The position numbers and the translations under genes are program-made. Positions 1 to 64,000 of a stretch of 64,000 bases of DNA are shown piece by piece (the first letter of the stretch is position 1; each line of letters starts with the position of its first letter). Where the stretch lies: positions 2,610,987-2,674,986 of the forward strand of contig NZ_CP101823.1 in the NCBI RefSeq assembly GCF_024498175.1, read 5' to 3'. This stretch comes from Haloplanus salinarum. Its GTDB lineage: Archaea; Halobacteriota; Halobacteria; Halobacteriales; Haloferacaceae. Under the pieces are notes generated by a model. It was not told where the DNA came from and ran no database searches. It saw only the letters and a list, made by a program, of their open reading frames with translations.

Positions 1-1
1 G

Positions 2-1216
2 GAAGGCATCGACGAAGTCGCCTTCTACGCCCGCCGGAACAACAACTACGAACACGTCCCGATCGACGGGGAGGACACGCTCACCGTCGACGCTGACGAC
101 ACCTTCGAAGAGGAAGACATCGTCCTCTCGGAGGACAGCGATATCCTGAGCCAGCCGGGCACCTACCGCTTCGGCGCGCTCGACGTCGACGGACTCAACC
201 AGCCCGTGACCGACGACCTGACGACCTCGGAGTTCAACACGAACACGAGCACGCAGATGTCCCTGCGTGTGACCGACACGGAACTGACGGCCAACGTCAA
301 GACCGTGGGCGGGCAGGTCTCGACGACCGACTCGACGGTCAACATCTCGGGCACCGCGTTCGGTGCCAGTAACGTCGACGTGATCTTCGTCGGCGACCGT
401 GGCAACACCTACACCACGGACATCTCCGTGGACGACGACAACACGTTCTCGGAGGACGAGGTCACGATCAACAACGTCCAGGGCTCCCAGAGTGTCAGCG
501 TCCACGTCCTGTTCCCGGGTCGTGACGGCAACTACGGCAACACGGACACGGACGTTGTCGACGACATCGTGCCGAGCGACGGCACGCTGACGGGCGCTCA
601 GGTCCGTGCCCGGATCGTGGACAACACGACTGAAGCAGTCGCGAGCGACGACCGGATGGTCACCTCGACGTTCCGGTACGCCGACGCGCAGTCGACGATC
701 CAGAACGTCTACCCCGAAGGCATGGAAGCCTCGGGCGTCAACCCGGTCGGAGTCGACGACACGATGGTCGTCGAAGGCCAGACGAACCTCCGTCCGGACG
801 ACAACTCGATCACGGCCGAACTGCTGACGACCGAGGGCGACTCGGTCGCGCTGTCGACGACCGACGAGTGGTCCTACGACGGCACGTGGTCGACCACCAT
901 CGAGCTTGAGGACGTCCAGACGGGGACGTACGACCTCGAAGCCGACGACGGTGAGAACACGGACATCGTCACCGTAGAGATCGTCCAGAACGTCCAGACG
1001 GCGACGCCGGAACCGACGGAGACGCCGGAACCGACGCCGACTGAGACGGCAACGCCCGAACCGACGGCCACGGCAACGCCCGAGCCGACGGACACGGCGA
1101 CCGCCGAACCGACCGACACGCCGACGCCCACCGAGGGCGGCGGCCCCGGCTTCGGCGCCATCGTCGCGGTCATCGCGCTGCTCGCGGCCGCGCTGCTGGC
1201 CACCCGGCGCGACTAA
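2..1216 (+). CDS. S-layer/PGF-CTERM surface glycoprotein, C-terminal part
   Basis: The frame is open from base 2, so the gene begins outside the window and the first internal Met codon (206) is not the real start. About 404 residues are visible. They form acidic, Thr/Asn-rich beta-type extracellular sequence with several N-glycosylation sequons, then a Thr/Pro/Glu spacer made of TATPEPTE-like repeats (about 1000-1130). After that comes the GGGPGFG tripeptide region (1136-1156), a hydrophobic helix and the end RRD. A spacer, a PGF motif, a membrane helix and a basic end are the signature of PGF-CTERM proteins, which the archaeosortase ArtA processes and lipid-anchors at the cell surface. It is probably the S-layer glycoprotein or a close relative. 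The identity of the N-terminal part cannot be seen. Confidence 0.85.
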   Translation, partial: EGIDEVAFYARRNNNYEHVPIDGEDTLTVDADDTFEEEDIVLSEDSDILSQPGTYRFGALDVDGLNQPVTDDLTTSEFNTNTSTQMSLRVTDTELTANVKTVGGQVSTTDSTVNISGTAFGASNVDVIFVGDRGNTYTTDISVDDDNTFSEDEVTINNVQGSQSVSVHVLFPGRDGNYGNTDTDVVDDIVPSDGTLTGAQVRARIVDNTTEAVASDDRMVTSTFRYADAQSTIQNVYPEGMEASGVNPVGVDDTMVVEGQTNLRPDDNSITAELLTTEGDSVALSTTDEWSYDGTWSTTIELEDVQTGTYDLEADDGENTDIVTVEIVQNVQTATPEPTETPEPTPTETATPEPTATATPEPTDTATAEPTDTPTPTEGGGPGFGAIVAVIALLAAALLATRRD

Positions 1217-1302
1217 CTGATCACGACTGACCGCCGAAAGCGGTCACCCGACACGGTCTCTTTTATCGAACTCACCCACACAGCGACGGCCGGGTCGCAA
1301 AC

Positions 1303-1309
1303 GATATAC
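1303..1309 (+). promoter_or_regulatory. TATA-like box of the 1338 gene
   Basis: The sequence GATATAC lies 29-35 bases before the ATG at 1338. That is where a TATA box should sit if transcription starts at or just before the start codon, as is common in haloarchaea. It was assigned by position and base composition only. Confidence 0.4.
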
Positions 1310-1337
1310 CGTCGCCGTCCGCCCCTCGGAACGAACG

Positions 1338-1682
1338 ATGCCCGACCGTATCATGTCCGGTGACCCCGGCGAGCGTCCCTACGGGGGAACGTGTCCGGCC
1401 TGCAAGCGGGAGTATCGACGCGCGATCACGTTCACCGGCGACGGGGTGATCAGGGGCGAACTCACGGGAGACGTCTGTATCACGCCAGAGTTCCTGTTCG
1501 CTCACTCGGAGATCACGGTCGCCGAGCCCGACGACGACTTCCCGACCAAGGAAGTGGGTGGAATGGGGAACAGACGGGAGATCCCGGTCGAGCCGACGGC
1601 GGTGACGGACGTCTGGGTCTCGGCGGATTCGGCGGGTTCCGAGGACGACGGGTTCGTCTTCCCCGACGCGGACGAGGAGTAG
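1338..1682 (+). CDS. Small acidic hypothetical protein with one CPxC knuckle
   Basis: This 114-residue ORF starts MPDRIMSG. A CPAC motif near residue 19 is followed by a lone Cys (VCIT), so a metal site is possible but incomplete in a monomer. The C-terminal third is acidic and ends DADEE, in keeping with halophilic composition. A TATA-like box stands about 30 bases upstream and the codon bias matches the neighbours. I do not recognise a family. It lies between the S-layer-type gene and the broken redoxin gene with no sign of an operon. An overlapping minus-strand ORF (1272-1505) is more likely a shadow. Confidence 0.55.
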   Translation: MPDRIMSGDPGERPYGGTCPACKREYRRAITFTGDGVIRGELTGDVCITPEFLFAHSEITVAEPDDDFPTKEVGGMGNRREIPVEPTAVTDVWVSADSAGSEDDGFVFPDADEE

Positions 1683-1770
1683 CGGGAGCGAAACGGGACC
1701 ACCGTTCCGGTCGTGTTGCCCGTGGATCCAGCCGCGACGGGGTCAATATCGTGGGGATCGACGATTCGAT

Positions 1771-2256
1771 GTGACACTCGAAGGCGCGACGGCACCCGAC
1801 TTCACGCTCGAGAGTACGGCCGGCGAACCGGTCACACTCTCGGAGACGCTCGACGACGGCCCGACGGCCGTCCTGATCAACCGCGGCCACTGGTGCAGCT
1901 TCTGTGCCGAGCAGCTACAGACGTTCAGCGAGGTGGCGTAGGACCTCTGGTTCCACGACGACATGGACGTCCTTCCGGTCGTGACCGACTCGCTCGGGCC
2001 GGCGACGGAGATGCGGGACCGGTACGACCTCGACGTCCAGTTGCTCGCCGACCCGGACGGGGAGGTGGCAGCGAAGTACAGCGGGACCGAAGAGACGAGC
2101 CACGGGCTGACGGGGGTCGGCGCGACGTACGTGATCGACACCGACGGGGTCGTCCGGTACGAACAGGTCGCCGACCACCCCGCCGACCGGACGTACGGCA
2201 ACTACGTACGGTATTTCGTCCGCAACGACTTCGCCGACCCGTTTGGCGACACGTGA
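1771..2256 (+). pseudogene. Redoxin (AhpC/TSA-like) gene with an in-frame amber stop
   Basis: Reading from GTG 1771, the frame encodes a thioredoxin-fold peroxiredoxin-like protein: an APDFTLES N-terminal strand, then an active-site region NRGHWCSFC with a CxxC pair. After 56 codons TAG occurs at 1939-1941. The same frame then continues without a shift through DLWFHDDMDVLPVVTD, LLADPDGEVAAKY and a VIDTDGVVRY strand to the natural stop. The two halves join seamlessly, so a single substitution (for example a Tyr TAC to TAG) explains the break. The catalytic cysteines are upstream of the stop and most of the fold is downstream. Residual translation from Met 1963 would lack the active site. The gene is probably inactive. 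Readthrough or a base-calling error are the alternatives. Confidence 0.75.
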
Positions 2257-2330
2257 CGCCGTCGGACCGTCACGACCGGCCCCCGTGACCGCGGCCGAGG
2301 GGTTTTGACGCTCCAGTCCCGTCCTCCGGT

Positions 2331-2642
2331 ATGAGCGAACTCGACCCCGGAACGCTGTTGCCGAACGACCGTATGCGCCAGCAGGCCCTCGACGGCGAAG
2401 TGACACAGATCCACCGCGGACAGCGGTACGCGGAGTCGGGCGACACCTTCGAAATCGACGGGACGACCTTCGAGGTCGTCGCCGTCGACGCGCGGACGCT
2501 CGGCGACATGACCGACGCCGACGCCCGCGCGGAGGGCGCACGGGACCTCGAACACTACCGGCAGATCCTGGAGCGCGCCCACGAGAATTTCGAGTGGGAC
2601 GACGAATCGGAGATCGTCCGACACCGCTTCGAGCGGGTCTGA
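2331..2642 (+). CDS. ASCH-domain-like protein
   Basis: This is a 103-residue protein. The segment TQIHRGQRYAESGDTFEIDG, followed by a strand FEVVAVDARTLGDMT and a helix with ARDLEHYRQIL, resembles the small ASCH/PUA-like fold. That fold is proposed to bind RNA and is linked to translation or coactivator functions. The ORF starts at the first Met (MSELDPGTLLPND) and stands alone, about 75 bases after the redoxin remnant. The fold assignment rests on length and the pattern of strands. No biochemical role can be given. Confidence 0.6.
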   Translation: MSELDPGTLLPNDRMRQQALDGEVTQIHRGQRYAESGDTFEIDGTTFEVVAVDARTLGDMTDADARAEGARDLEHYRQILERAHENFEWDDESEIVRHRFERV

Positions 2643-2783
2643 TCCGCGTTCGGTCGCGGGCGGTCCACCTCCGTCGGCGCGGAGTGGCGTCGCCATCCGG
2701 CGATCGTATCGCCCACATCGGCGGCGGCCACGACGGGCTCGGTCACGGGGATCGCGTCGGACGGGGACTTCCGTCGACGGAAC

Positions 2784-2790
2784 TATATGT
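2784..2790 (+). promoter_or_regulatory. TATA-like box of the Bat-like regulator gene
   Basis: CTATATG lies 21-27 bases before the ATG at 2811. The alternative upstream ATG (2787) falls inside this box. This favours a nearly leaderless transcript with translation starting at 2811. Confidence 0.45.
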
Positions 2791-2810
2791 ATTCGTTCGG
2801 ATACGACGGT

Positions 2811-5000
2811 ATGGCGTCCAGTTCGTCGGGGGATATCTACCAGCGCACCCTGGCCGTCTTCGAACGGGACGAGTACCGGCACGAACCGCTCACCACGCCC
2901 GAGGTGGCGGAGGCACTCGACGCGAACCGCCGGGCGGTGTACGAGCGGTTGCAGCGACTCGTCGATCGGGGCGAACTCGAGACGAAGGAGACGGGGTCAC
3001 ATTCGCGGGTCTGGTGGCGGCCGCCGGAGGCGTCGGACGTCGACGGCGCCGAGCGGACGTTACGGCGACAGTCACGGGCGATGGAGTCGGTCATCGACGG
3101 AATCGCGGTCGTCGACGAGGGCGGGGGATTCGTCTACGTCAACGAGACCCACGCCGACGTGTACGGCTACGACGACCCGGAGGCGCTGCTCGGTGAGCAC
3201 TGGCACCTGTGTTACGACGAGTCGGAGATCGACCGGTTCGAGGCGGAGATCCTTCCCACGCTCTACGACGAGGGATCGTGGCGTGGCGAGACGTTCGGGC
3301 TGCGCGCGGACGGAACGACGTTCCCACAGGAGCTCTCGCTGACCGTTTCCGACGACGGCGGAATCATCTGTGTCGTCCGCGACATCACCGAGCGGAAAGC
3401 ACAGGAACGACAGCTCCGGGACGCCCGGCGGTTCAACGAGGAGTTGGTCGAGAACGCCCCCTTCGGGATGTATCGCCTCGACGAGGACCTCCGGATCACC
3501 TACGAAAATCCGCGGGCGGAGGAGATCATCGGCCTCCCCGAGGAGAAGGATAGCTCCGACGCTATGGGCATGGACATCCGCAAGCTTCCCCCGATCATCG
3601 AGACCGGACAAGCGGGCATATTCTCCCGACTGCAGGAAGGGGAGACGATCGAGTTCGACTTCCCGTTCGAATCCATCTACGGGAAAGAAGCGTACTTCAC
3701 GGGACGGGCCGTGCCCCTCTATCGCGACGGCGAGTTCGACGGGGCGATCCTGATGGCCACCGATATCTCGGAGCGACGACAGTACGAGCGGAAGCTAGAG
3801 CGACAGCGCGAACAGCTCGCGGCGCTCGACGAACTCAACGGCGTCGTGCGCGGTATCACCGAGGCGGTCATCGAGCAGTCGACCCGCGAGGAGATCGAGC
3901 GGGTGGTGTGTGATCGGCTGGCGGCCGCCGACTCGTACCGGTTCGCGTGGTTCGGGGCGGCCGACGCGGGCCCGGAACTGGAGACGCGGGCGGCAGCCGG
4001 CGTCGACGGCGGACTCGGCGACCGATCGATCGCCACCGACCCGAACGAGATGACCGGACAGGGTCCGATCCGGCGGGCCGTCCGGACGCGGGAGATGCAG
4101 ATCACCCGGAACGCGCTCGATGACGCAACGTCACAGAAGCTTCGCGAGGCGGCACGAGAGTCGGGCTACCGGTCGCTGGCGGTGATCCCGGTCGTCCACC
4201 AGGGGATGTTCTACGGGGTTCTCGGAGTCTGCTCGGAGCGTCCCGACGCGTTCGCCGAGGAGGAGCGGGCGGTCATCGGGCAGCTCGGCGACGTGATCGG
4301 ACACGCCATCGCCGCCGTCGACCGCAAGCGAGCCCTCATGAGCAACGAGGTCGTCGAACTCACGATCCGGATGCCACGGTTGCTCGACGGACAGCTTCCG
4401 GATTCGACCGACGGAACGATCACGATCGATCGGGTGACCCCCGTGGGCGACGACGAGTACCTCATGTACGGGACCGCGACCGGCGACGCCATGGGGACGA
4501 TACACACGCTCGGGGAGTGCCGGTCGGAGTGGAAGGAGGTACGGACGTTCGACGAGCGTGAGGACGAGGTGCGGTTCGAACAGCGCCTCTCGAACCCGCC
4601 GATGACCTCCATCGTCGCCGACTACGGGGGGAACTTCAAGCGCGGCCGGATCGAGGACGGCGTGTACAGCGCGACCATCCAGTTCCCGCCGGGAACGGAC
4701 GTGCGACGGGTCGTCGCCCGTATCCGGGAGACGTATCTCGACGTCAGGGTCGTCAGCCGCCGACAGGTGGTCCGGGAGGACCCCTCGTCACAGCACATCC
4801 TGAGCGTCCTCGCCGAGGATCTGACCGAGCGTCAGCGGACGGCCCTCGAAGCGGGCTACTTCGGCGGGTTCTTCGAGTGGCCCCGGCACCGCTCCGGGGA
4901 GGCGGTCGCCGACTCGCTCGACATCGGTGCCTCGACCTTCCACCAGCACGTTCGCAAGGCCGAAAAGAAGCTTCTCGACGTCGTGTTCGCCGAGCTGTGA
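2811..5000 (+). CDS. Bat-like transcriptional regulator (HTH-PAS-PAS-GAF-BAT-HTH_10)
   Basis: This 729-residue sensor-regulator is of the bacterio-opsin activator (Bat) type. Its order is: an N-terminal winged helix (TPEVAEALDANRRAVYERL, about 30-75); a first PAS domain (about 85-195) ending in a PAC-like ICVVRDITERK; a second PAS domain (about 205-325) ending MATDISERR; a short coiled coil; a GAF domain (about 350-500); a bacterio-opsin activator middle domain; and a C-terminal HTH_10 helix-turn-helix (LTERQRTALEAGYFGGFFEWPR). The start at 2811 (MASSSSG) is preferred because the ATG at 2787 lies in the likely TATA box. Such proteins sense redox, light or small ligands and activate genes. The target and ligand are not visible here. 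Confidence 0.85.
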   Translation: MASSSSGDIYQRTLAVFERDEYRHEPLTTPEVAEALDANRRAVYERLQRLVDRGELETKETGSHSRVWWRPPEASDVDGAERTLRRQSRAMESVIDGIAVVDEGGGFVYVNETHADVYGYDDPEALLGEHWHLCYDESEIDRFEAEILPTLYDEGSWRGETFGLRADGTTFPQELSLTVSDDGGIICVVRDITERKAQERQLRDARRFNEELVENAPFGMYRLDEDLRITYENPRAEEIIGLPEEKDSSDAMGMDIRKLPPIIETGQAGIFSRLQEGETIEFDFPFESIYGKEAYFTGRAVPLYRDGEFDGAILMATDISERRQYERKLERQREQLAALDELNGVVRGITEAVIEQSTREEIERVVCDRLAAADSYRFAWFGAADAGPELETRAAAGVDGGLGDRSIATDPNEMTGQGPIRRAVRTREMQITRNALDDATSQKLREAARESGYRSLAVIPVVHQGMFYGVLGVCSERPDAFAEEERAVIGQLGDVIGHAIAAVDRKRALMSNEVVELTIRMPRLLDGQLPDSTDGTITIDRVTPVGDDEYLMYGTATGDAMGTIHTLGECRSEWKEVRTFDEREDEVRFEQRLSNPPMTSIVADYGGNFKRGRIEDGVYSATIQFPPGTDVRRVVARIRETYLDVRVVSRRQVVREDPSSQHILSVLAEDLTERQRTALEAGYFGGFFEWPRHRSGEAVADSLDIGASTFHQHVRKAEKKLLDVVFAEL

Positions 5001-5068
5001 GCGGTGTGGCCACCCGATCCCAGATTTTGGGTGGCTGAACTATGGTTTTCCAGTGTCTGACACGAGTC

Positions 5069-5719
5069 ATGGATGGCGCACCGCGGCCACGTCGGGACGA
5101 GGACGGAGACCACCTCGTTCGCTCGTCGATAATCGGCGACTTGCGCCAGCGTCGGATCCTCTCTCTCCTGTTGGATCGGGACCGGCCGCTGACGGAACGC
5201 GAACTCGGCCTTCGCCTCCTCGAGCGTGAGCGCGGCCTCACGTCCGCGGACGCCACCGAGGCAGACCTCGATCCGATCCGGGTCGACCTCCATCATCGGT
5301 GTCTCCCGCAACTGGAAGCGGTCGGGTGGATCGAACGGCGTCCGGACGGCGTCGTCATCGACAAGCGACCGTCCGTCGAGTTCGCGGCCCTGTCACTGTC
5401 GGACCTGCGAACACCCGAGGACCCTGCCTGGGACGCCGTCAGTACCCTCCTCGTGCGCCCGTACCGAGCGGACGTCCTCGCGCTGCTCGCCGACCGGGGC
5501 CGCGACACCGGCCTGCCGGAGCTCGTCACCGCCCTCCGCGAGCGCCACGCCGCGTCCCCCCTCCCCGACGACGACCGGGGCCTCCGGGTCTCGCTCCATC
5601 ACGTCGACCTCCCGAAACTGGCGTCCACGGGACTGGTCGCGTACGACCCGCCGGCACGAACCGTCACTCCCACCCCCCGTCTGCCGACGTTCGCCGCTCG
5701 GATCGACCTCGAGGTCTGA
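5069..5719 (+). CDS. Two-repeat winged-helix protein (DUF7344-like)
   Basis: This is a protein of about 216 residues made of two similar modules. The first runs from LRQRRILSLLLDRDRPLTE to VDLHHRCLPQLEAVGWIER. The second runs from YRADVLALLADRGRDTGLPE to VSLHHVDLPKLASTGLVAY. Each has an N-terminal helix pair, a linker and an LHHxxLPxL helix ending in a GW/GL turn, the usual pattern of the small haloarchaeal HTH domains annotated DUF7344. The start at 5069 (MDGAPRPRRDEDG) gives a normal N-terminus, and the ATG at 5042 would add nine residues. It is probably a DNA-binding regulator. Its target is unknown, and it follows the Bat-like gene by about 70 bases. Confidence 0.65.
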   Translation: MDGAPRPRRDEDGDHLVRSSIIGDLRQRRILSLLLDRDRPLTERELGLRLLERERGLTSADATEADLDPIRVDLHHRCLPQLEAVGWIERRPDGVVIDKRPSVEFAALSLSDLRTPEDPAWDAVSTLLVRPYRADVLALLADRGRDTGLPELVTALRERHAASPLPDDDRGLRVSLHHVDLPKLASTGLVAYDPPARTVTPTPRLPTFAARIDLEV

Positions 5720-6395
5720 GCGCCGGCGCGACTATTCTCGGTCGCGGTCCCGTCCGTAGTAGTTCGGCCGCCACGGGCGCCGTCGCTCGTGGGTGGTAGA
5801 GAGACGGGGTAGGCCGGCCGACGGAACCACGCGTGGAAACGCGGGCTGAAAGGAGTCGACCCGCCGTGCCGTCTCCGAACGATCCGTGTCGCGACCACAA
5901 AACACCTCCGGTACGGGCGTGACGAGGCACCGTTCCCTACCGGCCCGTCCCACGACACCGAGAGAGACCTCGCGCCTCACCCCCCGCGATCCGTCGTGGC
6001 GGTTTCTGATTTCTCGAATGACAGACGGGATATTTTCCTCCGAGCCGCGAAGGTGGGGAGGAGGACCGGCGCCTCTGACATCTGCCGCCCGTCCTCGACA
6101 CCCCATTTTTGTCCGGGGGAGCCGATCGGGCCTTGTCGATACCGACACCAGGCGTGCCCTCAGCGATCGGGTGAAATGTCGATGGACTCGCCGGGAGTCC
6201 CGCGAGCGAAGCGGACGGCACGTCGACGAATGGAGTGGACTCGCCGGGAGTCCCGCGAGCGAACGGAGTGAGCGAGTGGGACAACGGCGAGTCTATCGAC
6301 TGGAGCGAACGAAGTGAGCGAACGGAGATGGACTCGCCGGGTAGGAGGCTTCGCTGTCTTGCGATTAGCCCCCTCAGTGGATCGGCGGGGCATCG
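5720..6395. other. Non-coding junction region between chromosome and element
   Basis: I see no convincing gene in these about 675 bases. The open frames have Arg/Ser-rich shadow composition and no recognisable start. The left part (5720-6180) holds nothing I can name. The right part (6181-6345) holds the repeats described separately, and the last 50 bases lead into the 3' end of the integrase gene. The region is best read as the distal attachment region of the integrated element plus chromosomal spacer. Confidence 0.6.
6183..6341. repeat. Three copies of the tRNA-Ala 3'-end motif (att/REP cluster)
   Basis: The motif TGGACTCGCCGGG occurs at 6183, 6237 and 6329. The first two copies lie in an identical 28-base repeat (6183-6210 and 6237-6264) that continues into GTCCCGCGAGCGAA. 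The same motif is the complement of the 3' end of tRNA-Ala(CGC) at 30729. The longest shared stretch with that tRNA is 16 bases, AGTGGACTCGCCGGGA, at 6234-6249 versus 30727-30742. The integrase gene ends about 55 bases to the right of the cluster. I infer that one copy is the distal attachment site. The others may be remnants of earlier integrations or a REP-type family built on the tRNA end. Confidence 0.65.
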
Positions 6396-7409
6396 CTACA
6401 GGTCCTCCAACTTGCTCTTCCGAACGGTCATCTTCTCCCGCTTGGTGCGCACGTCGTAGTGCTGGTACAACACCTCGAGAGACACGTCACAGCGCTCACT
6501 CACCGCCTCGGGCGAAATCTTCTGGTTCAGGTGGTAGGTGATGCTCCCCCGCCGGATCGCGTGCGGTGACCGGGCGGACGGGCACTTGCTCGCTTGGTGC
6601 CGATCACCGAACGCCTCGCAGGTCTCCGGTTCGCGGTCGTGCGGACACTCACCGATTTGGCACGGTTGCGTGAGCTTGTTGACCCACGAGTAGATCGTGT
6701 CGCCGGTGGGCCGACCCTGTGCGGTCGTGAGTAGTGGCTCCCGCCCGCAGTCGTCGGTCTTATCGAACCGGTCGGGGTTGTCGAGATAGTCGACAATCGG
6801 CTGGAACCAGTTCGGGCCGAGGTAGACCCATCGTTCGCCGTCGTCACCGTTCTTCAACTTCGTATCTTCGTCGGGTCGGTTCGTGACCGCGAGGGCGTGC
6901 TCGTCGTGGCGAAGGTCGTCGACGTCGATAGCGCGCACCGCCGACCGCCGCATCCCCGTCCGCCACAGGAGGATCATCAAGACGTGATCGCGGCTCGCGT
7001 AGCGATACTCCTCGAGGTAGTCGAGGATATCGTAGGCGCGCGACGCGTCGAGGTGGACGCTCTTCGCCTCGGCGCCATCGGGAAGGCTCGGCGAGTGAAC
7101 CTTCTCAGCCATGCCGTTCTCGACGGCCTCGATATCGGCCCAGAACCGCAGCGCCTCGCGGATCGTACTCAACTGCTTCTGCAGCGTGATCGCCGCGATG
7201 TCGGGGCGTCGCCAGTCGACGAAGCCCGCGAGGTTGCGCCCGGTGAGGTCGTTCAGGTTATCGATCTCTCGCTCCTCGCACCACTCGCGGAAGAACCGGA
7301 GGCGGGTCTTCGCGTTCCGCATCGTCGACTCCTCGACGGACGGTTCGCGGTGGCGGAGGAAGCGCTCGATGCCCTCCTCAGGAGAGAGCGGACGGAGGTC
7401 GTCGCTCAC
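6396..7409 (-). CDS. Tyrosine recombinase/integrase
   Basis: This 337-residue site-specific recombinase would integrate and excise the element at tRNA-Ala. An N-terminal SAM-like core-binding domain (about 10-100) precedes the catalytic domain. The visible active-site residues are Arg154 in RTGMRRS, the His283-x-x-Arg286 box in SPHAIRRG, and His317/Tyr318 in LYQHYD, with Tyr318 the likely nucleophile. An insert with four Cys (about 250-276: CQIGEC, CEAF, KCPS) just before the H-x-x-R box may bind zinc and is typical of haloarchaeal integrases. Its start ATG overlaps the stop of the 7406-7732 gene (ATGA), so it is translated as the last gene of a three-gene minus-strand operon. No disruption is seen. 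Confidence 0.92.
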   Translation of the reverse strand: MSDDLRPLSPEEGIERFLRHREPSVEESTMRNAKTRLRFFREWCEEREIDNLNDLTGRNLAGFVDWRRPDIAAITLQKQLSTIREALRFWADIEAVENGMAEKVHSPSLPDGAEAKSVHLDASRAYDILDYLEEYRYASRDHVLMILLWRTGMRRSAVRAIDVDDLRHDEHALAVTNRPDEDTKLKNGDDGERWVYLGPNWFQPIVDYLDNPDRFDKTDDCGREPLLTTAQGRPTGDTIYSWVNKLTQPCQIGECPHDREPETCEAFGDRHQASKCPSARSPHAIRRGSITYHLNQKISPEAVSERCDVSLEVLYQHYDVRTKREKMTVRKSKLEDL

Positions 7410-7732
7410 CGCGACGCACCTCCCTCGTCGGTGACGAGATCGCGGAGGTCGCTGGCGTCGTTGTCGCCCTCGTCTTCCTCGTCGGCCAGCTCCTCGGTGA
7501 ACGTCTCGACCTCCTCGCGGAAGAGTCGGAAGAACTCCCGCGTCGAGGCCTCGGTCGTCACCGAGGAGTGCTGCTTGGTGATCGAGTTGACGAGCGACTC
7601 GAACACCTGATCTTCGTCCTCAAGGACCTCGATGCCGTCGGCGAGGCGCCGGTAGGCGAGCGCCTTCTGGAACATCCGGGTGTTGACGACGGCGTGAATC
7701 TCTTCCTCGGAGAGTTCATCGGTGTCGATCAC
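7406..7732 (-). CDS. Small acidic helical protein in the integrase operon
   Basis: This 108-residue protein starts at GTG 7732, which overlaps the stop of the upstream zinc-protein gene (GTGA). Its own stop overlaps the integrase start (ATGA). The sequence is largely helical (ELSEEEIHAVVNTRMFQKAL, VFESLVNSITKQH, TREFFRLFREEVETF) with an acidic tail and no cysteines or catalytic motif. A role as an accessory to the recombinase (an excision-factor-like partner) or as a regulator is possible from position only. I do not recognise the family. Confidence 0.7.
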   Translation of the reverse strand: MIDTDELSEEEIHAVVNTRMFQKALAYRRLADGIEVLEDEDQVFESLVNSITKQHSSVTTEASTREFFRLFREEVETFTEELADEEDEGDNDASDLRDLVTDEGGASR

Positions 7733-8358
7733 ACCGACCCCTCCTTGCGAATGATTTCGAGACAGGCGGGACAGACGACCACGTCGACACCGTGGGTGTT
7801 CTCCGGGTCGTCGGCGTCGACTCGAATGAGGTTCGTCCCGCAGTCGTGCGTCTCGTCGAGTTCCGTCTCGTAGGAGGTCACACCGCCGTCGGTGACGAAC
7901 GAGTGTTTTCCTTCCCAGTCGAACCGAGCACAGGCGGGACACTGCCACCCGCGCGGGCCGGTGGCGTCGTTCGGCTCGGCGAGGTTCATGTCCGTCCCAC
8001 AGCCAGGGCAGTCGGGTTTCTCGACATGATCGGGGACGGTCACGCCGCCGTCGGTCACGATCTCGTCGTCTCCGCTCACGAGGGCCGTATCCGGCAGGCA
8101 AGCGAGATGGTAGAGTTCACCGTCGTATTTCACCGCAACCCCGCGGTCGAGCGGACGGGGACAAGCCGAACAGTCCACGATACCGCCGTCCGCGCGAATC
8201 TTCGCGCAGTTCGAACAGACCGGCGGATTGCCCTCGCGGGCGGCGTCGACGCCGTCGGCGTCGGCACGGCAGAAGGTGCAACTGCCGTCGTCAGGTCTAT
8301 TGGAGCGCGGTACCTCGTCGGTCGTGCGGGGCGTAGCCCCCGCAGAGGTTCCGATCAT
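7729..8358 (-). CDS. Multi-zinc-ribbon protein
   Basis: This protein of about 209 residues carries at least four Cys pairs: CTFC/CSNC near the N-terminus, CSAC with a later HLAC, CPGC/CPAC in the middle, and CGTN with CPACLE at the end. This suggests three or four zinc ribbons. A repeated linker phrase (VTDGGVT) separates the modules. The start at ATG 8358 is chosen because a GGTGAG sequence lies just before it. An in-frame GTG at 8370 would add four residues. It heads the operon with the 7406 gene and the integrase. Small zinc-ribbon proteins abound in haloarchaeal mobile elements and are thought to bind nucleic acid or protein partners. The exact role is unknown. Confidence 0.75.
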   Translation of the reverse strand: MIGTSAGATPRTTDEVPRSNRPDDGSCTFCRADADGVDAAREGNPPVCSNCAKIRADGGIVDCSACPRPLDRGVAVKYDGELYHLACLPDTALVSGDDEIVTDGGVTVPDHVEKPDCPGCGTDMNLAEPNDATGPRGWQCPACARFDWEGKHSFVTDGGVTSYETELDETHDCGTNLIRVDADDPENTHGVDVVVCPACLEIIRKEGSV

Positions 8359-8370
8359 GGTTCTCACCAC

Positions 8371-8568
8371 GGAACCCTAACGCGGGTGGTGTCCTAGCAC
8401 CGCCCGCGCTACCGACCAACCTCGGAGAGCCAACTGTATCTCGCGTCGGTTCCGCACCGACACATGTACGTTTTCTCTTCATAAATGTAACGACGCATTA
8501 TTCGATTAGCAACTCATTACTAATACTGCATTCAGTACAAAAAGAGAGGTGAGTGTGTTAGCACAACG
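8371..8568. promoter_or_regulatory. Divergent control region between integrase operon and repressor genes
   Basis: This intergenic stretch separates the minus-strand integrase operon from the plus-strand repressor-like genes. Its right half (8465-8560) is strikingly AT-rich compared with the surroundings. It contains a small inverted repeat, TACTG-CATT-CAGTA, at 8524-8537, about 30 bases before the ATG at 8569, and TAAT-containing words around 8505-8525. This is where a phiH1-type repressor would be expected to control its own synthesis and that of the integrase. The assignment of operators is inference. Confidence 0.5.
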
Positions 8569-8862
8569 ATGATGAGAAAGTCCGCCCCGTGGATGGTACT
8601 GTGGGACGACCGTCTACTGGAACTCGCCCGTGCAGAGGGGCACGTCTCTCCAAAAACGGCAGAGGAGAGTGGATACGTGCATATCAGCAACGCTCAAATC
8701 TCTCGTCGTCTCTCCAAGCTCGCCGATCACGGTCTTCTCAACCGTCTCCCCAACGGCGTCTACACGATCACCCAACAGGGAGAGGCCTATCTTGACGAGG
8801 AACTGAACGCCGAGGAGCTCACCGACGAGAGTGAGAACGGGAACGGGAAAGCCCAAGCGTAG
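8569..8862 (+). CDS. PhiH1-type repressor-like winged-helix protein 1
   Basis: This is a 97-residue protein. The N-terminal phrase SAPWMVLWDDRLLELARAEG, the helix-turn-helix around SNAQISRRLSKLADHGLLNR and the wing NGVYTITQQGEAYLDEE match the pattern of the small repressors found in haloarchaeal proviruses after phage phiH1. An acidic tail follows. The second ATG (8572) is equally possible as start. It is followed after one base by a related gene (8864), and the two probably form one transcript from the AT-rich control region. Likely role: keeping the element quiescent or switching between integrase and structural transcription. Confidence 0.8.
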   Translation: MMRKSAPWMVLWDDRLLELARAEGHVSPKTAEESGYVHISNAQISRRLSKLADHGLLNRLPNGVYTITQQGEAYLDEELNAEELTDESENGNGKAQA

Positions 8863-8863
8863 C

Positions 8864-9202
8864 ATGAGCGACGTAATTCGACGCAGTGGCTGTTGGATGG
8901 AGTACGCTGATGACCGAATCTTGGAGCATCTCGCCGACGTGTCCAAGGCGAGCGCGTGGGAGATCGCCCTCGAGGCGGGGATGCGGAACAAGCGGCGGTG
9001 GATCGAGCGGCGGTGCTGGGTGTTGGTCGAGGCCGGTTTCGTCGACGTATACGAGCGGGGGGAGTTAGATAATCACTACGAGATTACGACGTGGGGTGAG
9101 TTGTATCTGGAGGGGGAGGTTGATGCCGAGTTGCAGCGGCCGGTTCCGGCGACGAGGCCGCCCGATAAGGTGCGGCCGGGGTGGTGGGCTGGTTTTGGAT
9201 AA
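8864..9202 (+). CDS. PhiH1-type repressor-like winged-helix protein 2
   Basis: This is a 112-residue paralogue-like partner of the preceding gene. It shares the layout xRRSGxWMxxxDDRILE, a helix-turn-helix (EIALEAGMRNKRRWIERRCWVLVEAG) and a wing ending ITTWGELYLEGE, then a Pro/Gly/Trp-rich tail. The start ATG 8864 follows the upstream stop by one base, so the pair is translationally coupled. Two such proteins in tandem may recognise different operators or form heteromers; this is inference. Only six bases separate its stop from the AT-rich 9209 gene, so the cargo could be transcribed with it. Confidence 0.75.
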   Translation: MSDVIRRSGCWMEYADDRILEHLADVSKASAWEIALEAGMRNKRRWIERRCWVLVEAGFVDVYERGELDNHYEITTWGELYLEGEVDAELQRPVPATRPPDKVRPGWWAGFG

Positions 9203-9208
9203 CTAATC

Positions 9209-10042
9209 ATGAAATCAGGAACAAAATACGTTGCTCAGATCTTGTTGACAGGCGTACTTGGTCTGATTTTATTCTCAGTTGCAGATTGGATAGTCTGGGA
9301 TGGTACGAAGTTTCTGAATGAATTACTTACATATAGCAAATCCCATCAAGCGGCTCTCTCAGTACTAGTATCTACGCTTCTACTAATTGCATATTTGATG
9401 CAGTACCTCGTCCAAGATATCCAAGCAGATATAGCTTCTCAGCAGAGTGAGCTGATGAGTGCTGGCTATACACCTATTGTCGGCGTAGTCTCTAGGAAGT
9501 GGGGAAAACAGCGTGACGACGATATGGATATCGAAACTCCTGAAGCAAACAAATACTACTTAGAGTTAGCTAATAACGGGAATTCTGCAGCAAGGGATCT
9601 TGAACTTTGGATCGGTGTCTATTATAGATTCAACCGATCAAAGACATACTTTTCATCAAATTCTGTTCCACTAAAGAGAACTCAAGAAGGTACTTGGTGG
9701 CCAACGGACGTTGGAGGTGCATTATCCGAATCAGAGGGTACCACCGAGTTCGTTGCGGAACCCAAATTAAGAAAAATAGAGAAGTCGTCTCTGTTGAAGC
9801 GATCTAAGGAAATTGACGAGACGGAAATTGGCGAGGCACTGAAGACAATTTATAATGACGGGGTTAACGAGGTCTCAGTTGTCTTCAGCGTGACGTATAA
9901 AACTGCGACGGGGGAGAATCAAGAAATCGAAGTCGGTGCGTATCAAGAGAAATTGTCACGTTTAGAAAATCATGATTGGAAATTATACTATGCACAAGAA
10001 TCGACCATCAAATTCGATGAAATCAAATCCAAGTCGCATTAG
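9209..10042 (+). CDS. Membrane protein of unknown function, AT-rich cargo
   Basis: This is a 277-residue protein. Two N-terminal membrane helices (about 8-30 and 47-66: VLGLILFSVADWIVW; LSVLVSTLLLIAYLMQYLV) are joined by a short loop. A long soluble domain follows (about 75-277), with a strand-rich core containing KYYLELANNGNSAARDLELWI, an Ig- or C2-like look, and a Lys/Glu-rich end. Codon use is clearly AT-rich, unlike the rest of the window, which suggests recent transfer. The start follows the repressor stop by six bases. Position, composition and a membrane-plus-sensor layout recall effector genes of defence cargo. I do not recognise the family, so function is open. Confidence 0.65.
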   Translation: MKSGTKYVAQILLTGVLGLILFSVADWIVWDGTKFLNELLTYSKSHQAALSVLVSTLLLIAYLMQYLVQDIQADIASQQSELMSAGYTPIVGVVSRKWGKQRDDDMDIETPEANKYYLELANNGNSAARDLELWIGVYYRFNRSKTYFSSNSVPLKRTQEGTWWPTDVGGALSESEGTTEFVAEPKLRKIEKSSLLKRSKEIDETEIGEALKTIYNDGVNEVSVVFSVTYKTATGENQEIEVGAYQEKLSRLENHDWKLYYAQESTIKFDEIKSKSH

Positions 10043-10124
10043 GTCATCGTCAGAACTAGGACAACCGATTTATATCAGGAATATAGATACTCAGACATGA
10101 TTCAGATAAACTTGGTGAGCCACA

Positions 10125-11381
10125 TTGCTGTTCGATAACCAGAATTTGGAGGATACTCCAACTGAAGAGGTTCTAGAACAGTTCGTGGACTTCGTCACAA
10201 AAACCGATGAAGAGATCGCTGAAGAAGGAAGAAGAAAAGAAAAGAAAACGACCGAATTGAAGCTATATATTGCGGCTAACCGCGGTTTTTCACCTGATGC
10301 ACTGGGGGAGACGATCCAAGACCTTCTTGTATCTGATGATTTAAATAAATCTCCCCGTGATTTCTTTGAAAGCCACTCTTTCTCCGTAGATTCCATTAAT
10401 GCCGACGCTTCACTACTCGTTATTTCCACTCCGAAATATAACAGAAAGGATGAATTCTTGCTGATTAATGAGGGAGAATACTTGAAAGTATTGACTGTTG
10501 TGAGAAGGAGTATTGCTAAAGATACTATTGAAAAATTGATTCAATATCTCCCTCAGCTTGATCGCATTTTCCTAACTTCAGAGGATCTCAGAGAACTTGT
10601 TGAAGAAAACGAGAAGCGCGATTTGTCTGGTTTCACTGCAAAATACGAGCCTTTCTTCAAAGACGAGTATATAAGTGTCCAAGTTCATGGCGGATCTGAT
10701 GAACACCTCGACAAAGTACAGGATGATTTTGACGCTCGAGCAAAGCGAGTAGTCTTCAGCCAAAGGAACAGCCCAGCTGAAGCGGTGAAGGGTACGGTTA
10801 ACCAAGACGGCTACGCCTCCATCCCCAGAGTCCGTTCCGGCTCAGGTGAAGTGGGTTTAGAGACGATAGAAAACGTTGTTGAGGCTTGTCAAACCAAAGA
10901 TAAGGAGAATTTCAAGGTAGAGCACCGACCAGAACGTCTAACTCCTGGTGATCATTATTTCCTATCTCAAGTAACCTTAGACGAATCTACAGACGGTAAT
11001 GAAACCGATGGCGGACTTCCCGAACCTCTCCGTGATTCCGATCAAGGGAGTGTATTAGATGGGCTGACGATTTGTATATTTGAAGAAGAAATAGAGGACG
11101 AGGAATATCCAGATCAGGATGCGGTGGCCGGTAGTTTGGAGGAGGATGTTCTCGAGTACAAGCAGAGATACAGGTACTCCTCTATTGGTGAGAATCATTA
11201 CCTAGTCTATGACGGAGATCGAGGACAGTCCTTCGAAATTGTAGTGTCAAATAAAGATTTGAAAGTATATTCGAGAAATAACACTACTCAAGAAGGTTTG
11301 AGAGACTTTTATCAAATTATAGATGGAGAGTTCAATTCATCATATCGTATTGAGAAGACAAGCAAAAAAATGAGGGCGTAG
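10125..11381 (+). CDS. Large unknown protein of the AT-rich cargo pair
   Basis: This protein of about 418 residues is AT-rich in codon use and mixed alpha/beta. An N-terminal helical part with a Lys/Glu-rich segment (EEGRRKEKKTTELKLYIA) precedes a region with SLLVISTPKYNRKDEFLLIN, then helices (IEKLIQYLPQLDRIFLTSED). A C-terminal strand-rich domain (HYLVYDGDRGQSFEIVVSN) ends basic. The start is uncertain. TTG 10125 is the first possible codon after an in-frame TGA (10116), and an ATG at 10097 opens another frame that closes after 13 codons. A damaged or frameshifted start is therefore possible. The stop touches the ATG of the next gene (TAGATG), so the two are one operon. No known family is recognised. 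Confidence 0.6.
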   Translation: MLFDNQNLEDTPTEEVLEQFVDFVTKTDEEIAEEGRRKEKKTTELKLYIAANRGFSPDALGETIQDLLVSDDLNKSPRDFFESHSFSVDSINADASLLVISTPKYNRKDEFLLINEGEYLKVLTVVRRSIAKDTIEKLIQYLPQLDRIFLTSEDLRELVEENEKRDLSGFTAKYEPFFKDEYISVQVHGGSDEHLDKVQDDFDARAKRVVFSQRNSPAEAVKGTVNQDGYASIPRVRSGSGEVGLETIENVVEACQTKDKENFKVEHRPERLTPGDHYFLSQVTLDESTDGNETDGGLPEPLRDSDQGSVLDGLTICIFEEEIEDEEYPDQDAVAGSLEEDVLEYKQRYRYSSIGENHYLVYDGDRGQSFEIVVSNKDLKVYSRNNTTQEGLRDFYQIIDGEFNSSYRIEKTSKKMRA

Positions 11382-12296
11382 ATGTCGGGGTGGGACAAAC
11401 AAAAGGAGCATATAACTACACATAATCTCTTCCAATCGGCAGTTTTTGGCGAAGAGGAAGAAGGATTAGTAGATCTCAATTTCCGGGTTGTTGGCGATTT
11501 TATGTATATACTGGACACACGTAACGATGTCAATATTGAGCCTCCCTATACCGTACTCGGGACTGATACAGCGATATTCTTCGATTTTATTGAGCCAGGG
11601 CAAATCACTTCCGAGGATGTCGAAAGGATAAGCAAATATAACGAAATAAGCCGAGAAGCTGTTGAGAATCATCTTGATCGAGCGCCTATTTCGGAAGATA
11701 ATCTTGACCCAGAGGAGGTAGAATGGTTTGACCACTGTACCATCCTTCGTCACGAACAATTTATTGATCATCAAGCCGGTTCGGCCGAACAAAGACAAAA
11801 GTTGGAGCAATTGAAATCGGAAAGCTGTATTGCGACTGTTTCGCCTGGAACATCTCTCTCGCTAGTGGATTCGGAGGAATTGCGCAATGGGCCGCTCACG
11901 AGTTTATTGCAAGAAGGTATATCCGTTCCAGAAAGCCCGCCCAATTTAGTGTATCTTACCAGAGAGATTGAGGATGAGGCGCTAGTACTTGCTATCTGCG
12001 AAGAAATCGTCTTAGGGAGCGATCTGTCTGATGGGGGTGTGGCTCTAAACTTCGAAGATGTTAAAGATCATTTCGGGCGGGACATTTCGTATGAGCAACT
12101 AGAAAATGCGTTTGAGTATCTCAGAGATATCAATGCTTGCCGAAAGCGGCGGGATGATGGACGATATCTGTTTACCAAATACGCACTTAATCAAGTACTC
12201 GGAATTAGAGATCGTCTAGAAAATGAAACTGTGGAAGAACATTTCTCTGAGGATGAAACTGAGACGAGTGAGTCGGAAATATCCGACTTTATGTGA
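11382..12296 (+). CDS. Unknown protein with C-terminal winged-helix-like region, cargo pair partner
   Basis: This is a 304-residue, acidic, AT-rich protein starting directly after the upstream stop codon. The first two thirds show a strand-rich fold (FRVVGDFMYILDTRNDV, YTVLGTDTAIFFDFI) and a helical stretch. The last third (about 205-275: VALNFEDVKDHFGRDISYEQLENAFEYL, then CRKRRDDGRYLFTKYAL) looks like a winged helix, followed by a Glu/Ser-rich tail. With the 10125 product it forms a fixed pair. Co-translation suggests the two proteins act together. The best guess is an anti-virus or plasmid-competition module, based on place and composition only. I recognise no family. Confidence 0.65.
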   Translation: MSGWDKQKEHITTHNLFQSAVFGEEEEGLVDLNFRVVGDFMYILDTRNDVNIEPPYTVLGTDTAIFFDFIEPGQITSEDVERISKYNEISREAVENHLDRAPISEDNLDPEEVEWFDHCTILRHEQFIDHQAGSAEQRQKLEQLKSESCIATVSPGTSLSLVDSEELRNGPLTSLLQEGISVPESPPNLVYLTREIEDEALVLAICEEIVLGSDLSDGGVALNFEDVKDHFGRDISYEQLENAFEYLRDINACRKRRDDGRYLFTKYALNQVLGIRDRLENETVEEHFSEDETETSESEISDFM

Positions 12297-12343
12297 TCTG
12301 ATCCGAGTTCCTCAACTTTCGACCCTTGGGAACGGAATTGGTG

Positions 12344-12778
12344 TTATTCGTGTGTTCCTGTTGATAAGTGAGCCAACGCCGGATTCTCTGGATCAACACC
12401 CTCGATAAACCGAAGCAACCGCTGAACCGCCGCCGGATCTTCTTCGATATTCCCCATGAAGTGAATCATCCCCTGCACGGCCCGATTTTGCTTGTGGTAG
12501 TCCCACCGATTCAACTCCTCTTCGAGATCGTCGTCGTCGTCGATCACCTCGACACCGGCCTCCTGAAGCGTCTCGGTCGCCCCACTACCGACCTCCTTAC
12601 ACATCGCGACGACGACCACGTTCGTCCGCCGCGCCAGCTCCATCATCGACCCGAGTTCACTGTGGACGTTCGAACTGTCGACGATGAGGTTCTTCACCTC
12701 AACGGAGAGCATCAAATCGGGACCGTAGTAGCCGTCGATATCGCCATATCGATGCTGCCGAGACGAGTGGGCCCACAG
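12344..12778 (-). pseudogene. C-terminal fragment of a truncated nuclease-like gene
   Basis: The minus-strand frame is open from 12778 to a stop at 12344 and has no proper start: an in-frame TAG at 12779-12781 precedes it. The first ATG (12715) lies in the middle of a conserved-looking stretch, RYGDIDGYYGPDLMLSVEVK, which therefore must belong to a longer ancestral protein. The D-x(n)-VEVK arrangement is reminiscent of PD-(D/E)xK nucleases such as those of restriction systems, and a SacI-type enzyme is one possibility. The rest is helical with an AEV-type middle. The N-terminal part was lost, perhaps when the divergent HNH gene arrived 35 bases away. Function is not certain. Confidence 0.55.
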
Positions 12779-12812
12779 CTATATTTGAGGAAGGACTCCA
12801 TTGAGAGACACA

Positions 12813-13523
12813 ATGAGCGAGGCGTGGTCGCGTGACGAACACCTGGTCGTCCTCAACGCGTATCTGAACGACGGTGTTGGATCCAACGATCCAGAAGCCC
12901 GAGAACTAGCGAATCAGCTTGACCGAAGTGAGGGATCTATCACGAGTCGGCTCGCAAATTATCGCAGTCTCGACTCGGACGGACCGGAGGGATTGTCGGG
13001 GATTTCTCAGTTGGGTCGTGAAGTCTGGAACGAGTTCCACGAAGACAAGGTGCGACTGGCCCGAGAGGCCGCAGTCGCGAAGGAGCGACTGGCCATCGGT
13101 GCCGACGAAGACGACGTCGTCAGGACATCCACGGGAACGTCGGTCACCGTCGTACGGCAGGGACAATCGAGGTTCCGCGAACGAGTCCGTGAGCGGTACG
13201 GTGGCGAGTGCCTCCTGTGTGGCGTCGACGATCCGAGTCTACTCGAGGCTGCACACGTCGTCAGCTGGGAAGCCGCCGGTGAGGATCGAGGCGATCCGGC
13301 TAACGGCCTTCTACTGTGCGGTACTCATCATCGAGCGTTCGACGAACATATCTTCACGATCTCCGAGGATTACACACTTGAACTCGATCCGGCGTTCGAG
13401 ACGGACAGTCGATTTCTCGAGCGGACTATCGTCTCACGAGACGGCGAGCGGATTGATTTCGGAGGAACACCTCCAGATTCGGAATATCTTGGGCAGCGGA
13501 ATGGAAATCAGCGCCTGTGGTAG
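12813..13523 (+). CDS. HNH endonuclease
   Basis: This 236-residue protein carries a C-terminal HNH nuclease. A zinc pair CLLC (about residue 131) is followed by LEAAHVVSW, giving the first catalytic His, then DPANGLLLCGTHHRAFDEH with the Asn, the second Cys pair member and the final His residues. The N-terminal 60 residues (SRDEHLVVLNAYLN, LANQLDRSEGSITSRLANY) form a small helical, HTH-like domain seen in haloarchaeal restriction-type HNH proteins. Start ATG 12813 is preferred over TTG 12801. It sits beside a truncated nuclease-like gene and after the AT-rich cargo, so it is probably part of a defence or restriction load. No methyltransferase is visible nearby. Confidence 0.85.
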   Translation: MSEAWSRDEHLVVLNAYLNDGVGSNDPEARELANQLDRSEGSITSRLANYRSLDSDGPEGLSGISQLGREVWNEFHEDKVRLAREAAVAKERLAIGADEDDVVRTSTGTSVTVVRQGQSRFRERVRERYGGECLLCGVDDPSLLEAAHVVSWEAAGEDRGDPANGLLLCGTHHRAFDEHIFTISEDYTLELDPAFETDSRFLERTIVSRDGERIDFGGTPPDSEYLGQRNGNQRLW

Positions 13524-13623
13524 CGACAGTAGGGACCTGAGCCAAAGTACGTGGCGCTAGCTGAAACATTTCCACTATACTGATTTTGTCGGATACTTTC
13601 AGTAGAGTATTTAATAGAAATCC

Positions 13624-13938
13624 TGCACCTCTCATTTTGCGCTGTTTCCTGTTCTGTGAGCGCTCTGCCAGAATCCCGATTCAACCGCGGAAGAGTACGT
13701 TCTGACTTGACCACGGGGGGTCGCGCGTCGACAAATCCGGCACCTCTGGTTTTGCACACGAATCACCCCGATACTCCGATCGCTCATATCAGAAAACAGT
13801 AACAAAGTGTGCAAATCGGGCCGGTCTCCGCGCCGATCACGCCGGAGGCCCGACCCCTCGATAGAGGAAGTATATAAACAGGCCACCGTTCAGCAACCTT
13901 AGCGAAACGACTAGGAGCCGGTGTGTGCAAAATCAGAG
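13624..13938. repeat. Operator-like repeats around the ribbon-helix-helix gene
   Basis: The 400 bases between the HNH gene and the 13925 gene hold no gene but several copies of a short word. CACCTCTCATTTTGC ends at 13640, CACCTCTGGTTTTGC ends at 13755, and the reverse complement GCAAAATCAGAG lies at 13927-13938 across the start of the next gene. Weaker versions are at 13580 (CTGATTTTG) and 13807 (GTGTGCAAATC). Spaced copies ending at the start codon of a small DNA-binding protein suggest autoregulation. A TATA-like AGTATATAAAC at about 13869-13879 is the likely promoter. The grouping is mine and untested. Confidence 0.45.
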
Positions 13939-14170
13939 TATGCGTATAAGAATGGACGACGAGCGGGAGGACCGACTCCGGCGACTCATGGAGAAAACCG
14001 GGGAGTCGACGAAGGCCGGCGCGATCGACGCCGCGATCAAACACTACCTGAACGACCTCGAGAACAAGCGGCGAGTCGCCGACGAACTCCCGACCGAGTT
14101 CATCGAGGAATTACACACGCCCTGGATGCCTCTCGAACGCGAGACGAACGTCGGACAAACCGAGGATTAG
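13925..14170 (+). CDS. Small ribbon-helix-helix-like DNA-binding protein
   Basis: This is an 81-residue protein. The segment MRIRMDDEREDRLRRLME followed by STKAGAIDAAIKHYLNDLE has the strand-helix-helix layout of Arc/MetJ/CopG proteins. A short C-terminal tail (ELHTPWMPLERET) follows. GTG 13925 has an AGGAG seven bases upstream, and the ATG at 13940 is an alternative that fits the RHH strand equally well. Its stop overlaps by four bases the stop of the convergent membrane-protein gene at 14167. Likely role: regulation of its own and perhaps the neighbouring operon, supported by operator-like repeats upstream. This type is common in haloarchaeal mobile elements. Confidence 0.7.
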   Translation: MQNQSMRIRMDDEREDRLRRLMEKTGESTKAGAIDAAIKHYLNDLENKRRVADELPTEFIEELHTPWMPLERETNVGQTED

Positions 14171-14460
14171 AAACCGGAAGCGACGGCGTCGGCGCCCATT
14201 TTGACGATAGTCTCGAATAGGTCCTGAACGAACGCGAGGAACGGACCAGGGTGCGGGTCGAGCCACCCGGCCCCGATCGCGACGGCCAGCACGACCAGGG
14301 AGACGACGACGTAGGTGAGCGTCGAGGCGGTGAGGGTGGCGACCGTCGTCGCGAGGCCAGCGCCCTTGTAGAGGTAGAGGGCGAGGACGACGAGGCCGGC
14401 CGCTCCCATGACCGAGCCGCCGACGCCGAGGGCCTCGAGGAGACCAAGGAGGAGACTCAC
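14167..14460 (-). CDS. Small two-helix membrane protein, last gene of the membrane operon
   Basis: This is a 97-residue protein starting at GTG 14460, which overlaps the stop of the large surface-protein gene (GTGA). Two clear membrane helices (about 19-37, GAAGLVVLALYLYKGAGL, and 47-66, TYVVVSLVVLAVAIGAGWL) are followed by an amphipathic C-terminal segment, FLAFVQDLFETIVKMGADAV. An N-terminal helix may also be membrane-bound. Being coupled to the 920-residue exported protein suggests the two products assemble together in the membrane. No family is recognised. Confidence 0.7.
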   Translation of the reverse strand: MSLLLGLLEALGVGGSVMGAAGLVVLALYLYKGAGLATTVATLTASTLTYVVVSLVVLAVAIGAGWLDPHPGPFLAFVQDLFETIVKMGADAVASGF

Positions 14461-17219
14461 GACCCTTTCACCACCACCGGCCGACCTCGGAACTGGTTGT
14501 AGGCCCACCACACGACGATGCCGACCGCCGCGATACCGGCGATCGGCCCGACCGATTCGATCACGTTCGCGAGCGCCGTGGAGACGCGACCGGAGTAAAA
14601 CTCGATGATGAGGAGTGCCGAGCCGACGCTCCCGATCCCGGTGATGAGGCCGCCGGGGAACGGCACGGCACCGACGAACGGGACGCGCACGCCCGTCGGC
14701 CCACCCACGCGCCGCTGCAGCACGTAGAAGCCGGCGGTAAGGACTCCCCAGGCGATCACGACGACGGTCGGCGACGAAAGAGGGTCGCCGGAGTCGCCTC
14801 CGACGTTCACCGGCCCGACCACACCACTATCACTCGAGACGACATCTTTCAGGAAGACGAGCGTCTCGGCGGAGTCGTCGTCGGTGAGGGTGAGCGGCGA
14901 GTTCGCCGTTCCGTCGTCTCGAACCACGTCGTTCGTCTTGGACTTGAGGACGTAATGCGTCGAGTCGGCGGCATCGACGAAAGTGAACTCGACGGTGTCT
15001 CCCTCCTGGTCGCCGGGACGCACGGAGAACTGCGGTTCTTGCGTTCGCGGCTCATCGACGGAGAGGCGCACCTCACCGCTCGACGGATTCACCGAGACGG
15101 GAATCGTCGAGATTCGCGCCTCGGCGCCGGCCGAGGCACCGGGCATATAGACGTAGTTGTAGCCGTCGGCGGAAATCTTCGAGTAAGGGTCGGCGTTCGA
15201 CCATGACTCTTTGTAGACGTAGTGAACGCGCCTCGAGTCGGGCGTGGCACCGACCGAGATATGAGCGTCGGTCGACCAGGAGTCGATGCGAATCTTCGAG
15301 TCGAGTCGCTCGCCTTTCACCGTTGGTTCGACCACGGTGATCACGCCGTTGATGACGTTGACTCGACGGCCGGTCGTTCGGACCTCGACGGTGTCGCCGC
15401 CGTTCATCGAGCCGAGGTCGACGGTGAGGGTCGTGTTCGAGAGGGAGTAAGACGATTGACTCACCGAGGACCACGTCCCGCCGTTAACTCGCTTTTCGAC
15501 GTTTTTGATGCCGACTACGTTTCCGGCGAACGGAATTGTGAGCGAGGCCGACGAGCGGTCGCTCGCGAACGTCTTACTCACGTTGTAGGATTCCGACCAC
15601 TTGTTCGCCGAGTAGTTCACCGACTGTTTGTCACTCGCTTCATGTCGGTAGTTGAGGTCGACCGACGCCGCCGGAGCATCGGAAGATAGCGACGCGTCGG
15701 CGACCGAGATATTGACGGTGTTGCTCGACTCGACCCACGAGTCGTTAGTTTCGAGTGAGGCCGTCGAGCCGTCTGCCAGAGTGCCGCCGTAACTCGTCGT
15801 GTGGCCGTTGACCGTGACGCTCGGATTTTCCGGAACAGTTGTCTCCTCATATGTCGCGGAGACATCGACTCCAAGGGACCGCCCGGAATACGAAACACCG
15901 AGCGATGTAGTTGAGAGGCTTATAGGGACGGATTTAGTGGCCGACTCGCCGGGGGCGAGGTCTCCGAACGGGACTGCGGACTCACCGGAAACCTCGGCAT
16001 TGAGAGCCGTCTCATGGGCTGCATATCGCAGATCCCCCGCCTCGTCGGTCGTACCAGGCCCTGTGGCTATTGCATTTTCAGGAGCCGATGCTGTTCTGAT
16101 ATAGAGTTTGTCCGTTGTCCCGTCGCTATCGGTTGATTTCGTGATAAACTCGATTTCATACGTATTCCCCGCAGATACGGAGTAATTGCTAATGTCGATT
16201 GTTTGACGGCCAGTCGACCATGACGGTTGCCATGTTGATTTAACTACCGTGCCCTCTCCGTATGTGGTGTCCGCGTTTCCTGGCGCAATCCTAATCTCAA
16301 CATCGGCATTGTAACTGCTCCCTGACGTGCTACTGATATTAGGCTTAAGAGTTGATATAGTTGCGTCCCTCTGTGGTTGAATCTCGATAGACGATGACTG
16401 TGTGTAATCTGGGCTATTATCCCCCACAAATTTTCTCAATCCCTTCTCAGAGGTTCCGATGGTCTCGTATGGATTGAACAAGTCAGATGCCGCGACCGTC
16501 ACAGTTGCGTCACTCGGGGGTTGGTTTCCTGCGACCGAGAGCGAGAGCGACGAGCCGGGAGAGACCCAAGAAGATTCCGTATCGTTTTCGCTCCGGCTTC
16601 TCCCGGTGACGTTGATCGAGAAGTTCGAGACGGAATCAATCGAACTCACGTCGTAGTTAACCGTCGACCCGTCGGTATAGGTGCCACTCACGGAGACCTC
16701 ACCGGAGAAGGTAATCGAGTTACTCGAGAAGTGCGGCACCTCGAAGACGAGCATCCCCGCATCGTACTCGACGGGCCGCGACCACTTCGAGCCGTCTTCG
16801 TGAGTGCCATACACGCGCTCGGGAGTGTAGCCGAGCGCGTCTTTCACGGCCTCGGCGCCAATCGCAACCCGCCGACCCTGCGAGTGGGTGTCGTCTTTGA
16901 GGACGAGCGTAAGGCTCCCGCTCGACCCGGCGACGGAGCCGTTCTCGAGATAGTCGCTCGCGCGATCGGGAGTCGTGACAATAACCCGGAGCGTCTCGGC
17001 GTGTTCGCTCGCCATGACGTTGCCCTCGAGGTGGCTCGCGTTGATCGGCGGGTTCGAGCCGACCGGCACATCTTCGCTTACGTTCGCGTCGGGAACGGTG
17101 ACCATGCCGCTCGGAACGGCGGCGGCGACGGTGACGAAGGGACCGGCGAGGCTCGCGACCAGGAGGACGGCGACGAGCACGTTCACCGCTCGCTCACCAC
17201 GACCGGTGAGGAACTTCAC
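14457..17219 (-). CDS. Large exported surface/spike-like protein with three C-terminal membrane helices
   Basis: This protein of about 920 residues has an N-terminal signal sequence (VNVLVAVLLVASLAGPFVT...AAA). A very long Ser/Thr/Asn-rich beta-type ectodomain follows, with many glycosylation sequons and repeated Ig-like phrases. After residue about 800 come three membrane helices (VVIAWGVLTAGFYVL; LITGIGSVGSALLIIEFY; IAGIAAVGIVVWWAY) and the basic end VVKGS. I chose GTG 17219 because it overlaps the upstream stop (GTGA) and has GAGGTGG in front. GTG 17228 would add three residues. In the element it is the best candidate for a receptor-binding spike or main envelope protein. A single C-terminal anchor is usual for spikes, so three helices are unusual. 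Confidence 0.8.
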   Translation of the reverse strand: MKFLTGRGERAVNVLVAVLLVASLAGPFVTVAAAVPSGMVTVPDANVSEDVPVGSNPPINASHLEGNVMASEHAETLRVIVTTPDRASDYLENGSVAGSSGSLTLVLKDDTHSQGRRVAIGAEAVKDALGYTPERVYGTHEDGSKWSRPVEYDAGMLVFEVPHFSSNSITFSGEVSVSGTYTDGSTVNYDVSSIDSVSNFSINVTGRSRSENDTESSWVSPGSSLSLSVAGNQPPSDATVTVAASDLFNPYETIGTSEKGLRKFVGDNSPDYTQSSSIEIQPQRDATISTLKPNISSTSGSSYNADVEIRIAPGNADTTYGEGTVVKSTWQPSWSTGRQTIDISNYSVSAGNTYEIEFITKSTDSDGTTDKLYIRTASAPENAIATGPGTTDEAGDLRYAAHETALNAEVSGESAVPFGDLAPGESATKSVPISLSTTSLGVSYSGRSLGVDVSATYEETTVPENPSVTVNGHTTSYGGTLADGSTASLETNDSWVESSNTVNISVADASLSSDAPAASVDLNYRHEASDKQSVNYSANKWSESYNVSKTFASDRSSASLTIPFAGNVVGIKNVEKRVNGGTWSSVSQSSYSLSNTTLTVDLGSMNGGDTVEVRTTGRRVNVINGVITVVEPTVKGERLDSKIRIDSWSTDAHISVGATPDSRRVHYVYKESWSNADPYSKISADGYNYVYMPGASAGAEARISTIPVSVNPSSGEVRLSVDEPRTQEPQFSVRPGDQEGDTVEFTFVDAADSTHYVLKSKTNDVVRDDGTANSPLTLTDDDSAETLVFLKDVVSSDSGVVGPVNVGGDSGDPLSSPTVVVIAWGVLTAGFYVLQRRVGGPTGVRVPFVGAVPFPGGLITGIGSVGSALLIIEFYSGRVSTALANVIESVGPIAGIAAVGIVVWWAYNQFRGRPVVVKGS

Positions 17220-17374
17220 CGCCACCACCTCGGGGGGGACCCCTGTAGCCTATCCGAGACGCGCGCGCGTAACAGGGAACGCGAGCGAGCGCGCTCGGAC
17301 TCGAGCGGGTGGTTCACAGAGTGGCCGATATTCGAGATTTTCTCGATATCGAGGCGATCGAGTCGATCACTCAT
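17216..17374 (-). CDS. 52-residue basic protein between ATPase and surface-protein genes
   Basis: The ORF begins at ATG 17374 inside the stop of the ATPase gene (ATGA) and ends at 17216, overlapping the surface-protein start. It reads MSDRLDRLDIEKISNIG, then an Arg-rich stretch (ERARSRSLLRARVSDRLQG) ending RWWR. The gap between its two neighbours would otherwise be unexplained, and both junctions have the coupling style of the operon, so I consider it real. The basic, arginine-rich C-terminus could bind nucleic acid or the inner membrane face. Function is unknown. Confidence 0.55.
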   Translation of the reverse strand: MSDRLDRLDIEKISNIGHSVNHPLESERARSRSLLRARVSDRLQGSPPRWWR

Positions 17375-18483
17375 CCTCTCACCTCGAGGTCGACCGAGAG
17401 GGTTCGGTCGTGGGGTGCCGGGATATCGTCCCACCGAACCTTTCGCTCGAAGTTCTGTTCCGTGAACGGGAGGCACTCGCCGATATCGTACCGGGAGGCC
17501 ATGTCGTTGTCCATCGGGACGGAGTCCATCCCGATCACGTCGTTCTTGCTGGTCGGATTCGCCGAGCCGGGCATCGAGATACGCCACCGGATTTTGTGAC
17601 GAATCAGGTTGTGAATGTCGCGTTCGGAGTGGCCGAACGCGAACAGGGAGAGGCCGTATTTGCGCGCGTCGACGAAGGTGTCGCGCAGGAGTTCGACCTT
17701 CTGGTAGGTGGCGAACTGGTCGGACCTCGCCGCCTCGGGAGCGATATCGCCGATTTCGTCGAGGATGAGCGACTGAAAGTCGTTCGGCCCCTTCTCGACG
17801 CGGGCGAGGACGTAGGCGAACCACCAATGATTCAGCGGGTCCTCTCGGTCGAACAGTCCGCGATCGTCGCCGGGCGCCTCGTAAGTCCGTTCGGGCGCCT
17901 CCTCGTAGACCCATTGGCACCCCTTCATGCGAGGGTCCGGGTAGAGAACATGGAACTGTCCGGGTTCGAGGAGTTGTCGGTTCACCTGAACGGGGTCCTC
18001 GTAGCGCTTCACCTCTCGGACCATGTCCTTGAGGTCGACCTCGAGGGCATCGTGGCGCGGGTTCTTGGGGACGAGTTCGGCGCTCACGTCGACGCCCTTC
18101 GGGACGAGCACGGTGGTCCACGGCGCGAGCGGGAGCCACTCCGAGCGACTCGTCGAGCCACGCCACACGACTTTCTCCTCGTTGACCTCGAGGAGTCGAA
18201 CCGACCAGGAGAGGCCGAACGTCGACTTACCGCAACCGGGTTTCCCTGTCGCGAGGAAGTCGGTACCGCCGGCGTCTTGGTTCCGGCCGGCGTCCCAGGT
18301 GTGTTCGAGGGCGTTCGGAACGACGTTCGGATACTCGAACGCCTCACGGTCGTAGGGAGCGATGCCGAACTCCTCACGCATCGAACGCGCGTCGGTCCAT
18401 CGGCCTCCCTGGCCGGTAGCCTGTTCTGTGTAGTCGATAGTATCGGTGAGATACTGGTCGGGGTCGTTCGCTTTGAGACTCAT
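17371..18483 (-). CDS. P-loop ATPase of the membrane operon
   Basis: This is a 370-residue ATPase. The Walker A motif GKPGCGKST lies at 80-88 and the Walker B-like SLILDEIGD at 238-246. Arg-rich segments (GHSERDIHNLIRHKIRWRIS) follow, as in HerA/FtsK-type and virus packaging ATPases. There are no membrane helices. It starts at ATG 18483 overlapping the previous stop (ATGA) and is followed by a 52-residue gene with the same overlap. It is the only energy-coupling enzyme in the operon, so it most likely drives DNA loading, particle assembly or transfer. Pleolipoviruses also carry one NTPase in the structural block, but I cannot establish homology by eye. Confidence 0.82.
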   Translation of the reverse strand: MSLKANDPDQYLTDTIDYTEQATGQGGRWTDARSMREEFGIAPYDREAFEYPNVVPNALEHTWDAGRNQDAGGTDFLATGKPGCGKSTFGLSWSVRLLEVNEEKVVWRGSTSRSEWLPLAPWTTVLVPKGVDVSAELVPKNPRHDALEVDLKDMVREVKRYEDPVQVNRQLLEPGQFHVLYPDPRMKGCQWVYEEAPERTYEAPGDDRGLFDREDPLNHWWFAYVLARVEKGPNDFQSLILDEIGDIAPEAARSDQFATYQKVELLRDTFVDARKYGLSLFAFGHSERDIHNLIRHKIRWRISMPGSANPTSKNDVIGMDSVPMDNDMASRYDIGECLPFTEQNFERKVRWDDIPAPHDRTLSVDLEVRG

Positions 18484-19274
18484 AGGTGTGCCCCCGTGGA
18501 GGGGTCTTTGTCTTCGTCGGGCTGTTCGCCTGCGCGGCCGACGAGGTCGCGCACGCCGCGATTGAACGCGGGCAGGAGATACGTGGCCGCGAATAATTCG
18601 CGGGCGCGCTCGTCGGCGCTCGCGTCGCTACAGAGCATCCGGCGGGTCGACGGTTCGACGTAGCACCGACGAACGAGGTCGCCGTCGACCTCGCCGTGAG
18701 TCGCGAGTTCCATGTCGCGACCCCACTCGAGGATATCGCGCGGCTCGTCGAAGCCGTCGAGCACGTCCTCGAGGACGGTCGACTGATTCTCATCGAGTTC
18801 GTCGACGGCCGGGCGCATGGCGATGAATCGCTGAACCTGGGGGTCGTGGCCGGAGGTCTTCGACTCCTGCGCGGAGTCGATGTATTCACCGGCGTCTTTC
18901 CGCAGGTGTCGGAGTGCGCGGTGGTAGGCCGGGGCGATCACAGTCGCGGCGAGGCGCTCGCGCAGCTCGTCGACGGTGCCGGCCTCGATGTCGCGGTCGC
19001 GAGCGGCAGGAACGAGCATCGCCGAGAGAAGCGCACGCTCGCGACTGTCGTCGAAGCGTCCTCGGAACTGTCGGGAGAGGTTCTCGATGAACGCCTGTCG
19101 AGTGCGGCCGAGTGTCCGCACGCAAAGGCGTTGCATCCAATCGAGCACGTCTCGGCGGCGTCGGAACCCATCGTAAAGCTCCGTCTCGAGTTGTTCGAGG
19201 TCGAGTTTGAGGCGGACGAGCGACGGTCGAACGAACTCGGTCGCGTCGCCGCCGGGGCGATCGGGCTTACTCAT
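18480..19274 (-). CDS. Helical soluble protein upstream of the ATPase
   Basis: This 264-residue protein has no membrane segment. It is rich in charged helices (LVRLKLDLEQLETELYDGF, RERLAATVIAPAYHRALRHL). Two halves look similar: each has a run ending LLSAMLVPA or LFAATYLLPAFNRGVRDL, preceded by an RRDVLDWMQ or RDILEWGRD helix. This suggests an internal duplication. The start ATG 19274 lies inside the end of the upstream gene (8-base overlap). Position next to the ATPase suggests an adaptor or a DNA- or membrane-associated assembly factor. No family is recognised. Confidence 0.72.
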   Translation of the reverse strand: MSKPDRPGGDATEFVRPSLVRLKLDLEQLETELYDGFRRRRDVLDWMQRLCVRTLGRTRQAFIENLSRQFRGRFDDSRERALLSAMLVPAARDRDIEAGTVDELRERLAATVIAPAYHRALRHLRKDAGEYIDSAQESKTSGHDPQVQRFIAMRPAVDELDENQSTVLEDVLDGFDEPRDILEWGRDMELATHGEVDGDLVRRCYVEPSTRRMLCSDASADERARELFAATYLLPAFNRGVRDLVGRAGEQPDEDKDPSTGAHL

Positions 19275-20877
19275 CGGCGGCCTCCTGGTCGTCGTCGGGG
19301 CCGAACTCGAAGGCGCTCCCGTCGACGGGGTCGCGGTCGCGGTTCATCGAGTCGGCGCCGTTCGTCGAGTGCATGGCCTCGATGAGCGTCTGGTCCTGAT
19401 CCTCGAGGGCGGCCTCGACATCTTTCTGATTCTTTGCCTTCTCTCGAACGCGCTTCTGCCGGGACTCCTGTAGGGTCTCGGCCTCGTCGGCCTCTTTCTG
19501 CAGATACATCGAGGAGATCCACGCCGACCGGAGGTGAGCGGGAGCCGGCTCGACGCGCGCATAGCCGTCGGTGGCGTCGAGGTAGAGGACGGCGCCGAGC
19601 ACGATCGCGCCGAGGGCGCCACCGACGCCGGCGAGTTGGCCGACGTAGTGGTTCAGGCCGAAGCCGGCGACGGCAGCCGCACCGAGGACTAAGAGCGGGT
19701 TCGCCGACCACTCGAAGCCCTCCGACTCGTACTTGAGCACGTCGTCGGCGTTCGGGGAGACGACGTAGAGTTCGTCGGCACTCCCTTCGGTATATTCGAT
19801 GCGGGTGTCGAGGTGTTCGTGGCCTTCGAGAGTCGCCGTCGAGCCGAAGACGCGAGCGAGGAACGCTCCGAGGCCTTTGCGAACCACCGCAATCTCCTCG
19901 TCGGGAGTTTTGATGATTCGCTCCGAGCGCTCGCGGGCCTTCCGCGCGTCTAAGGCGTGTTCGCCGGAGGCGTTGCGAGCCGCCTCCGGCTGCGGCTGGA
20001 TGAATCGAGCGTCGCTCACCCCGACCTCGTAGGTCTCGAGGACGACCACGCCGATCACGCCGATCGAAAAGGCGGCGATGATATGCGGGAGTTCGACGAA
20101 GACGGCGGCGAGGCTCCCGAACAGGGAGAAGACGCCGACGCCGGAGCCGATGAATATCAGGAACATCCACGGTCCGTATCCCCACATGGGACCGACGCCG
20201 GCGCGCTCGAGGGCGCGTTTGACGAGCCACCCAATCGCGAAGGCGCCGGCGAGCGTGGGCGCGATAAAGTCCTTCAAAGCGGAGATGAGGTAGTCTCCCT
20301 GGTCGTTGATGCCGGCACTCTGCGCATAAGGACTCGAGTGGTGAACGAGCGTCCATCGGGCTTCGTCGGGCGCCGAGGCGAGCCACATCGTCATGCGGAC
20401 GGGGTCCTGGTGTTCGGGGAGATCTATCTTCGCGGTCGGCCACCCCTTACCGAGTTGGACCTCGCGAGTGACGACGGAAACGTTCGCGGCGACGGTCTCG
20501 GTGGTGGTCCCGTTCTCGGTCTTCACGGTGCGGGTCTCTCGCTCCCAAAACGCGATTTTGACCGTGGCGGTCTTCGACTCTGAAGCCGTCCGAATCGAGT
20601 TCAGATAGACCTCGTCGGAACGGATAGTGTTGGTCTCGACGAGGTCCTTCTCGTCTTGCCACGGCTTCGAGGCCGGCGTGTGGGTTAACCAGTAGACGTG
20701 ACCGTCGGCGATGCGCGCGCTCGCCTTCTTGTAGTGGGTCCCGTCGCGAGCGAGTTCGTCGACGGTGAGGTCGTTCGAGGAACTCGACTGTGCGTCGACT
20801 CCCACGGCGAGGAGTGGCGCGGCGAGACTCACGACCAGGAGGCACCCGACGAAGACGGTGAACGCTCGGCGTTCCAT
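19267..20877 (-). CDS. Polytopic exported protein with signal sequence and cytoplasmic coiled coil
   Basis: This is a 536-residue protein. It has a signal-like N-terminus (about 1-29, ending VDAQ), an extracellular beta-type domain (about 30-205), and three membrane helices around 208-285 (including WMFLIFIGSGVGVFSLFG and AAFSIGVIGVVVLETY). A soluble domain (about 290-385) follows, then two more helices (NPLLVLGAAAVAGFGLN and GGALGAIVLGAVLYL), and a long Glu/Arg/Lys-rich tail (about 445-536) with coiled-coil character, ending DDQEAADE. GGAGGTGA stands six bases before the ATG. Both faces of the membrane are well occupied, so it could link an outer surface layer to the ATPase or to DNA. Function is not known. 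Confidence 0.78.
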   Translation of the reverse strand: MERRAFTVFVGCLLVVSLAAPLLAVGVDAQSSSSNDLTVDELARDGTHYKKASARIADGHVYWLTHTPASKPWQDEKDLVETNTIRSDEVYLNSIRTASESKTATVKIAFWERETRTVKTENGTTTETVAANVSVVTREVQLGKGWPTAKIDLPEHQDPVRMTMWLASAPDEARWTLVHHSSPYAQSAGINDQGDYLISALKDFIAPTLAGAFAIGWLVKRALERAGVGPMWGYGPWMFLIFIGSGVGVFSLFGSLAAVFVELPHIIAAFSIGVIGVVVLETYEVGVSDARFIQPQPEAARNASGEHALDARKARERSERIIKTPDEEIAVVRKGLGAFLARVFGSTATLEGHEHLDTRIEYTEGSADELYVVSPNADDVLKYESEGFEWSANPLLVLGAAAVAGFGLNHYVGQLAGVGGALGAIVLGAVLYLDATDGYARVEPAPAHLRSAWISSMYLQKEADEAETLQESRQKRVREKAKNQKDVEAALEDQDQTLIEAMHSTNGADSMNRDRDPVDGSAFEFGPDDDQEAADE

Positions 20878-21120
20878 CTACTCGGTCACCTCCTGGGGAA
20901 CGCGCCGGTCGAGGCTCCGATCGCCGGGCCGCCACCCGAACAGGAGTCGCACGGTGAGGCCGCCGGCGAGAGAGAGGGGGAGCGCCGCGATGCCGAAGGC
21001 GGCGACGCCACCGAAGACGAGCGCGAGCACGACGGCGATCGCGCCGAGGCCGAACAGGACGGCCGAGACGAGCACATACACGTCGTAGGCCCGGATGCGG
21101 GAGGGGTCATCGACGCTCAT
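20878..21120 (-). CDS. 80-residue two-helix membrane protein
   Basis: Two adjacent membrane helices (about 14-36, VYVLVSAVLFGLGAIAVVLAL, and 38-60, GVAAFGIAALPLSLAGGLTV) are followed by a short basic tail that ends VPQEVTE. The gene starts right after the upstream stop, preceded by GGAGGTGAG, and its stop abuts the next start (TAGATG). It is part of the uninterrupted run of small membrane proteins. I recognise no family. Confidence 0.7.
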   Translation of the reverse strand: MSVDDPSRIRAYDVYVLVSAVLFGLGAIAVVLALVFGGVAAFGIAALPLSLAGGLTVRLLFGWRPGDRSLDRRVPQEVTE

Positions 21121-21459
21121 CTACTCGCTCACCTCCCACCGATCGGACTCTTTGCTGCAGCTGTGGCAGGTGTGACCGGCGCGGAGGACACACACCGCCT
21201 GGTCGGCCCACTTCACAGCCACCGTGCCGGTTACTCCGACTATCGCAGCACCGAGTAGAGCACCGCCCGTAGACGTGCCGGGCTGCATGGTCGCGTAAGC
21301 GAATACGACAGCTGTCGCGAGGGCGGCGATCGGGGCGAAAACCTCGCGTCGAACGGCCGGATCACGGAGCGCCTCAAGGGCGCCGAGGTCACGACCGAGC
21401 ATATCGAGGTGTCGAGAGGTCTCCTCAGCGAGGGGGGCCTCCGTCTGAACGATCGTCAC
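21121..21459 (-). CDS. 112-residue membrane protein with C-terminal Cys knuckle
   Basis: An N-terminal soluble helix (LDMLGRDLGALEAL) leads to two membrane helices (about 40-58, FAPIAALATAVVFAYATM, and 64-83, TGGALLGAAIVGVTGTVAV). A C-terminal Cys/His cluster follows (VCVLRAGHTCHSCSKES), which could bind zinc or form disulfides. It starts at GTG 21459, which overlaps the end of the upstream gene by four bases and has GAGGTGAG in front. Function is unknown. Confidence 0.7.
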   Translation of the reverse strand: MTIVQTEAPLAEETSRHLDMLGRDLGALEALRDPAVRREVFAPIAALATAVVFAYATMQPGTSTGGALLGAAIVGVTGTVAVKWADQAVCVLRAGHTCHSCSKESDRWEVSE

Positions 21460-21800
21460 ACCGCCTCACCTCGCTCCCGGCGAGCGACGAACCAATGCAC
21501 GACGACGGCGAGGCCGAGCACGGCGCCGAAGGCGGTCGACTCGAGGACGAGCGGCCACGTAACGGCGACGAGGATGCCGGCGTACAGCATCGTGACGTGA
21601 ACCCCCGAGATAAGCACGGAGGCCGTCCCGGCGTCGGAGCGACTCGAGAGGGTGATACTCGGGTCGTCGTCGGTCGCGAACAGTCGGCCGTAGAGGGTAT
21701 AAGCGAGTGCGACACCGACGACGATCGCGACGGCGATGCGAACGGAGCGAAGTTGCTCGAGGAGTGGATCGACGGCGTCGATCGCGAGCGGACTAAGCAC
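21456..21800 (-). CDS. 114-residue membrane protein
   Basis: I chose GTG 21800 as the start because it overlaps the upstream stop by only eight bases. An in-frame ATG at 21836 would overlap by 44 bases. The protein has an N-terminal amphipathic helix (AVDPLLEQLRSVR), a membrane helix (IAVAIVVGVALAYTLYG), a soluble loop with DDDPSITLSSRSD, and two more helices (LISGVHVTMLYAGILVAV and AFGAVLGLAVVVHWFV) ending RRERGEAV. Topology suggests three membrane passes. It belongs to the run of small membrane genes. Function is unknown. Confidence 0.68.
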   Translation of the reverse strand: MLSPLAIDAVDPLLEQLRSVRIAVAIVVGVALAYTLYGRLFATDDDPSITLSSRSDAGTASVLISGVHVTMLYAGILVAVTWPLVLESTAFGAVLGLAVVVHWFVARRERGEAV

Positions 21801-22260
21801 GGGAGCCACCTCCCGAGTATCGTGCCCAAAGGACAAGGACGAACAGGAGTGTCGCGATCGCCGCGAAGATGACCGGGTCGGCCGGGATGAGGCCCTTGAG
21901 GCCGGCGAACGCGATGAGGCCGGTGATCGCTTGACCGAACAGGGCCGGCGCTTCGATCGCTTCGTTGAGCATCGAGCCGGTCATGAGCAACTGATTCGCG
22001 ACGGTGACGGTGATAGTGAGGACGACCGTGAGAAGCGAGCCGAAGGCCCCGATAGTGCCGCCGAAAAACGAGTCGGCACGGTCGCCGGCGCCTTCGATCG
22101 CCTCAGCGGTGTCGTTGGCGTCTCGATACTCGTCGAGGAACCAGTAGGTGAGGAGTCCCGTCGCCGCGAGGCCGATGGTTAGAACGAGGTTACCCCCAAA
22201 GGCTTCGAGGACGGTCCCGACGAGAGAGTCGAGCGGGCCGAGACTCACACCGAACGGCAT
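21793..22260 (-). CDS. 155-residue multi-pass membrane protein
   Basis: About four membrane helices are visible: NLVLTIGLAATGLLTYWFL, a central glycine-rich FFGGTIGAFGSLLTVVLTITVTV, FGQAITGLIAFAGL and PVIFAAIATLLFVLVLWARY. An acidic amphipathic segment lies between the first two. GAGGTGAA precedes the ATG by five bases. The C-terminal GLIPADPVIF... helix recalls the LGPxAxP helix of the three neighbouring genes upstream (22597, 23078, 23469), suggesting common ancestry. Function is unknown. Confidence 0.7.
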   Translation of the reverse strand: MPFGVSLGPLDSLVGTVLEAFGGNLVLTIGLAATGLLTYWFLDEYRDANDTAEAIEGAGDRADSFFGGTIGAFGSLLTVVLTITVTVANQLLMTGSMLNEAIEAPALFGQAITGLIAFAGLKGLIPADPVIFAAIATLLFVLVLWARYSGGGSRA

Positions 22261-22310
22261 GATTCACCTCGCGAGAGGGGTCGAGTCGTCTGATTGGTGG
22301 TGTCGGTCAT
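22245..22310 (-). CDS. Possible 21-residue overlapping peptide
   Basis: An ATG at 22310 overlaps the stop of the 22307 gene (ATGA). It opens a 21-codon frame that spans the 46-base gap and ends just inside the next gene. No Shine-Dalgarno precedes it. It may serve only to carry ribosomes across the gap to the strong GAGGTGAA site. Whether the peptide is a product is doubtful. Confidence 0.2.
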   Translation of the reverse strand: MTDTTNQTTRPLSRGESCRSV

Positions 22311-22600
22311 AGTCGGGTGTCGAGGTTCTGGTACACTCCGTACAGGAGTTTGGTGCCGTAGAGGACTCCCCCGACGACGGCCGCGATTTCGAGCGGCGCC
22401 GACGGAATGAAGTCGACTCTCGGGCCGAGCGTGAAGCCGCCGATCGACAGGACGGTGAACAGGCTCCCGGCTTTCGCCCACGCCACGGCGGCGAGGGCGT
22501 TGAATAACGGGAGGTTCAGGAATCCGCCGAGGACGGCGACGAGGCTCGACGCAACCGTGAGCGGATGCGCGATAACTCCCCGGAGCGTGAGTGCAGTCAT
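22307..22600 (-). CDS. 97-residue membrane protein
   Basis: Hydrophobic segments cover most of the sequence: LTVASSLVAVLGGFLNLPLF, ALAAVAWAKAGSLFTVLSIGG and PLEIAAVVGGVLYGTKLLYGV, so two or three membrane passes are likely. The ends are short and polar. The start ATG overlaps the stop of the upstream gene by four bases (22597-22600). It is part of the membrane operon. No family is recognised. Confidence 0.68.
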   Translation of the reverse strand: MTALTLRGVIAHPLTVASSLVAVLGGFLNLPLFNALAAVAWAKAGSLFTVLSIGGFTLGPRVDFIPSAPLEIAAVVGGVLYGTKLLYGVYQNLDTRL

Positions 22601-23091
22601 GAGTCGTTACTACCTCCGATATACTCGATTGCGAACGATGCGGCGGCGTCGAGGATGGACCCGATCACGGGAACGGCGCCGAGGGCGTCGCTCGCGGCGA
22701 CAAGTGCCGGCGGAATCGCCCGGATGACGAGCGCCACCTGCAGCACAATTACGCCGACGATAACGAACGGTGCCGCCGGCCCGAGAAGGTCCGTCGAGGC
22801 GCGGGCGATCATGAGGTTCAGATCGACCCAGCCGCCGACGACTGGCCCGACGATGCCCCCGATAGCACCGCCGAAGGAATCGGCCGCTTTCCGAATCGCG
22901 TCGGCGACGCTCGTGAGGGAGTCTCGGCCGACGGCGCCGGTCGCCGAGGCGAGGCTCGCGACGACGCCGACGATAAACGAGACGACTCGCTTGCGGATGA
23001 ATAGAGCCGGAGCGCTCCCGAACGCGATGAGAGTGTCGGCGTAGGGAGCGAGGTCTGATATCCAATCGGGGAGAGTGCTACTCAAGAGCAT
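22597..23091 (-). CDS. 164-residue membrane protein, member of a tandem family
   Basis: The N-terminal half has an amphipathic helix and FIVGVVASLASATGAV. A glycine-rich GGAIGGIVGPVVGGWVDLNL follows. The C-terminal half has LLGPAAPFVIVGVIVLQVALVIRAI and a final weakly hydrophobic helix. The LGPxAxP start of a membrane helix is shared with the products of 23078 and 23469. The start overlaps the end of the upstream gene by 14 bases. It probably arose by duplication with its neighbours. Function is unknown. Confidence 0.7.
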   Translation of the reverse strand: MLLSSTLPDWISDLAPYADTLIAFGSAPALFIRKRVVSFIVGVVASLASATGAVGRDSLTSVADAIRKAADSFGGAIGGIVGPVVGGWVDLNLMIARASTDLLGPAAPFVIVGVIVLQVALVIRAIPPALVAASDALGAVPVIGSILDAAASFAIEYIGGSNDS

Positions 23092-23422
23092 CCCTCCCGT
23101 AGACGGCGATCATGGCGAGGCCGACGACGATCGCGACGGCGGCCGGGAACGCGAGCGGGCCGAGGCTGGCCTCGCCCAAGAATCCGCGAGTGGTACGGTA
23201 GGCGAGGTCGAGCGCGTCGGTCGGGCCGGCAAAGAAGCCGGTAGCGAGGCCCGCAAGAACGTCGCGAGTCGCGTCGATCGGACTCCGCAGGAACGCGAAC
23301 AGCGCGCCGATGAGCGTTGAGGCTCCGGCGGCGAACTGCGCGCCGATATACCCGAGTGCGGCGGCGGCGAGGCGCTCGCCGTTGATGCTCGCGCCGTCGA
23401 CGAAGGGCGTCGAATCACTCAC
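23078..23422 (-). CDS. 114-residue membrane protein, member of a tandem family
   Basis: It starts at GTG 23422 after GGAGGTGTGA. The protein has LAAAALGYIGAQFAAGASTLIGALFAF as a first hydrophobic stretch, a middle amphipathic part (DALDLAYRTTRGFLG), and a last helix beginning LGPLAFPAAVAIVVGLAMIAV, then a short polar end. The pair of markers LIGALF and LGPxAxPA, about 50 residues apart, is also present in the 23469 product, so the two are probably paralogues. No known family is recognised. Confidence 0.7.
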   Translation of the reverse strand: MSDSTPFVDGASINGERLAAAALGYIGAQFAAGASTLIGALFAFLRSPIDATRDVLAGLATGFFAGPTDALDLAYRTTRGFLGEASLGPLAFPAAVAIVVGLAMIAVYGRDALE

Positions 23423-23468
23423 GGGTCACACCTCCGGCGAGCGTCGCTCGAGGTCGGCGCGTGTTGAA

Positions 23469-23909
23469 TCACTCCTCGTCCTCGTCGGTTCCGATGATCG
23501 GGAGGTCTGTGCCGGTGAACAGTCCGAGAATCGAGTCGGACGTGAAGGGCATTTCGAGGTACTGCAGTAGGAGGTAGATACCAGCGAGCACGGCGCCGAT
23601 CGACGCGGGATAGGCGAACGGGCCGAGGGCACCCCACACGCCGGTAAGGAACGCCTCGGTTGCGGCGCCTGAACCGGCGCCGATCACGTCGGCGCCACCG
23701 ACAACGAGGGCCAGAATGAACTGACCAAAACCGTCGATGAACGACGTTGTCGGGACGATTATCACGTCGAACAGGGCGCCGATGAGTTCGCTGGTCTTTC
23801 CGAGGAACTGCAGCACCGGGTAGATGAACGCCGCGAACAGGATTCGCTGAACGTTACTCTCCGCGATAGACCGTAGGGATTCGAGCGGCGGGCCGGGAGT
23901 TTCTGCCAC
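23469..23909 (-). CDS. 146-residue membrane protein, member of a tandem family
   Basis: GTG 23909 is preferred as the start because GGGGGT lies seven bases upstream. An in-frame TTG at 23915 is only one base from that site. The protein has IQ/NVQRILFAAFIYPVLQFLG, ELIGALFDVIIVPTTSF, FILALVVGGADVIGA and a final LGPFAYPASIGAVLAGIYLLL helix, then an acidic end (GTDEDEE). It shares LIGALF and LGPxAxPA with the 23078 product. The gene follows the large exported protein by about a dozen bases. Function is unknown. Confidence 0.7.
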   Translation of the reverse strand: MAETPGPPLESLRSIAESNVQRILFAAFIYPVLQFLGKTSELIGALFDVIIVPTTSFIDGFGQFILALVVGGADVIGAGSGAATEAFLTGVWGALGPFAYPASIGAVLAGIYLLLQYLEMPFTSDSILGLFTGTDLPIIGTDEDEE

Positions 23910-23921
23910 GCTCAATACCCC

Positions 23922-25349
23922 CTAAATCAGCCCTTTGATGCGGCCCCAAATCCCACCGAGGGCGGCGATGATGCCGCCGATGATCGGGATGTTGACCCCG
24001 CCACCGGAATCCCCCATCGGGCCACCGACCACGCCGGCCGATTCGATCGCGTCCCTCTCGTCGCCGGTGACGAGATATTTCGCGTGGACGGCGATTTTCT
24101 GGCCGGGCTGAATGGTGGTGTCGAGCGAGACCTCGTCGCCTTCGTTGTCGAACATCGAAGTCGAGTCGGACCACGTCGAGATATCTCCGAACTCGGTGTC
24201 TGAGACGCCTTCGGCGGTCTCGACGGCGAGATACCGGTTCGAGGGGAGTTCGGTCTCGGCGACGAGTTCGGCGTTCGAGTAGGACAAGTCGTAGGCCGAG
24301 GGGAGTTCGAGCCGATAATAGAGATTCACACGGTCGGAGAAGGACGGGTAGCCGTCGGCGGCGGTGAAGTTAACCGAAACGTCGGAGGTACCGAGGTCGG
24401 CGGTGCGGAACTTCACCGGCATCGTGAGGCCGTGAATCGACCCCTCGTCGAGCGCGTCGGAGAACGTCGAGAGGTCGTCGATCGCGATCGTGCCGGTCGT
24501 CTTGTGTTCGGTGACGGTCTCGGTCTCGAGGTCGTCATCGTCGTCGGTGTCGACCTTGCGTTCACCGAACGACCACGTCGACATCTTCTCGACGTTCAGG
24601 GCGGTGAGGGTCACGTCGCCGGTGCCGCCGACAAAGTGAATCTCGACGGACTCGATGTTGTCGAACGTGCCGTCTCCGGCGGTGTTCGTCGCCATTTCAC
24701 CGAGTTGCCGCTGGTAGACGTAGCCCTCGCCGGTGCCGGTCGCGATCACGTCCTCGTCGAGAGAGGCCGAGCCGTTGATGCGGGCCGTCTTGTAGTCGCC
24801 GTCGGAGTCGACGACGCGCACTTGTACCTCGGCGCCGCTCCCGAGGGAGTTCACGTCGAGGACGAGCTGCAGGTAGCGGTTCGGCTCGTCGGAGCCGACA
24901 GAGAAGTTCGAGTAAGTTGCCGAGTCACCGGCCGCCGAGGCACTCACGCCGATCGCCTCGACACCGGCGGCCGGTTCGGTGTCGCTCACCGTGGCGCCGT
25001 TCGCGGTCCACTCGCTCGCGTCGAGTCCCGACGCGGAGTTGTTAGACTCGTCGGATTTGCGCGGGAACTCGCCGAGTGCGGCGGCATCGAGGTCACTCGC
25101 CTGAAACTCGAACGTGTTGTTTGCCGAGTCGTTCAGGGTTCCGGGTAGTGTTGCCTGGGTCCCGTCGTCGGCTTCGTAGGTGAGCGGAGAGTCCCAGGAG
25201 AGTTGATGCACGTCCTTCGTTACGTCGGCCTCGAGGCGAGCGCCCTGCGTGTAGTCGCTCGAGGAGTTGACTTGTGCCATCGCTGCGGGTGCGACCGCCG
25301 ATACCAGGAGAAGGGCGACGAGGCCGATCGCGGGGAGGCTACGTCGCAC
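23922..25349 (-). CDS. Exported 475-residue surface protein with hydrophobic C-terminal tail
   Basis: It starts at GTG 25349, about ten bases after GGAGGTG. The signal peptide is clear (LPAIGLVALLLVSAVAPAAMAQ). The mature part is acidic and beta-rich (SDEPNRYLQLVLDVNSLG, DVTLTALNVEKM), with sequons (NSS, NGS, NFT). The end is unusual: a Gly-rich linker and about 20 hydrophobic residues with Pro, Gly and Trp (IPIIGGIIAALGGIWGRIKG), more like an amphipathic or fusion-type helix than a classical anchor. It is the first long gene of the operon and one of two candidates for the main particle surface protein. No family is recognised. Confidence 0.78.
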   Translation of the reverse strand: MRRSLPAIGLVALLLVSAVAPAAMAQVNSSSDYTQGARLEADVTKDVHQLSWDSPLTYEADDGTQATLPGTLNDSANNTFEFQASDLDAAALGEFPRKSDESNNSASGLDASEWTANGATVSDTEPAAGVEAIGVSASAAGDSATYSNFSVGSDEPNRYLQLVLDVNSLGSGAEVQVRVVDSDGDYKTARINGSASLDEDVIATGTGEGYVYQRQLGEMATNTAGDGTFDNIESVEIHFVGGTGDVTLTALNVEKMSTWSFGERKVDTDDDDDLETETVTEHKTTGTIAIDDLSTFSDALDEGSIHGLTMPVKFRTADLGTSDVSVNFTAADGYPSFSDRVNLYYRLELPSAYDLSYSNAELVAETELPSNRYLAVETAEGVSDTEFGDISTWSDSTSMFDNEGDEVSLDTTIQPGQKIAVHAKYLVTGDERDAIESAGVVGGPMGDSGGGVNIPIIGGIIAALGGIWGRIKGLI

Positions 25350-25443
25350 GGTCGTCGAGCACCTCCTGGGGCGCGCGGAGATAGTCGTCGTGTTCGATAC
25401 GTCGATCGGCCACCCGGATGCGGGTGGGGGGTTCGCCGGTCAT
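25339..25443 (-). CDS. 34-residue first gene of the membrane operon
   Basis: The ORF runs from ATG 25443 to TAG 25339 and overlaps the start of the 475-residue protein. It encodes MTGEPPTRIRVADRRIEHDD, then a short helix ending APQEVLDDRAT. The CAGGAGGTG that codes for QEV is the Shine-Dalgarno of the next gene. It may be a genuine small soluble protein or a leader that couples translation. The order (promoter, this ORF, exported protein) supports it being translated. Confidence 0.5.
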   Translation of the reverse strand: MTGEPPTRIRVADRRIEHDDYLRAPQEVLDDRAT

Positions 25444-25504
25444 ACAACCACGACCGGGGCATCGGCCCCGGATAATCGCGCGGAGGGGCCGGGTGTTGAT
25501 ATGT

Positions 25505-25523
25505 AAGTCGAGTATAACGACTT
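25505..25523 (-). promoter_or_regulatory. Inverted repeat over a TATA-like box upstream of the membrane operon
   Basis: AAGTCG-AGTATAA-CGACTT is a perfect six-base inverted repeat whose seven-base centre holds a TATA-like TTATACT on the minus strand. A second AT-rich word (TTACATATC) lies just downstream. The ATG of the first operon gene is about 62 bases away. The divergent AbrB-like gene starts 79 bases on the other side. A repressor binding here would block TATA recognition. The AbrB-like protein or a phiH1-type repressor are candidates by position. Confidence 0.5.
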
Positions 25524-25601
25524 GAGTAGTGGGCCGTGTAGTAACTCGCGGCAATGTTTATCTGATAATGTGAGTCATAACAGGTTGCAGTCCCACCTCC
25601 C

Positions 25602-25793
25602 ATGAAGCGACAGATTGCGGATAGTCGGAAGTTGAACGATGCGGGCAACAGCGTAACGGTATCCTTACCGAAACGTGAACTCGAGACCTACGGAGTTTTG
25701 AACGGGGACGGACTCGCGGTCGACGAAGCGTCTCCGTACCTCGATATCGAGCGGGGTGTGATCGGCATCGAGGTACCGATTCCGTCCGAATAG
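25602..25793 (+). CDS. AbrB/SpoVT-like small DNA-binding protein
   Basis: This is a 63-residue protein. ADSRKLNDAGNSVTVSLPKRELETYGV has the swapped-hairpin beta-strand pattern of AbrB/MazE proteins, with the conserved SVTVSLPK core. A second part, YLDIERGVIGIEVPI, completes the small barrel. It is transcribed divergently from the membrane operon, with the inverted repeat and AT-rich sequence between them. A role as local transcriptional regulator of that operon is likely. An antitoxin role is less likely because no toxin gene lies beside it. Confidence 0.75.
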   Translation: MKRQIADSRKLNDAGNSVTVSLPKRELETYGVLNGDGLAVDEASPYLDIERGVIGIEVPIPSE

Positions 25794-26086
25794 CGGTCTC
25801 ATCTTTTAGAATCGAGCCGTCTCGTTTATGACCGGGGAGAGGAGAGTGTCGCTGCCGGCACGAAAACGGCCCCCGGAAAGTCCCACCTCCCTGGGGGCCG
25901 ACTCGGAGACGTTCTCCGAGCGGTCGTATGTCTCACTATTCTTGTATAACGGCTTTGGGGAGTTTCCCGTCTAAAGACATACTGCAAACTGGTTTCCGAT
26001 TTGGTGGGGGGTATCCGACCCCTTGTGTTTTCGAGGATGAACCGGTTCACGCCACGAGTCGGCCGGAGCGAGGTGGTTCGGCGGTA

Positions 26087-26109
26087 GCGGCGCGCGTTCT
26101 GCGCGCCGC
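26087..26109. terminator. Perfect nine-base hairpin, possible terminator or origin structure
   Basis: GCGGCGCGC (26087-26095) pairs with GCGCGCCGC (26101-26109) around the loop GTTCT and is followed on the plus strand by GTTATTTCC. It could end plus-strand transcripts of the AbrB-like gene. Archaeal termination relies more on T-runs than on stems, so the assignment is tentative. Confidence 0.3.
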
Positions 26110-26260
26110 GTTATTTCCTCTCCTCCTTAGAGGCATTGTCGTAAGCGGATTCCGCAAACCGGTTTCGGCGGCGCTCGCGCCTCACGCCCCGAAACGGCTG
26201 TTTCGCGAGCGGCGATCGACGGCGCTCGAGGCCGGCTCGACGGCGTCGACGGTCGCGATC

Positions 26261-26305
26261 GCGTCGATCACGCCGAGCGCCTGCGCGTCGATCACGCCGA
26301 GCGCC
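26261..26305. repeat. Two iteron-like direct repeats of 21 bases
   Basis: Two identical copies start with GCGTCGATCACGCC and end GAGCGCC, at 26261-26281 and 26285-26305, a period of 24 bases (about two helical turns). They lie in a gene-free patch next to the end of a candidate replication protein gene. Only two full copies are present. Confidence 0.45.
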
Positions 26306-26421
26306 GGTCTAAAGTGAAAATCGGCGCGTTCACGCCGCTAATGCCTGAAAATTATTGACGTCGAGGGGTAGAAACCGAGCGATGCGACTAAGAAAAGAGC
26401 GAGCGCCGGCCGAGGTCGTCG

Positions 26422-28161
26422 CTACCTCGGCGGGCCGAACTCGCGGATTCTCACGTCCTCCTCGTCGCGCCGGTGATCGGGCGACTCGAGTTCATGCTCG
26501 AGGTCGAGGAGGTTACCCTCCCACTCCGAGAGGTAAACGAACTCGCCGCGATCGCCGTCGGCGTCCTCCTGGTCGTCGGCGCGTTCCTCCTGGTCGCCGT
26601 CGCCGGCGTCGCTCGACGAGCCGCACCCGTTCGCCTCGCCGTTCTCGCGCGCCTCCTTTCGCTCGCGAGCACGTTCTTCGCGACCGAGCCGGCGCGCGGA
26701 GATAGTCTCCTCGTCGAAGTGGGGGGCGATTTTCGAGTCGATTAACTCCGAGACCTTCTCGTAGAGGTAGTCGGCGTCGAAGGCGATGATCGCGGGGTTC
26801 CCGACCGTGACCAGGAGGCCGAGGTCTTTGAGTTCGCCGACGTGATACTCGATATTCGACCTACTGTAGCCGGTAGCCGAAATGAGTTGCTCGTACGTAG
26901 CGCCGTAGTTCTCACAGATAATCGAGAGGATATCATACTGCGCGTCGGTCTGATACTTCATCGCCGCCGACCAAACGACCGGCTCGAAGCGGCTGTAGAA
27001 GCGACGAAGGTCCTCGCGACGACCGTCGGGGTGAGCGACCTCGACGGTCGGCTGTGTGCTCGGCTTAAAGTAGTCGTCGGCGACAAGGTCACCGTCGTCG
27101 ACGCCGGCCCACTCGAGGTGAGAGAGGACGAGCCGACGGAGCGACTTGAGTGTAGAGTCCCACTCGGAGAGGTGAGCCGTCGAATCGCCGGCGAGACTCG
27201 CCTCGAGCTTCGGATGGTGAAGTGGGTCGTCGCGAGAGCGGTCCTCCCAATCGGTCGCCTGGTAGCACTTGAGTTCTCGAGAAAGACGTTTTGTCGTCTC
27301 CTCGCCGTCCTCGATCGCGTCGACCTCGAGGGCGTCGAAGCCGAGCCGGTCCCACCGATCGGAGGTAATACGGGCTTCCATCCACCCGGCCTTGTCTCGG
27401 CGTTTCCAGGTCTTCACCTCGGCGCCGCCGCCCACGTCGATGAGGTTCTCGCTCTTATCGAGGCACAGTTTCACCGGATGTTTCTCGTCGATATCGAACC
27501 GGACGTGAGTCTCGAGCTTGAAGATGCGCGCCGAGTCGGCTTTCATATCGCCCACGTCGACGAGGTCGGGGTCGCCACCGAGGCGCTCGAGGGCGTCGGA
27601 GAGGCAGGTAAAGAGCCGGTCGATCACCTGGCCGGAGCGCTCGACATACGTCGTTCGGATTCGGAGACGAGTGCCTTCACCGTACGGAATCGAGTAGTCG
27701 TTTCCGTCCTTGTAGGTGAGGTCCTCCGCCTGGGGCTGAATATCAATCGAGCACGACGTAGGGGGTTTCTTGAGTTCCTCCTCACCATCCTCGTCGGTCT
27801 CACGACGTTTCAGCGTAAGCTTGTATTCGTACCATTGTTTCCACTCGCCGGCCGAGTTCTCTTTACCAGCTGTCCATCCGCTCGATTTAAAGACCCAAAC
27901 GTAGTCTCCGTCGGGGAGAAAGTCGGGGTCGGCCTCGACAATTTTCTCGCCGCCGGCCTCGCCGATCACGTCGCGCCACACGTCGCGACGGGAGTGGTTG
28001 TAGAGTTCGAGGCCGTCGTCGAGCACGACCGAGACGCCGACACCGTGAGTGATCGAAGCGGTCCGTCGAATCTTCGTCGCCGTCGAGCCGCTTTCGAGGT
28101 CCTGGGGAACCACGTCGGCGCCGAACTCGCCGCTCGCGAGGGATTCCGAGTCGAAGCTCAT
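26422..28161 (-). CDS. Large winged-helix protein, candidate replication initiator
   Basis: This 579-residue protein has no membrane segment. The N-terminal 200 residues are strand-rich. A middle part contains many conserved-looking Trp and charged residues. A winged helix lies at about 410-470 (YDILSIICENYGATYEQLI, YSRSNIEYHVGELKDLGLL). After that comes a long charged tail with Arg/Glu helices and an Asp/Glu-rich stretch. It starts at ATG 28161 overlapping the stop of a small zinc protein. Large proteins of this kind (some annotated DUF7845) recur on haloarchaeal plasmids and proviruses. Being the longest gene of the early-type operon and ending next to the repeat patch, it is my candidate for replication initiation. 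A transcription factor is the alternative. Confidence 0.6.
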   Translation of the reverse strand: MSFDSESLASGEFGADVVPQDLESGSTATKIRRTASITHGVGVSVVLDDGLELYNHSRRDVWRDVIGEAGGEKIVEADPDFLPDGDYVWVFKSSGWTAGKENSAGEWKQWYEYKLTLKRRETDEDGEEELKKPPTSCSIDIQPQAEDLTYKDGNDYSIPYGEGTRLRIRTTYVERSGQVIDRLFTCLSDALERLGGDPDLVDVGDMKADSARIFKLETHVRFDIDEKHPVKLCLDKSENLIDVGGGAEVKTWKRRDKAGWMEARITSDRWDRLGFDALEVDAIEDGEETTKRLSRELKCYQATDWEDRSRDDPLHHPKLEASLAGDSTAHLSEWDSTLKSLRRLVLSHLEWAGVDDGDLVADDYFKPSTQPTVEVAHPDGRREDLRRFYSRFEPVVWSAAMKYQTDAQYDILSIICENYGATYEQLISATGYSRSNIEYHVGELKDLGLLVTVGNPAIIAFDADYLYEKVSELIDSKIAPHFDEETISARRLGREERARERKEARENGEANGCGSSSDAGDGDQEERADDQEDADGDRGEFVYLSEWEGNLLDLEHELESPDHRRDEEDVRIREFGPPR

Positions 28162-28337
28162 AGTTCGCCGGCCCCCTCAAAACAAACGTCCATCCCGGTG
28201 TATCCACAGTTAAGGCACTCGTACAGGTCGGCTTTCTGCAGGTCGTCGGTAGGCTCCGTAGCATATCCCTTGTCGATCACGCCACCGACGCCAGCGAATT
28301 TACACCTCGGACAGACCGGGTTTTCAGGAGCGGTCAT
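28158..28337 (-). CDS. 59-residue zinc-ribbon protein
   Basis: Two Cys pairs, CPRCKF and CLNCGY, about 30 residues apart form a classical zinc ribbon. An acidic end (FEGAGEL) follows. The ATG 28337 overlaps the previous stop (ATGA) and has CAGGAGG upstream. It belongs to a series of small zinc proteins in the same operon, between the 28334 gene and the large winged-helix gene. It is likely to be a nucleic-acid or protein adaptor. Exact role unknown. Confidence 0.7.
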   Translation of the reverse strand: MTAPENPVCPRCKFAGVGGVIDKGYATEPTDDLQKADLYECLNCGYTGMDVCFEGAGEL

Positions 28338-28759
28338 CGGCCGAGGACCTCCTGATTCGGAACTAACCCCCGGATGCGGGGGCCTCTCTCGGGAGCGAGT
28401 CGAACGACTCCCCACCCGGAAACGTCGGGGGCGATCGCCGGCTCGCGGCGAGCGAGGTCGGCGTCGAGCGGGAGGACGAGCGAACAGTAGTCGCACGCCC
28501 ACCCGAAGACCGGCACCTCGTCGACGCCGAGCGCCTCGAGGCCGGCCTCGTCGACGAGGTCGGCGTCGATGCGGTGCGGCCTCCTGGTCGAACTCACATC
28601 GCGGCTGCAGGAGGGGCACTCGAAGCGACCTCGCGAGGGGTCGCCGTCGATCGGCGCGACCTCGGCGGCGATCGGGAGCGGTGCCTGGTCGTCGAGCGTC
28701 TCCTCGTCGACGGGGAGCGAGCCGCGCGGGCCGGGGTCGGAGTGATGCGATTCGCTCAT
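28334..28759 (-). CDS. 141-residue zinc-ribbon protein
   Basis: A disordered, acidic N-terminus of about 45 residues precedes CPSC (about 49) and CDYC (about 90) pairs, which make one zinc ribbon with a long insert. A C-terminal segment (VVRLAPERGPRIRGLVPNQ) follows. The start is ATG 28759, overlapping the upstream stop, with GGAGGTC in front. The end NQEVLGR carries the Shine-Dalgarno of the next gene. Family not recognised. Confidence 0.68.
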   Translation of the reverse strand: MSESHHSDPGPRGSLPVDEETLDDQAPLPIAAEVAPIDGDPSRGRFECPSCSRDVSSTRRPHRIDADLVDEAGLEALGVDEVPVFGWACDYCSLVLPLDADLARREPAIAPDVSGWGVVRLAPERGPRIRGLVPNQEVLGR

Positions 28760-28869
28760 GGGTCGACCTCCTCGAGCGCTTCGCCGCAGGAGGAACAGTA
28801 GGAGTGTCCGACGAAGACTCGCGAGCCACAGTCGGGACACTCATAGGAACAGGTTTCGCGATAGGTCAT
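28756..28869 (-). CDS. 37-residue zinc-ribbon microprotein
   Basis: Starting at ATG 28869, it has CPDCG and CSSCG pairs separated by 12 residues (SRVFVGHSYC), the minimal zinc ribbon, and ends EALEEVDP. Both ends overlap neighbouring genes by four bases, and AGGAGG precedes the start. The perfect zinc-ribbon spacing in so short a frame makes it credible. It resembles the rubredoxin-like or zinc-ribbon domains at the ends of larger proteins. Here it stands alone. Confidence 0.65.
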   Translation of the reverse strand: MTYRETCSYECPDCGSRVFVGHSYCSSCGEALEEVDP

Positions 28870-29126
28870 CGGTCGGCCTCCTGGTCGACGGCGTAGTTCG
28901 CGAGCGGTTCGGCGAGGTCCGGCTCGAGGACGGTCGAGAGGGAGGACCCACGCCGAATCACGACCACGTCGGCGGTCGGGATGTAACGCGCCTCATCGGC
29001 CACGAACTCGTCCGCAGGGACGCGCGCGCCGCGCTCCCACAGTACCGCCGGCTCGAGCGAGGGGGCGGCCGAGCGGTCGAGCCACCGCTCGCGCAGGTGA
29101 CCGGAGACGATGGGAGCGGCGCTCAT
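28866..29126 (-). CDS. 86-residue hypothetical protein
   Basis: MSAAPIVSGHLRERWLDR leads into a Glu/Ala-rich middle, then a strand-rich YIPTADVVVIRRGSSLSTVL and a helix ending VDQEADR. No Cys. The arrangement of a basic helix (RERW) with a later VVVIRRGSSLSTVLE strand recalls small RelE-like or HNH-less helper proteins, but the resemblance is weak. GGAGGTGAG precedes the ATG. It sits among zinc proteins in the early-type operon. Function unknown. Confidence 0.6.
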   Translation of the reverse strand: MSAAPIVSGHLRERWLDRSAAPSLEPAVLWERGARVPADEFVADEARYIPTADVVVIRRGSSLSTVLEPDLAEPLANYAVDQEADR

Positions 29127-29308
29127 CGGTCCTCACCTCCGTCGGTCGCGACGGCGCCGTTCGAGGCGATCGCGTCGAGGTCGCCGTCTCCGTCGCCGGC
29201 CGGAACACACTCGAGGCACGCCCACCCGACGCCGTCGACGGGCCGGCACCGGCGGATGCGGCCACAGTCGTCACACGGGCCGAGCGGCGCGTGTTTCCGC
29301 AGGTTCAT
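29123..29308 (-). CDS. 61-residue zinc-ribbon protein
   Basis: Pairs CDDCGR and CLECVP with 14-17 residues between give a compact zinc ribbon (PCDDCGRIRRCRPVDGVGW). The tail is acidic (DGDGDLDAIASNG). The ATG 29308 overlaps the stop of the longer zinc protein gene, preceded by CAGGAGG. It is another member of the zinc series of this operon. Confidence 0.68.
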   Translation of the reverse strand: MNLRKHAPLGPCDDCGRIRRCRPVDGVGWACLECVPAGDGDGDLDAIASNGAVATDGGEDR

Positions 29309-29982
29309 CGGCGGCCCTCCTGGTCGGCTTCGAGATACTGTAGGGCGTGGCGAGCGTGATAGCGGGCCTCGGAGTCGTCGCTCGCGTCGAGCACGTTCTG
29401 CAGGTGACGCTCGATATCGTCGCCGGCCTCGAGACCGCGAATCGAGCCACCGTCGGGCCGGAGGGTGTCGCCGTCGTCGTGGTCGGCCGGATCGGCGCCA
29501 CAGTAGGGGCACTCGGACTCACCTTCGTGGAGGTAGCCGCACCGGGGACACTCCTCGCGACCGCCGTCGGCGCTAAGGTCCGACGCCGCCGAGGCAACCT
29601 CGTCGCCGTTCTCGTCGATGAGGTACTCGTGGCTCGTGTTTTTGAGGTGTTGGTAGTGCTCGCCGCAGTCGTCACACTCGATCGCGCCGACTCGCGGGGT
29701 CGCGTAGCGAAGGCGGCCGCCACACTTGGGGCACGTCTCGGCGCGGAAACCGCCGTCTTCGGCTTCGACGAAGACCTCGTGACCACCGTCAGTCTCGACA
29801 CCGTCGGCTCGGCGGCATCGGTAGCACTTGACACCCTCGCCGCTCGTCCGGCCGCCACAGGAGGGACACTCCGGGTGGTCGTCGTCTCGATGCTTGGCGC
29901 GTTCTGCGGCGCGCTCATCTATCTCACAAGCACGACACTTGCGTCGCGGCGTCGGCCGACCGCAGGTGACGCACCCGCTCAT
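29305..29982 (-). CDS. 225-residue protein with several zinc ribbons
   Basis: Cys pairs occur in at least six places: CVTC, CRAC, CPSC with CYRC, CPKC with CDDC, and CPRC with CPYC. They form three or four ribbons spread along the first 165 residues. A helical C-terminal part (DDIERHLQNVLDASDDSEAR, then HALQYLEADQ) is probably a separate domain. The ATG overlaps the upstream stop with CAGGAGG before it. Multi-ribbon proteins of this type can act as scaffolds for polymerases or for host factors. Here the role is unknown. Compare the similar protein at 7729-8358. Confidence 0.75.
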   Translation of the reverse strand: MSGCVTCGRPTPRRKCRACEIDERAAERAKHRDDDHPECPSCGGRTSGEGVKCYRCRRADGVETDGGHEVFVEAEDGGFRAETCPKCGGRLRYATPRVGAIECDDCGEHYQHLKNTSHEYLIDENGDEVASAASDLSADGGREECPRCGYLHEGESECPYCGADPADHDDGDTLRPDGGSIRGLEAGDDIERHLQNVLDASDDSEARYHARHALQYLEADQEGRR

Positions 29983-30548
29983 CGGTCGACCGCCTCCTGT
30001 ACCTCGGCCGCATCGGCCGCTCGCGTCAGGATGTTCGCGAGTTCCCGACAGTCCCTCGCGGAGAGGTTCGCGAGGAGGCTCATCTCGACCGCGTTACCCT
30101 CCTCGAACTGCGCGAAGAAGGCGACGACGCCGGCGTTCACCTGGTCGACGAAGAGCGATACGTCGACGCCGTCCTCGTCCTGATAGAACGTGTGGGGCGT
30201 CTCGAAGCGAGCGAGCCCACCGGCTTCGATAACGGAAGACCCACCGTCTGTCTCGACACTATCGCCGCGATCGACGCCGTCGCCTTCCCGATCGCCGCGA
30301 TCCTCAACGAGCCACGTCGTCGAGCGACCGTTGTGTGACCACTTCTCGGCGTGAAGACCGGCGCGCTCGGCGGCGGCTTCGAGGTTCCGACCGATGCGCC
30401 TCGCGTTCGCGTCGAGGTGTTCGGCGAGGTCGCTACTGTGGAGGTACGCAGTTGAATCGTCTCCGAGCTGTTCATGCAGGAGGGCCGCAAGGTCGTCACG
30501 AAGTTGGTCGGACGGGTACTCGGAGCCGCCCGAGTCGGTGTCCGCCAT
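29979..30548 (-). CDS. First gene of the early-type operon, winged-helix-like protein
   Basis: This protein of about 189 residues starts at ATG 30548, about 27 bases after a TATA-like box, so the transcript is nearly leaderless. An N-terminal helical domain includes LRDDLAALLHEQLGDDSTAYLH and SSDLAEHLDANARRIGRNLEAAAERAG, which looks like a winged helix. A beta segment follows (FYQDEDGVDVSLFVDQV), and a C-terminal helix pair (LSARDCRELANILTRAAD). It has no cysteine ribbons, unlike its neighbours. As operon leader it may be a regulator. The stop overlaps the next start by four bases. Confidence 0.7.
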   Translation of the reverse strand: MADTDSGGSEYPSDQLRDDLAALLHEQLGDDSTAYLHSSDLAEHLDANARRIGRNLEAAAERAGLHAEKWSHNGRSTTWLVEDRGDREGDGVDRGDSVETDGGSSVIEAGGLARFETPHTFYQDEDGVDVSLFVDQVNAGVVAFFAQFEEGNAVEMSLLANLSARDCRELANILTRAADAAEVQEAVDR

Positions 30549-30574
30549 CACGCCGTCCACCCCCGATTTCCTTC

Positions 30575-30583
30575 GATAATATC
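30575..30583 (-). promoter_or_regulatory. TATA-like box of the early-type operon
   Basis: The minus-strand word GATATTATC lies 27-35 bases upstream of the ATG at 30548, a canonical archaeal TATA distance for a leaderless transcript. The eight-gene operon that follows runs down to 26422. The tRNA-Ala gene lies about 145 bases further upstream on the same strand. Confidence 0.5.
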
Positions 30584-30728
30584 GGTGGACTGCGTGGACC
30601 CGGATTCGGTTGCGGAAGTCCTTCGATTCGAACGGCGATTAGTTGCGGCTTCGTCTCCAACGCAGAATACCGTAGTCGCGACGCTACTGCCGCTTATCGG
30701 CGTAGTTCGACAGGAAGAAAGGGGGTAG

Positions 30729-30800
30729 TGGACTCGCCGGGATTCGAACCCGGGGCCTCTTCCTTGCGAAGGAAGCGATCTGCCACTGATCTACGAGCCC
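30729..30800 (-). tRNA. tRNA-Ala (anticodon CGC), element attachment site
   Basis: The reverse complement folds as a tRNA. The acceptor GGGCTCG pairs with CGAGTCC and includes the G3-U70 pair that is the identity element for alanine. The anticodon loop CTTCGCA has anticodon CGC, reading GCG codons. The T-arm is CCGGG-TTCGAAT-CCCGG, the discriminator is A, and no CCA is encoded. The length is 72. It lies 82 bases downstream of the S10 gene on the same strand and is probably transcribed with it. The 3' end carries the 16-base sequence shared with 6234-6249, marking the integration point of the element to its left. The gene itself is intact. Confidence 0.95.
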
Positions 30801-30881
30801 GCACTGTGACCCAGCCGTCGGGCGTACTTGTAAGCTTCTGTTCGGACCGAAAGGGCGATGAAACGCCTTAGCGCCGTGCGA

Positions 30882-31190
30882 TCAGTCTTCGAGGACGATC
30901 TCGATGCTGACGTCGTTCGGCACCTGGATGCGCATGAGCTGACGAAGCGCACGCTCGTCCGCGTCGATGTCGATCAGCCGCTTGTGGACGCGCATCTCCC
31001 AGTGTTCCCAGGTGGCCGTCCCCTCGCCGTCGGGGGACTTCCGCGACGGGACCTCCAGGGTCTTCGTGGGCAGCGGGATCGGTCCGCTGAGGTTGACGCC
31101 CGTCTTGCTCGCGATCTCGCGGACTTCGTCGCAGATGCTGTCGAGATCCTCGGGGCTCGTGCCCGCCAGGCGAACGCGTGCCTGCTGCAT
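30882..31190 (-). CDS. rps10: Ribosomal protein S10 (uS10)
   Basis: This 102-residue small-subunit protein of the head of the 30S ribosome also serves transcription-translation coupling in other prokaryotes. The sequence [20 protein letters not shown], the [18 protein letters not shown] loop and the C-terminal [18 protein letters not shown] match uS10 along its full length. It follows EF-1alpha with adjacent stop and start, the conserved archaeal order, and precedes tRNA-Ala. Confidence 0.96.
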
Positions 31191-32456
31191 CTATCGCTCG
31201 TTGACCGAGAGCACTTTGCCGGCCGCGATGGTCTGACCCATGTCGCGGATGGCGAAGCTCCCGAGTTCCGGAATCTCGGACGACGGCTCGATGCTGAGCG
31301 GCTTCTGCGGTCGAACCGTCACGACGGCAGCGTCGCCGGACTTGATGAAGTCCGGATTCTCCTCGGCGACCTCGCCGCTGGCGGGGTCGAGCTTCTGGTC
31401 GATGGACTCGATGGTACACGCGACCTGCGCCGTGTGGGCGTGGAAGACCGGCGTGTAGCCCGCCGTGATCACGGACGGGTGCTGCATGACGACGACCTGC
31501 GCCTGGAACGTCTCGGCGACCGACGGCGGGTCGTCGGCCGGGCCACAGACGTCGCCACGGCGGATGTCGTCCTTACCGATGCCGCGGACGTTGAATCCGA
31601 CGTTGTCGCCGGGGCCGGCCTCGGGCACCTCTTCGTGGTGCATCTCGATGGTCTTGACCTCGCCACCGACGTCCGAGGGCTGGAACGACACGTTGTCACC
31701 GGTGTTCATGATCCCCGTCTCGACGCGGCCGACCGGGACCGTCCCGATGCCCGAGATGGTGTAGACGTCCTGGATCGGCAGGCGGAGCGGCGCGTCCGTC
31801 GGCGGCTCCGTGGCCGGCAGGTCGTTCAGGGCTTTGAGCAGCGTCGGGCCGTCGAACCAGTCCATGTTGCCGGACTGTTCGGCGACGTTGTCGCCCTCGA
31901 AGGCGGAGATCGGGATGAAGGAGGCGTCCTCCGTACCGAAGCGGACCTGCTTGAGGAGCTGCTTGACCTCCTCGACGACCTCGTTGTAGGTGTCCTCGCT
32001 GTAGTCGACGATGTCCATCTTGTTGACGCCGATGATCAGCTCGTTGATCCCGAGCGTCCGCGCGAGGAAGACGTGCTCGCGCGTCTGGGGCGCGACGCCG
32101 TCGTCGGCCGCGACGACGAGCACCGCGTTGTCGGCCTGGGAGGCCCCCGTGATCATGTTCTTCACGAAGTCACGGTGACCCGGACAGTCGACGATGGTGA
32201 AGAAGTACTCGTCCGTGTCGAACTCCTGGTGGGCGATGTCGATGGTGACACCACGCTCTCGCTCCTCGGCGAGGTTGTCCATGACGTAGGCGAACTCGAA
32301 GCCGCCCTTGCCCTTCTCCTCTGCTTCCTCGCGGTACTGCTCGATCACGTGCTCGGGTACGGACCCTGTCTCGAACAGGAGTCGCCCGACGAGCGTGCTC
32401 TTGCCGTGGTCGACGTGGCCGATGATGGCCAAGTTCTGGTGCGGTTTGTCACTCAT
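31191..32456 (-). CDS. tuf: Elongation factor 1-alpha (EF-Tu homologue)
   Basis: This is a 421-residue GTPase that delivers aminoacyl-tRNA to the ribosome. The G domain shows GHVDHGKST (P loop), DCPGHRDF (G3) and NKMD (G4). Domains 2 and 3 follow at about 225-320 and 325-421, with the GDNVGFN-type and AFHAH-like signatures of the archaeal factor. It is full length, with no insertion. The gene is directly upstream of rps10 with no gap. Its 5' region (32457-32598) includes AT-rich sequence near 32510 where the promoter is expected. Confidence 0.97.
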
Positions 32457-32598
32457 AGTGGAATCACGCGCTAAGGCGCTTGGTGACGACTATTTGCCGC
32501 GAATCACCTAAAACCATTTCGATACACGCCACAGAGCAGCCCGCCGCTGTCTTGCGGTTCGTGACACCGTACCGCACGACTGCGGGGTGACGGGAGGG

Positions 32599-33552
32599 CT
32601 ACTCCAGTCGGCCCACGTCCGAGAGGATGGCCGTCGCCGTCTCGGGCCCCCCCGCGCCGCGGCCGCTGAGGTGGAGTTGGCCGGCGTTGACCGTCTCGAA
32701 CTGGACGATGTTACGCGTCCCCGTCACCGCCAGGGCGTCGTGCTGGGGGACGAGTCGCGGTCCCACGCGGACGCCGTCGGCCGTCGCCTCGCCGATCAAC
32801 CGGATCGTCCGGCCGTCCTCCGCGGCCAGGTCGAGCGCGCTCGCCGGGATGTCCCGGATGCCTTCGACGTCCGCGTCGGCGAGGCTGTACACTTGCTCTC
32901 CCTCGCCGAGAACGTTCGCCAGGATGACGAACTTCAGCGCCGCGTCCGTCCCCTCCACGTCGAATGCGGGGTCGGCCTCCGCGACGCCCAGGTCCTGTGC
33001 CTCCGCGAGGACGTGTTCGTAGCCAAGTCCCTCGGCGGCCATCCGCGAGAGGATGAAGTTGGCGGTGCCGTTGAGCACGCCACGCGCCGCCGTGATCTGT
33101 CCGGGGCCGAAGTCCGCGATGGTCGAGAGGATGGGGATGGCGCCGCCGACCGCCGCCTCGAACTGGACCGTGCCCGCACTCTCGGCGTCGAGTGCCATCA
33201 GGTCCGCGTACCGCTCCGCGACGGGACCCTTGTTCGCCAGGACGGCGTGTCGGTCGCGTTCGAGCGCCGCCTCGACGTGCGAGAAGCCGGGTTCGGCGTC
33301 GCCGAGCGTCGTCGGCGTCGCCTCGACTAGGACGTCGTACTCCGCGGCCAGCGCGTCCTCGGGGTCGGCCGATCCGACGACGCCCTCCGCCTCCTTGCGG
33401 TCGAAGACAGTCTCCGCGTCGAGTCCGCCGGGGTCGACCGCCGCCGACCGTGAGTCCGCGACGGCCGTCACGGCGTGGCCGTACTCCGGGGCGAGTTCGA
33501 CCACCGAGCGGCCGACGGCGCCGACGCCGATCACCGCGAGTCGGAGGCTCAT
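32599..33552 (-). CDS. hom: Homoserine dehydrogenase
   Basis: This 317-residue enzyme reduces aspartate semialdehyde to homoserine with NAD(P)H, the branch point to threonine and methionine. It has an N-terminal Rossmann motif VIGVGAVGRSVVEL, an ANKGPVA segment near residue 108 (catalytic region), a substrate domain with FEAAVGGAIPIL and the GTANFILSRM motif, and a C-terminal dimer part. It lacks the C-terminal ACT domain of longer enzymes. An ACT protein is encoded just upstream with a four-base overlap, which may supply amino-acid feedback control in trans. Confidence 0.93.
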   Translation of the reverse strand: MSLRLAVIGVGAVGRSVVELAPEYGHAVTAVADSRSAAVDPGGLDAETVFDRKEAEGVVGSADPEDALAAEYDVLVEATPTTLGDAEPGFSHVEAALERDRHAVLANKGPVAERYADLMALDAESAGTVQFEAAVGGAIPILSTIADFGPGQITAARGVLNGTANFILSRMAAEGLGYEHVLAEAQDLGVAEADPAFDVEGTDAALKFVILANVLGEGEQVYSLADADVEGIRDIPASALDLAAEDGRTIRLIGEATADGVRVGPRLVPQHDALAVTGTRNIVQFETVNAGQLHLSGRGAGGPETATAILSDVGRLE

Positions 33553-34136
33553 TCCGCCACCCCCACCAGCGGTTCGATCACGTCGAGGTCCTTCTCGTCG
33601 GCGACCTGCCGGACGTGCTCGAACACCTCGTCGGACCTGCCGGTCCGGGTCGCCAGCCTGAGACGCGCGCTGGAGGCGCCGCTACGGCCCTCGGGCGCCG
33701 AGAGCGACAGGTCCGCGAGCGCCGCGTCGGTGCTCGATTCGATCCGCTGGAGCGTATCCGAGAGGTCGGTGTCGACGATGTCGCCGACCAGCAACAGCGT
33801 CAGTTCCTCACCGTACCGCTCGGCACCCGCCTGAATGACGTTGACCCCCTCCGCGCGGAGGGCGTCGACGATGGTCTCGAACCGATCCGGCGGGCACTCG
33901 ACGTCCACCTCGACGGGGATGTGTCCCCGCGGGGTGAGGTTCCCCCGCTCGTGGAATATCGAGAGGAGGTTCCCGCCGTTCTCGGAGATGGGGTGGAGCG
34001 CCGACAGCAGTTCGCCGGGCTTGTCGACGAGTTCCAACCGGATCGTATGGGTCTGTGGACGCTCGCCGCCGTCCGTCCGTTCTCCGTCCACGTCGTCGGT
34101 GACGGCCTCGGTCTCCGCGTCGCCCGCGTCGACCAT
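33549..34136 (-). CDS. ACT-domain regulatory protein paired with homoserine dehydrogenase
   Basis: This is a 195-residue protein. After an acidic N-terminus of about 30 residues, an ACT domain is visible (LELVDKPGELLSALHPISEN, then a GNLLSIFHERG turn), followed by a second, less conserved part (ELTLLLVGDIVDTDLSDTLQ) with a similar strand pattern. ACT domains bind amino acids. The stop overlaps the start of hom by four bases (ATGA), so the two are co-translated, and this protein probably regulates Hom. Which amino acid binds is not evident. Confidence 0.8.
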   Translation of the reverse strand: MVDAGDAETEAVTDDVDGERTDGGERPQTHTIRLELVDKPGELLSALHPISENGGNLLSIFHERGNLTPRGHIPVEVDVECPPDRFETIVDALRAEGVNVIQAGAERYGEELTLLLVGDIVDTDLSDTLQRIESSTDAALADLSLSAPEGRSGASSARLRLATRTGRSDEVFEHVRQVADEKDLDVIEPLVGVAE

Positions 34137-34305
34137 TCAGGCCGTCACCCCCGCGGCACGTCCCGTCGACGCAATAATTGTAATCGGCGACGGGGAGGGG
34201 CCGCGGGGTAGCTCCGTGCCGACACGTCGACTGCCGGTGTTCGTGCCGCGAGGCATGGTACACACTGTGCCGGTGGGGTATAAGATTGCATCGGTCGCGG
34301 ACGAT

Positions 34306-35499
34306 TCAGACCGTGGACGACTGTGCGGGGGCCGCGGCATCGTCGTCCGCCATTTCGACTGCGGCCGGGACTGCGGCCCGGTCGTGGACGAGCCGAACGA
34401 CGGTTCGCTCGCCGTCGGTGTCGAAACACAGATCCCCGCCGGCGGCCTCCGCGACCGATCGGGCGACCCAGAGGCCGAGCCCGCTCCCGTGTTTGAGCTG
34501 TGTGATCTCCTCCTCACCCGAGATGACGACGCGTTCGTCCGCGGGGACGCCCGGGCCGTCGTCCGCGACGTCGATCCGAACGGCCCCGTCGTCGGCGGTG
34601 TCGGCGCTGACGTGGACCTCCGAGCCGCCGTGTTCGACCGCGTTCTCGACGAGTTCGGCGAGTGCCCGTTCGATGCTGTCGTCGGCCCAGATCCACAGGT
34701 CTCGCGGCACGTCGACGGCGACCTCCGCCCCGTCGGCCGCCGAGACGTCGTCGACGGCGTCCGTGGCGACGTCGTGGACGTTCAGCCGTGCGTTCGGCGA
34801 CGACCGCCGATCCAACGCCTCGACCATCGCCTTGGTCTTGTCGGCGAGTCCCCCCACCTCCCGGGAACGCCGGCTGAGCGTCTCGGCGGTCTCGGCGAGC
34901 GACGGGTCGTCCAACTCGGCCGCCAGCTGACGTGATTGACCGATCAACACGGTCGCGTCGTTCCGGAGGTTGTGCCGGAGGACGCGGCTCAACACGGCGA
35001 ACTTCTCGCGTTCGCGCGCCAGTTGCTCCGCACGCACTCGCCTGGCGTCGTGGACGCCGATGATGACGTGGGCGGCGGCGCTGATCGCGAGGACGTTCCC
35101 CGCCGCCAGCGCGTCGGCCGGCGTGACGGTCCCGAGCGCGCCGCGGTAGACGCCGTGTGCGAGCAGGACGGTCCCGAGGACCACGAGCCCGAGGAAGTTC
35201 CACGTGGCGATCCGAACCGCGTTGGGCGTCGAGAAGTCACTCCGATACAGCAGGACGCCGGCGGCGACCAGGCCGAGACAGACGAGCGTCCCCAGGACCG
35301 CTAACCCGGCCCCGACGATCGGTTGGGATCCCACCAGAAACGGCGCCAGGTTCGGAACGAACAGCGCGACGCCGGTCAGACCGACGACCGCACACGAACC
35401 GAGCCGGGCCAGCCGTTCCCGGCGCCGCCCCTCGGCGGTCGGTCCCGGGCCGAACAGTCGAACGAGTGCTCGGTCGATGCGGGCGAGTACTCCTGTCAT
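34306..35499 (-). CDS. Membrane histidine kinase
   Basis: This is a 397-residue sensor kinase. Four membrane helices fill about 30-155 (for example VGAGLAVLGTLVCLGLVAAGV and FLGLVVLGTVLLAHGVY). A coiled linker and a dimerisation box with the phospho-His in RVLRHNLRND follow. An HATPase domain then shows the N box (ALAELVENAVEHGG), G1 (DVADDGPGVPADE) and G2 (HGSGLGLWVARSV). The start at 35499 (MTGVLARIDRALVRL) is chosen; an ATG nine codons upstream (35526) is possible. No response regulator lies beside it, as is usual in haloarchaea. The sensed signal is unknown. Confidence 0.88.
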   Translation of the reverse strand: MTGVLARIDRALVRLFGPGPTAEGRRRERLARLGSCAVVGLTGVALFVPNLAPFLVGSQPIVGAGLAVLGTLVCLGLVAAGVLLYRSDFSTPNAVRIATWNFLGLVVLGTVLLAHGVYRGALGTVTPADALAAGNVLAISAAAHVIIGVHDARRVRAEQLAREREKFAVLSRVLRHNLRNDATVLIGQSRQLAAELDDPSLAETAETLSRRSREVGGLADKTKAMVEALDRRSSPNARLNVHDVATDAVDDVSAADGAEVAVDVPRDLWIWADDSIERALAELVENAVEHGGSEVHVSADTADDGAVRIDVADDGPGVPADERVVISGEEEITQLKHGSGLGLWVARSVAEAAGGDLCFDTDGERTVVRLVHDRAAVPAAVEMADDDAAAPAQSSTV

Positions 35500-35597
35500 C
35501 GGCGGAGCAAGGCAGAGACGGGTCATGAACCTGTCCGCCGAGTTATCGTCGTTGAGAGAAGAAGGGCGGCCGACGGCGTAGTCGACCGACTGCGCCG

Positions 35598-37787
35598 TTA
35601 GATGTAGTCGACCGACGGCGGCAGTTCCAGCTTCATACCCTTGCGCTCGCGGATCTCTTCGATCAGGTCCGGCTGGAGGTTGTCGGCGAGCACGCGGAAG
35701 CCGGCGTTCTCGGTGTTCCACGACGCGCGACCCTCGGTGGCGCTCCGGATGTCCGAGGAGAAGCCGATCATCTCCTCGACGGGCGCGATACCCTCGATGA
35801 CCATGAGGTCACCCTCCTGGTACATGTCGTCGACGCGGCCACGGCGGCCCTGGATTTCGCCGGAGGCCGCACCCATGTGCTCCGAGGGGACGTCGATGCG
35901 GACGTCCTGGATGGGTTCGAGCAGGCGGATCTCGCCGTCGATGAGCGCGCGGTGGACGGCCTCCCGGACCGCGGGGATGACCTGTGCCGGACCGCGGTGG
36001 ATGGTGTCCTCGTGGAGCTTCGCGTCGTGAAGCCGGATGAGCGCACCCTGCACGGGTTCGGCCGCGAGCGGGCCGTCGTCCAGGGCTTCTTCGAGCCCCT
36101 CGACGACGAGTTCCATCGTCTCGTTGAGGTGCTGGATCCCCTTCGTGTCGTCGATGAGGATGTTCGTCCCGTGGATGTGCTCCACGTTCTGGGAGGTGTC
36201 CTTGTCCATGCCGGCCTCCTGCAGCGCCTCGCGGCGCTCCAGTTCGGGCATGTCCATCGAGACGTTCCCGAGCTGGATCTCGTCGACGATATCGTCGCTC
36301 AGGGGCTCGACCGTGATGTAGAACTTGTTGTGGCGGTTCGGCGAGACGCCCTCGACCTCGCCGGAGGCCTCCTGGGGTGCCTCGCGGTAGACGACGATCG
36401 GTTCGCCGGTGTTGATCGGGATACCCTGGTTGCGCTCGATGCGCTGACCGATGACTTCGAGGTGGAGTTCGCCCTGGCCGGAGATGAGGTGTTCGCCGGT
36501 CTCCTCGTTGATCTCGACCTGAATCGTCGGGTCCTCCTTGGCGACCTGCTGGAGCGTCTCGATGAGCTTCGGCAGGTCGTCCATGTTCCGGGCCTCGACG
36601 CTCTTCGTGATGACCGGTTCGCTGATATGTTCGATGGACTCGAACGGCGTCATCTCGACGCTCGACACCGTGGAACCGGCGATAGCGTCCTTGAGTCCGG
36701 TGACGGCGGCGATGTTGCCCGCAGGGACGCGCTCCACTTCCTCGCGCTCGCCGCCCATGTAGATGCCGACGCTCTGGACGCGGTTCTGCCGAGCGGTGCC
36801 CGAGACGTACAGCTCTTGGCCCTTCTCGATAGTGCCGGAGAAGACACGCCCCGCGGCGATCTCGCCGGCGTGGGGGTCGATCCCGATGTCCGTGACCATC
36901 AGGACGAGTTCGCCGTCCTCGTCGACCAGCCGCATCGTCTCCGCGAGGTCGGACTCCGCGTCGCCGCGCCAGATGCGCGGGATACGACGGGGCTGGGCGT
37001 TCAGCGGGTTCGGGAAGTGCTCACACACCATGTCGAGGACGACGTCGGAGAGCGGCGTCCGCTCGTGGAGTTCCTGCCGCTTGTCCGCGCGTTCGAGGTC
37101 GATGATGTCGCCGAAGTCCATGCCCGTCCGCTGCATCGAGGGCATGGACACGCCCCACTTGTACAGCGCGGAGCCGAACCCGACCGTGCCGTCCTCGACG
37201 CCGACGGTCCAGTCCTCGGTGATGTCGTCCATCTCCTCGGTCATGCCACGGATGAGTTCGTTCACGTCGTGGATGACCGACAGGAGTCGGTCCTGCATCT
37301 CCTGGGGGCCCTCCTGCAGTTCGGAGATGAGTCGGTCGACCTTGTTGATGAACAGCGTCGGCTTGACGCCCTCGCGGAGCGCCTGTCGGAGCACCGTCTC
37401 CGTCTGGGGCATGGCGCCCTCGACGGCGTCGACGACCACGAGCGCACCGTCGACGGCGCGCATCGCTCGGGTCACGTCGCCACCGAAGTCGACGTGGCCG
37501 GGGGTGTCGATCAGGTTGATCAGGTGGTTGTCACCCTCGTACTCGTGGGTCATCGAGACGTTCGCGGCGTCGATGGTGATGCCGCGTTCCTGCTCGTCTT
37601 CCTCCGTGTCCATCGCGAGCTGTTCGCCCGCGGTGTCCTGGGAGATCATGCCCGCACCGGCGAGCAGGTTGTCCGTCAGCGTCGTCTTGCCGTGATCGAC
37701 GTGAGCGGCGATGGCGATGTTCCGGATGTTCTCCGGTTTGTCCATCAGCCGTTCACATTCTTGTACGATCTTCTTTCGTCGGCCCAT
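35598..37787 (-). CDS. fusA: Elongation factor 2 (EF-G homologue)
   Basis: This is a 729-residue translocation GTPase. N-terminal [13 protein letters not shown] (P loop), [12 protein letters not shown] (G3) and INKVDRLI (G4) are followed by domain II ([17 protein letters not shown]), domain III, and domains IV-V with [11 protein letters not shown], the [10 protein letters not shown] region and the [15 protein letters not shown] segment. The C-terminus PPSVDYI is typical. Domain IV carries the His modified to diphthamide in archaea, although I did not assign its position. It is full length without intein or frameshift. It is part of the str cluster, separated from S7 here by two inserted genes. 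Confidence 0.97.
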
Positions 37788-37951
37788 TACAGTCCCATAC
37801 CGCCAGGAGGGTCAAAAGGGTAGTGCTTTGCCGGCAACGAAACCGCCGATTTCCGGCGGTTAGCCCCGCGTGTTACGTGATACCACGAGTCGGCTCGTCG
37901 GACGCCCGGACCGCAACCGTCTTACCGGTCTGACCCGTGATAACGGTAAGC

Positions 37952-38716
37952 ATGGACGTACGCGTAGGGGCGGGCGCGCCACCGGACCCGTTTCTCGGCG
38001 CCGCCGACCTGCTCGCCACCGAACACGACCTGGATCGACCCGTTCGCGTCCGCGTCCGGGACGACCCGGACGAGCGGACCTGGACCGCACACTACGACGA
38101 CCACCACGTGCTCAACATCTCCCGGCAGGCCGCCACGAGCGCCATGGCGCGGGAACTCGCCCTCCACGAACTCGCCCACATGGTCCGGTACGAACAGGGC
38201 CACGCCTCCCACACGCAGTCGACGGACGAGGCGCTCTTTCTCGCGCTCTCCGGCCGCGACGTCGAACGCCGGAAGCTGACCCACTGCTATCAGATCGCCA
38301 ACCACATGCGCGACATCTACGCCGACGACATCACCCTCTCGGTGGCGCCGGCGGCCAAACTCGTCCAGTTTCTGGAGTCACAGCTCGCGGCCGCCGTCGC
38401 CGACGCCCCCGGCCCCGGTCCCACCGGCGCGGCCGCCGACTCCCGTCGCGTCTCCGTCGGCGCCGACCCCGACATCACCGCCGTCAACGCCGCCTTCGCC
38501 CTCGCCTTGGTCGAGCGCCACGGCCTGATCGACGCCGAACACCGCCTGTACGACCTGGCGCGGGCCGCCGCCGCCGACGCCCCGACCGTCGGGATGGAGA
38601 CGTTCAAACGCCTCTTTCGCACCCTCGGCGAGGACCCAAGCGAGAGCGACTTCCGTCGCGACCTGGTGACGGCGACCCGGGAGTACGCCCTCGACGCGGG
38701 GCGGGCGGCCGACTAG
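37952..38716 (+). CDS. DUF5781-type protein with HExxH-like motif
   Basis: This is a 254-residue protein. A HELAH motif in ARELALHELAHMVRYEQGHA is typical of a zinc metallopeptidase or of a related inactive fold. DALFLALSGRD and THCYQIANHMRDIYADDI follow and could supply the third ligand. The C-terminal half is helical, with an Ala/Pro-rich linker (DAPGPGPTGAAADSRR) in between. It starts at ATG 37952 (MDVRVGAGAPPDP), and its stop overlaps the convergent alcohol dehydrogenase stop region. Commonly found next to EF-2 in haloarchaea and annotated DUF5781. No substrate is known. Confidence 0.75.
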   Translation: MDVRVGAGAPPDPFLGAADLLATEHDLDRPVRVRVRDDPDERTWTAHYDDHHVLNISRQAATSAMARELALHELAHMVRYEQGHASHTQSTDEALFLALSGRDVERRKLTHCYQIANHMRDIYADDITLSVAPAAKLVQFLESQLAAAVADAPGPGPTGAAADSRRVSVGADPDITAVNAAFALALVERHGLIDAEHRLYDLARAAAADAPTVGMETFKRLFRTLGEDPSESDFRRDLVTATREYALDAGRAAD

Positions 38717-39906
38717 CGGCCCGCGACCGCCGCCTCGAACACGTCGATCACGTCCTCGCGGTCCATCGCCCGAGGGTTCCGCTCGATGTTGTGCTCGGAG
38801 TGTTCGAACGCCACGTCCGCGAAGTCGGCGAAGGCCCCTCGGTCGAAGTCGTCGAACGCCGCGATGCTCGTCGGCACGTCCACGTCTTCGAGCAGGTCGA
38901 ACGTCGCCTCGACGCTCCGCTCGGCGAACGCCCGTTCGGACTCGCCGGGGCGTCGCTCCGCGCCGAGTGCCGCCGCCAGGTCGGCGAACCGATCGACCTC
39001 CGCGGGCACGTTGTACCGCATCACGTGTGGCAGGAGGACGCCGTTCGCCAGTCCGTGGCCCAGGTCACACTCCATGCCGAGCGGGTAGGTGAGCGCGTGG
39101 ACCGCCCCCAGTCCGGAGTTGACGAACGCCTGCCCGGCGAGCGTGGCCGCGAGGCTCATGTTGGCCCGGGCCGCGTCGTTGGCCGTCCCCTGCGTGACCG
39201 CGGGCCGGAGGTTCTCGGCGACCAGTTCGACCGCCCGGAGCGCCAGCGTGTCCGTATACGGCGTCCGCAGGAGCGTGACGTAGCTCTCGACGGCGTGTGT
39301 CAGGGCGTCTAGCCCCGTCGCCGCGGCGACCCCCGGCGGCAGCGTCGCCGTCAGATCCGGATCGACTGCCGCGAGGTCGGCAAAGAGGTGTGGGGAGAAG
39401 ACGACCTTCTTCACCCCGCCCGCGCGCTCGTCGGCGAAGACGCCGATGTGGGTCACCTCGCTTCCCGTGCCCGCCGTCGTGGGCACGAGCGCCAGCGGCT
39501 TCGTCGGGTTCGGGACGTTGTCCATCCCCAACAGTTCGCGGACCGGACGGTCCGTGGCCGCGAGCGCCGCCGCGAACTTCGCGGTGTCCATGGAACTCCC
39601 GCCGCCGACGCCGACGACGACGTCGTGGTCGGCCACCAGTTCGGCCGACGCCTCGACCATCGACAGCTTCGGCTCCGGGGCGACGCCGTCGTACACTGTC
39701 ACGTCGACGCCCGCGGCCTCGAGGCGGGCGCGGGGCCCGTCGACGACGCCGGTCGTCGACAGGTGCTCGTCGGTGACCAGCAGGGCCGAGTCGGCGTCGC
39801 GGTCGGCCGCGAACGGTTCGAGGGCGTCGATCGCCCCCGACCCGTACTCGACGTGGGCGGGGCTCCGGATCGCGTGTGACGTATCGAGGGACCCGATGTC
39901 CGACAT
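38713..39906 (-). CDS. Iron-containing alcohol dehydrogenase
   Basis: This is a 397-residue group III alcohol dehydrogenase. A NAD-binding GGGSSMDTAKF motif lies at about 100. LALVPTTAGTGSEVTHIGVF and the metal-binding stretch with His residues in GLDALTHAVESYV and GAVHALTYPLGMECDLGHGLANGVLLPHV follow. Conserved Asp and His ligands for iron are therefore present. It converts an aldehyde and an alcohol with NAD(P)(H). The natural substrate cannot be read from the sequence. It is inserted between S7 and EF-2 on the minus strand, an addition to the otherwise standard order. Confidence 0.9.
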   Translation of the reverse strand: MSDIGSLDTSHAIRSPAHVEYGSGAIDALEPFAADRDADSALLVTDEHLSTTGVVDGPRARLEAAGVDVTVYDGVAPEPKLSMVEASAELVADHDVVVGVGGGSSMDTAKFAAALAATDRPVRELLGMDNVPNPTKPLALVPTTAGTGSEVTHIGVFADERAGGVKKVVFSPHLFADLAAVDPDLTATLPPGVAAATGLDALTHAVESYVTLLRTPYTDTLALRAVELVAENLRPAVTQGTANDAARANMSLAATLAGQAFVNSGLGAVHALTYPLGMECDLGHGLANGVLLPHVMRYNVPAEVDRFADLAAALGAERRPGESERAFAERSVEATFDLLEDVDVPTSIAAFDDFDRGAFADFADVAFEHSEHNIERNPRAMDREDVIDVFEAAVAGR

Positions 39907-39946
39907 ATCCGCTCCGTCGGACGGGAAGTAAGTAGCTCTTCGGGCG

Positions 39947-40567
39947 TTACCGGGCGGCCGCGGCGACCCGCTCGGCTTCCTCTTTCTGGTTGATGGCGTA
40001 GGTGCCGACGTCGTAGTCGGCGGCGCCCATCAGCTGGTTCGCGAGCGCCTCGGCGGCGCTCGTCGGCGTCTTGTACGACCCGCGGTAGGTGCCCTCGGCG
40101 AGGAACTTCAGGGCCTGATCGACGCGGCGCTGGGGGGCCACGTCGACGGCCTGCGGGACGGAGATGCCACCGTACTTCAGGCGGACGGTCTCCTCGCGCG
40201 GCGCGGCGTTCTCGACGGCCGTGACGAGGACCTGTACCGGATTCTCGTCGGTGCCCTCGTGGACGAGTTCGAACGCGTCGCGGACGATCCGCATCGCCTG
40301 TTGTTTCTTGCCCGTGTTCTCCTCGGTCTGCATCAGGCGGTTGATCAGCCGCTCGACGACGGAGATCTCGCTTTTCTGGAACTGCTTGGAGGCGTGCCGA
40401 CCCATCGTGTGGGCGATGGGGGTCACGTTGATGTACCGCTTCGTACTCGGATCGGCGTACGCGATGTCGTCGGTCTCCCAGACGCCGAACAGCAGGGCGT
40501 CCGTCTCCGTCTCGTCGCTGCCGGCCGGGGCGTCCGGATCGGGGGTGTCGCCTTCGCTCTCGGACAT
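39947..40567 (-). CDS. rps7: Ribosomal protein S7 (uS7)
   Basis: This is a 206-residue protein of the 30S head that binds 16S rRNA. It has an archaeal-type N-terminal extension of about 30 acidic residues, then INVTPIAHTMGRHASKQF, the VERLINRLMQTEENTGKKQQ helix, ENAAPREETVRLKYGGISVP and the C-terminal helix AAEALANQLMGAADYD. Its start overlaps the stop of rps12 (TAATG), which couples the pair. Confidence 0.96.
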   Translation of the reverse strand: MSESEGDTPDPDAPAGSDETETDALLFGVWETDDIAYADPSTKRYINVTPIAHTMGRHASKQFQKSEISVVERLINRLMQTEENTGKKQQAMRIVRDAFELVHEGTDENPVQVLVTAVENAAPREETVRLKYGGISVPQAVDVAPQRRVDQALKFLAEGTYRGSYKTPTSAAEALANQLMGAADYDVGTYAINQKEEAERVAAAAR

Positions 40568-40995
40568 TATCGGACCGGTTTCTCCGCGTTACCGCGCACG
40601 AGTTCGATGAGCGAGACGCCGTTGACCTTCTCGACCTTGTAGTTCACGCCGGAGAGGTCGCCCATCGCGCGACCCTTCGCGCCGCCGATGCCGGCGATGG
40701 TGACCTCGTCGTGTTCGTCGATGAAGGAGATGGCCCCGTCGCCGGGACAGAACGCCGTCACCTGCTTGCCGTTCTTGATCAGCTGGACCCGGACGCACTT
40801 CCGGATCGCCGAGTTGGGCTGTTTCGCCTCGATGCCGACCTTCTCGAGGACGATGCCCCGTGCCTGGGGCGCCCCCTCGAGCGGGTCCGACTTCTTCCGG
40901 AGGCCGCGCTCGCGTCGCGCGTACTCCGAGTCGGACCACCGCCGCGTCTGGCGGTCCTTCTTGAGTTTGCGGGCCGCATATTTGCCGTTCGCCAT
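40567..40995 (-). CDS. rps12: Ribosomal protein S12 (uS12)
   Basis: This is a 142-residue decoding-centre protein. It has a basic archaeal N-terminus with [20 protein letters not shown], the invariant [16 protein letters not shown] loop, and [17 protein letters not shown], then [18 protein letters not shown] at the end. Length and sequence are as expected for archaea. It is followed immediately by S7. An AT-rich stretch upstream (about 41000-41030) is the probable promoter zone. Confidence 0.97.
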
Positions 40996-41211
40996 AGTGC
41001 AACCTCGTTGCCGACGGAGCTACTTAAGCCTCCCTTTTCGGTCGCGGCGAAACCGTCTCAGAACGCGTTAGGGCACCCGCTACTCCGATCTGAGGAGTTC
41101 TTCAGTAGGAATCGGCGTCGGGAGAACGACGATGAGCACCGAAAGAGCGTCGAGAACCCGTGAGAGACGGAACGGCGGAAGGCTTATTCCGCCGTCCCGG
41201 GGAGACGGCGT

Positions 41212-42402
41212 ATGCCCGCTCGCCGTGCCGCCCTCGCCCTCCTCGGAGGAACCCTGGCCGCCGCGCTGTCCGGCTGTCTCGGCGACGACACCGACGACCC
41301 GGAACCGACGACGGTGACGAACCGGCCCGTCGACGCCGCGGGATCGGTCCCGCAGTACCAGGTCGACGCCGGGAACGGCGGCCGCCTCGACGGCCCGACG
41401 CCCTCGTCCCCGACGGTCGCCTGGCGGCGGACCCCGGCACGCTACGACGCCAGCCAACCGGTCGTCGACGGCGACGCGGTCTACGTCGGCTTCGACGGCG
41501 ACCTGGTGAAACTCGCGGCCGATACCGGCGACGTGGCGTGGACGGTCGACGCCGGCCACGCCTCGGACGCCACCCCCGCGGTCCACGGGGACGTCGTCTA
41601 CACGACGGTCTGGAACGGCGGCGAGTCCGTCCCTCGCGGGCTGGTCGCCGTCGACGCCGCCGACGGCACGGTGCGCTGGCGTGCCCTGACCGACAACGAC
41701 GTGAACGCCTCGCCGACCCCGACGGACGACGCCGTCTTCGTCGGCGGAGGATACGAGAACGGCGAGGTCGCCGCCGTCGAACACGACGGGACCGTCAGGT
41801 GGCGGCGCGACCTCGGTGCGTACGCGGCCGCGCCGGCGACCGTCGGCGACCGGGTCGTCTACGCGACCGGCGAGTCCGCCTCGGCGGTCGCCCTCGACGC
41901 CGACACGGGCGAGACGGTCTGGGACCGGTCGCTCGACGGCCGCGCCGTGGCCGCCCCGACCGTCGTCGGGGACGCGGTGCTCGTCGCCGACGAGTCCGGG
42001 CGCGTCCGCGCGCTCGACGCCGCCACCGGGGACCGCCGGTGGCGTACCGCCGTCGACGACCGGGTCACACACTCGGTCGCCCGTGGCGACGGGACGGCCG
42101 TCGTCGCCCACGGCGGCGGGGTGACGGGGCTCGGGGTCGAAGACGGCGAACGGCGGTGGTGGACCGAAATCGACCGCGATCCGACTGCGCCGGTGGTGGT
42201 CGGTGGGACCGTCCTCGTCGGGGCAGGCCGGGCGGTGATCGCACTCGGGGCGGACGGGGTGGAGCGCTGGCGGGTCGAGACACGGGAGCGGAGCTACACG
42301 GACGTCGTGCTCGGCGGCGTGACCGGGTCGCCGGTCGCCGTCGACGGAACGGTCCTCGTCGCGACCCAAGCCGGGGACGTGTACGCGCTCGACGACGGGT
42401 AG
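41212..42402 (+). CDS. PQQ-like beta-propeller lipoprotein
   Basis: This is a 396-residue exported protein. An RR-containing Tat-like signal (ARRAALALLGGTLAAALSGC) ends in a lipobox Cys near residue 20, so it is likely anchored to the outer face of the membrane by lipid. The mature part has seven or eight repeats of the type VYVGFDGDLVKLAADTGDVA, each with an aspartate-rich loop and a Trp (WxxxL or WTVD), which builds a beta propeller as in BamB- or PQQ-dependent families. No enzyme residues for PQQ are evident. It lies between the nusA-like gene and rps12 on the opposite strand, a local insertion into the rpo/str cluster. Confidence 0.88.
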   Translation: MPARRAALALLGGTLAAALSGCLGDDTDDPEPTTVTNRPVDAAGSVPQYQVDAGNGGRLDGPTPSSPTVAWRRTPARYDASQPVVDGDAVYVGFDGDLVKLAADTGDVAWTVDAGHASDATPAVHGDVVYTTVWNGGESVPRGLVAVDAADGTVRWRALTDNDVNASPTPTDDAVFVGGGYENGEVAAVEHDGTVRWRRDLGAYAAAPATVGDRVVYATGESASAVALDADTGETVWDRSLDGRAVAAPTVVGDAVLVADESGRVRALDAATGDRRWRTAVDDRVTHSVARGDGTAVVAHGGGVTGLGVEDGERRWWTEIDRDPTAPVVVGGTVLVGAGRAVIALGADGVERWRVETRERSYTDVVLGGVTGSPVAVDGTVLVATQAGDVYALDDG

Positions 42403-42828
42403 TCAGGTCAACTGCACGTCGTCGAGGTCGTAATGCCGGCTGGCGAGCCGCCGGGCGGTCTCGATGTTCCGCCCGTCGCGGCCGATGGCGGCGCCGCGGT
42501 CGGCCTCGGGCACCTCCGCGTAGGCGATCCGGTCGCCCTGCTCGCTGATCGTGACGTGCTGGACCGCCGCCGGGGCGAGGGTGTTGGCGACGAACGCCTC
42601 CGGCGTGTCGGCGTCCTCGACGAGTTCGACCGAGCGGCCGAGCGTCTCCTCGACCGCCCGTACCCGCCGGCCGCCGGGGCCGACCGCGTCGGCCATCTCG
42701 CCGGCAGCGACGAGGAAGACGACCCGATCCTCGTCCTCGTAGACGAGGCAGTCGCGGGCTGTCGCGCCGGTCTCGTCCTCGAAGCAGGCGATGTACCGAC
42801 GGTCGCGATCCGACAGGGTGATCCGCAT
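42403..42828 (-). CDS. nusA: NusA-like transcription factor
   Basis: This is a 141-residue archaeal protein made of two KH domains, related to the C-terminal part of bacterial NusA. Visible features are the first KH (RVVFLVAAGEMADAVGPGGR, then the GRRVRAVEETLGRSVEL turn) and the second (ADRGAAIGRDGRNIETARRL). GxxG loops are present in both. It lies just downstream of rpoA2 in the standard archaeal order and acts in transcription elongation or termination. The C-terminus DDVQLT is usual. Confidence 0.93.
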   Translation of the reverse strand: MRITLSDRDRRYIACFEDETGATARDCLVYEDEDRVVFLVAAGEMADAVGPGGRRVRAVEETLGRSVELVEDADTPEAFVANTLAPAAVQHVTISEQGDRIAYAEVPEADRGAAIGRDGRNIETARRLASRHYDLDDVQLT

Positions 42829-42904
42829 TATCGGGGTAAGGACGTCCGGATACCGGCGGGTCCCGCGTCCGCGCGCCGCCGGAACCGACGTTCGTTCTCC
42901 ATCG

Positions 42905-44119
42905 CTAGTCGTCCGAGGGCTGTGCGCTGAACGAGCCCATCCGGAGGTCGACGTCGCCGGTACCGATGGCGACCGGCTTGCCGACGATGACGTTCTCGAT
43001 GACGCCGTCGAGTCGGTCGCGCTCGCCGTGGACGGCGGCGTCGAGCAGGTGGTTCACCGTCACCTCGAACGCCGCACGGGCGAGCACCGACTCCTTCGAC
43101 CCCGAGATGCCGTGGCGGCCGATGGACTCGATGGTGCCGCGGTTGGTCATGATGTCCGCGACCAGCATCAGGTGCCGGACGTTCACGTCGTCGAGGCCCT
43201 GCTCCTCGAGGGTGTCCATCGTCTCGTTGATGATGGCCTCGCGGGCCGCCTCGACGCCCAGATTCCGGTAGATCTCGTGGATGTTGTTACACGTGGTGCG
43301 GGAGGCGTCGACGCCCTCGATTTCGATCACGTCGCCGAAGGCCGACCCCTCGGTGTAGAGGACGAACTCCTCGCCGTCTTCGAGGGTCTCCTTGCGGATG
43401 ACGACCCGGGAGACCTCCTCGATCCCCTTGAACACGACGTCGCGAAGCTCCTCGACGAGCTGGAGCAGTTCGCGATAGCTGGGTTCGGAGGGACCGAACT
43501 CGATGAGCGTTCCCGAGCGGCGGGTCGAGACGCCGAGCGCATCCTCGATGGTCTCGGCGATCCGGGCCGCCACCTCGTCGACGTCGTCGACGGTCGGCCA
43601 CCGCTCGATCAGCGTCTCCTCGTTGAGGTCGACCTGGACGAGCATGTCCGCGACGTTCGTCGAGACGTCCCCCAGCGAGAGGATCTTCGTGGACTCGATG
43701 GACCACACCACCTCGTGGGCGCGCTCGCGGTCGGTGGCGTACTCCTCGTCGAGGTACACCGTCATCATCGGCGTGTCGGGGGTCTTCCGGGCGTCGACAA
43801 GCTCGATCAGCCGCGGGAGCCCCTGGGTGACGTCGATCTCCGCGACACCCGCGTAGTGGAACGTGTTCATCGTCATCTGGGTCCCCGGCTCCCCGATGGA
43901 CTGGGCCGAGACCGTCCCGACCGGGTCCAGCGGGTCGACCCGCGTGTCGATGTACTTCGTCTCGGTCGCCTGTGCGATCTCGTTGGCCTGCTCGGTCGTG
44001 ATCGGCCCGCGCTCCTCGACGGTCTCGTAGATCCGGTCTTTCAACCGCCGAGGGAGCTCAGTGTCCTCGACGACCGCCTCGATGTCCTCGGTGACGTGTT
44101 CGTACTCGGCGTCAGTCAT
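42905..44119 (-). CDS. rpoA2: DNA-directed RNA polymerase subunit A''
   Basis: This is the 404-residue C-terminal part of the archaeal largest subunit. It starts [19 protein letters not shown] and contains [20 protein letters not shown] (trigger loop), [19 protein letters not shown] and the jaw and clamp parts [19 protein letters not shown] and [19 protein letters not shown]. It overlaps the end of rpoA1 by eight bases, the usual coupling. No intein is present in the trigger-loop region, where some haloarchaea carry one. Confidence 0.97.
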
Positions 44120-47105
44120 CCGACTCCACCTCCATGCCCTGGGCCTTGTTCAGCCCGGGGCCGGCGTACTCCGAGAGGTTCGTCGGCGGCTCGCGCCCGC
44201 CGAGGAACTGCTCTTTCTCGGCCTCGGAGTCGAACTCCGCCTCGATCACGCGGTCCGCGATCCCCTCGACGTCGATCGGGTTGTCGTCGTTGGAGGAGAC
44301 CTTCACCGGACTGGTGCCGTCCTCGCCGAACTCGAACTGGACGATGGTGTCGGAGGTGTCGCGGACGGTGCCGTCGTACTGGGACTCCAGTTCCGACAGC
44401 GCGTTGATGAGCCGCCGCTGGAGGTAGCCGGACTTCGAGGTCCGGACCGCCGTGTCGACCAGCCCCTCGCGGCCGCCCATGGCGTGGAAGAAGAACTCCC
44501 GCGGGGTCAACCCGTCACGGTAGGAGTTCTCGACGAAACCGTGGGCCTCGGCCGAGAGGTCGTTGGGCTGGTAGTGGCTCAGCGTGCGGTCCTCGTAGCC
44601 GCGGTTGATCCGCTCGCCGCGAACTGCCTGCTGGCCGACACAGCCGGCCATCTGGGTCAGGTTGAGCATCGACCCACGGGCACCCGAGCGGGCCATGATG
44701 ACGGCCGGGTTGTCCTCGTCGAAGTGCTCCTCGGCGATCTCGCCCGCGCTGTCGCGGGCCTTGCCGAGCGTCTGCATGATCTTCATCTCCAGGGTCTCGT
44801 CGATGGTCCGACCCGGAAGGGACTCCAGATCGCCCGCCTCGTAGCGCTCGATCAGTTCGTCGATGCGCTCGTAGGCGTTGCCGATGGCATCGTCGACCTG
44901 CTCGTTGGCCGCCGGCGGGATCGACTCGTCGTCGATACCGAGCGAGAACCCGAAGTGCATGATCGCCCGCATCGCCAGCGCGGCCACCTCGTTGATGAAC
45001 ACGCGGGCGCGGGTCTCGGAGTACACCTTGGTGAGGGTGTCGACGATCTCGCCGCCGAACGCGCCGACCGCGTCCTCGTCGATGGTACCCGAGACCAGCT
45101 GGCCGTCGACGATCTCGACGGTGTCGCCCGCCGACGACGTGAACTCCAGGTTGAGGTCGTCGGGCAGGAGCTCCGAGAAGACGGTGCGGCCCGTCCAGTA
45201 GGGCTCGCCGTCCTCCTCGTCACCAGAAGCGACTGCTTCTGGTTGGCTCGCGAGAGCGCCGCTCTCGCGAACGCCGTCGGCCGGCGGGAGTTCGTCGACG
45301 CTCGTCGCCCGCAGCAGGTCGAGCGCCTGCGTCTCGGTGAAGCGGGGGTTGTCGTGGGTCAGCAGGTAGGTCCCGCTGATGTGGTCCTGGATGGCCCCGA
45401 TGATGTTCTCGCCGAATCGCGGGCTGAGGATCTGCTCTTGGACCCGCATCAGCACGCGCGCTTCGGCCCGCGCCTCCTCGTTCTGGAGGGCGTGCATGTT
45501 CATCTCGTCGCCGTCGAAGTCGGCGTTGTACGGCGGGCAGACGGTGGTGTTCAGCCGGAAGGTCTTGTACGGCATCACGACCACCTCGTGGGCCATGATC
45601 GACATCCGGTGGAGCGACGGCTGCCGGTTGAAGATCACGATGTCGCCGTCGACGAGGTGGCGGTTGACCTCCCACCCCTCCTCGACCTTGGTGGCGAGCT
45701 CCTCGCAGTTCTTCTCGGTCACCTTCAGCCGCCGGCCGTCGGGCCGCCGGACGTAGTTCGCGCCCGGATGGCCCTCGGGGCCGTTGGCGACGTACTGCCG
45801 TGCCTCCTCGACGTTGCGCTCGGTGACGTTCAGCGTCTGGGTCATCTCCTTGGCCACCCGGTCGGGCACCCCGACCTCGTTCAGCGAGAGGGTGGGATCC
45901 GGACTGATGACCGTCCGGGCCGAGAAGTTGACGCGCTTGCCCGAGAGGCTCCCGCGGAACCGGCCTTCCTTCCCCTTCAGGCGCTGTGAGAGCGTCTTCA
46001 GCGGCCGGCCGGAGCGGTGCCGGGCCGGTGGCGTCCCGGAAATCTCGTTGTCGACGAACGTGGTGACGTGATACTGGAGCAGCTCCCAGAGGTCCTCGAT
46101 GATGAGCTGGGGGGCACCCGCCTCGCGGTTCTCCATGAACCGCTGGTTGATGCGGATGATGTCGACCAGCTTGTGCGTGAGGTCGTCCTCGGAACGCTGA
46201 CCGTTGTCGAGCGTGATCGACGGCCGGGCCGTCACCGGCGGCACCGGGAGGACCGTCAGGATCATCCACTCGGGGCGCGAGCGTTCGGGGTCGATGCCGA
46301 GGACCTCGATGTCCTCGTCGGGGATGTCCTCGAACCAGTCGCGGATGTCGGAGGGCATCAGCTTGTTCATGTCCTCCTCGGTGAGGTCGACGTCGAGGAC
46401 CTTCTCCAACTTCTTCCGCGTGTCGCTCTTGGGGCGGAACTCGCCCGCCATGATGTCGTTGATGCGGTCGAGGTCGACGCCGACGGCCTCGGCCAGGTCG
46501 CGGGGACTGGTCCCCTCGTCGTCCTCGTCGTCGGGGTCGGGCTGCATCGCCTCCGCGATGCGCTCGGAGTAGTCCCCCGCGAGGACGTCCTGCACCTCGT
46601 AGTAGGTGGTCGGCTTCTCGTGTTTGATGTCGTGCATCACGCCGTCGCAGTCCGGGAACGGGCAGTAGCTCTGCTTGCGCGCCTGCCGGACCGCCGACTT
46701 CAGCACGTCGTTGGGATCCTCGCCGAGCTCCAGATCACGCTGGAGTTGATCGCGGTACTCCTCGCGTTCCTCCTCGGTGAGCGCGAGTCGACCGCACTCC
46801 CGGCACGTCGAACGCAGGAGCCGACGGATGAGCTTCGTGAAGCCGACGTGGATGACGGGCGCCGCGAGTTCGATGTGACCGAAGTGACCGTTACACGACC
46901 CGGAGTGCTGGCCGCAGGTCCGACACTCCAGCCCGGGATCGATGACGCCGAGCCGCGGGTCCATCAGCCCCATGTCGATGGGGTAGCCGTCGTCGTCGTA
47001 GGTGTCCGCGGTGATGACCTTCGTCGCGGACATGTCTCGGTACGTCTCCGGGTCCATCAGCCCGAACTGAATACCGCCGATCTCCTTTGGTGTTTGCATT
47101 GACAT
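44112..47105 (-). CDS. rpoA1: DNA-directed RNA polymerase subunit A'
   Basis: This 997-residue N-terminal part of the largest subunit holds the catalytic metal site in [14 protein letters not shown] (near residue 535). It has N-terminal zinc ligands ([17 protein letters not shown]), the clamp, the lid and [20 protein letters not shown], and the bridge helix region toward the end. One odd stretch, [20 protein letters not shown] (near 45220-45290 of the DNA), is encoded by two perfect palindromes and looks like a small insertion in a surface loop. The frame is otherwise normal. The start is [11 protein letters not shown], three bases after the end of rpoB1. Confidence 0.97.
45222..45270. repeat. 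Two adjacent palindromes inside rpoA1
   Basis: ACCAGAAGC-GACT-GCTTCTGGT (45222-45243) is a perfect nine-base stem. TCGCGAGAGCG-C-CGCTCTCGCGA (45248-45270) is a perfect eleven-base inverted repeat with a one-base centre. They lie back to back in frame within the coding sequence. Such back-to-back hairpins look like a mobile REP-like cassette inserted in a tolerant loop. Confidence 0.6.
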
Positions 47106-47107
47106 TT

Positions 47108-48934
47108 TTACACTGCGTCCTCGAGTTCCAGCCGCGGTCGGATGCCGAGCGCCATCATCTCGTCGAGGAGGAGCTTGAACGCGTAGCTCACCTCGAGTTC
47201 GTGGATGTCGTCCTCGTCGCCGGTGGAGGGGTCGTACACCCGGCGCTGATCGGTGTCTTCGACCGCGACCATTCCGGTCTCGGCGCTGATGTAGACGCTC
47301 TCGCGGTCCGAGGAGTCGAGTAGGCGCTCCTTGAGCGCCATCGCCGCCCCGTGACCGATCAGTACCTCACGTTCCATCTCGCCCACGCGCAGGCCGCCCT
47401 CGCGGGCGCGACCCTCGGTGGGCTGGCGGGTGAGCACCTGCACCGGCCCGCGGGAGCGGGCGTGCAGCTTGTTGCTCACCATGTGGTAGAGTTTGTGATA
47501 GAAGATGGTGCCGACGAAGATTTCGGCCTCGATCTTCTCGCCGGTCACACCGGAGTACATGATCTCCTTCCCGGAGGACTCGAAGCCGTGGTCCTCCAGC
47601 GCAGCGCGGAGATCCTCCTCGTCCTCGCCCTGGAAGGCGGTGCCGTCGACGCGGCGACCCTCCAGGGAACCGACCTTGCCGCCCAGCATCTCCAGCACGT
47701 GGCCGACCGTCATCCGGGACGGGAGCGCGTGGGGGTTGAGCACCAGGTCGGGGACGAGCCCCTCCTGGGTGAACGGCATGTCCTCCTGGGGCGCGAGGTG
47801 GCCGACGACGCCCTTCTGGCCGTGGCGGGACGCGAACTTGTCGCCGAGTTCGGGGATCCGCTCGTCGCGCACGCTCACCTTCGAGAGCTTCGAGCCGTCC
47901 TCGCCCTCCATCAGCGTGACCGTGTCGACGACGCCGTCCTCACCCGAACGCATCGTGACGCTCGTCTCGCGGCGCTTCTGGGGCGACAGGCCGCCCATGT
48001 CGTCCGGCTCCTCCAGGAACCGGGGCGGACTGGTCTTACCCAGCAGGACGGAGTTCTCGTCGACTTTCGTCTCGGGGTTGACGAGGCCGTCCTCGTCGAG
48101 GTGGGTGTAGGCGTCCTCGCCGCGGGCACCGCGGACGTCCTGGCTGGGGACCTCGAAACGGTCCTCCTGGCCGCCCGGATACCGGCGCTCCTCGCCCTCG
48201 TAGGTCCGGAAGAAATGCGAGCGGGCCAGGGCCCGGTCGACCGACCCCTTGTTCATGACCAGCGCGTCCTCGATGTTGAACCCCTCGTAGGACATGACGG
48301 CGACGACGAAGTTCTGGGCCGCCGGCCGCTCGTCGAAGCCGATCTGCTCCGTGGTCTGGGTCTTGACCATGGCCAGCTGGGGGTAATGCATCAGGTGCTG
48401 GCGCGTGTCCGGCCGAATCCGATAATTGGCCGCCGGCAGTCCGAGGGACTGCTTCATCATCCCCGCACCCATCGTAATCCGGGGCGAGGCGTTGTGTTCG
48501 GGGTAGGGGATCATCCCGGCACCGATCCCGAAGATCAGCTGCGGGTCGATCTCCAGGTGGGTGTGTTCCTCGGTGATCTCGTCCTCGTCGACGGCGACGT
48601 AGATGTCCTCCTCCTCCTCGGCGTCGATGAACTCGACGTAGCCGCGGTCGACGAGCTGTTCGAAGTCGAGGTCGCCCTCCTCGACGGCCTCGATCTCCGC
48701 ATCGGTGAGCAGCGGTTCGCCGTCCTCGACGACGATCAGGGGCCGGCGGGCCCGACCCGCGTCCGCGTTGATGATGACCTCGCGGGTCCGCTCCTTGATG
48801 GAGACGTTGACCATGTCGCTGACGTCGCCCCGCCGGCGCGCTTCGCGGATCTGTTCTGCGAGCTGTTCGGGGTCGGGATGGGTCCCGACCAAACTGCCGT
48901 TGACGTATACTTTCGCCTCGCGTGCCTGAGCCAT
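47108..48934 (-). CDS. rpoB1: DNA-directed RNA polymerase subunit B'
   Basis: This is the 608-residue C-terminal part of the second-largest subunit. It has [60 protein letters not shown] (active-site flap and lysine region) and the C-terminal anchor segment [20 protein letters not shown] with [12 protein letters not shown]. The B gene is split into B' and B'' as in haloarchaea and many methanogens. It begins one base after the stop of rpoB2. Confidence 0.97.
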
Positions 48935-48935
48935 G

Positions 48936-50495
48936 TTAATCCGCCATCGAGTCGACGCCTTCGATTCCGGGGATGCCCTCGACCCCCATCGACGCCAGTT
49001 CGCGCTTGAGTCCCTGTTCGTCCTCCACGTTCTGGGAGAGCTCCATCGCCTGTGCGAAGTTCTTCACCAGTCCGCAGTTCGGCCCCTCCGGCGTCTCGGA
49101 GGGACAGATGCGACCCCACTGGGTCGCGTGCAGGTCCCGCGCCTCGAAGTGTGGCTGGGACCGCGAGAGCGGCGAGCGCAGGCGCCTGAGATGGGAGAGG
49201 ACGCCCATGTAGTCGGTGCGGTCGACCAGCTGGGAGACGCCCGAACGGCCGCCGACCCAGTTGCCCGTCGCGATGGGGTGTTCCAGCCGCTCGGTCAGCA
49301 CGTCCGACCGGACGACCGTGTTGACCGTCAGCTGCCGGTTGCGCATGTTCGCGCGTTCGAGCTGGTATTTCACGTCGCGGGCCAGCTTGTTCAGCGCCGT
49401 CCGGAACAGGTCGCGCATCAGGTCGCCGCTCACCTTCAGGCGCTTGTTCGCGTAGTGGTCCTTGTCGTCGGCCTCGCGGCGCTCCAAGGCGAGTTCGAAA
49501 CACGCCTCGGCCATCCGACAGAGGTAGTACGCCTTGTTGATCCGGACCTCCTCCTCGTCGACGCCCTCCTCGTGGAGATGCGGCAGGAGGTAGCGGTCGA
49601 TCACGTAGTTGGCGCGTTTGAGCTGGTAGTTCTTCCCCTGGCCGCCGGCGACCCGCTTGCCGAGCGTCTCGATGGCCTCCTCCTCGCTCTGGACTTCGGC
49701 CATCTCCAGGTTCTCCAGCATGAACTTCACGATCTCGGGATCGTCGCTGACGCGGTGGACGATCTCCTCGTCGGATTCGAGGCCGAGCGCCCGCACCAGC
49801 GTCACGAAGTCGACGCTCCCCGAAACGGAGGGGAAGGAGACCTCCAGGATCCCCTCGCGATTGCGCTCACAGAGCACCAGCGCGCGGTAGCCCCGTCGCT
49901 GGCTGAACGTCTTGGCGACCTGGATCTCGTCGCCGTACTTCGTGTCGTACTCCGCGAGGATCTTGTTCGGCGCGAGGTCCTCGCTCGTCATCAGCACCCG
50001 CTCGGAGCCGTTGACGATGAAGTAGCCGCCCGGATCGACGGGGTCCTCGCCGATGTCGATCAGTTCCTCGCGGGTCAGCTCCGCGATGTTACATTTGCGG
50101 GAGCCGACCATGATCGGCATCCGGCCGACCTTCGTCTCGGTGGAGTCGACGACGACTTCCTCCTCCTCCTCGCCGCCCCGGACGATGGCCATCTCCATGA
50201 ACACCGGCGCGGCGTAGGTGATGTTTCGCAGGCGTGCCTCCTGCGGGTAGAGGAGTTCCTCGCTCCCGTCGGCCTCCCGCACCCGCGGCGTCTCGACGCG
50301 CACGTCGCCGAGTTCGACGAACACCGGCTCCTGGCCCTCCTTGTCGCCGATGTCGGTTTCGATCCGCTCTTTCTCGTCGACGACTTCCTGCATCCCCCGG
50401 TCGAGGAAGGCGTTGAACGAGCGGAAGTGGTGTTCGGCGAGGCGTTCCTGTGAGAAATACTCCCGTGAGATGGTACGTCGACTCTCTCGGTTCAT
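48936..50495 (-). CDS. rpoB2: DNA-directed RNA polymerase subunit B''
   Basis: This is the 519-residue N-terminal part of the second-largest subunit. Features are [20 protein letters not shown] at the start, [20 protein letters not shown], the lobe and protrusion segments, [17 protein letters not shown], and at the end [19 protein letters not shown], the invariant RNA-polymerase fork motif. The start overlaps the end of rpoH by four bases. Confidence 0.97.
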
Positions 50496-50722
50496 TCGAC
50501 CACCAGTCGGTACACTGTCGCCTGATCAGTCGTTCGCGAGTCACGGACGATTTCGATCACGTCGCCGACCTCGGCCTCGTCGGGCAACGCGGGGTCGCTC
50601 GATTTGATCTTCGGCAGGTTGGTTTTGCTGACGTTGTACTCCGCCAGTACCTCGTCGACCCGATCCGGGTCGTCGAGGACTGTATGCTCCGGAACCAGTT
50701 CGTGTTGGCTTACGTCTACCAT
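50492..50722 (-). CDS. rpoH: DNA-directed RNA polymerase subunit H
   Basis: This 76-residue subunit corresponds to eukaryotic Rpb5 C-terminal domain. [20 protein letters not shown] and [20 protein letters not shown] are the conserved parts, ending with a strand [20 protein letters not shown]. It is the first gene of the rpo operon, as expected. The 250 bases before it (50723-50974) hold the promoter and the start of the tRNA-Asp control region, with no other gene seen. Confidence 0.96.
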
Positions 50723-50974
50723 GGATGTTCGGGTGGAGAAGTTATCACGAGATACTACGGCGCCTTTGTAGGCCCACCCATTTAACGCTTGCTAAGGAGG
50801 GCGAAGCAAAGCTATTCGACCCGCCGACCCCCGGCCGGCGAGCGACGCTCGGTACGGGGTGACACACGCTCTCCCGGTACAAAACCGTTCCGGCGCGGGT
50901 CACGTCACGACGGCACACGGCGCCCCGATATGGCAAGTCTTATTTCCCAGTCCCCGGTTGGTGTAGATGCGAAG

Positions 50975-51047
50975 GCCCGGATGGTGTAGTGGCCCATCAT
51001 ACGACCCTGTCACGGTCGTGACGCGGGTTCAAATCCCGCTCCGGGCG
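50975..51047 (+). tRNA. tRNA-Asp (anticodon GTC)
   Basis: The acceptor GCCCGGA pairs with TCCGGGC, the anticodon stem-loop is CGACC-CTGTCAC-GGTCG with GTC, and the T-arm is GCGGG-TTCAAAT-CCCGC. The discriminator is G, the aspartate identity element. It is 73 bases with no encoded CCA. A CTTATTTCC word about 30 bases upstream (50938-50946) is a plausible TATA box. The 3' part of this gene is repeated downstream at 51166. Confidence 0.95.
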
Positions 51048-51095
51048 TCTTTCTGCCGACGCCGACGACGAACGAGGAGCGTAGCGACGAGTGAG
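51024..51095 (+). repeat. Repeat copy 1: tRNA-Asp 3' part plus flank
   Basis: This 72-base segment begins in the T-arm of tRNA-Asp and runs through the 3' end into the flank to the GACGAGTGAG word. It reappears at 51166-51237 with two mismatches (70 of 72 identical by eye). Confidence 0.8.
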
Positions 51096-51165
51096 TGCTG
51101 GCGTCCGCGAAACGCTACAGCGGATTTGAACCTGAGGACGAGCGACCACCGCGAGCGAAGTCCTC

Positions 51166-51237
51166 CGGGTTCAAATCCCGCTCCGGGCGTCTTTCTGCCG
51201 ACACCGACGACGAACGAGGAACGTAGCGACGAGTGAG
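51166..51237 (+). repeat. Repeat copy 2: partial tRNA-Asp duplication
   Basis: A second copy of the tRNA-Asp 3' end, with 24 bases of tRNA from the T-stem to the discriminator, followed by the same flanking sequence. It is offset by 142 bases. The segment between the copies (51096-51165) has no gene. This is what remains after an element that recombined into the tRNA has been lost, or a small tandem duplication. Confidence 0.75.
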
Positions 51238-51250
51238 CACCGGTATCGGC

Positions 51251-51343
51251 TCACCCGACGACGAACGCGGCGACGAGACCGAGCAGGATCAGCAAAAAGA
51301 TCAACAGTACCCCGAGGAGCATGACTCGGTCCGCTCCGTTCAT
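51251..51343 (-). CDS. 30-residue single-helix membrane microprotein
   Basis: The ORF from ATG 51343 reads MNGADRVMLLGVLLIFLLIL, then LGLVAAFVVG to the stop: one uninterrupted membrane helix after a six-residue polar head. It is too short to be scored by ORF finders. The strongly hydrophobic bias against the acidic background makes chance less likely, but no promoter or ribosome site is obvious. Function unknown. Confidence 0.45.
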   Translation of the reverse strand: MNGADRVMLLGVLLIFLLILLGLVAAFVVG

Positions 51344-51449
51344 GCCGAAACCGTAGGTGCTCCGTGGACAAAACGTGTGTGTGTCGCCGTTCCCGGGGGC
51401 GATCCGTCCGACGCCGAACGTTTACCCTCGCCGGGGTCGAAGCCGGGGT

Positions 51450-51554
51450 ATGGGCGAGCCCACCTGTTATCTCGACTACTGTCCGACCTGCTCGGCGCCG
51501 GTCCCCGTCGTCGAGGGCGAGTGTCCCGACTGTGGGACGGGACTGGACGACTGA
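51450..51554 (+). CDS. 34-residue zinc-ribbon microprotein
   Basis: From ATG 51450 the frame gives MGEPTCYLDYCPTCSAP, then VVEGECPDCGTGLDD: two CPxC pairs 14 residues apart, the standard zinc ribbon. Its 3' end overlaps the last 79 bases of the HerA-like gene on the other strand, so either both are translated or the C-terminus of the HerA-like frame is artefactual. The motif supports the microprotein. Confidence 0.5.
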   Translation: MGEPTCYLDYCPTCSAPVPVVEGECPDCGTGLDD

Positions 51555-52582
51555 CCGGCGCGGTCGCTGGCCCGCGGGTCGGCGCCGCCGTGGGGCGTCT
51601 CCCGGCGCCGCACCTGCACGCCGTGGACCGACTCGGTGGCGTCATCGACGACGACGGCGCCGCCGGGGGTCGTCGGCAGACGCTCGCGGAGCGTCCCCGA
51701 GAGGTAGGTCGGGGCGGCGGCCGCCAAGGCCTCCACGTCGGCGGCGGCGGTCAGCCGGTGGGCGATCAGCAGGTCCGCCTGCGAGACGGCGACCGACGGG
51801 AGCGCGCTCGGCCGCTGGGTGGCCGCGACCAGCGAGACGCCGGGGGTCCGCCCGCGGGTCACCACCGTCTCCAGCGCCGACGCCGCCACGCCGTCGGCGA
51901 AGGCGTGGACCTCGTCGACCATGAGCCAGGGCAGGCGGTCGGGGCAGCGTTCGACACAGACGTCGTACAGGCCGCGAGCGACGGCACGGACCAGCGCCGC
52001 GGCCGGTCTGTCGTCGAGCCCCGAGCAGTCGAGGACGGTCGCCGCACCCGAGAGGAGGGCGTCCGGCGCGAGGCCGTCGGGGGCGAACACCCCCCAGGAG
52101 TCGGCGAGGTCGAGGTGGTTGCGGGCGGCGCGCCGGACGTCGCCGTCGACGGCCGCCGTCTCGACCCGATCGATCATCGCCGCCAGGGAGTCGGCCGCCG
52201 CCGCCGCGTCCCAGAGCAGGGCGCCGACGGGGTCGGTCGGCGAGAGGTCGAACAGCGCGGGCCAGGCCGGCGGCGGGAGCGTCGCCGCGGGGACCGTGGG
52301 TGCGTCGACGGCGTGTGCCGGCACGGCGTCGCCGACGGCGAGGCCGTCGAAGCCGCCCATCGGATCGACGACGACGGGGGCAACCCCCGCCGCCCGCGCC
52401 GCGTCCTCGGCGAGGACGCCGAGCGTGTGTGACTTGCCGTACCCCCGCTTGCCGACGATCAACGCGGCGTGCGGACGGTCCAGGTCGAGCCCGACCGTCG
52501 CCCCGTCGCTGCCGTCCGCCGCACGGTAGCGCCCCAGTCGAACCGCCGGTCCCGTCCCCTCGTCGCGTCCGAGTACGTGCAC
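51476..52582 (-). CDS. HerA-like P-loop ATPase
   Basis: This is a 368-residue ATPase. The Walker A motif is GKRGYGKSHTL (about 43-50) and the Walker B motif is PWLMVDEVHAFAD, with later TQRPSALPSVAVSQADLLIAHR as in HerA-type motors and the related haloarchaeal domain. The start is GTG 52582 (VHVLGRDEGTGPA); the longer frame upstream is not supported. The C-terminal 30 residues are low-complexity Ser/Gly. It probably acts in DNA or protein translocation. It is divergent from the 52659 gene and could be functionally linked to it. Context gives no direct partner. Confidence 0.75.
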   Translation of the reverse strand: MHVLGRDEGTGPAVRLGRYRAADGSDGATVGLDLDRPHAALIVGKRGYGKSHTLGVLAEDAARAAGVAPVVVDPMGGFDGLAVGDAVPAHAVDAPTVPAATLPPPAWPALFDLSPTDPVGALLWDAAAAADSLAAMIDRVETAAVDGDVRRAARNHLDLADSWGVFAPDGLAPDALLSGAATVLDCSGLDDRPAAALVRAVARGLYDVCVERCPDRLPWLMVDEVHAFADGVAASALETVVTRGRTPGVSLVAATQRPSALPSVAVSQADLLIAHRLTAAADVEALAAAAPTYLSGTLRERLPTTPGGAVVVDDATESVHGVQVRRRETPHGGADPRASDRAGQSSSPVPQSGHSPSTTGTGAEQVGQ

Positions 52583-52658
52583 GACGGGGAGTGGCCGCCC
52601 GACCGTACCTAAAGCTCCGCCCGGAGGTTCAAATGCGAGGGCGGAAGCATGCCGGGCC

Positions 52659-53102
52659 GTGTTCGAATCGTTCCGAGCGGATCGACGGGCCATCGAGGGG
52701 TTACCGATCAGGCTGGTCATCGCGCTGGTCATCGGCGTCGCCAGCCTGAGCGTCATGATGAACATGCTGACCGGGATCCAGGGGTTGTCGACGACGGAAC
52801 TCGACGTGCGGCCGGAGCCGGAGGTGGTGAACCCTGGGGAGCGGTCGCTCGAACTGACCGTCGTCGGCGCCGACGGGTCGTCGGTCGCCGACGCGACGGT
52901 GATCGTCAAGGCCGGGAGCGCCGACCTCGACGGGGTCCGGACGGCGACCACCGGCGAGGACGGGACGGCGACGGTCACGGCGACACCGAGCCTCCGGTCG
53001 AATCAGGACGAGGGGACGCTGGTAATCGAGGTGAAACCGCCGGCCGGGAGCGGCTACGTCGACCGCCGGGGGAACGCGAAGGTACTGGTGGTACGGGGGT
53101 AG
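52659..53102 (+). CDS. Single-anchor exported beta-domain protein
   Basis: This 147-residue protein starts at GTG 52659. An N-terminal stretch (FRADRRAIEGLPIRLVIALV, then IGVASLSVMMNM) forms one membrane anchor. The remainder is an extracellular Ig-like beta domain (ELTVVGADGSSVADATVIVK, with TTGEDGTATVTATP), typical of the carboxypeptidase-regulatory or invasin-like fold. The gene is divergent from the HerA-like ATPase with 76 bases between. Similar proteins are annotated as DUF7382. Its role could be in surface assembly or secretion. Confidence 0.7.
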   Translation: MFESFRADRRAIEGLPIRLVIALVIGVASLSVMMNMLTGIQGLSTTELDVRPEPEVVNPGERSLELTVVGADGSSVADATVIVKAGSADLDGVRTATTGEDGTATVTATPSLRSNQDEGTLVIEVKPPAGSGYVDRRGNAKVLVVRG

Positions 53103-53120
53103 GCGGCCGGCGTCCGCCGC

Positions 53121-53894
53121 TCAGCGACGGTGGTGGCCGCGGCCGCCGTCGAGCCGTTCGTCCCAGTCGATCCACTCCTGTTCCCACCCGGTCGGCGCGA
53201 AGTAGCCCTGCTCGGCGAACTCGCGGTCCTCGCGCTCGGTGCGGTTGCGGGTGACGCCCCCCGCCTGTTCGCCGTCGACGAGCAGGGGTGCGAGCGTCAG
53301 GGGGCCGAACTCCTCGACGACCGCGTACCCGTCGGCGGAGTCGTCGGCTTCGACCGCGACGAGCGTCGGGTCGGGCGTCCCCATCGGCATCACGAGGCGG
53401 CCACCCGGGGCGAGCTGGTCGACCAGCGCCCGCGGCGGGCGGACCGCTGCCGCCTCGACGAGGACGCGGTCGAACGGGGCGTACTCGGGGAGGCCGTCGG
53501 CGCCGTCACGCCGGTCGACGAGGACGCCCTCGTAGCCCGCCTGCCCGAGGTTGTGGCGCGCTTCGAGGACGAGTCGGCGGACGATGTCGACCGCGTGGAC
53601 GCGTCGCTCGCCGACGAGTTCCGCGAGGAGGGCGGCCGTGTAGCCGACGCCGGCGCCGACGACGAGGACGGTGTCGTCGTCCTCGACGGCGAGCGCCTCG
53701 ACGAGCCTGGCGACGGTTCGTGGCGCGAGGACCGCGGTCCCGGCGTGTTCGCCGCGACGGTCGTCGTAGGGTCGGTCCTCGACGAACGCGTGCCGGGGGA
53801 CCGATCGCATAGCGACCCCGAGCGACTCGTCGAGGCCGCCGAGGGCGTGGTCGAGGCCGTCGACCATGTCCTCGCGCAACACCGTTTGGTCCAT
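53121..53894 (-). CDS. Protein-L-isoaspartate O-methyltransferase-like protein, divergent copy
   Basis: This protein of about 257 residues has SAM-binding VLVVGAGVGYTAALLAEL (motif I) and ARHNLGQAGYEGVLVDRRDG, DRVLVEAAAVRPPRALVDQ, as in isoaspartyl methyltransferases. The family's SAPHMVA segment is replaced by TAVLAPRTVARLVEA. The C-terminal extension (EDREFAEQGYFAPTGW) is longer than usual. The start ATG 53894 fits the family; ATG 53924 would add ten. It may repair damaged proteins or have changed substrate. A second, more typical copy is at 55545. Confidence 0.78.
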   Translation of the reverse strand: MDQTVLREDMVDGLDHALGGLDESLGVAMRSVPRHAFVEDRPYDDRRGEHAGTAVLAPRTVARLVEALAVEDDDTVLVVGAGVGYTAALLAELVGERRVHAVDIVRRLVLEARHNLGQAGYEGVLVDRRDGADGLPEYAPFDRVLVEAAAVRPPRALVDQLAPGGRLVMPMGTPDPTLVAVEADDSADGYAVVEEFGPLTLAPLLVDGEQAGGVTRNRTEREDREFAEQGYFAPTGWEQEWIDWDERLDGGRGHHRR

Positions 53895-53973
53895 GTCGGG
53901 ACAACGGAACGGGTGCTTATGCATCTATTGAAACCGGGGACGACCGGGACGGGGACGGCCGACGGTCGGGGAC

Positions 53974-55440
53974 TCACTCGTCGCTGGTCAGTTCCGAGAC
54001 GCTCCCGTCGATCTCCGAGACCATCGCGGCTTGCTCCTCGGTACTGGCGACGATGTCCGTGACCGAGTCCGACACGGTGTCGGCCTTGCTCGCAGCCTGA
54101 TCGACCATGCTCGCGATCTCCTCGGCGCTCGCGGCCTGTTCGTCGGTCGCGTCTGCGACCTGGGTGATGCCGTCGGAGGCCTCGGTGACCGCTTCCGCGA
54201 TGTCCTCGAAGCGGGCCATCGCCTCCTCGACCTGGTCGACGCCGCCGTCGAGGCGGTCGGTCGTCTCCTGGAGGTTCGACATCGTGCGATCCGTCTCGGA
54301 GCGAATCTCGGCCACCATCTCCTCGATCTCGCCGGCGTGGTTCTGGGAACGCTCGGCGAGGCTCTTGACCTCGTCGGCGACGACGGCGAACCCCTCGCCG
54401 GCCTCGCCGGCCCGCGCCGCCTCGATGGAGGCGTTCAGCGCGAGGATGTTGGTCTGCTCCGCCAGGTCGTTGATGACGTCGACGATCTCGTCGATCTCGG
54501 CCATCCGTCCGCGGAGGGCGTCGACGTCGTCGGCAACGTCGTCGGCCGAGTCGCCGACGGTCTCCATGACAGTCATCGCCTCCCGCGCTGAGTCGCTCCC
54601 GCGATCCGCGAGTCGCTCGGCGCGAGTGCTCGTCTCCGCGACCTGCTCGGCCGTCGAGGCGACCTCCTCGACGGTCGCACTCAGATTGCTGACCTCCGAC
54701 GAGATGCGGGTGATGTCGTCGGCCTGTTCGCTCGTCAGATCGTTGATCTGCTGGGCGGAGGTCGCGACGTCGTCCGCGGCCCGGTCGAGTTCCGCGATAT
54801 CCATCTCGATCTCCTCGATCAACGCCTCGATCCGTGCTCCCATCCGGTCGACGTTGTCGATGATGCGGAGGAAGTCGTCTTCGAGGATCGTCTCCGCCGT
54901 GTCGAACTCGACGGTCGCGTCGAACGTTCCCGTCTCGTAGGCACTCATCGTCTCGATGAGTGCGTCGAACAACTCCTCTAGCTCGCGCTGGTGGCGGGCC
55001 GACTCGGAGATATCCTGAACGATCTCGATGACGCCGGTCAGGCCGTCGTCGTCCGCGAAGATCGGTGCGGCGATGAACCAGATGTCCCGTCCGCGAAGCG
55101 TACTCTTGTCCTCGTAGACGTTACCGGCCTCGCTACTGAGGAGCGCGTACTCCTCGTCGGCCAGTTCGACGTCCTCGTACGCGACGTGTGTCTCGGCCGG
55201 CGCTTCGAGGACCTTCTCCGCCAGCGTCAGTTTCGTCTCGTCCGCGTAAACCTGGCTCCCGAGTTCGCGTTCGCCGACGATGTCGTCCGCGGGGACGCCG
55301 AGCAGATCGGCGATCTGTCGATCCCACGCGACGACCGTTCCCGACGCATCGAGTGCGAACGAAGGGAGGTTGAACGCTTCGAGAACGCTTTGCAGATCGA
55401 ACGCCTGGGCAGTCGATTGGCGGGTCGTGGCCCCACTCAT
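53974..55440 (-). CDS. Soluble PAS-domain chemotaxis transducer
   Basis: This is a 488-residue methyl-accepting signal transducer without membrane helices. It has a PAS domain near the N-terminus ([20 protein letters not shown] to [15 protein letters not shown]), a short helical linker and a long signalling hairpin. The conserved tip is [41 protein letters not shown]. The C-terminal helix ([20 protein letters not shown]) holds potential methylation sites and ends SVSELTSDE. It senses a cytoplasmic signal, perhaps redox or energy. It is flanked by the two isoaspartyl-methyltransferase-type genes, and no Che genes are nearby. Confidence 0.9.
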
Positions 55441-55544
55441 CTCCTCACTGGCTACAACGGAGCATTAATAAAAGGCGGGTCATGATTCTCGACCGATAGG
55501 AATTACCCCGCCTGTCGTGGGGATTCACGGACGGTCGCGGCCGC

Positions 55545-56189
55545 TCAGTCGTCGCCCTGCATGGAGACGAACCGCACCGCGCCGTGGGTCTCGCGGTCGA
55601 CGCCGCCGTCGGCCCGCCGGGTCAGGCTGACGAGTACCTGCCGCCCGCGGCCGACCGGGCCGACGATCCGGCCGCCGGGACGCACCTGCTCGACGACGGG
55701 TTCGGGGAGCGACGCGGGCGCACACGTGAGATACGCCCCGTCGTAGGGAGCGTGTTCCGGCCAGCCGTCGCGGCCGTCGCCCACGCGGACGCGAACGTCG
55801 TCACCGTAGCCCAGGCGGTCGAGTCGGTCGCGCGCCTCGCGGGCGAGGGCGGGTTCGTACTCGACGCTGTAGACGGTCCCGTCGCCGATGACCTCGCTCG
55901 TCACCGCGGCGTGGTAGCCACAGCCGGTGCCGATCTCCAGGACGTCGTCGCCGGAGTCGGGCGCGAGCAGGTCCGTCATCGTCGCCACCATGTGCGGGGC
56001 GCTGATCGTCTGTCCCTCCCCGATCGGGAGGGGCCGGTCGTGGTAGGCCGCGTCGCGGCGCTCGTCGGGCACGAACTCGTGGCGGGGGACGGCCCGCATC
56101 GCCCGTTCGGTCTCGGGGCGCTCGATCCGCCCCGCCTCGATCAGGCGGTCGGCGAGGGCGTCGCGGGCGCGGTCGAAGTCGGTGGGCAT
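55545..56189 (-). CDS. pcm: Protein-L-isoaspartate O-methyltransferase
   Basis: This enzyme of about 214 residues methylates isoaspartyl residues in damaged proteins with S-adenosylmethionine. It shows MRAVPRHEFVPDERRDAAYHD, GEGQTISAPHMVATMTDLLA (family signature), DVLEIGTGCGYHAAVTSEVI (motif I) and YDGAYLTCAPASLPEPVVEQ (motif II/III region). The start is ATG 56189 (MPTDFDRARDALADRL). It follows the zinc-protein gene with a few bases between, so they may be cotranscribed. Confidence 0.93.
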   Translation of the reverse strand: MPTDFDRARDALADRLIEAGRIERPETERAMRAVPRHEFVPDERRDAAYHDRPLPIGEGQTISAPHMVATMTDLLAPDSGDDVLEIGTGCGYHAAVTSEVIGDGTVYSVEYEPALAREARDRLDRLGYGDDVRVRVGDGRDGWPEHAPYDGAYLTCAPASLPEPVVEQVRPGGRIVGPVGRGRQVLVSLTRRADGGVDRETHGAVRFVSMQGDD

Positions 56190-56197
56190 CCCGCCCG

Positions 56198-56860
56198 TCA
56201 CCACGCCGACCACGCGGCGGAGGTGACGTCACGGCCGTACACCCGCTTCGTGTCCTTCGCGAACACGGAGTCGCCGTCGTGGTCGAGTTTCTCGAAGCGG
56301 TACTCGGGGGCGTCGTCACGCACCTGGACGCCGGTGATCTCGAACTCCTCGTCGCCGAACGCCGCCGTCTCGCCGACGACGAACTCGTGATCGCCGGGCA
56401 CCGAGACGGTGACGCTCCGGGAGTCGTCACGCCGCCCGTCGTTCGGGTGGACGGTCACGTTGACGCGGACGTTGTCGACGGCGCGGGTCCACAGCGTCGC
56501 GACGTCCTCAACCGTCGCCTCCTCGGCGCGGGTGTCGCCGCCGACTTCGATCGAGGTGATCCGCACCTGCATGATCGCCTCGGCCGTGTCGACGACGAAC
56601 TCGTCGCCCACGGCGACCGTATCGGCGGGTGGCGCGTCGACGGTCGTCGACAGCGACTCGTCGTCCTGTGAGACGATCACGTCGAGTTCGACCTCGCGGG
56701 GCGGGTCGTACCGCTCCTTGTGGACGTGGTCGCAGGCCGTACACCGGACGGTGACGTGACCGCCGGGTTTCAACACCTCGTGGACGGTCGGTTCCGTCGT
56801 CGAACAGGAGGGACAGGCGAGTGCGACGCGGTCACCCGCGTCGGGGCCGGGATGGCTCAT
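56198..56860 (-). CDS. HVO_0476-type zinc-finger protein
   Basis: This is a 220-residue protein with N-terminal CPSC/CTAC ribbon pairs (about 16 and 39), followed by a strand-rich acidic domain (VELDVIVSQDDESLSTTV, DEFVVDTAEAIMQVRITSIE, RSVTVSVPGDHEFVVGETAA). The layout matches the conserved haloarchaeal HVO_0476 zinc-finger family. The exact role is not established in what I know; translation-associated or RNA-binding roles are often assumed. The start is ATG 56860. It sits upstream of the isoaspartyl methyltransferase gene. Confidence 0.82.
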   Translation of the reverse strand: MSHPGPDAGDRVALACPSCSTTEPTVHEVLKPGGHVTVRCTACDHVHKERYDPPREVELDVIVSQDDESLSTTVDAPPADTVAVGDEFVVDTAEAIMQVRITSIEVGGDTRAEEATVEDVATLWTRAVDNVRVNVTVHPNDGRRDDSRSVTVSVPGDHEFVVGETAAFGDEEFEITGVQVRDDAPEYRFEKLDHDGDSVFAKDTKRVYGRDVTSAAWSAW

Positions 56861-56933
56861 GGCTCGACGTAGCCGGTCAGGCGGTAAAAATCCGCCCTTC
56901 CGACGACGGCCGTCGACGTGCCCGCCGACGGGA

Positions 56934-59108
56934 TCAGAAGACGAACCGTTCGAGCAGCTGTCGGGCGAACGGCGGTCGACGGTCCGCCTGCGGGTAGACG
57001 GTGACGGTCGTACAGCCCGGACTCGGGACCGTCGGCCGGTCGTCGAACAGGGCGTTCCGGAGCCGGTGGTCGGCGCCGGTGCGCACGAGCAGGTCCGGGG
57101 ACGCGAGGTTCCCGCCGTCGGTGCGGAGCGTCTCGGAGCGGACGGGGACCGACAGCAGCGACGACAGCTCGGACTGGTAGTCGTCCATCGTGCGGCTGTG
57201 TCGGTCCGTCCCCCCGTCGTCGGGGTACCAGAGCGAGATCCGACCGTCGTTCGCGGTGGCGACGGCGTCGGCCAGCGCCACGGCCCGCGAGTCGTACGGC
57301 CCGCCGTCCCCGGAGAGGGCGACGTGGGTCGGGGCGTCGTAGCCGACGTTGTCGACGAGGAACACGTCACAGGACGCGTGCCGGACGACCCAGTCGACGG
57401 GGTCGCCGAGCAGCCGTGATCGGAGGCGGAGCGGTTCGTGTTCGGCGAGGATCGCGTCCATGCCGTGGTGATCGGCGAAGTTGACGACGGCGTGTTTGGT
57501 GTCGTGGCTGACCACCTCGTCGGCCTCGACCGCGACGTCGAACTCCGCGCCGAGGGCTTCGACCCGGGCCTCGAAGGTGCGATCGGCCGCCGACTGGACG
57601 GTGGCGTTCTCGGTGAGCGGGGCCTGGTCGGGAATCTCCTCGAACCGAACGACGACCACGCGCCCGTCGTGTGGCCGGACGACGTCCGCCGCCAGCGCGA
57701 CGAGGGAGCGTTCCCGCTCCGCGCCGACGGCCTTCGTCAGCGCGACGAGCACCTCGTGGGTGTCCTCGGTGGCGGCGGACTCGACGTCGGCGAGCGCGTT
57801 CCGTCCGACCTGTCGCCGGATCGCGTCCGTCGCGACGCCCTCGCGGCGCACCCGCGGGCGGACGTAGACGAAGTACCAGACGACGCTCCCGACCGTGATC
57901 ACGAGGGCGCCGAGGAGCGCGACGGCTCCCATCTGTGTCAACAGGAGCACGCCCGTGATGGCGCCGAAGATCTGCATCCAGGGGTACAGCGGCGACGTGA
58001 ACTCGGGGTCGTAGTCGGCGTTCCCCTCGCGGAAGGCGACGACCGCGACGTTGATCAGGGCGAAGACGATGATCTGGAAGGCGCTCGCCAGTTTCGCGAT
58101 CTCGAGTATCGGGACGAAGGCGATGAGCGCGAGCAACACCACACCCGTGAGCGTGATCGAGGTGACCGGCGTCCCGAACCGGTCGCTGACGCCCGAGAGC
58201 GACGGCGGCGCCAACTTGTCCCGGCTCATCGCGAAGGGGTACCGCGACGAGGAGAGGATGCCGGCGTTGGCCGTCGAGACGAGCGCGAGGATGGCCGCGA
58301 GGATGACGGCGACGACACCCGCCTCGCCGAGGGTCACCTCGGCGGCGACGGCCACCGGCGTCAGCGACCCGGCGACGCTTCCGGGGTCGGTGATCCCGAC
58401 GAGGACGGCGACGATGGCCACGTACAGGACGGTCGTGAACGCGAGCGACCCGAGGATGCCGAGCGGGATGTTCCGGCCGGGATCCTCGACCTCCTCGGCG
58501 ATGCTCGCCACCTTGGTGACGCCGGCGTAGGAGACGAACACGAGACCGGTCGCGGCCAACAGACCCCCGAACCCGGAGCCGAAGAAGTCCACGTAGTTGG
58601 CCGACTGTACGGCCGGAGCGCTTCCGGCGGCGAACCAGCCGAGCGCCGCCAGCATGACGACGACGATGGCGACCTGGAGGCGGCCGGTCTGTTTCGCGCC
58701 GACGAGGTTCACCAGGATCAGGACCGCCGCCAGTCCGAGGGCGACCGGCTTCAGCGGCAGGTCGAACAGCAGGAGCAGGTAGGGGACGCCGCCGACGAGC
58801 GCGAGCGCACCCTTGAACGAGAGCGAGAACCAGGTGCCGACGCCGGCGACGGTGCCGAGCAGCGGGCCCATGCCGCGCTCGATGTAGATGTAGGTCCCGC
58901 CCGCCTCGGGCATCGCGGTGGCCATCTCCGATTTCGAGAGTGCGGCCGGAACCACCAGCAGTCCCGCGAGCAGGTACGCGAGGACGACGGCGGGGCCGGC
59001 GATTTCGAGCGCGAGCGCGGGTAGAATGAAGATGCCGCTGCCGATCATCGCGCCGATGCTGATCGCGAGGACCGACGGGAGGCCGAGGTCGCGTTCGAGT
59101 TCCTTCAT
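56934..59108 (-). CDS. APC-family amino-acid transporter with C-terminal UspA-like domains
   Basis: This protein of about 725 residues begins MKELERDLGLPSVLAISIGA and has about 12 membrane helices (residues 10-425), as in amino acid/polyamine/organocation permeases. A soluble C-terminal half follows with two universal-stress-type regions (HEVLVALTKAVGAERERSLV... and DAPTHVALSGDGGPYDSRAV). The C-terminal domain probably binds nucleotide and regulates transport. The start is ATG 59108, which overlaps the stop of the TrkA-N gene by four bases. Substrate cannot be read from the sequence. Confidence 0.88.
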   Translation of the reverse strand: MKELERDLGLPSVLAISIGAMIGSGIFILPALALEIAGPAVVLAYLLAGLLVVPAALSKSEMATAMPEAGGTYIYIERGMGPLLGTVAGVGTWFSLSFKGALALVGGVPYLLLLFDLPLKPVALGLAAVLILVNLVGAKQTGRLQVAIVVVMLAALGWFAAGSAPAVQSANYVDFFGSGFGGLLAATGLVFVSYAGVTKVASIAEEVEDPGRNIPLGILGSLAFTTVLYVAIVAVLVGITDPGSVAGSLTPVAVAAEVTLGEAGVVAVILAAILALVSTANAGILSSSRYPFAMSRDKLAPPSLSGVSDRFGTPVTSITLTGVVLLALIAFVPILEIAKLASAFQIIVFALINVAVVAFREGNADYDPEFTSPLYPWMQIFGAITGVLLLTQMGAVALLGALVITVGSVVWYFVYVRPRVRREGVATDAIRRQVGRNALADVESAATEDTHEVLVALTKAVGAERERSLVALAADVVRPHDGRVVVVRFEEIPDQAPLTENATVQSAADRTFEARVEALGAEFDVAVEADEVVSHDTKHAVVNFADHHGMDAILAEHEPLRLRSRLLGDPVDWVVRHASCDVFLVDNVGYDAPTHVALSGDGGPYDSRAVALADAVATANDGRISLWYPDDGGTDRHSRTMDDYQSELSSLLSVPVRSETLRTDGGNLASPDLLVRTGADHRLRNALFDDRPTVPSPGCTTVTVYPQADRRPPFARQLLERFVF

Positions 59109-59560
59109 GCGTTTTCGCGTACCGGTCGCGTCAGTTCGTCCACGAGGGCGGTCGAGAGAGCGGTCGACACACAGAACGGATCGTGGCCGGCGGCGGCGAC
59201 GACGTCGTGACGGTCGGGGTCGTTCACCCGGACGACGACGTCGGCGACGCCGAAGTGAGTCCGGACGAGTTGGGCGAGGAGGAGGTTTCGTTCGTCCCGG
59301 GGTGTCGCGACGATCACCGTCGAGCCGTCGCCGATATCGGCCGCCGCCAACTGCTGGAGATCCGTCGGATCGCCGCGGACGACACGGTGGTCGGCCGCAC
59401 CGTCGGACCCCTCGTCGACGGCCGTGACGAGGTGCCCGTCCGCGTGGAGGGAGCGGGCGATGGCTGCGGCGACGGGACCGCCCCCGAGGACACAGAAGTC
59501 GACCCCGGAGCCGTCGTCGGTCGTTTCGTCGGTCGAACGTCGGAGTGAGCGTATTTTCAT
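59105..59560 (-). CDS. TrkA-N (RCK-N) nucleotide-binding protein
   Basis: This is a 151-residue protein. A Rossmann fold with VDFCVLGGGPVAAAIARSLH, then HRVVRGDPTDLQQLAAADIG, STVIVATPRDERNLLLAQLV and VRVNDPDRHDVVAAAGHD, matches the NAD-binding TrkA-N domain that gates cation transporters. No C-terminal TrkA-C domain is present. Start ATG 59560 (MKIRSLRRSTDETT) is favoured. Its stop overlaps the transporter start by four bases, so it most likely regulates that permease by binding NAD(H) or nucleotides. Confidence 0.82.
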   Translation of the reverse strand: MKIRSLRRSTDETTDDGSGVDFCVLGGGPVAAAIARSLHADGHLVTAVDEGSDGAADHRVVRGDPTDLQQLAAADIGDGSTVIVATPRDERNLLLAQLVRTHFGVADVVVRVNDPDRHDVVAAAGHDPFCVSTALSTALVDELTRPVRENA

Positions 59561-59784
59561 GGGCTCGTGGCTGGCAGGCGTCGGTCGTCGCAGCGACGTG
59601 GTCACATCCCAATTATATCACGGAACCACATAAACTAGCCGGTCTAATCAACGATCCGTCAAAATAGTTCGTCAATATTCCCGATACCGTTACCGGACTG
59701 CGGAGGAGGTGGCCACGGACGAGGCCGTCGCCGTCGGCCGGTGTGACGGACACGCATAAGTCGCGGTGACGAGAGGGAACAGTC

Positions 59785-60279
59785 ATGAAAGACGGGGAAC
59801 TGGATGCCATCGATCGCTCCATCCTCTACTATCTCCAGCAGGACGCCCGGCGGACGTCGTCGAGCGACATCGCGGAGAAACTCGACCTGTCCCCGAGCAC
59901 CGTGCGGACGCGACTCGGTAAACTGGAGGAGAGCGGGATCATTCGAGGGTATCACATCGACATCGACTACGACCTGGCGGGGTACCCGCTGTACACGAAG
60001 ATCATCTGTACGGCGCCGGTAACGGAGCGGGACACGCTCGCGAACGCGGCCCGGAAGGTCAACGGGGTCACGGCCGTCCGCGAGATCATGACCGGCAAGC
60101 GGAACGTGTACGTCAACGCCATCGGAAAGACCCACGACGACCTCAACCGGATCGCCGGCGAACTCGACGAACTCGGCCTCGAAATCGTCGACGAACAGAT
60201 CATCCGCGACGAGTACGTCTGCCCCTACCACGGGTTCCTCGACGGCGAGGAAACCCTGGACGAGGACGCCGAACCCTGA
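59785..60279 (+). CDS. Lrp/AsnC-family transcriptional regulator
   Basis: This is a 164-residue regulator. An N-terminal winged helix (MKDGELDAIDRSILYYLQQD, then SSDIAEKLDLSPSTVRTRLG and LEESGIIRGYHIDIDYDLAG) is followed by an RAM-type domain with TKIICTAPVTERDTLANAAR and NVYVNAIGKTHDDLNRIAGE. It usually regulates amino-acid or energy genes by binding a small amino-acid effector. It is divergent from the TrkA-N/permease pair with about 220 bases between, which makes that pair a likely target. Confidence 0.9.
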   Translation: MKDGELDAIDRSILYYLQQDARRTSSSDIAEKLDLSPSTVRTRLGKLEESGIIRGYHIDIDYDLAGYPLYTKIICTAPVTERDTLANAARKVNGVTAVREIMTGKRNVYVNAIGKTHDDLNRIAGELDELGLEIVDEQIIRDEYVCPYHGFLDGEETLDEDAEP

Positions 60280-60346
60280 CGGCGGGCGACGGTCTCAGCC
60301 CCCTACTCGACCGTCGGAAGTTCCACTTCCGTCCCACCTCGCGGTT

Positions 60347-61297
60347 TCACCGCTCGGTTTCCGGGAGGTCTACGACCTCCCCGTCCGCGTACACCGTCGG
60401 CTCCCGAAGGATTCCGTCGAGGTGAAGCGGTGCCTCGACGTCGCCACCGATGCTCGCGTCGTCGCCGATGGCGACGTGGACGGTCCCCGCGGCCTTCTCG
60501 TCCAGGAGGACGGAGCCGACGAGGTCGGTCACGCCGACGTTGGTACCGATGCCGAGTTCCGCGAGGTTGGCGGCGTCCCGGCCGACCTGCTCGCGGCCCG
60601 CTTCGACTTGCTCCTGGACGGCGTCGTCGGAGATGTGAGTGACGTAGCCGTCCTCGACCTCGAACCGGATCGGCTCCTCGATCAGCCCGTGGGGCATCAT
60701 CGTCCCGTCGACGACGTAGGTCCCCGCGGCCGTCTCGGGGCTGACGAACACCTCGCCGGCCGGCAGGTTCGAGAAGTCGCCGCCCTCGTGGACCATCCCG
60801 GTGTCGGTGAGCCACTCCCGGTCGCCGGGTTCGACCGTGAGGTCGGTGCCGGCGGGCGTGGTCACCCTGATCTCGTCGGCGTCCGCGACGCGGGCGTGTA
60901 CCTCCCGGCAGTGCCGGGCGATGGCCGCGTAGTCGGCGTCCAGGCCCGCGATCATCACGTCCTCGGTGATCCCCGGAAGGGTCGCGACGCGGGCGCCGGC
61001 GTCGGTCGCGTGCTTCCGGGCCCGGGTGTGGCTCAGGCTCTTCGTCGTCGGTGCGAGCACCACGTCCGCGTCGGCCATCGCCGCCGCCACCGGGGCGGGC
61101 GGTTCGGTGCCGTGTTGCTCGCCCGGCGGGTACCGGAGGACGACCGCGTCGTCGGTCACGTCGCGGGCGACTTCGTAGAGGGTGTCGCCGATGTGGCGGC
61201 GCTCGTCGTCGGTGACGACGGCACAGGACTCGCCGGCCTCCAGGGCCATGCACTGGTGGACCGCCGTCTCGGCGGCCTCTCGGAGCGCGTCGGACAT
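60347..61297 (-). CDS. Aminopeptidase of the M29 type
   Basis: This is a 316-residue enzyme of the thermophilic aminopeptidase (M29) family, which uses two metal ions to remove N-terminal residues. Visible are the N-terminal domain (AGESCAVVTDDERRHIGDTL), SLSHTRARKHATDAGARVAT, the metal-binding GDFSNLPAGEVFVSPETAAG region (with Glu), then GTNVGVTDLVGSVLLDEKAA and the His-rich end HVAIGDDASIGGDVEAPLHL. The start is ATG 61297 (MSDALREAAETA). It is a single gene, with the convergent Lrp gene on one side. Confidence 0.88.
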   Translation of the reverse strand: MSDALREAAETAVHQCMALEAGESCAVVTDDERRHIGDTLYEVARDVTDDAVVLRYPPGEQHGTEPPAPVAAAMADADVVLAPTTKSLSHTRARKHATDAGARVATLPGITEDVMIAGLDADYAAIARHCREVHARVADADEIRVTTPAGTDLTVEPGDREWLTDTGMVHEGGDFSNLPAGEVFVSPETAAGTYVVDGTMMPHGLIEEPIRFEVEDGYVTHISDDAVQEQVEAGREQVGRDAANLAELGIGTNVGVTDLVGSVLLDEKAAGTVHVAIGDDASIGGDVEAPLHLDGILREPTVYADGEVVDLPETER

Positions 61298-61402
61298 GGG
61301 AGAACGGACGCACGCGGCGGGGTTATCCCTTGCCCTCCGCCCGCGTGAGAGCGGGGGGACGGAGGACAAAAGCACTATTCGCTCCCGGACCATACCACGA
61401 GT

Positions 61403-62152
61403 ATGGTCGACCCGATCCGCGTGCTCCACGTCGACGACGATCCGGAGTTCGTGGAAATGACGGCGACGTTCCTCGAACGGGCCGACGAGCGGATCACGGT
61501 CGAAACGGCGACGGCCGTCGACGAGGCACTCGCCCAACTCGACGGGGCGGACGTGGACTGTATCGTCTCCGATTACGACATGCCCGGCCGGAACGGCATC
61601 GAGTTTCTGGAGACCGTCCGCACGGGACGGCCGAAGCTCCCCTTCGTCCTCTTCACGGGCCGTGGCTCGGAGGAAATCGCGAGTCGAGCCATCTCCGCCG
61701 GCGTCACCGAATACCTCCAGAAGGGAGGCGGCACCGACCAGTACACCGTTCTCGCCAACCGGATCGAGAACAGCGTCCGGGCGTTCCGCGCCGAGACGGC
61801 GGTGAGCCGCACCGAGGAGCGGTACCACAACCTGGTCGATACGGCCCCCATCCCGATCATCGTCTTCGACCGCGACGGCGTGTTGGTCTACTCGAACGAC
61901 GCCGCCGTCGACTTCCTCAACGCCGACACGCACGCGGGCCTGGAGGGATCGACGTTCACCGACTTCCTCCACCCGGAGGACCGAGAACACGCGAGCGAGC
62001 GGTTCGAGCGCCTCATGGAGGAGGGGATTCCGCTGCCGGAAGTCGAGTTCCGACTCAGGGCGGTCGACGGGGAGATCAAGCCTGCGACCGTCGCGACCGC
62101 TCCCGGGTACTACCGCGGCGAGAAAGTCGCACAGGCGATGGCCTACCGGTGA
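61403..62152 (+). CDS. Response regulator with PAS domain
   Basis: This is a 249-residue protein. A receiver domain (about 5-120) has acidic pocket residues DDD in LHVDDDPEF, the phospho-acceptor Asp in [16 protein letters not shown], and the conserved Thr ([11 protein letters not shown]) and Lys (LQKGG). A PAS domain follows ([20 protein letters not shown] to FHPED-like). No histidine-kinase domain follows, so it ends as a receiver-PAS protein, or as an output module acting with partner kinases. The end KVAQAMAYR is the last visible part. No kinase gene is adjacent. Confidence 0.85.
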
Positions 62153-62201
62153 CCCGCCGCGGCTCGAAACGATTATTGCCGTCGCTACGCGACTCCGCGC
62201 T

Positions 62202-63221
62202 ATGACACAGGTCGGCGTCAACGGCTACGGAACCATCGGCAAGCGCGTCGCGGACGCGGTGACGGCACAGCCGGACATGGAACTCGTCGGCGTCGCCAAG
62301 ACGCGGCCGAACTTCGAGGCGGAGGCGGCCGCGCGCAAGGGGTACCCCCTCTACGCGGCCGTCCCGGAGCGCGCCGACCGGTTCGGCGAGGCGGGACTCG
62401 ACCTCGCCGGCGAAGTCGAGGATTTGGTCGACGCCGCGGACGTCGTCGTCGACTGTACGCCCTCCGGCGTCGGCGCCGAGAACCGCTCGCTCTACCGCGA
62501 CCACGACACCCCGGCCGTCTTCCAGGGCGGCGAGGACGCGGACGTGGCCGAGGTGAGCTTCAACGCCCGCGCCAACTACGCCGAGGCCGTCGGCGCCGAC
62601 TCCGCGCGCGTGGTCTCCTGTAACACGACGGGGCTATCCCGCATCCTCGCCCCGCTGGAGGAGGCCTACGGCGTCGGGAAGGCACGTGTCACGTTGGTCC
62701 GTCGCGGGGGCGACCCCGGACAGACCGGCCGCGGACCGATCGACGACATCCTCCCCGACCCGGTGACCATCCCCTCCCACCACGGACCGGACGTGAACAC
62801 CGTCTTCCCCGACCTCGACATCGACACGCTCGGGATGAAGGTGCCGGCGACGCTGATGCACACCCACAGCGTCAACGTCACGCTGGAGAGCGAGGCCGAC
62901 GCCGCCGCGGTCCGTGAGCTGTTCGCCGACGAGTCCCGACTGTTCCTGATCCCCGAATCGGCCGACATCGACGGCTCGGGCAAGCTCAAGGAGTTCGCGA
63001 ACGACGCCGGCCGGCCCCGTGGCGACCTCTGGGAGAACTGCATCTGGGCGGAGTCGATCACCGTCGAGGGCCGCGACCTCTACCTCTTCCAGGCGATCCA
63101 CCAGGAGAGCGACGTGGTGCCCGAGAACGTCGACGCGGTCCGGGCGCTCACCGGCGGCGCCGACGCCGCGGAGAGCAGGGCGACCACCGAGGACGCGATG
63201 GGCGTCGGCATCGACTACTGA
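62202..63221 (+). CDS. gap: Type II glyceraldehyde-3-phosphate dehydrogenase (archaeal)
   Basis: This 339-residue NAD(P)-dependent enzyme converts glyceraldehyde 3-phosphate and 1,3-bisphosphoglycerate in glycolysis or gluconeogenesis. An N-terminal Rossmann motif [15 protein letters not shown] is followed by the catalytic Cys in [13 protein letters not shown] (near 140), the family's [19 protein letters not shown] segment and a C-terminal strand region ([17 protein letters not shown]). Length and motifs are those of the archaeal type, distinct from the bacterial type. Phosphoglycerate kinase, the next enzyme, is encoded nearby on the other strand. Confidence 0.95.
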
Positions 63222-63292
63222 TCCGGGGCGAAGGTCGTGCCGTCGGTCACGACGGCGTGACTTTTGCCGTTCGGGTGTCTAGTCGTGGGAAC

Positions 63293-63613
63293 ATGAAACG
63301 AAAGAAGTCCATCCGTCAGGGGAAGCTAGTAGTCGTCGGCCTGCTGTTGTTGTTCGTGCCGGTGTTGATACTCGTCGCGACGCTCGCGTTCCTCCTGGTC
63401 GCGGAGGGCCTCGTTCTCGGCGAGCTGTCGGTCGTCGAACTGCTGGAACTCTACGTGATCGAACTGCTCCTCACGGCCGTCGGCGCGTACCTCCTCTTTC
63501 GGTTGCTGGGGTACTCGATCGATGCGCACCTTCCCGGCGCACGCGAGGAGACGGGCGTGGACGGGGCAGTCGATGAGGAAGCGGCCGACGAGAAACCCGT
63601 CGAAGTAGAGTGA
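63293..63613 (+). CDS. Small two-helix membrane protein
   Basis: This 106-residue protein starts at ATG 63293 (MKRKKSIRQGKLVVVGLLLL). It has a basic head, two hydrophobic segments (VVVGLLLLFVPVLILVATLAF and the later ELLELYVIELLLTAVGAYLL) and an acidic tail (VDGAVDEEAADEKPVEVE). A loop with VAEGLVLGELSVV connects the helices. It lies between gap and pgk. No family recognised. Confidence 0.6.
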   Translation: MKRKKSIRQGKLVVVGLLLLFVPVLILVATLAFLLVAEGLVLGELSVVELLELYVIELLLTAVGAYLLFRLLGYSIDAHLPGAREETGVDGAVDEEAADEKPVEVE

Positions 63614-63626
63614 CGGGAGCGGGAAA

Positions 63627-64000
63627 TCAGTCGTCCCGTGACAGCGCCTCGACGCCGGGAAGCGACTGCCCGGTGAGCGCCCGCACGTAGGCGCCGCCGG
63701 CGATGGAGACGTGAGAGAAGTAGTCCTCGTCGAGGCCGTAGAGTTCGATCGCACGGGAGGTGTCGCCACCGCCGATGACGGAAAAGCAGTCCGTCGAGGC
63801 GATGGATTCGAGGATGCCGACGGTGCCGTCGGCGAAGCGTTCGTCCTCGAACACGCCGAGGGCGCCTTTCACGAAGACGGCCGCGGAGTCCTCGATGACC
63901 TCGCCGTAGTCGCCAACGGTGGTCGCTCCCACGTCGAGCAGCGGTTGGGTCTTCTCGACGCCCTCCACGGGAACCTCCGCCCGTTCCTCGTCGCGTTCGT
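63627..64000 (-). CDS. pgk: Phosphoglycerate kinase, C-terminal part
   Basis: The frame is open to the right edge, so the N-terminal two thirds lie outside. The visible C-terminal domain has SVIGGGDTSRAIELYGLD (the nucleotide-binding GGGDT loop), SIASTDCFS and the ending SHVSIAGGAYVRALTG-QSLPGVEAL, typical of phosphoglycerate kinase. The enzyme transfers phosphate between 1,3-bisphosphoglycerate and ADP, following GAPDH in glycolysis. It is convergent with the 63293 gene. Confidence 0.9.
   Translation of the reverse strand, partial: ERDEERAEVPVEGVEKTQPLLDVGATTVGDYGEVIEDSAAVFVKGALGVFEDERFADGTVGILESIASTDCFSVIGGGDTSRAIELYGLDEDYFSHVSIAGGAYVRALTGQSLPGVEALSRDD

Follow-up and report, generated by a model that had tools for sequence, protein, structure and literature searches.

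Gene content and borders of the element

We analysed a 64,000-nucleotide stretch of the Haloplanus salinarum genome (the window), in which 14 tightly packed minus-strand genes (positions 14167-25349) form an operon whose gene order is kept across 39 haloarchaeal loci. Its products include two large exported proteins and roughly nine proteins of the membrane. A reading made without database searches (the sequence-only reading) had already described an exported protein (g02), a run of small multi-pass membrane proteins (g03 to g10), a polytopic protein with a signal sequence (g11), a helical protein (g12), a Walker ATPase (g13), a spike-like protein of about 920 residues (g15) and a last two-helix protein (g16), and all of these were recovered (Table 1). 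It had also counted about 16 consecutive, overlapping genes; the packed operon lies where it was placed, but the number falls to about 14 because a 34-residue leader and a 52-residue basic protein lack support as genes. Support for g08 and g10 is weak, and both are rare among relatives. The genes g03, g04 and g05 are paralogues of one another.

Table 1. Features of the element and its borders (positions within the window).
Feature	Position	Strand	Description
Three att-like copies of the tRNA-Ala 3' end	6181..6343		6181-6199, 6234-6252 and about 6329-6343; direct repeats and sequence inspection
Tyrosine integrase	6396..7409	-	Family of SNJ2, HRPV-9, Halfgib1 and Humcor2 integrases; Pfam/NCBIfam recombinase matches
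Repressor-like gene	8569..8862	+	Winged helix; phrog_2440, 2.3e-31
Second repressor-like gene	8831..9202	+	phrog_2440, 2.1e-28
Cargo	9209..13523	+	TM protein 9209-10042; AT-rich genes 10125-11381 and 11382-12296; HNH endonuclease 12801-13523
RHH81	13925..14170	+	Ribbon-helix-helix-like, 81 aa; shared with the 16.5-kb episome
g16	14167..14511	-	114 aa, two TM helices; 24/39 loci
g15	14457..17228	-	923 aa, spike-like; has a signal peptide, a long ectodomain of beta structure and TM anchors at the C terminus; 33/39 loci
Proposed 52-aa basic protein	17216..17374	-	Gene status unsupported: 41 alignable codons, dN/dS 0.55
g13	17371..18483	-	370-aa P-loop NTPase, Walker type; remote homologue of pleolipovirus VP8-type NTPases; phrog_22963, 2.9e-14
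g12	18480..19274	-	264 aa, soluble, helical
g11	19267..20877	-	536 aa; signal peptide and several TM segments
g10	20878..21120	-	80 aa, two TM; weak, dN/dS 0.97
g09	21121..21459	-	112 aa, two TM
g08	21456..21836	-	126 aa, three TM; accessory; missing from closest relative
g07	21793..22260	-	155 aa, three TM; 31/39 loci
g06	22307..22600	-	97 aa, three TM; 33/39 loci
g05	22597..23091	-	164 aa, three TM; 38/39 loci
g04	23078..23422	-	114 aa, two TM; 37/39 loci
g03	23469..23915	-	148 aa, three TM; 37/39 loci
g02	23922..25349	-	475 aa, exported; has a signal peptide, a hydrophobic C-terminal end and an all-beta ectodomain that includes a carbohydrate-binding-module-like domain; 30/39 loci
Proposed 34-aa leader	25339..25443	-	Gene status unsupported: dN/dS 1.48, overlaps g02 start
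Putative replication protein (Rep, DUF7845)	26422..28161	-	579 residues; homologue of HRPV-3 ORF9 / HGPV-1 ORF14
59-aa CxxC protein	28158..28337	-	Stop overlaps Rep start (ATGA)
168-aa CxxC protein	28334..28840	-	Rep cassette
86-, 225- (zinc ribbons) and 193-aa genes	28866..30560	-	Between Rep cassette and tRNA
tRNA-Ala (CGC)	30728..30800	-	ARAGORN and Rfam; attachment site is the 3' end; repeat at 30727-30745

The operon forms the core of a mobile unit that extends from about 6.2 to 30.7 kb of the window (24.5 kb integrated), is inserted at the 3' end of the tRNA-Ala gene and also carries cargo genes together with an integrase, repressors and a replication cassette. The interval 14167-25443, which the sequence-only reading had treated as the unit, is thus too small. 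An empty site in a congener has the element flanks only 0.6 kb apart, and a congener also carries a separate, apparently circular contig of 16,546 bp with one gene spanning its ends. This episome holds little beyond the operon and the replication cassette, includes RHH81 and is missing the cargo region. Circular plasmids found in Haloarcula and in Halosegnis bear further copies of the element. Taken from these sequence comparisons, the mobility of the element is well supported.

The integrase retrieved its SNJ2 and HRPV-9 counterparts with phmmer (4e-85 and 7e-81, respectively). The decisive link, overlooked by the sequence-only reading, is the DUF7845 gene just outside the interval, which bore the label of a regulator but corresponds to the putative betapleolipovirus replication protein: HMM matches reach HRPV-3 ORF9 (6.6e-65) and HGPV-1 ORF14 (4.1e-63), with a profile-profile score of 100%. 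In a tree of 26 element Reps and seven pleolipovirus Reps, the latter form one supported group. The overlap of a CxxC gene with Rep is an arrangement reported for the Rep genes of betapleolipoviruses and pL6 (PMC5974055). Rep, integrase and repressors are also found on plasmids.

Conservation and protein families of the operon

At 39 distinct haloarchaeal loci, iterated profile searches identified g11, g12 and g13 together with their order unchanged, and most of these loci also have g02 to g16 around them. This recurrence is far beyond chance. Relatives occur in about one-sixth of haloarchaeal species, and some carry MCM and ParA-like genes, which give them a plasmid-like look. Compared with the closest relative, g02, g03, g11, g12, g13 and g15 have dN/dS values of 0.08-0.27; most operon genes are intact and under purifying selection. 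In the literature searched, we found no recognition of the element and its relatives as one group. Profile searches and tblastn likewise retrieved no relative from IMG/VR or from 50,697 phage records; therefore, there is no known particle of this group.

Within the operon, g13 provides the only tie to known virion proteins. Its profile aligned with those of pleolipovirus NTPases (95.5%, E 1.5e-8) over 115 columns spanning Walker B, K-x-G and GH-x3-D, with the Walker A half not covered. When the g13 profile alone was run against 391 whole genomes, the six weak matches inspected all fell at columns 250-319 and were all NTPases in pleolipovirus-type gene blocks; the same profile had no match in IMG/VR. 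By these alignments, g13 is homologous to the pleolipovirus VP8-type NTPase, though only remotely.

No operon protein had a profile-profile match to 14 pleolipovirus spikes (VP4), and no sequence match to VP3 was seen among them, short TM proteins being quick to diverge. The comparison of g12 with 14 pleolipovirus ORF7 proteins gave a probability of 0.1%. For g11, an HMM match to HRPV-1 ORF6 (2e-4) was accompanied by hhalign values of 74% (first matrix, possibly global) and 39% (local), the latter mainly over the signal peptide and TM segments. Because the local alignments are mostly of this kind, we treat the equation of g11 with ORF6 only as a lead. With VP4 and ORF7 not found, membership in Pleolipoviridae in the strict sense was rejected. 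Since searches detected neither a fusogen of the VP4 kind nor any counterpart of VP3 or ORF7, the entry mechanism would be one without a known counterpart.

The two large surface proteins were modelled. The AF2 model of g02 (pLDDT 84.6) had as its best Foldseek match the HFTV1 turret (1.3e-5) and also matched CBM domains, consistent with a predicted glycan-binding-like surface protein. No fusogen appeared among the 50 best PDB matches of this confident model, nor was one found for the g15 model, which is weak (pTM 0.44). In several loci the g15 slot is filled by unrelated large proteins with PKD, PQQ or WD40 propeller ectodomains.

Candidate functions of the element

We consider it probable that the locus holds an integrated, temperate relative of the pleolipoviruses, which uses a morphogenetic set of its own to bud membrane particles that carry DNA; particle formation is what we infer. 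The active element would excise, replicate as a circle via the Rep protein and express the operon. The membrane proteins g03 to g11 and g16 may gather in the membrane of the host and mould it into a vesicle, with g13 powering assembly or DNA loading. Coating the particle, g02 (through glycan binding) and g15 (as an exchangeable long spike) could recognize the S-layer of the next host, and exit would be by non-lytic budding. In effect, such an element would be a pleolipovirus with a larger morphogenetic set in place of the VP3/VP4 pair. The sequence-only reading had likewise proposed a membrane-particle element resembling pleolipoviruses or pR1SE. Its pleolipovirus side holds for Rep, integrase and NTPase, whereas VP4- and VP3-like proteins and the pR1SE core were not found and the particles are inferred.

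Several features, namely a large spike that has an exchangeable head and is anchored at its C terminus, numerous membrane proteins and an ATPase (PMC10818511), would also suit a pR1SE-like plasmid (apHPV) or a derivative, packaging itself in host-derived vesicles with plasmid proteins and having no virus ancestry. MCM genes on some relatives, the circular plasmids and a weak N-terminal match of g11 to an apHPV protein point the same way. However, that match covers mostly the signal peptide, and the identification of g11 as apHPV ORF23 meets the objection raised above for ORF6. Among the proteins of two plasmids with apHPV-like gene order taken to represent apHPV (pHTUR05 and pHALXA03), the ORF6 spike, ORF21 and the ORF25 VirB4/HerA-like ATPase had no homologue in the element, and no S8 family, to which the apHPV ORF7 serine peptidase belongs, occurred among the element proteins scanned. 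With these tested core genes absent, we rejected a pR1SE-type plasmid; Rep and integrase are, moreover, of pleolipovirus type, and we consider such a plasmid or a derivative very unlikely. A cell-bound surface machine of a plasmid, serving conjugation-like DNA transfer or adhesion and releasing no particle, is unlikely. A mating or adhesion structure could also be built from many small membrane proteins, a single ATPase in the cytoplasm and long surface proteins resembling adhesins, but Pfam scans detected no relaxase, VirB4 or VirD4 domains in element proteins, the NTPase is nearest to those of pleolipoviruses, and the 16.5-kb episome, with little besides the operon and Rep, has a virus-like economy.

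Between the two closest copies, dS is lower for the Rep cassette (0.14-0.25) than for most of the operon (0.42-0.94 in its larger genes), a pattern that points to recombination between modules. This would fit a decayed or chimaeric remnant in which an unrelated plasmid operon came to lie by chance beside a betapleolipovirus replication and integration cassette. Yet Rep adjoins the operon in 28 of the 39 loci, the episome carries both, and most operon genes are intact and under purifying selection; we regard a remnant as highly improbable. Searches against PHROG found no capsid, terminase, portal or tail genes (a single match to a tape-measure profile, at 0.0026, is spurious), in agreement with the earlier reading; a tailed virus or prophage remnant, without PHROG or Pfam support, was rejected. 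Homology to conjugation or tailed-virus modules, which that reading had named as counter-evidence, was looked for and did not occur.

Extending the budding-element interpretation, we tentatively propose, at slightly less than even confidence, that the element and its relatives make up a new group at family rank, consisting of enveloped viruses of haloarchaea or of elements carried in vesicles. Such a group would share with pleolipoviruses the modules for replication and integration and the NTPase, but would assemble a membrane coat from several proteins and enter cells by a fusogen or route that differs from VP4; virus catalogues would have overlooked it despite its presence in about one-sixth of haloarchaeal species. 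VP4 has been described as the hallmark of pleomorphic viruses of archaea (PMC10919331). A group that is widespread and uses the replication, integration and NTPase genes of these viruses, with no detectable VP4, would show wholesale replacement of the particle-making module and offer archaea a second route to DNA-carrying membrane particles. It would also provide something concrete to connect plasmids borne in vesicles with pleomorphic viruses, whose relationship is an open question. A set of haloarchaeal operons annotated as 'hypothetical protein', among them the one on plasmid pNG300 of Haloarcula marismortui, would likewise be explained.

Comparison with known systems

The pL6-family plasmids of Haloquadratum share with the element a betapleolipovirus-type Rep and overlapping CxxC gene; they differ in being small cryptic plasmids of about 6 kb, for which the portion of the account consulted reports no membrane-protein operon (PMC5974055). 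Compared by description, the Halfvol2 provirus of Haloferax volcanii, termed a novel virus group (PMC7911831), is also a circular provirus located at tRNA-Ala; it encodes ten TM proteins and has been read as possibly lipid-enveloped. The phrog_22963 NTPase family had no match at 1e-5 in the Haloferax volcanii control genome, which argues against Halfvol2 membership. With apHPV/pR1SE plasmid vesicles the element has in common many membrane proteins, an ATPase and a large spike with a variable ectodomain, including propeller forms; it differs in its pleolipovirus-type replication and integration genes.

The betapleolipoviruses (HRPV-3, HGPV-1, SNJ2 and HRPV-9) share with the element a Rep with an overlapping CxxC gene, an SNJ2-type integrase at a tRNA, phrog_2440 repressor-like genes, a small circular genome, remote NTPase homology and, upstream of the NTPase, a protein with a signal peptide. 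The integrated element is larger (24.5 kb), its spike has 923 aa rather than about 500 aa, and, as the sequence-only reading had anticipated in noting many more membrane genes than in a pleolipovirus, it carries about 11 extra exported or membrane genes.

Operon genes and their mobility

The window lies in a haloarchaeal chromosome (C1:2610987-2674986). The operon, which the sequence-only reading had described as some sixteen consecutive minus-strand genes, is present in outline as g02–g16 (numbered from g01, the proposed leader). Two of the sixteen fell away: the 34-aa leader, which overlaps the start of g02 and has a dN/dS of 1.48 against the closest relative, and a poorly conserved 52-aa gene. 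Genes g08 and g10 are accessory. Against the same relative, the large operon genes have dN/dS values of 0.08–0.27, and g03, g04 and g05 are mutual paralogues.

Features of the element and its integration site (window coordinates)
Feature	Position	Strand
tRNA-Ala 3'-end copies	6181-6199; 6234-6252; about 6329-6343	
Tyrosine integrase	6396-7409	
Adjacent 418- and 304-aa genes	10125-12296	
HNH endonuclease	12801-13523	
Operon, g16 to g02	14167-25349	-
Rep (DUF7845)	26422-28161	-
tRNA-Ala(CGC)	30728-30800	

The element is mobile. Copies of the tRNA-Ala 3' end adjoin the tyrosine integrase gene. In Haloplanus ruber, a near relative of the same genus, the site is empty: only 0.6 kb separates the two flanks, and the tRNA-Ala is intact. 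A 16,546-bp contig of another congener (G003) comprises g02–g07, g09–g13, g15, g16, DUF7845 and its neighbours, and nothing else sizeable. This contig is most likely a circle because g09 continues from one end to the other, albeit shifted by one base where they join; it lacks an integrase. By comparison, the copy in the window is larger by about 8 kb, made up of the integrase, a pair of phrog_2440 repressor-like genes and the AT-rich cargo that includes the HNH endonuclease. A second, chromosomal relative (L022) is also present in G003. Between the two closest copies, those of the window and locus L016 (G003:C3), dS is 0.14–0.25 in the Rep cassette and 0.42–0.94 in the large operon genes, a lower cassette divergence that is a sign of module exchange.

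Three partial tRNA-Ala 3'-end copies fall within 160 bp (6181-6343), and a repeated unit of about 53 bp contains two of the three; integration has therefore probably occurred here more than once. The 418- and 304-aa genes lie in a 43% GC stretch in a 65% GC genome and had no convincing Pfam, PADLOC or NCBIfam match; they are likely recently acquired cargo, possibly for defence. The HNH endonuclease has a sub-threshold match to a phosphorothioated-DNA restriction enzyme family and matches a PADLOC HNH model (1.8e-39).

Relationship to pleolipoviruses

Four independent parts (Rep, integrase, repressor-like genes and NTPase) all point to pleolipoviruses. In profile comparisons, the Rep is the same protein as HRPV-3 ORF9 and HGPV-1 ORF14, a type regarded as the putative betapleolipovirus replicase (PMC10599561; PMC5974055). 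PHROGs labels it 'transcriptional regulator' (phrog_15150) and Pfam DUF7845 (PF25227); annotation pipelines will overlook these elements. In a tree of 33 Reps, the seven pleolipovirus sequences group together with support among the Reps of the elements. A 59-aa gene with two CxxC motifs lies upstream and overlaps the Rep start by ATGA, as described for these replicons (PMC5974055), and of 27 element Reps a simple scan found 11 with a comparable overlap. Compared with the integrases of SNJ2, HRPV-9, Halfgib1 and Humcor2, that of the element gives matches at 7e-61 to 4e-85. Repressors of the general kind of the phrog_2440 genes are included in the annotation of HRPV-9 and SNJ2, a likeness by annotation.

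The g13 NTPase matches pleolipovirus NTPases in profile-profile comparison (95.5%, E 1.5e-8) over the Walker B, K-x-G and GH-x3-D motifs and the C-terminal part. Because the Walker A half is unaligned, the relation is one of remote homology and not of membership in the same family. When the g13 profile alone was run against 391 genomes, all six weak matches examined, each aligned at columns 250-319, were NTPases in complete spike-ORF6-ORF7-NTPase blocks; the other weak matches lay at Walker A.

The likeness to pleolipoviruses and pR1SE put forward from the sequence stood in part. A matrix compared the operon families in two alignment modes with the pleolipovirus spike, VP3, ORF6, ORF7, NTPase and Rep and with families of apHPV, the pR1SE-like vesicle plasmids (pHTUR05 and pHALXA03 standing in for pR1SE, both with the described apHPV order of an S8 peptidase after a large protein). 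The Rep and NTPase relations held in both modes and those of no other operon family did. The match of g11 (a signal-peptide, multi-TM protein) to ORF6 was suggestive, and that to apHPV ORF23 reached 72% in local mode over columns 1-52, where signal peptide predominates.

Surface proteins and distribution

The g02 model has a confident all-beta ectodomain (pLDDT 84.6, pTM 0.79). Among solved structures it matches best the Haloferax tailed virus 1 (HFTV1) turret (E 1.3e-5 over 161 columns) and next enzymes that contain carbohydrate-binding modules; minor tail proteins and, again, the HFTV1 protein are among its viral matches. We infer that g02 binds surface glycans. The lower-confidence, multi-domain beta model of g15 had no significant match in the structure search. 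In relatives, other large proteins occupy its slot: one family (L029, L031-L033) includes a form in which beta-propeller and carboxypeptidase-regulatory domains occur, and another has PKD domains, plus a PQQ propeller in L035, with L034 weakly matching the g15 profile. Such swapping of exposed domains would be expected of a spike that recognises the host, and is reminiscent of pR1SE, whose ORF6 spike has a variable N-terminus (PMC10818511).

A profile search of genome contigs yielded 31 loci with the NTPase, all haloarchaeal save one record named Rhizobium. That contig (L039, Rhizobium sp. S152) carries an element that is almost the same as Halobaculum DNA, and must be contamination of a public genome record. 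In an even draw across the class, the NTPase matched at 1e-3 in 77 of 391 genomes; excluding eight with weak matches only leaves 69 with strong ones, about 18%, a count of NTPases and not of complete elements. With iterated profiles, 39 distinct loci had the trio g11-g12-g13, in this order without exception, accompanied by g02 (30), g03–g05 (37–38), g06 (33), g07 (31), g15 (33), g16 (24) and DUF7845 (28). Among the loci are plasmid pNG300 of Haloarcula marismortui and a Halosegnis plasmid bearing PolB and Cdc6 genes. In part of the group (L027, which is pNG300, L024, L052, L017, L051 and L056), the NTPase has an MCM helicase gene beside it or close by, including where Rep is present. One Halobaculum litoreum chromosome record has two near-identical copies (L037 and L038) near its two ends, several genes of the second reading as broken into pieces.

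Proposed cycle and comparison with known systems

The likeliest cycle would start with excision at attP, followed by Rep-driven replication and operon expression. A membrane particle would then be assembled, driven by g13 and displaying g02 and g15 on its surface, and would leave by non-lytic budding. The analysis shows the element's mobility, its gene content and how its Rep, integrase and NTPase are related to others; the particles, DNA loading and entry we infer in all their aspects.

We found no paper describing this group in the searchable open literature. The closest lead comes from Haloferax volcanii: its provirus Halfvol2, called a novel group, sits at tRNA-Ala, encodes ten TM proteins and turned up as circular DNA in a virus stock (PMC7911831). 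The Haloferax volcanii control genome had no match to the NTPase family phrog_22963 at 1e-5, whereas the window gives 3e-14, and this silence makes identity with Halfvol2 less probable. The proposed Epsilonpleolipoviruses have an unusually large spike and ORF6 (PMC10599561). We therefore place the element as related to pleolipoviruses in replication, integration and NTPase and as carrying a distinct morphogenetic set.
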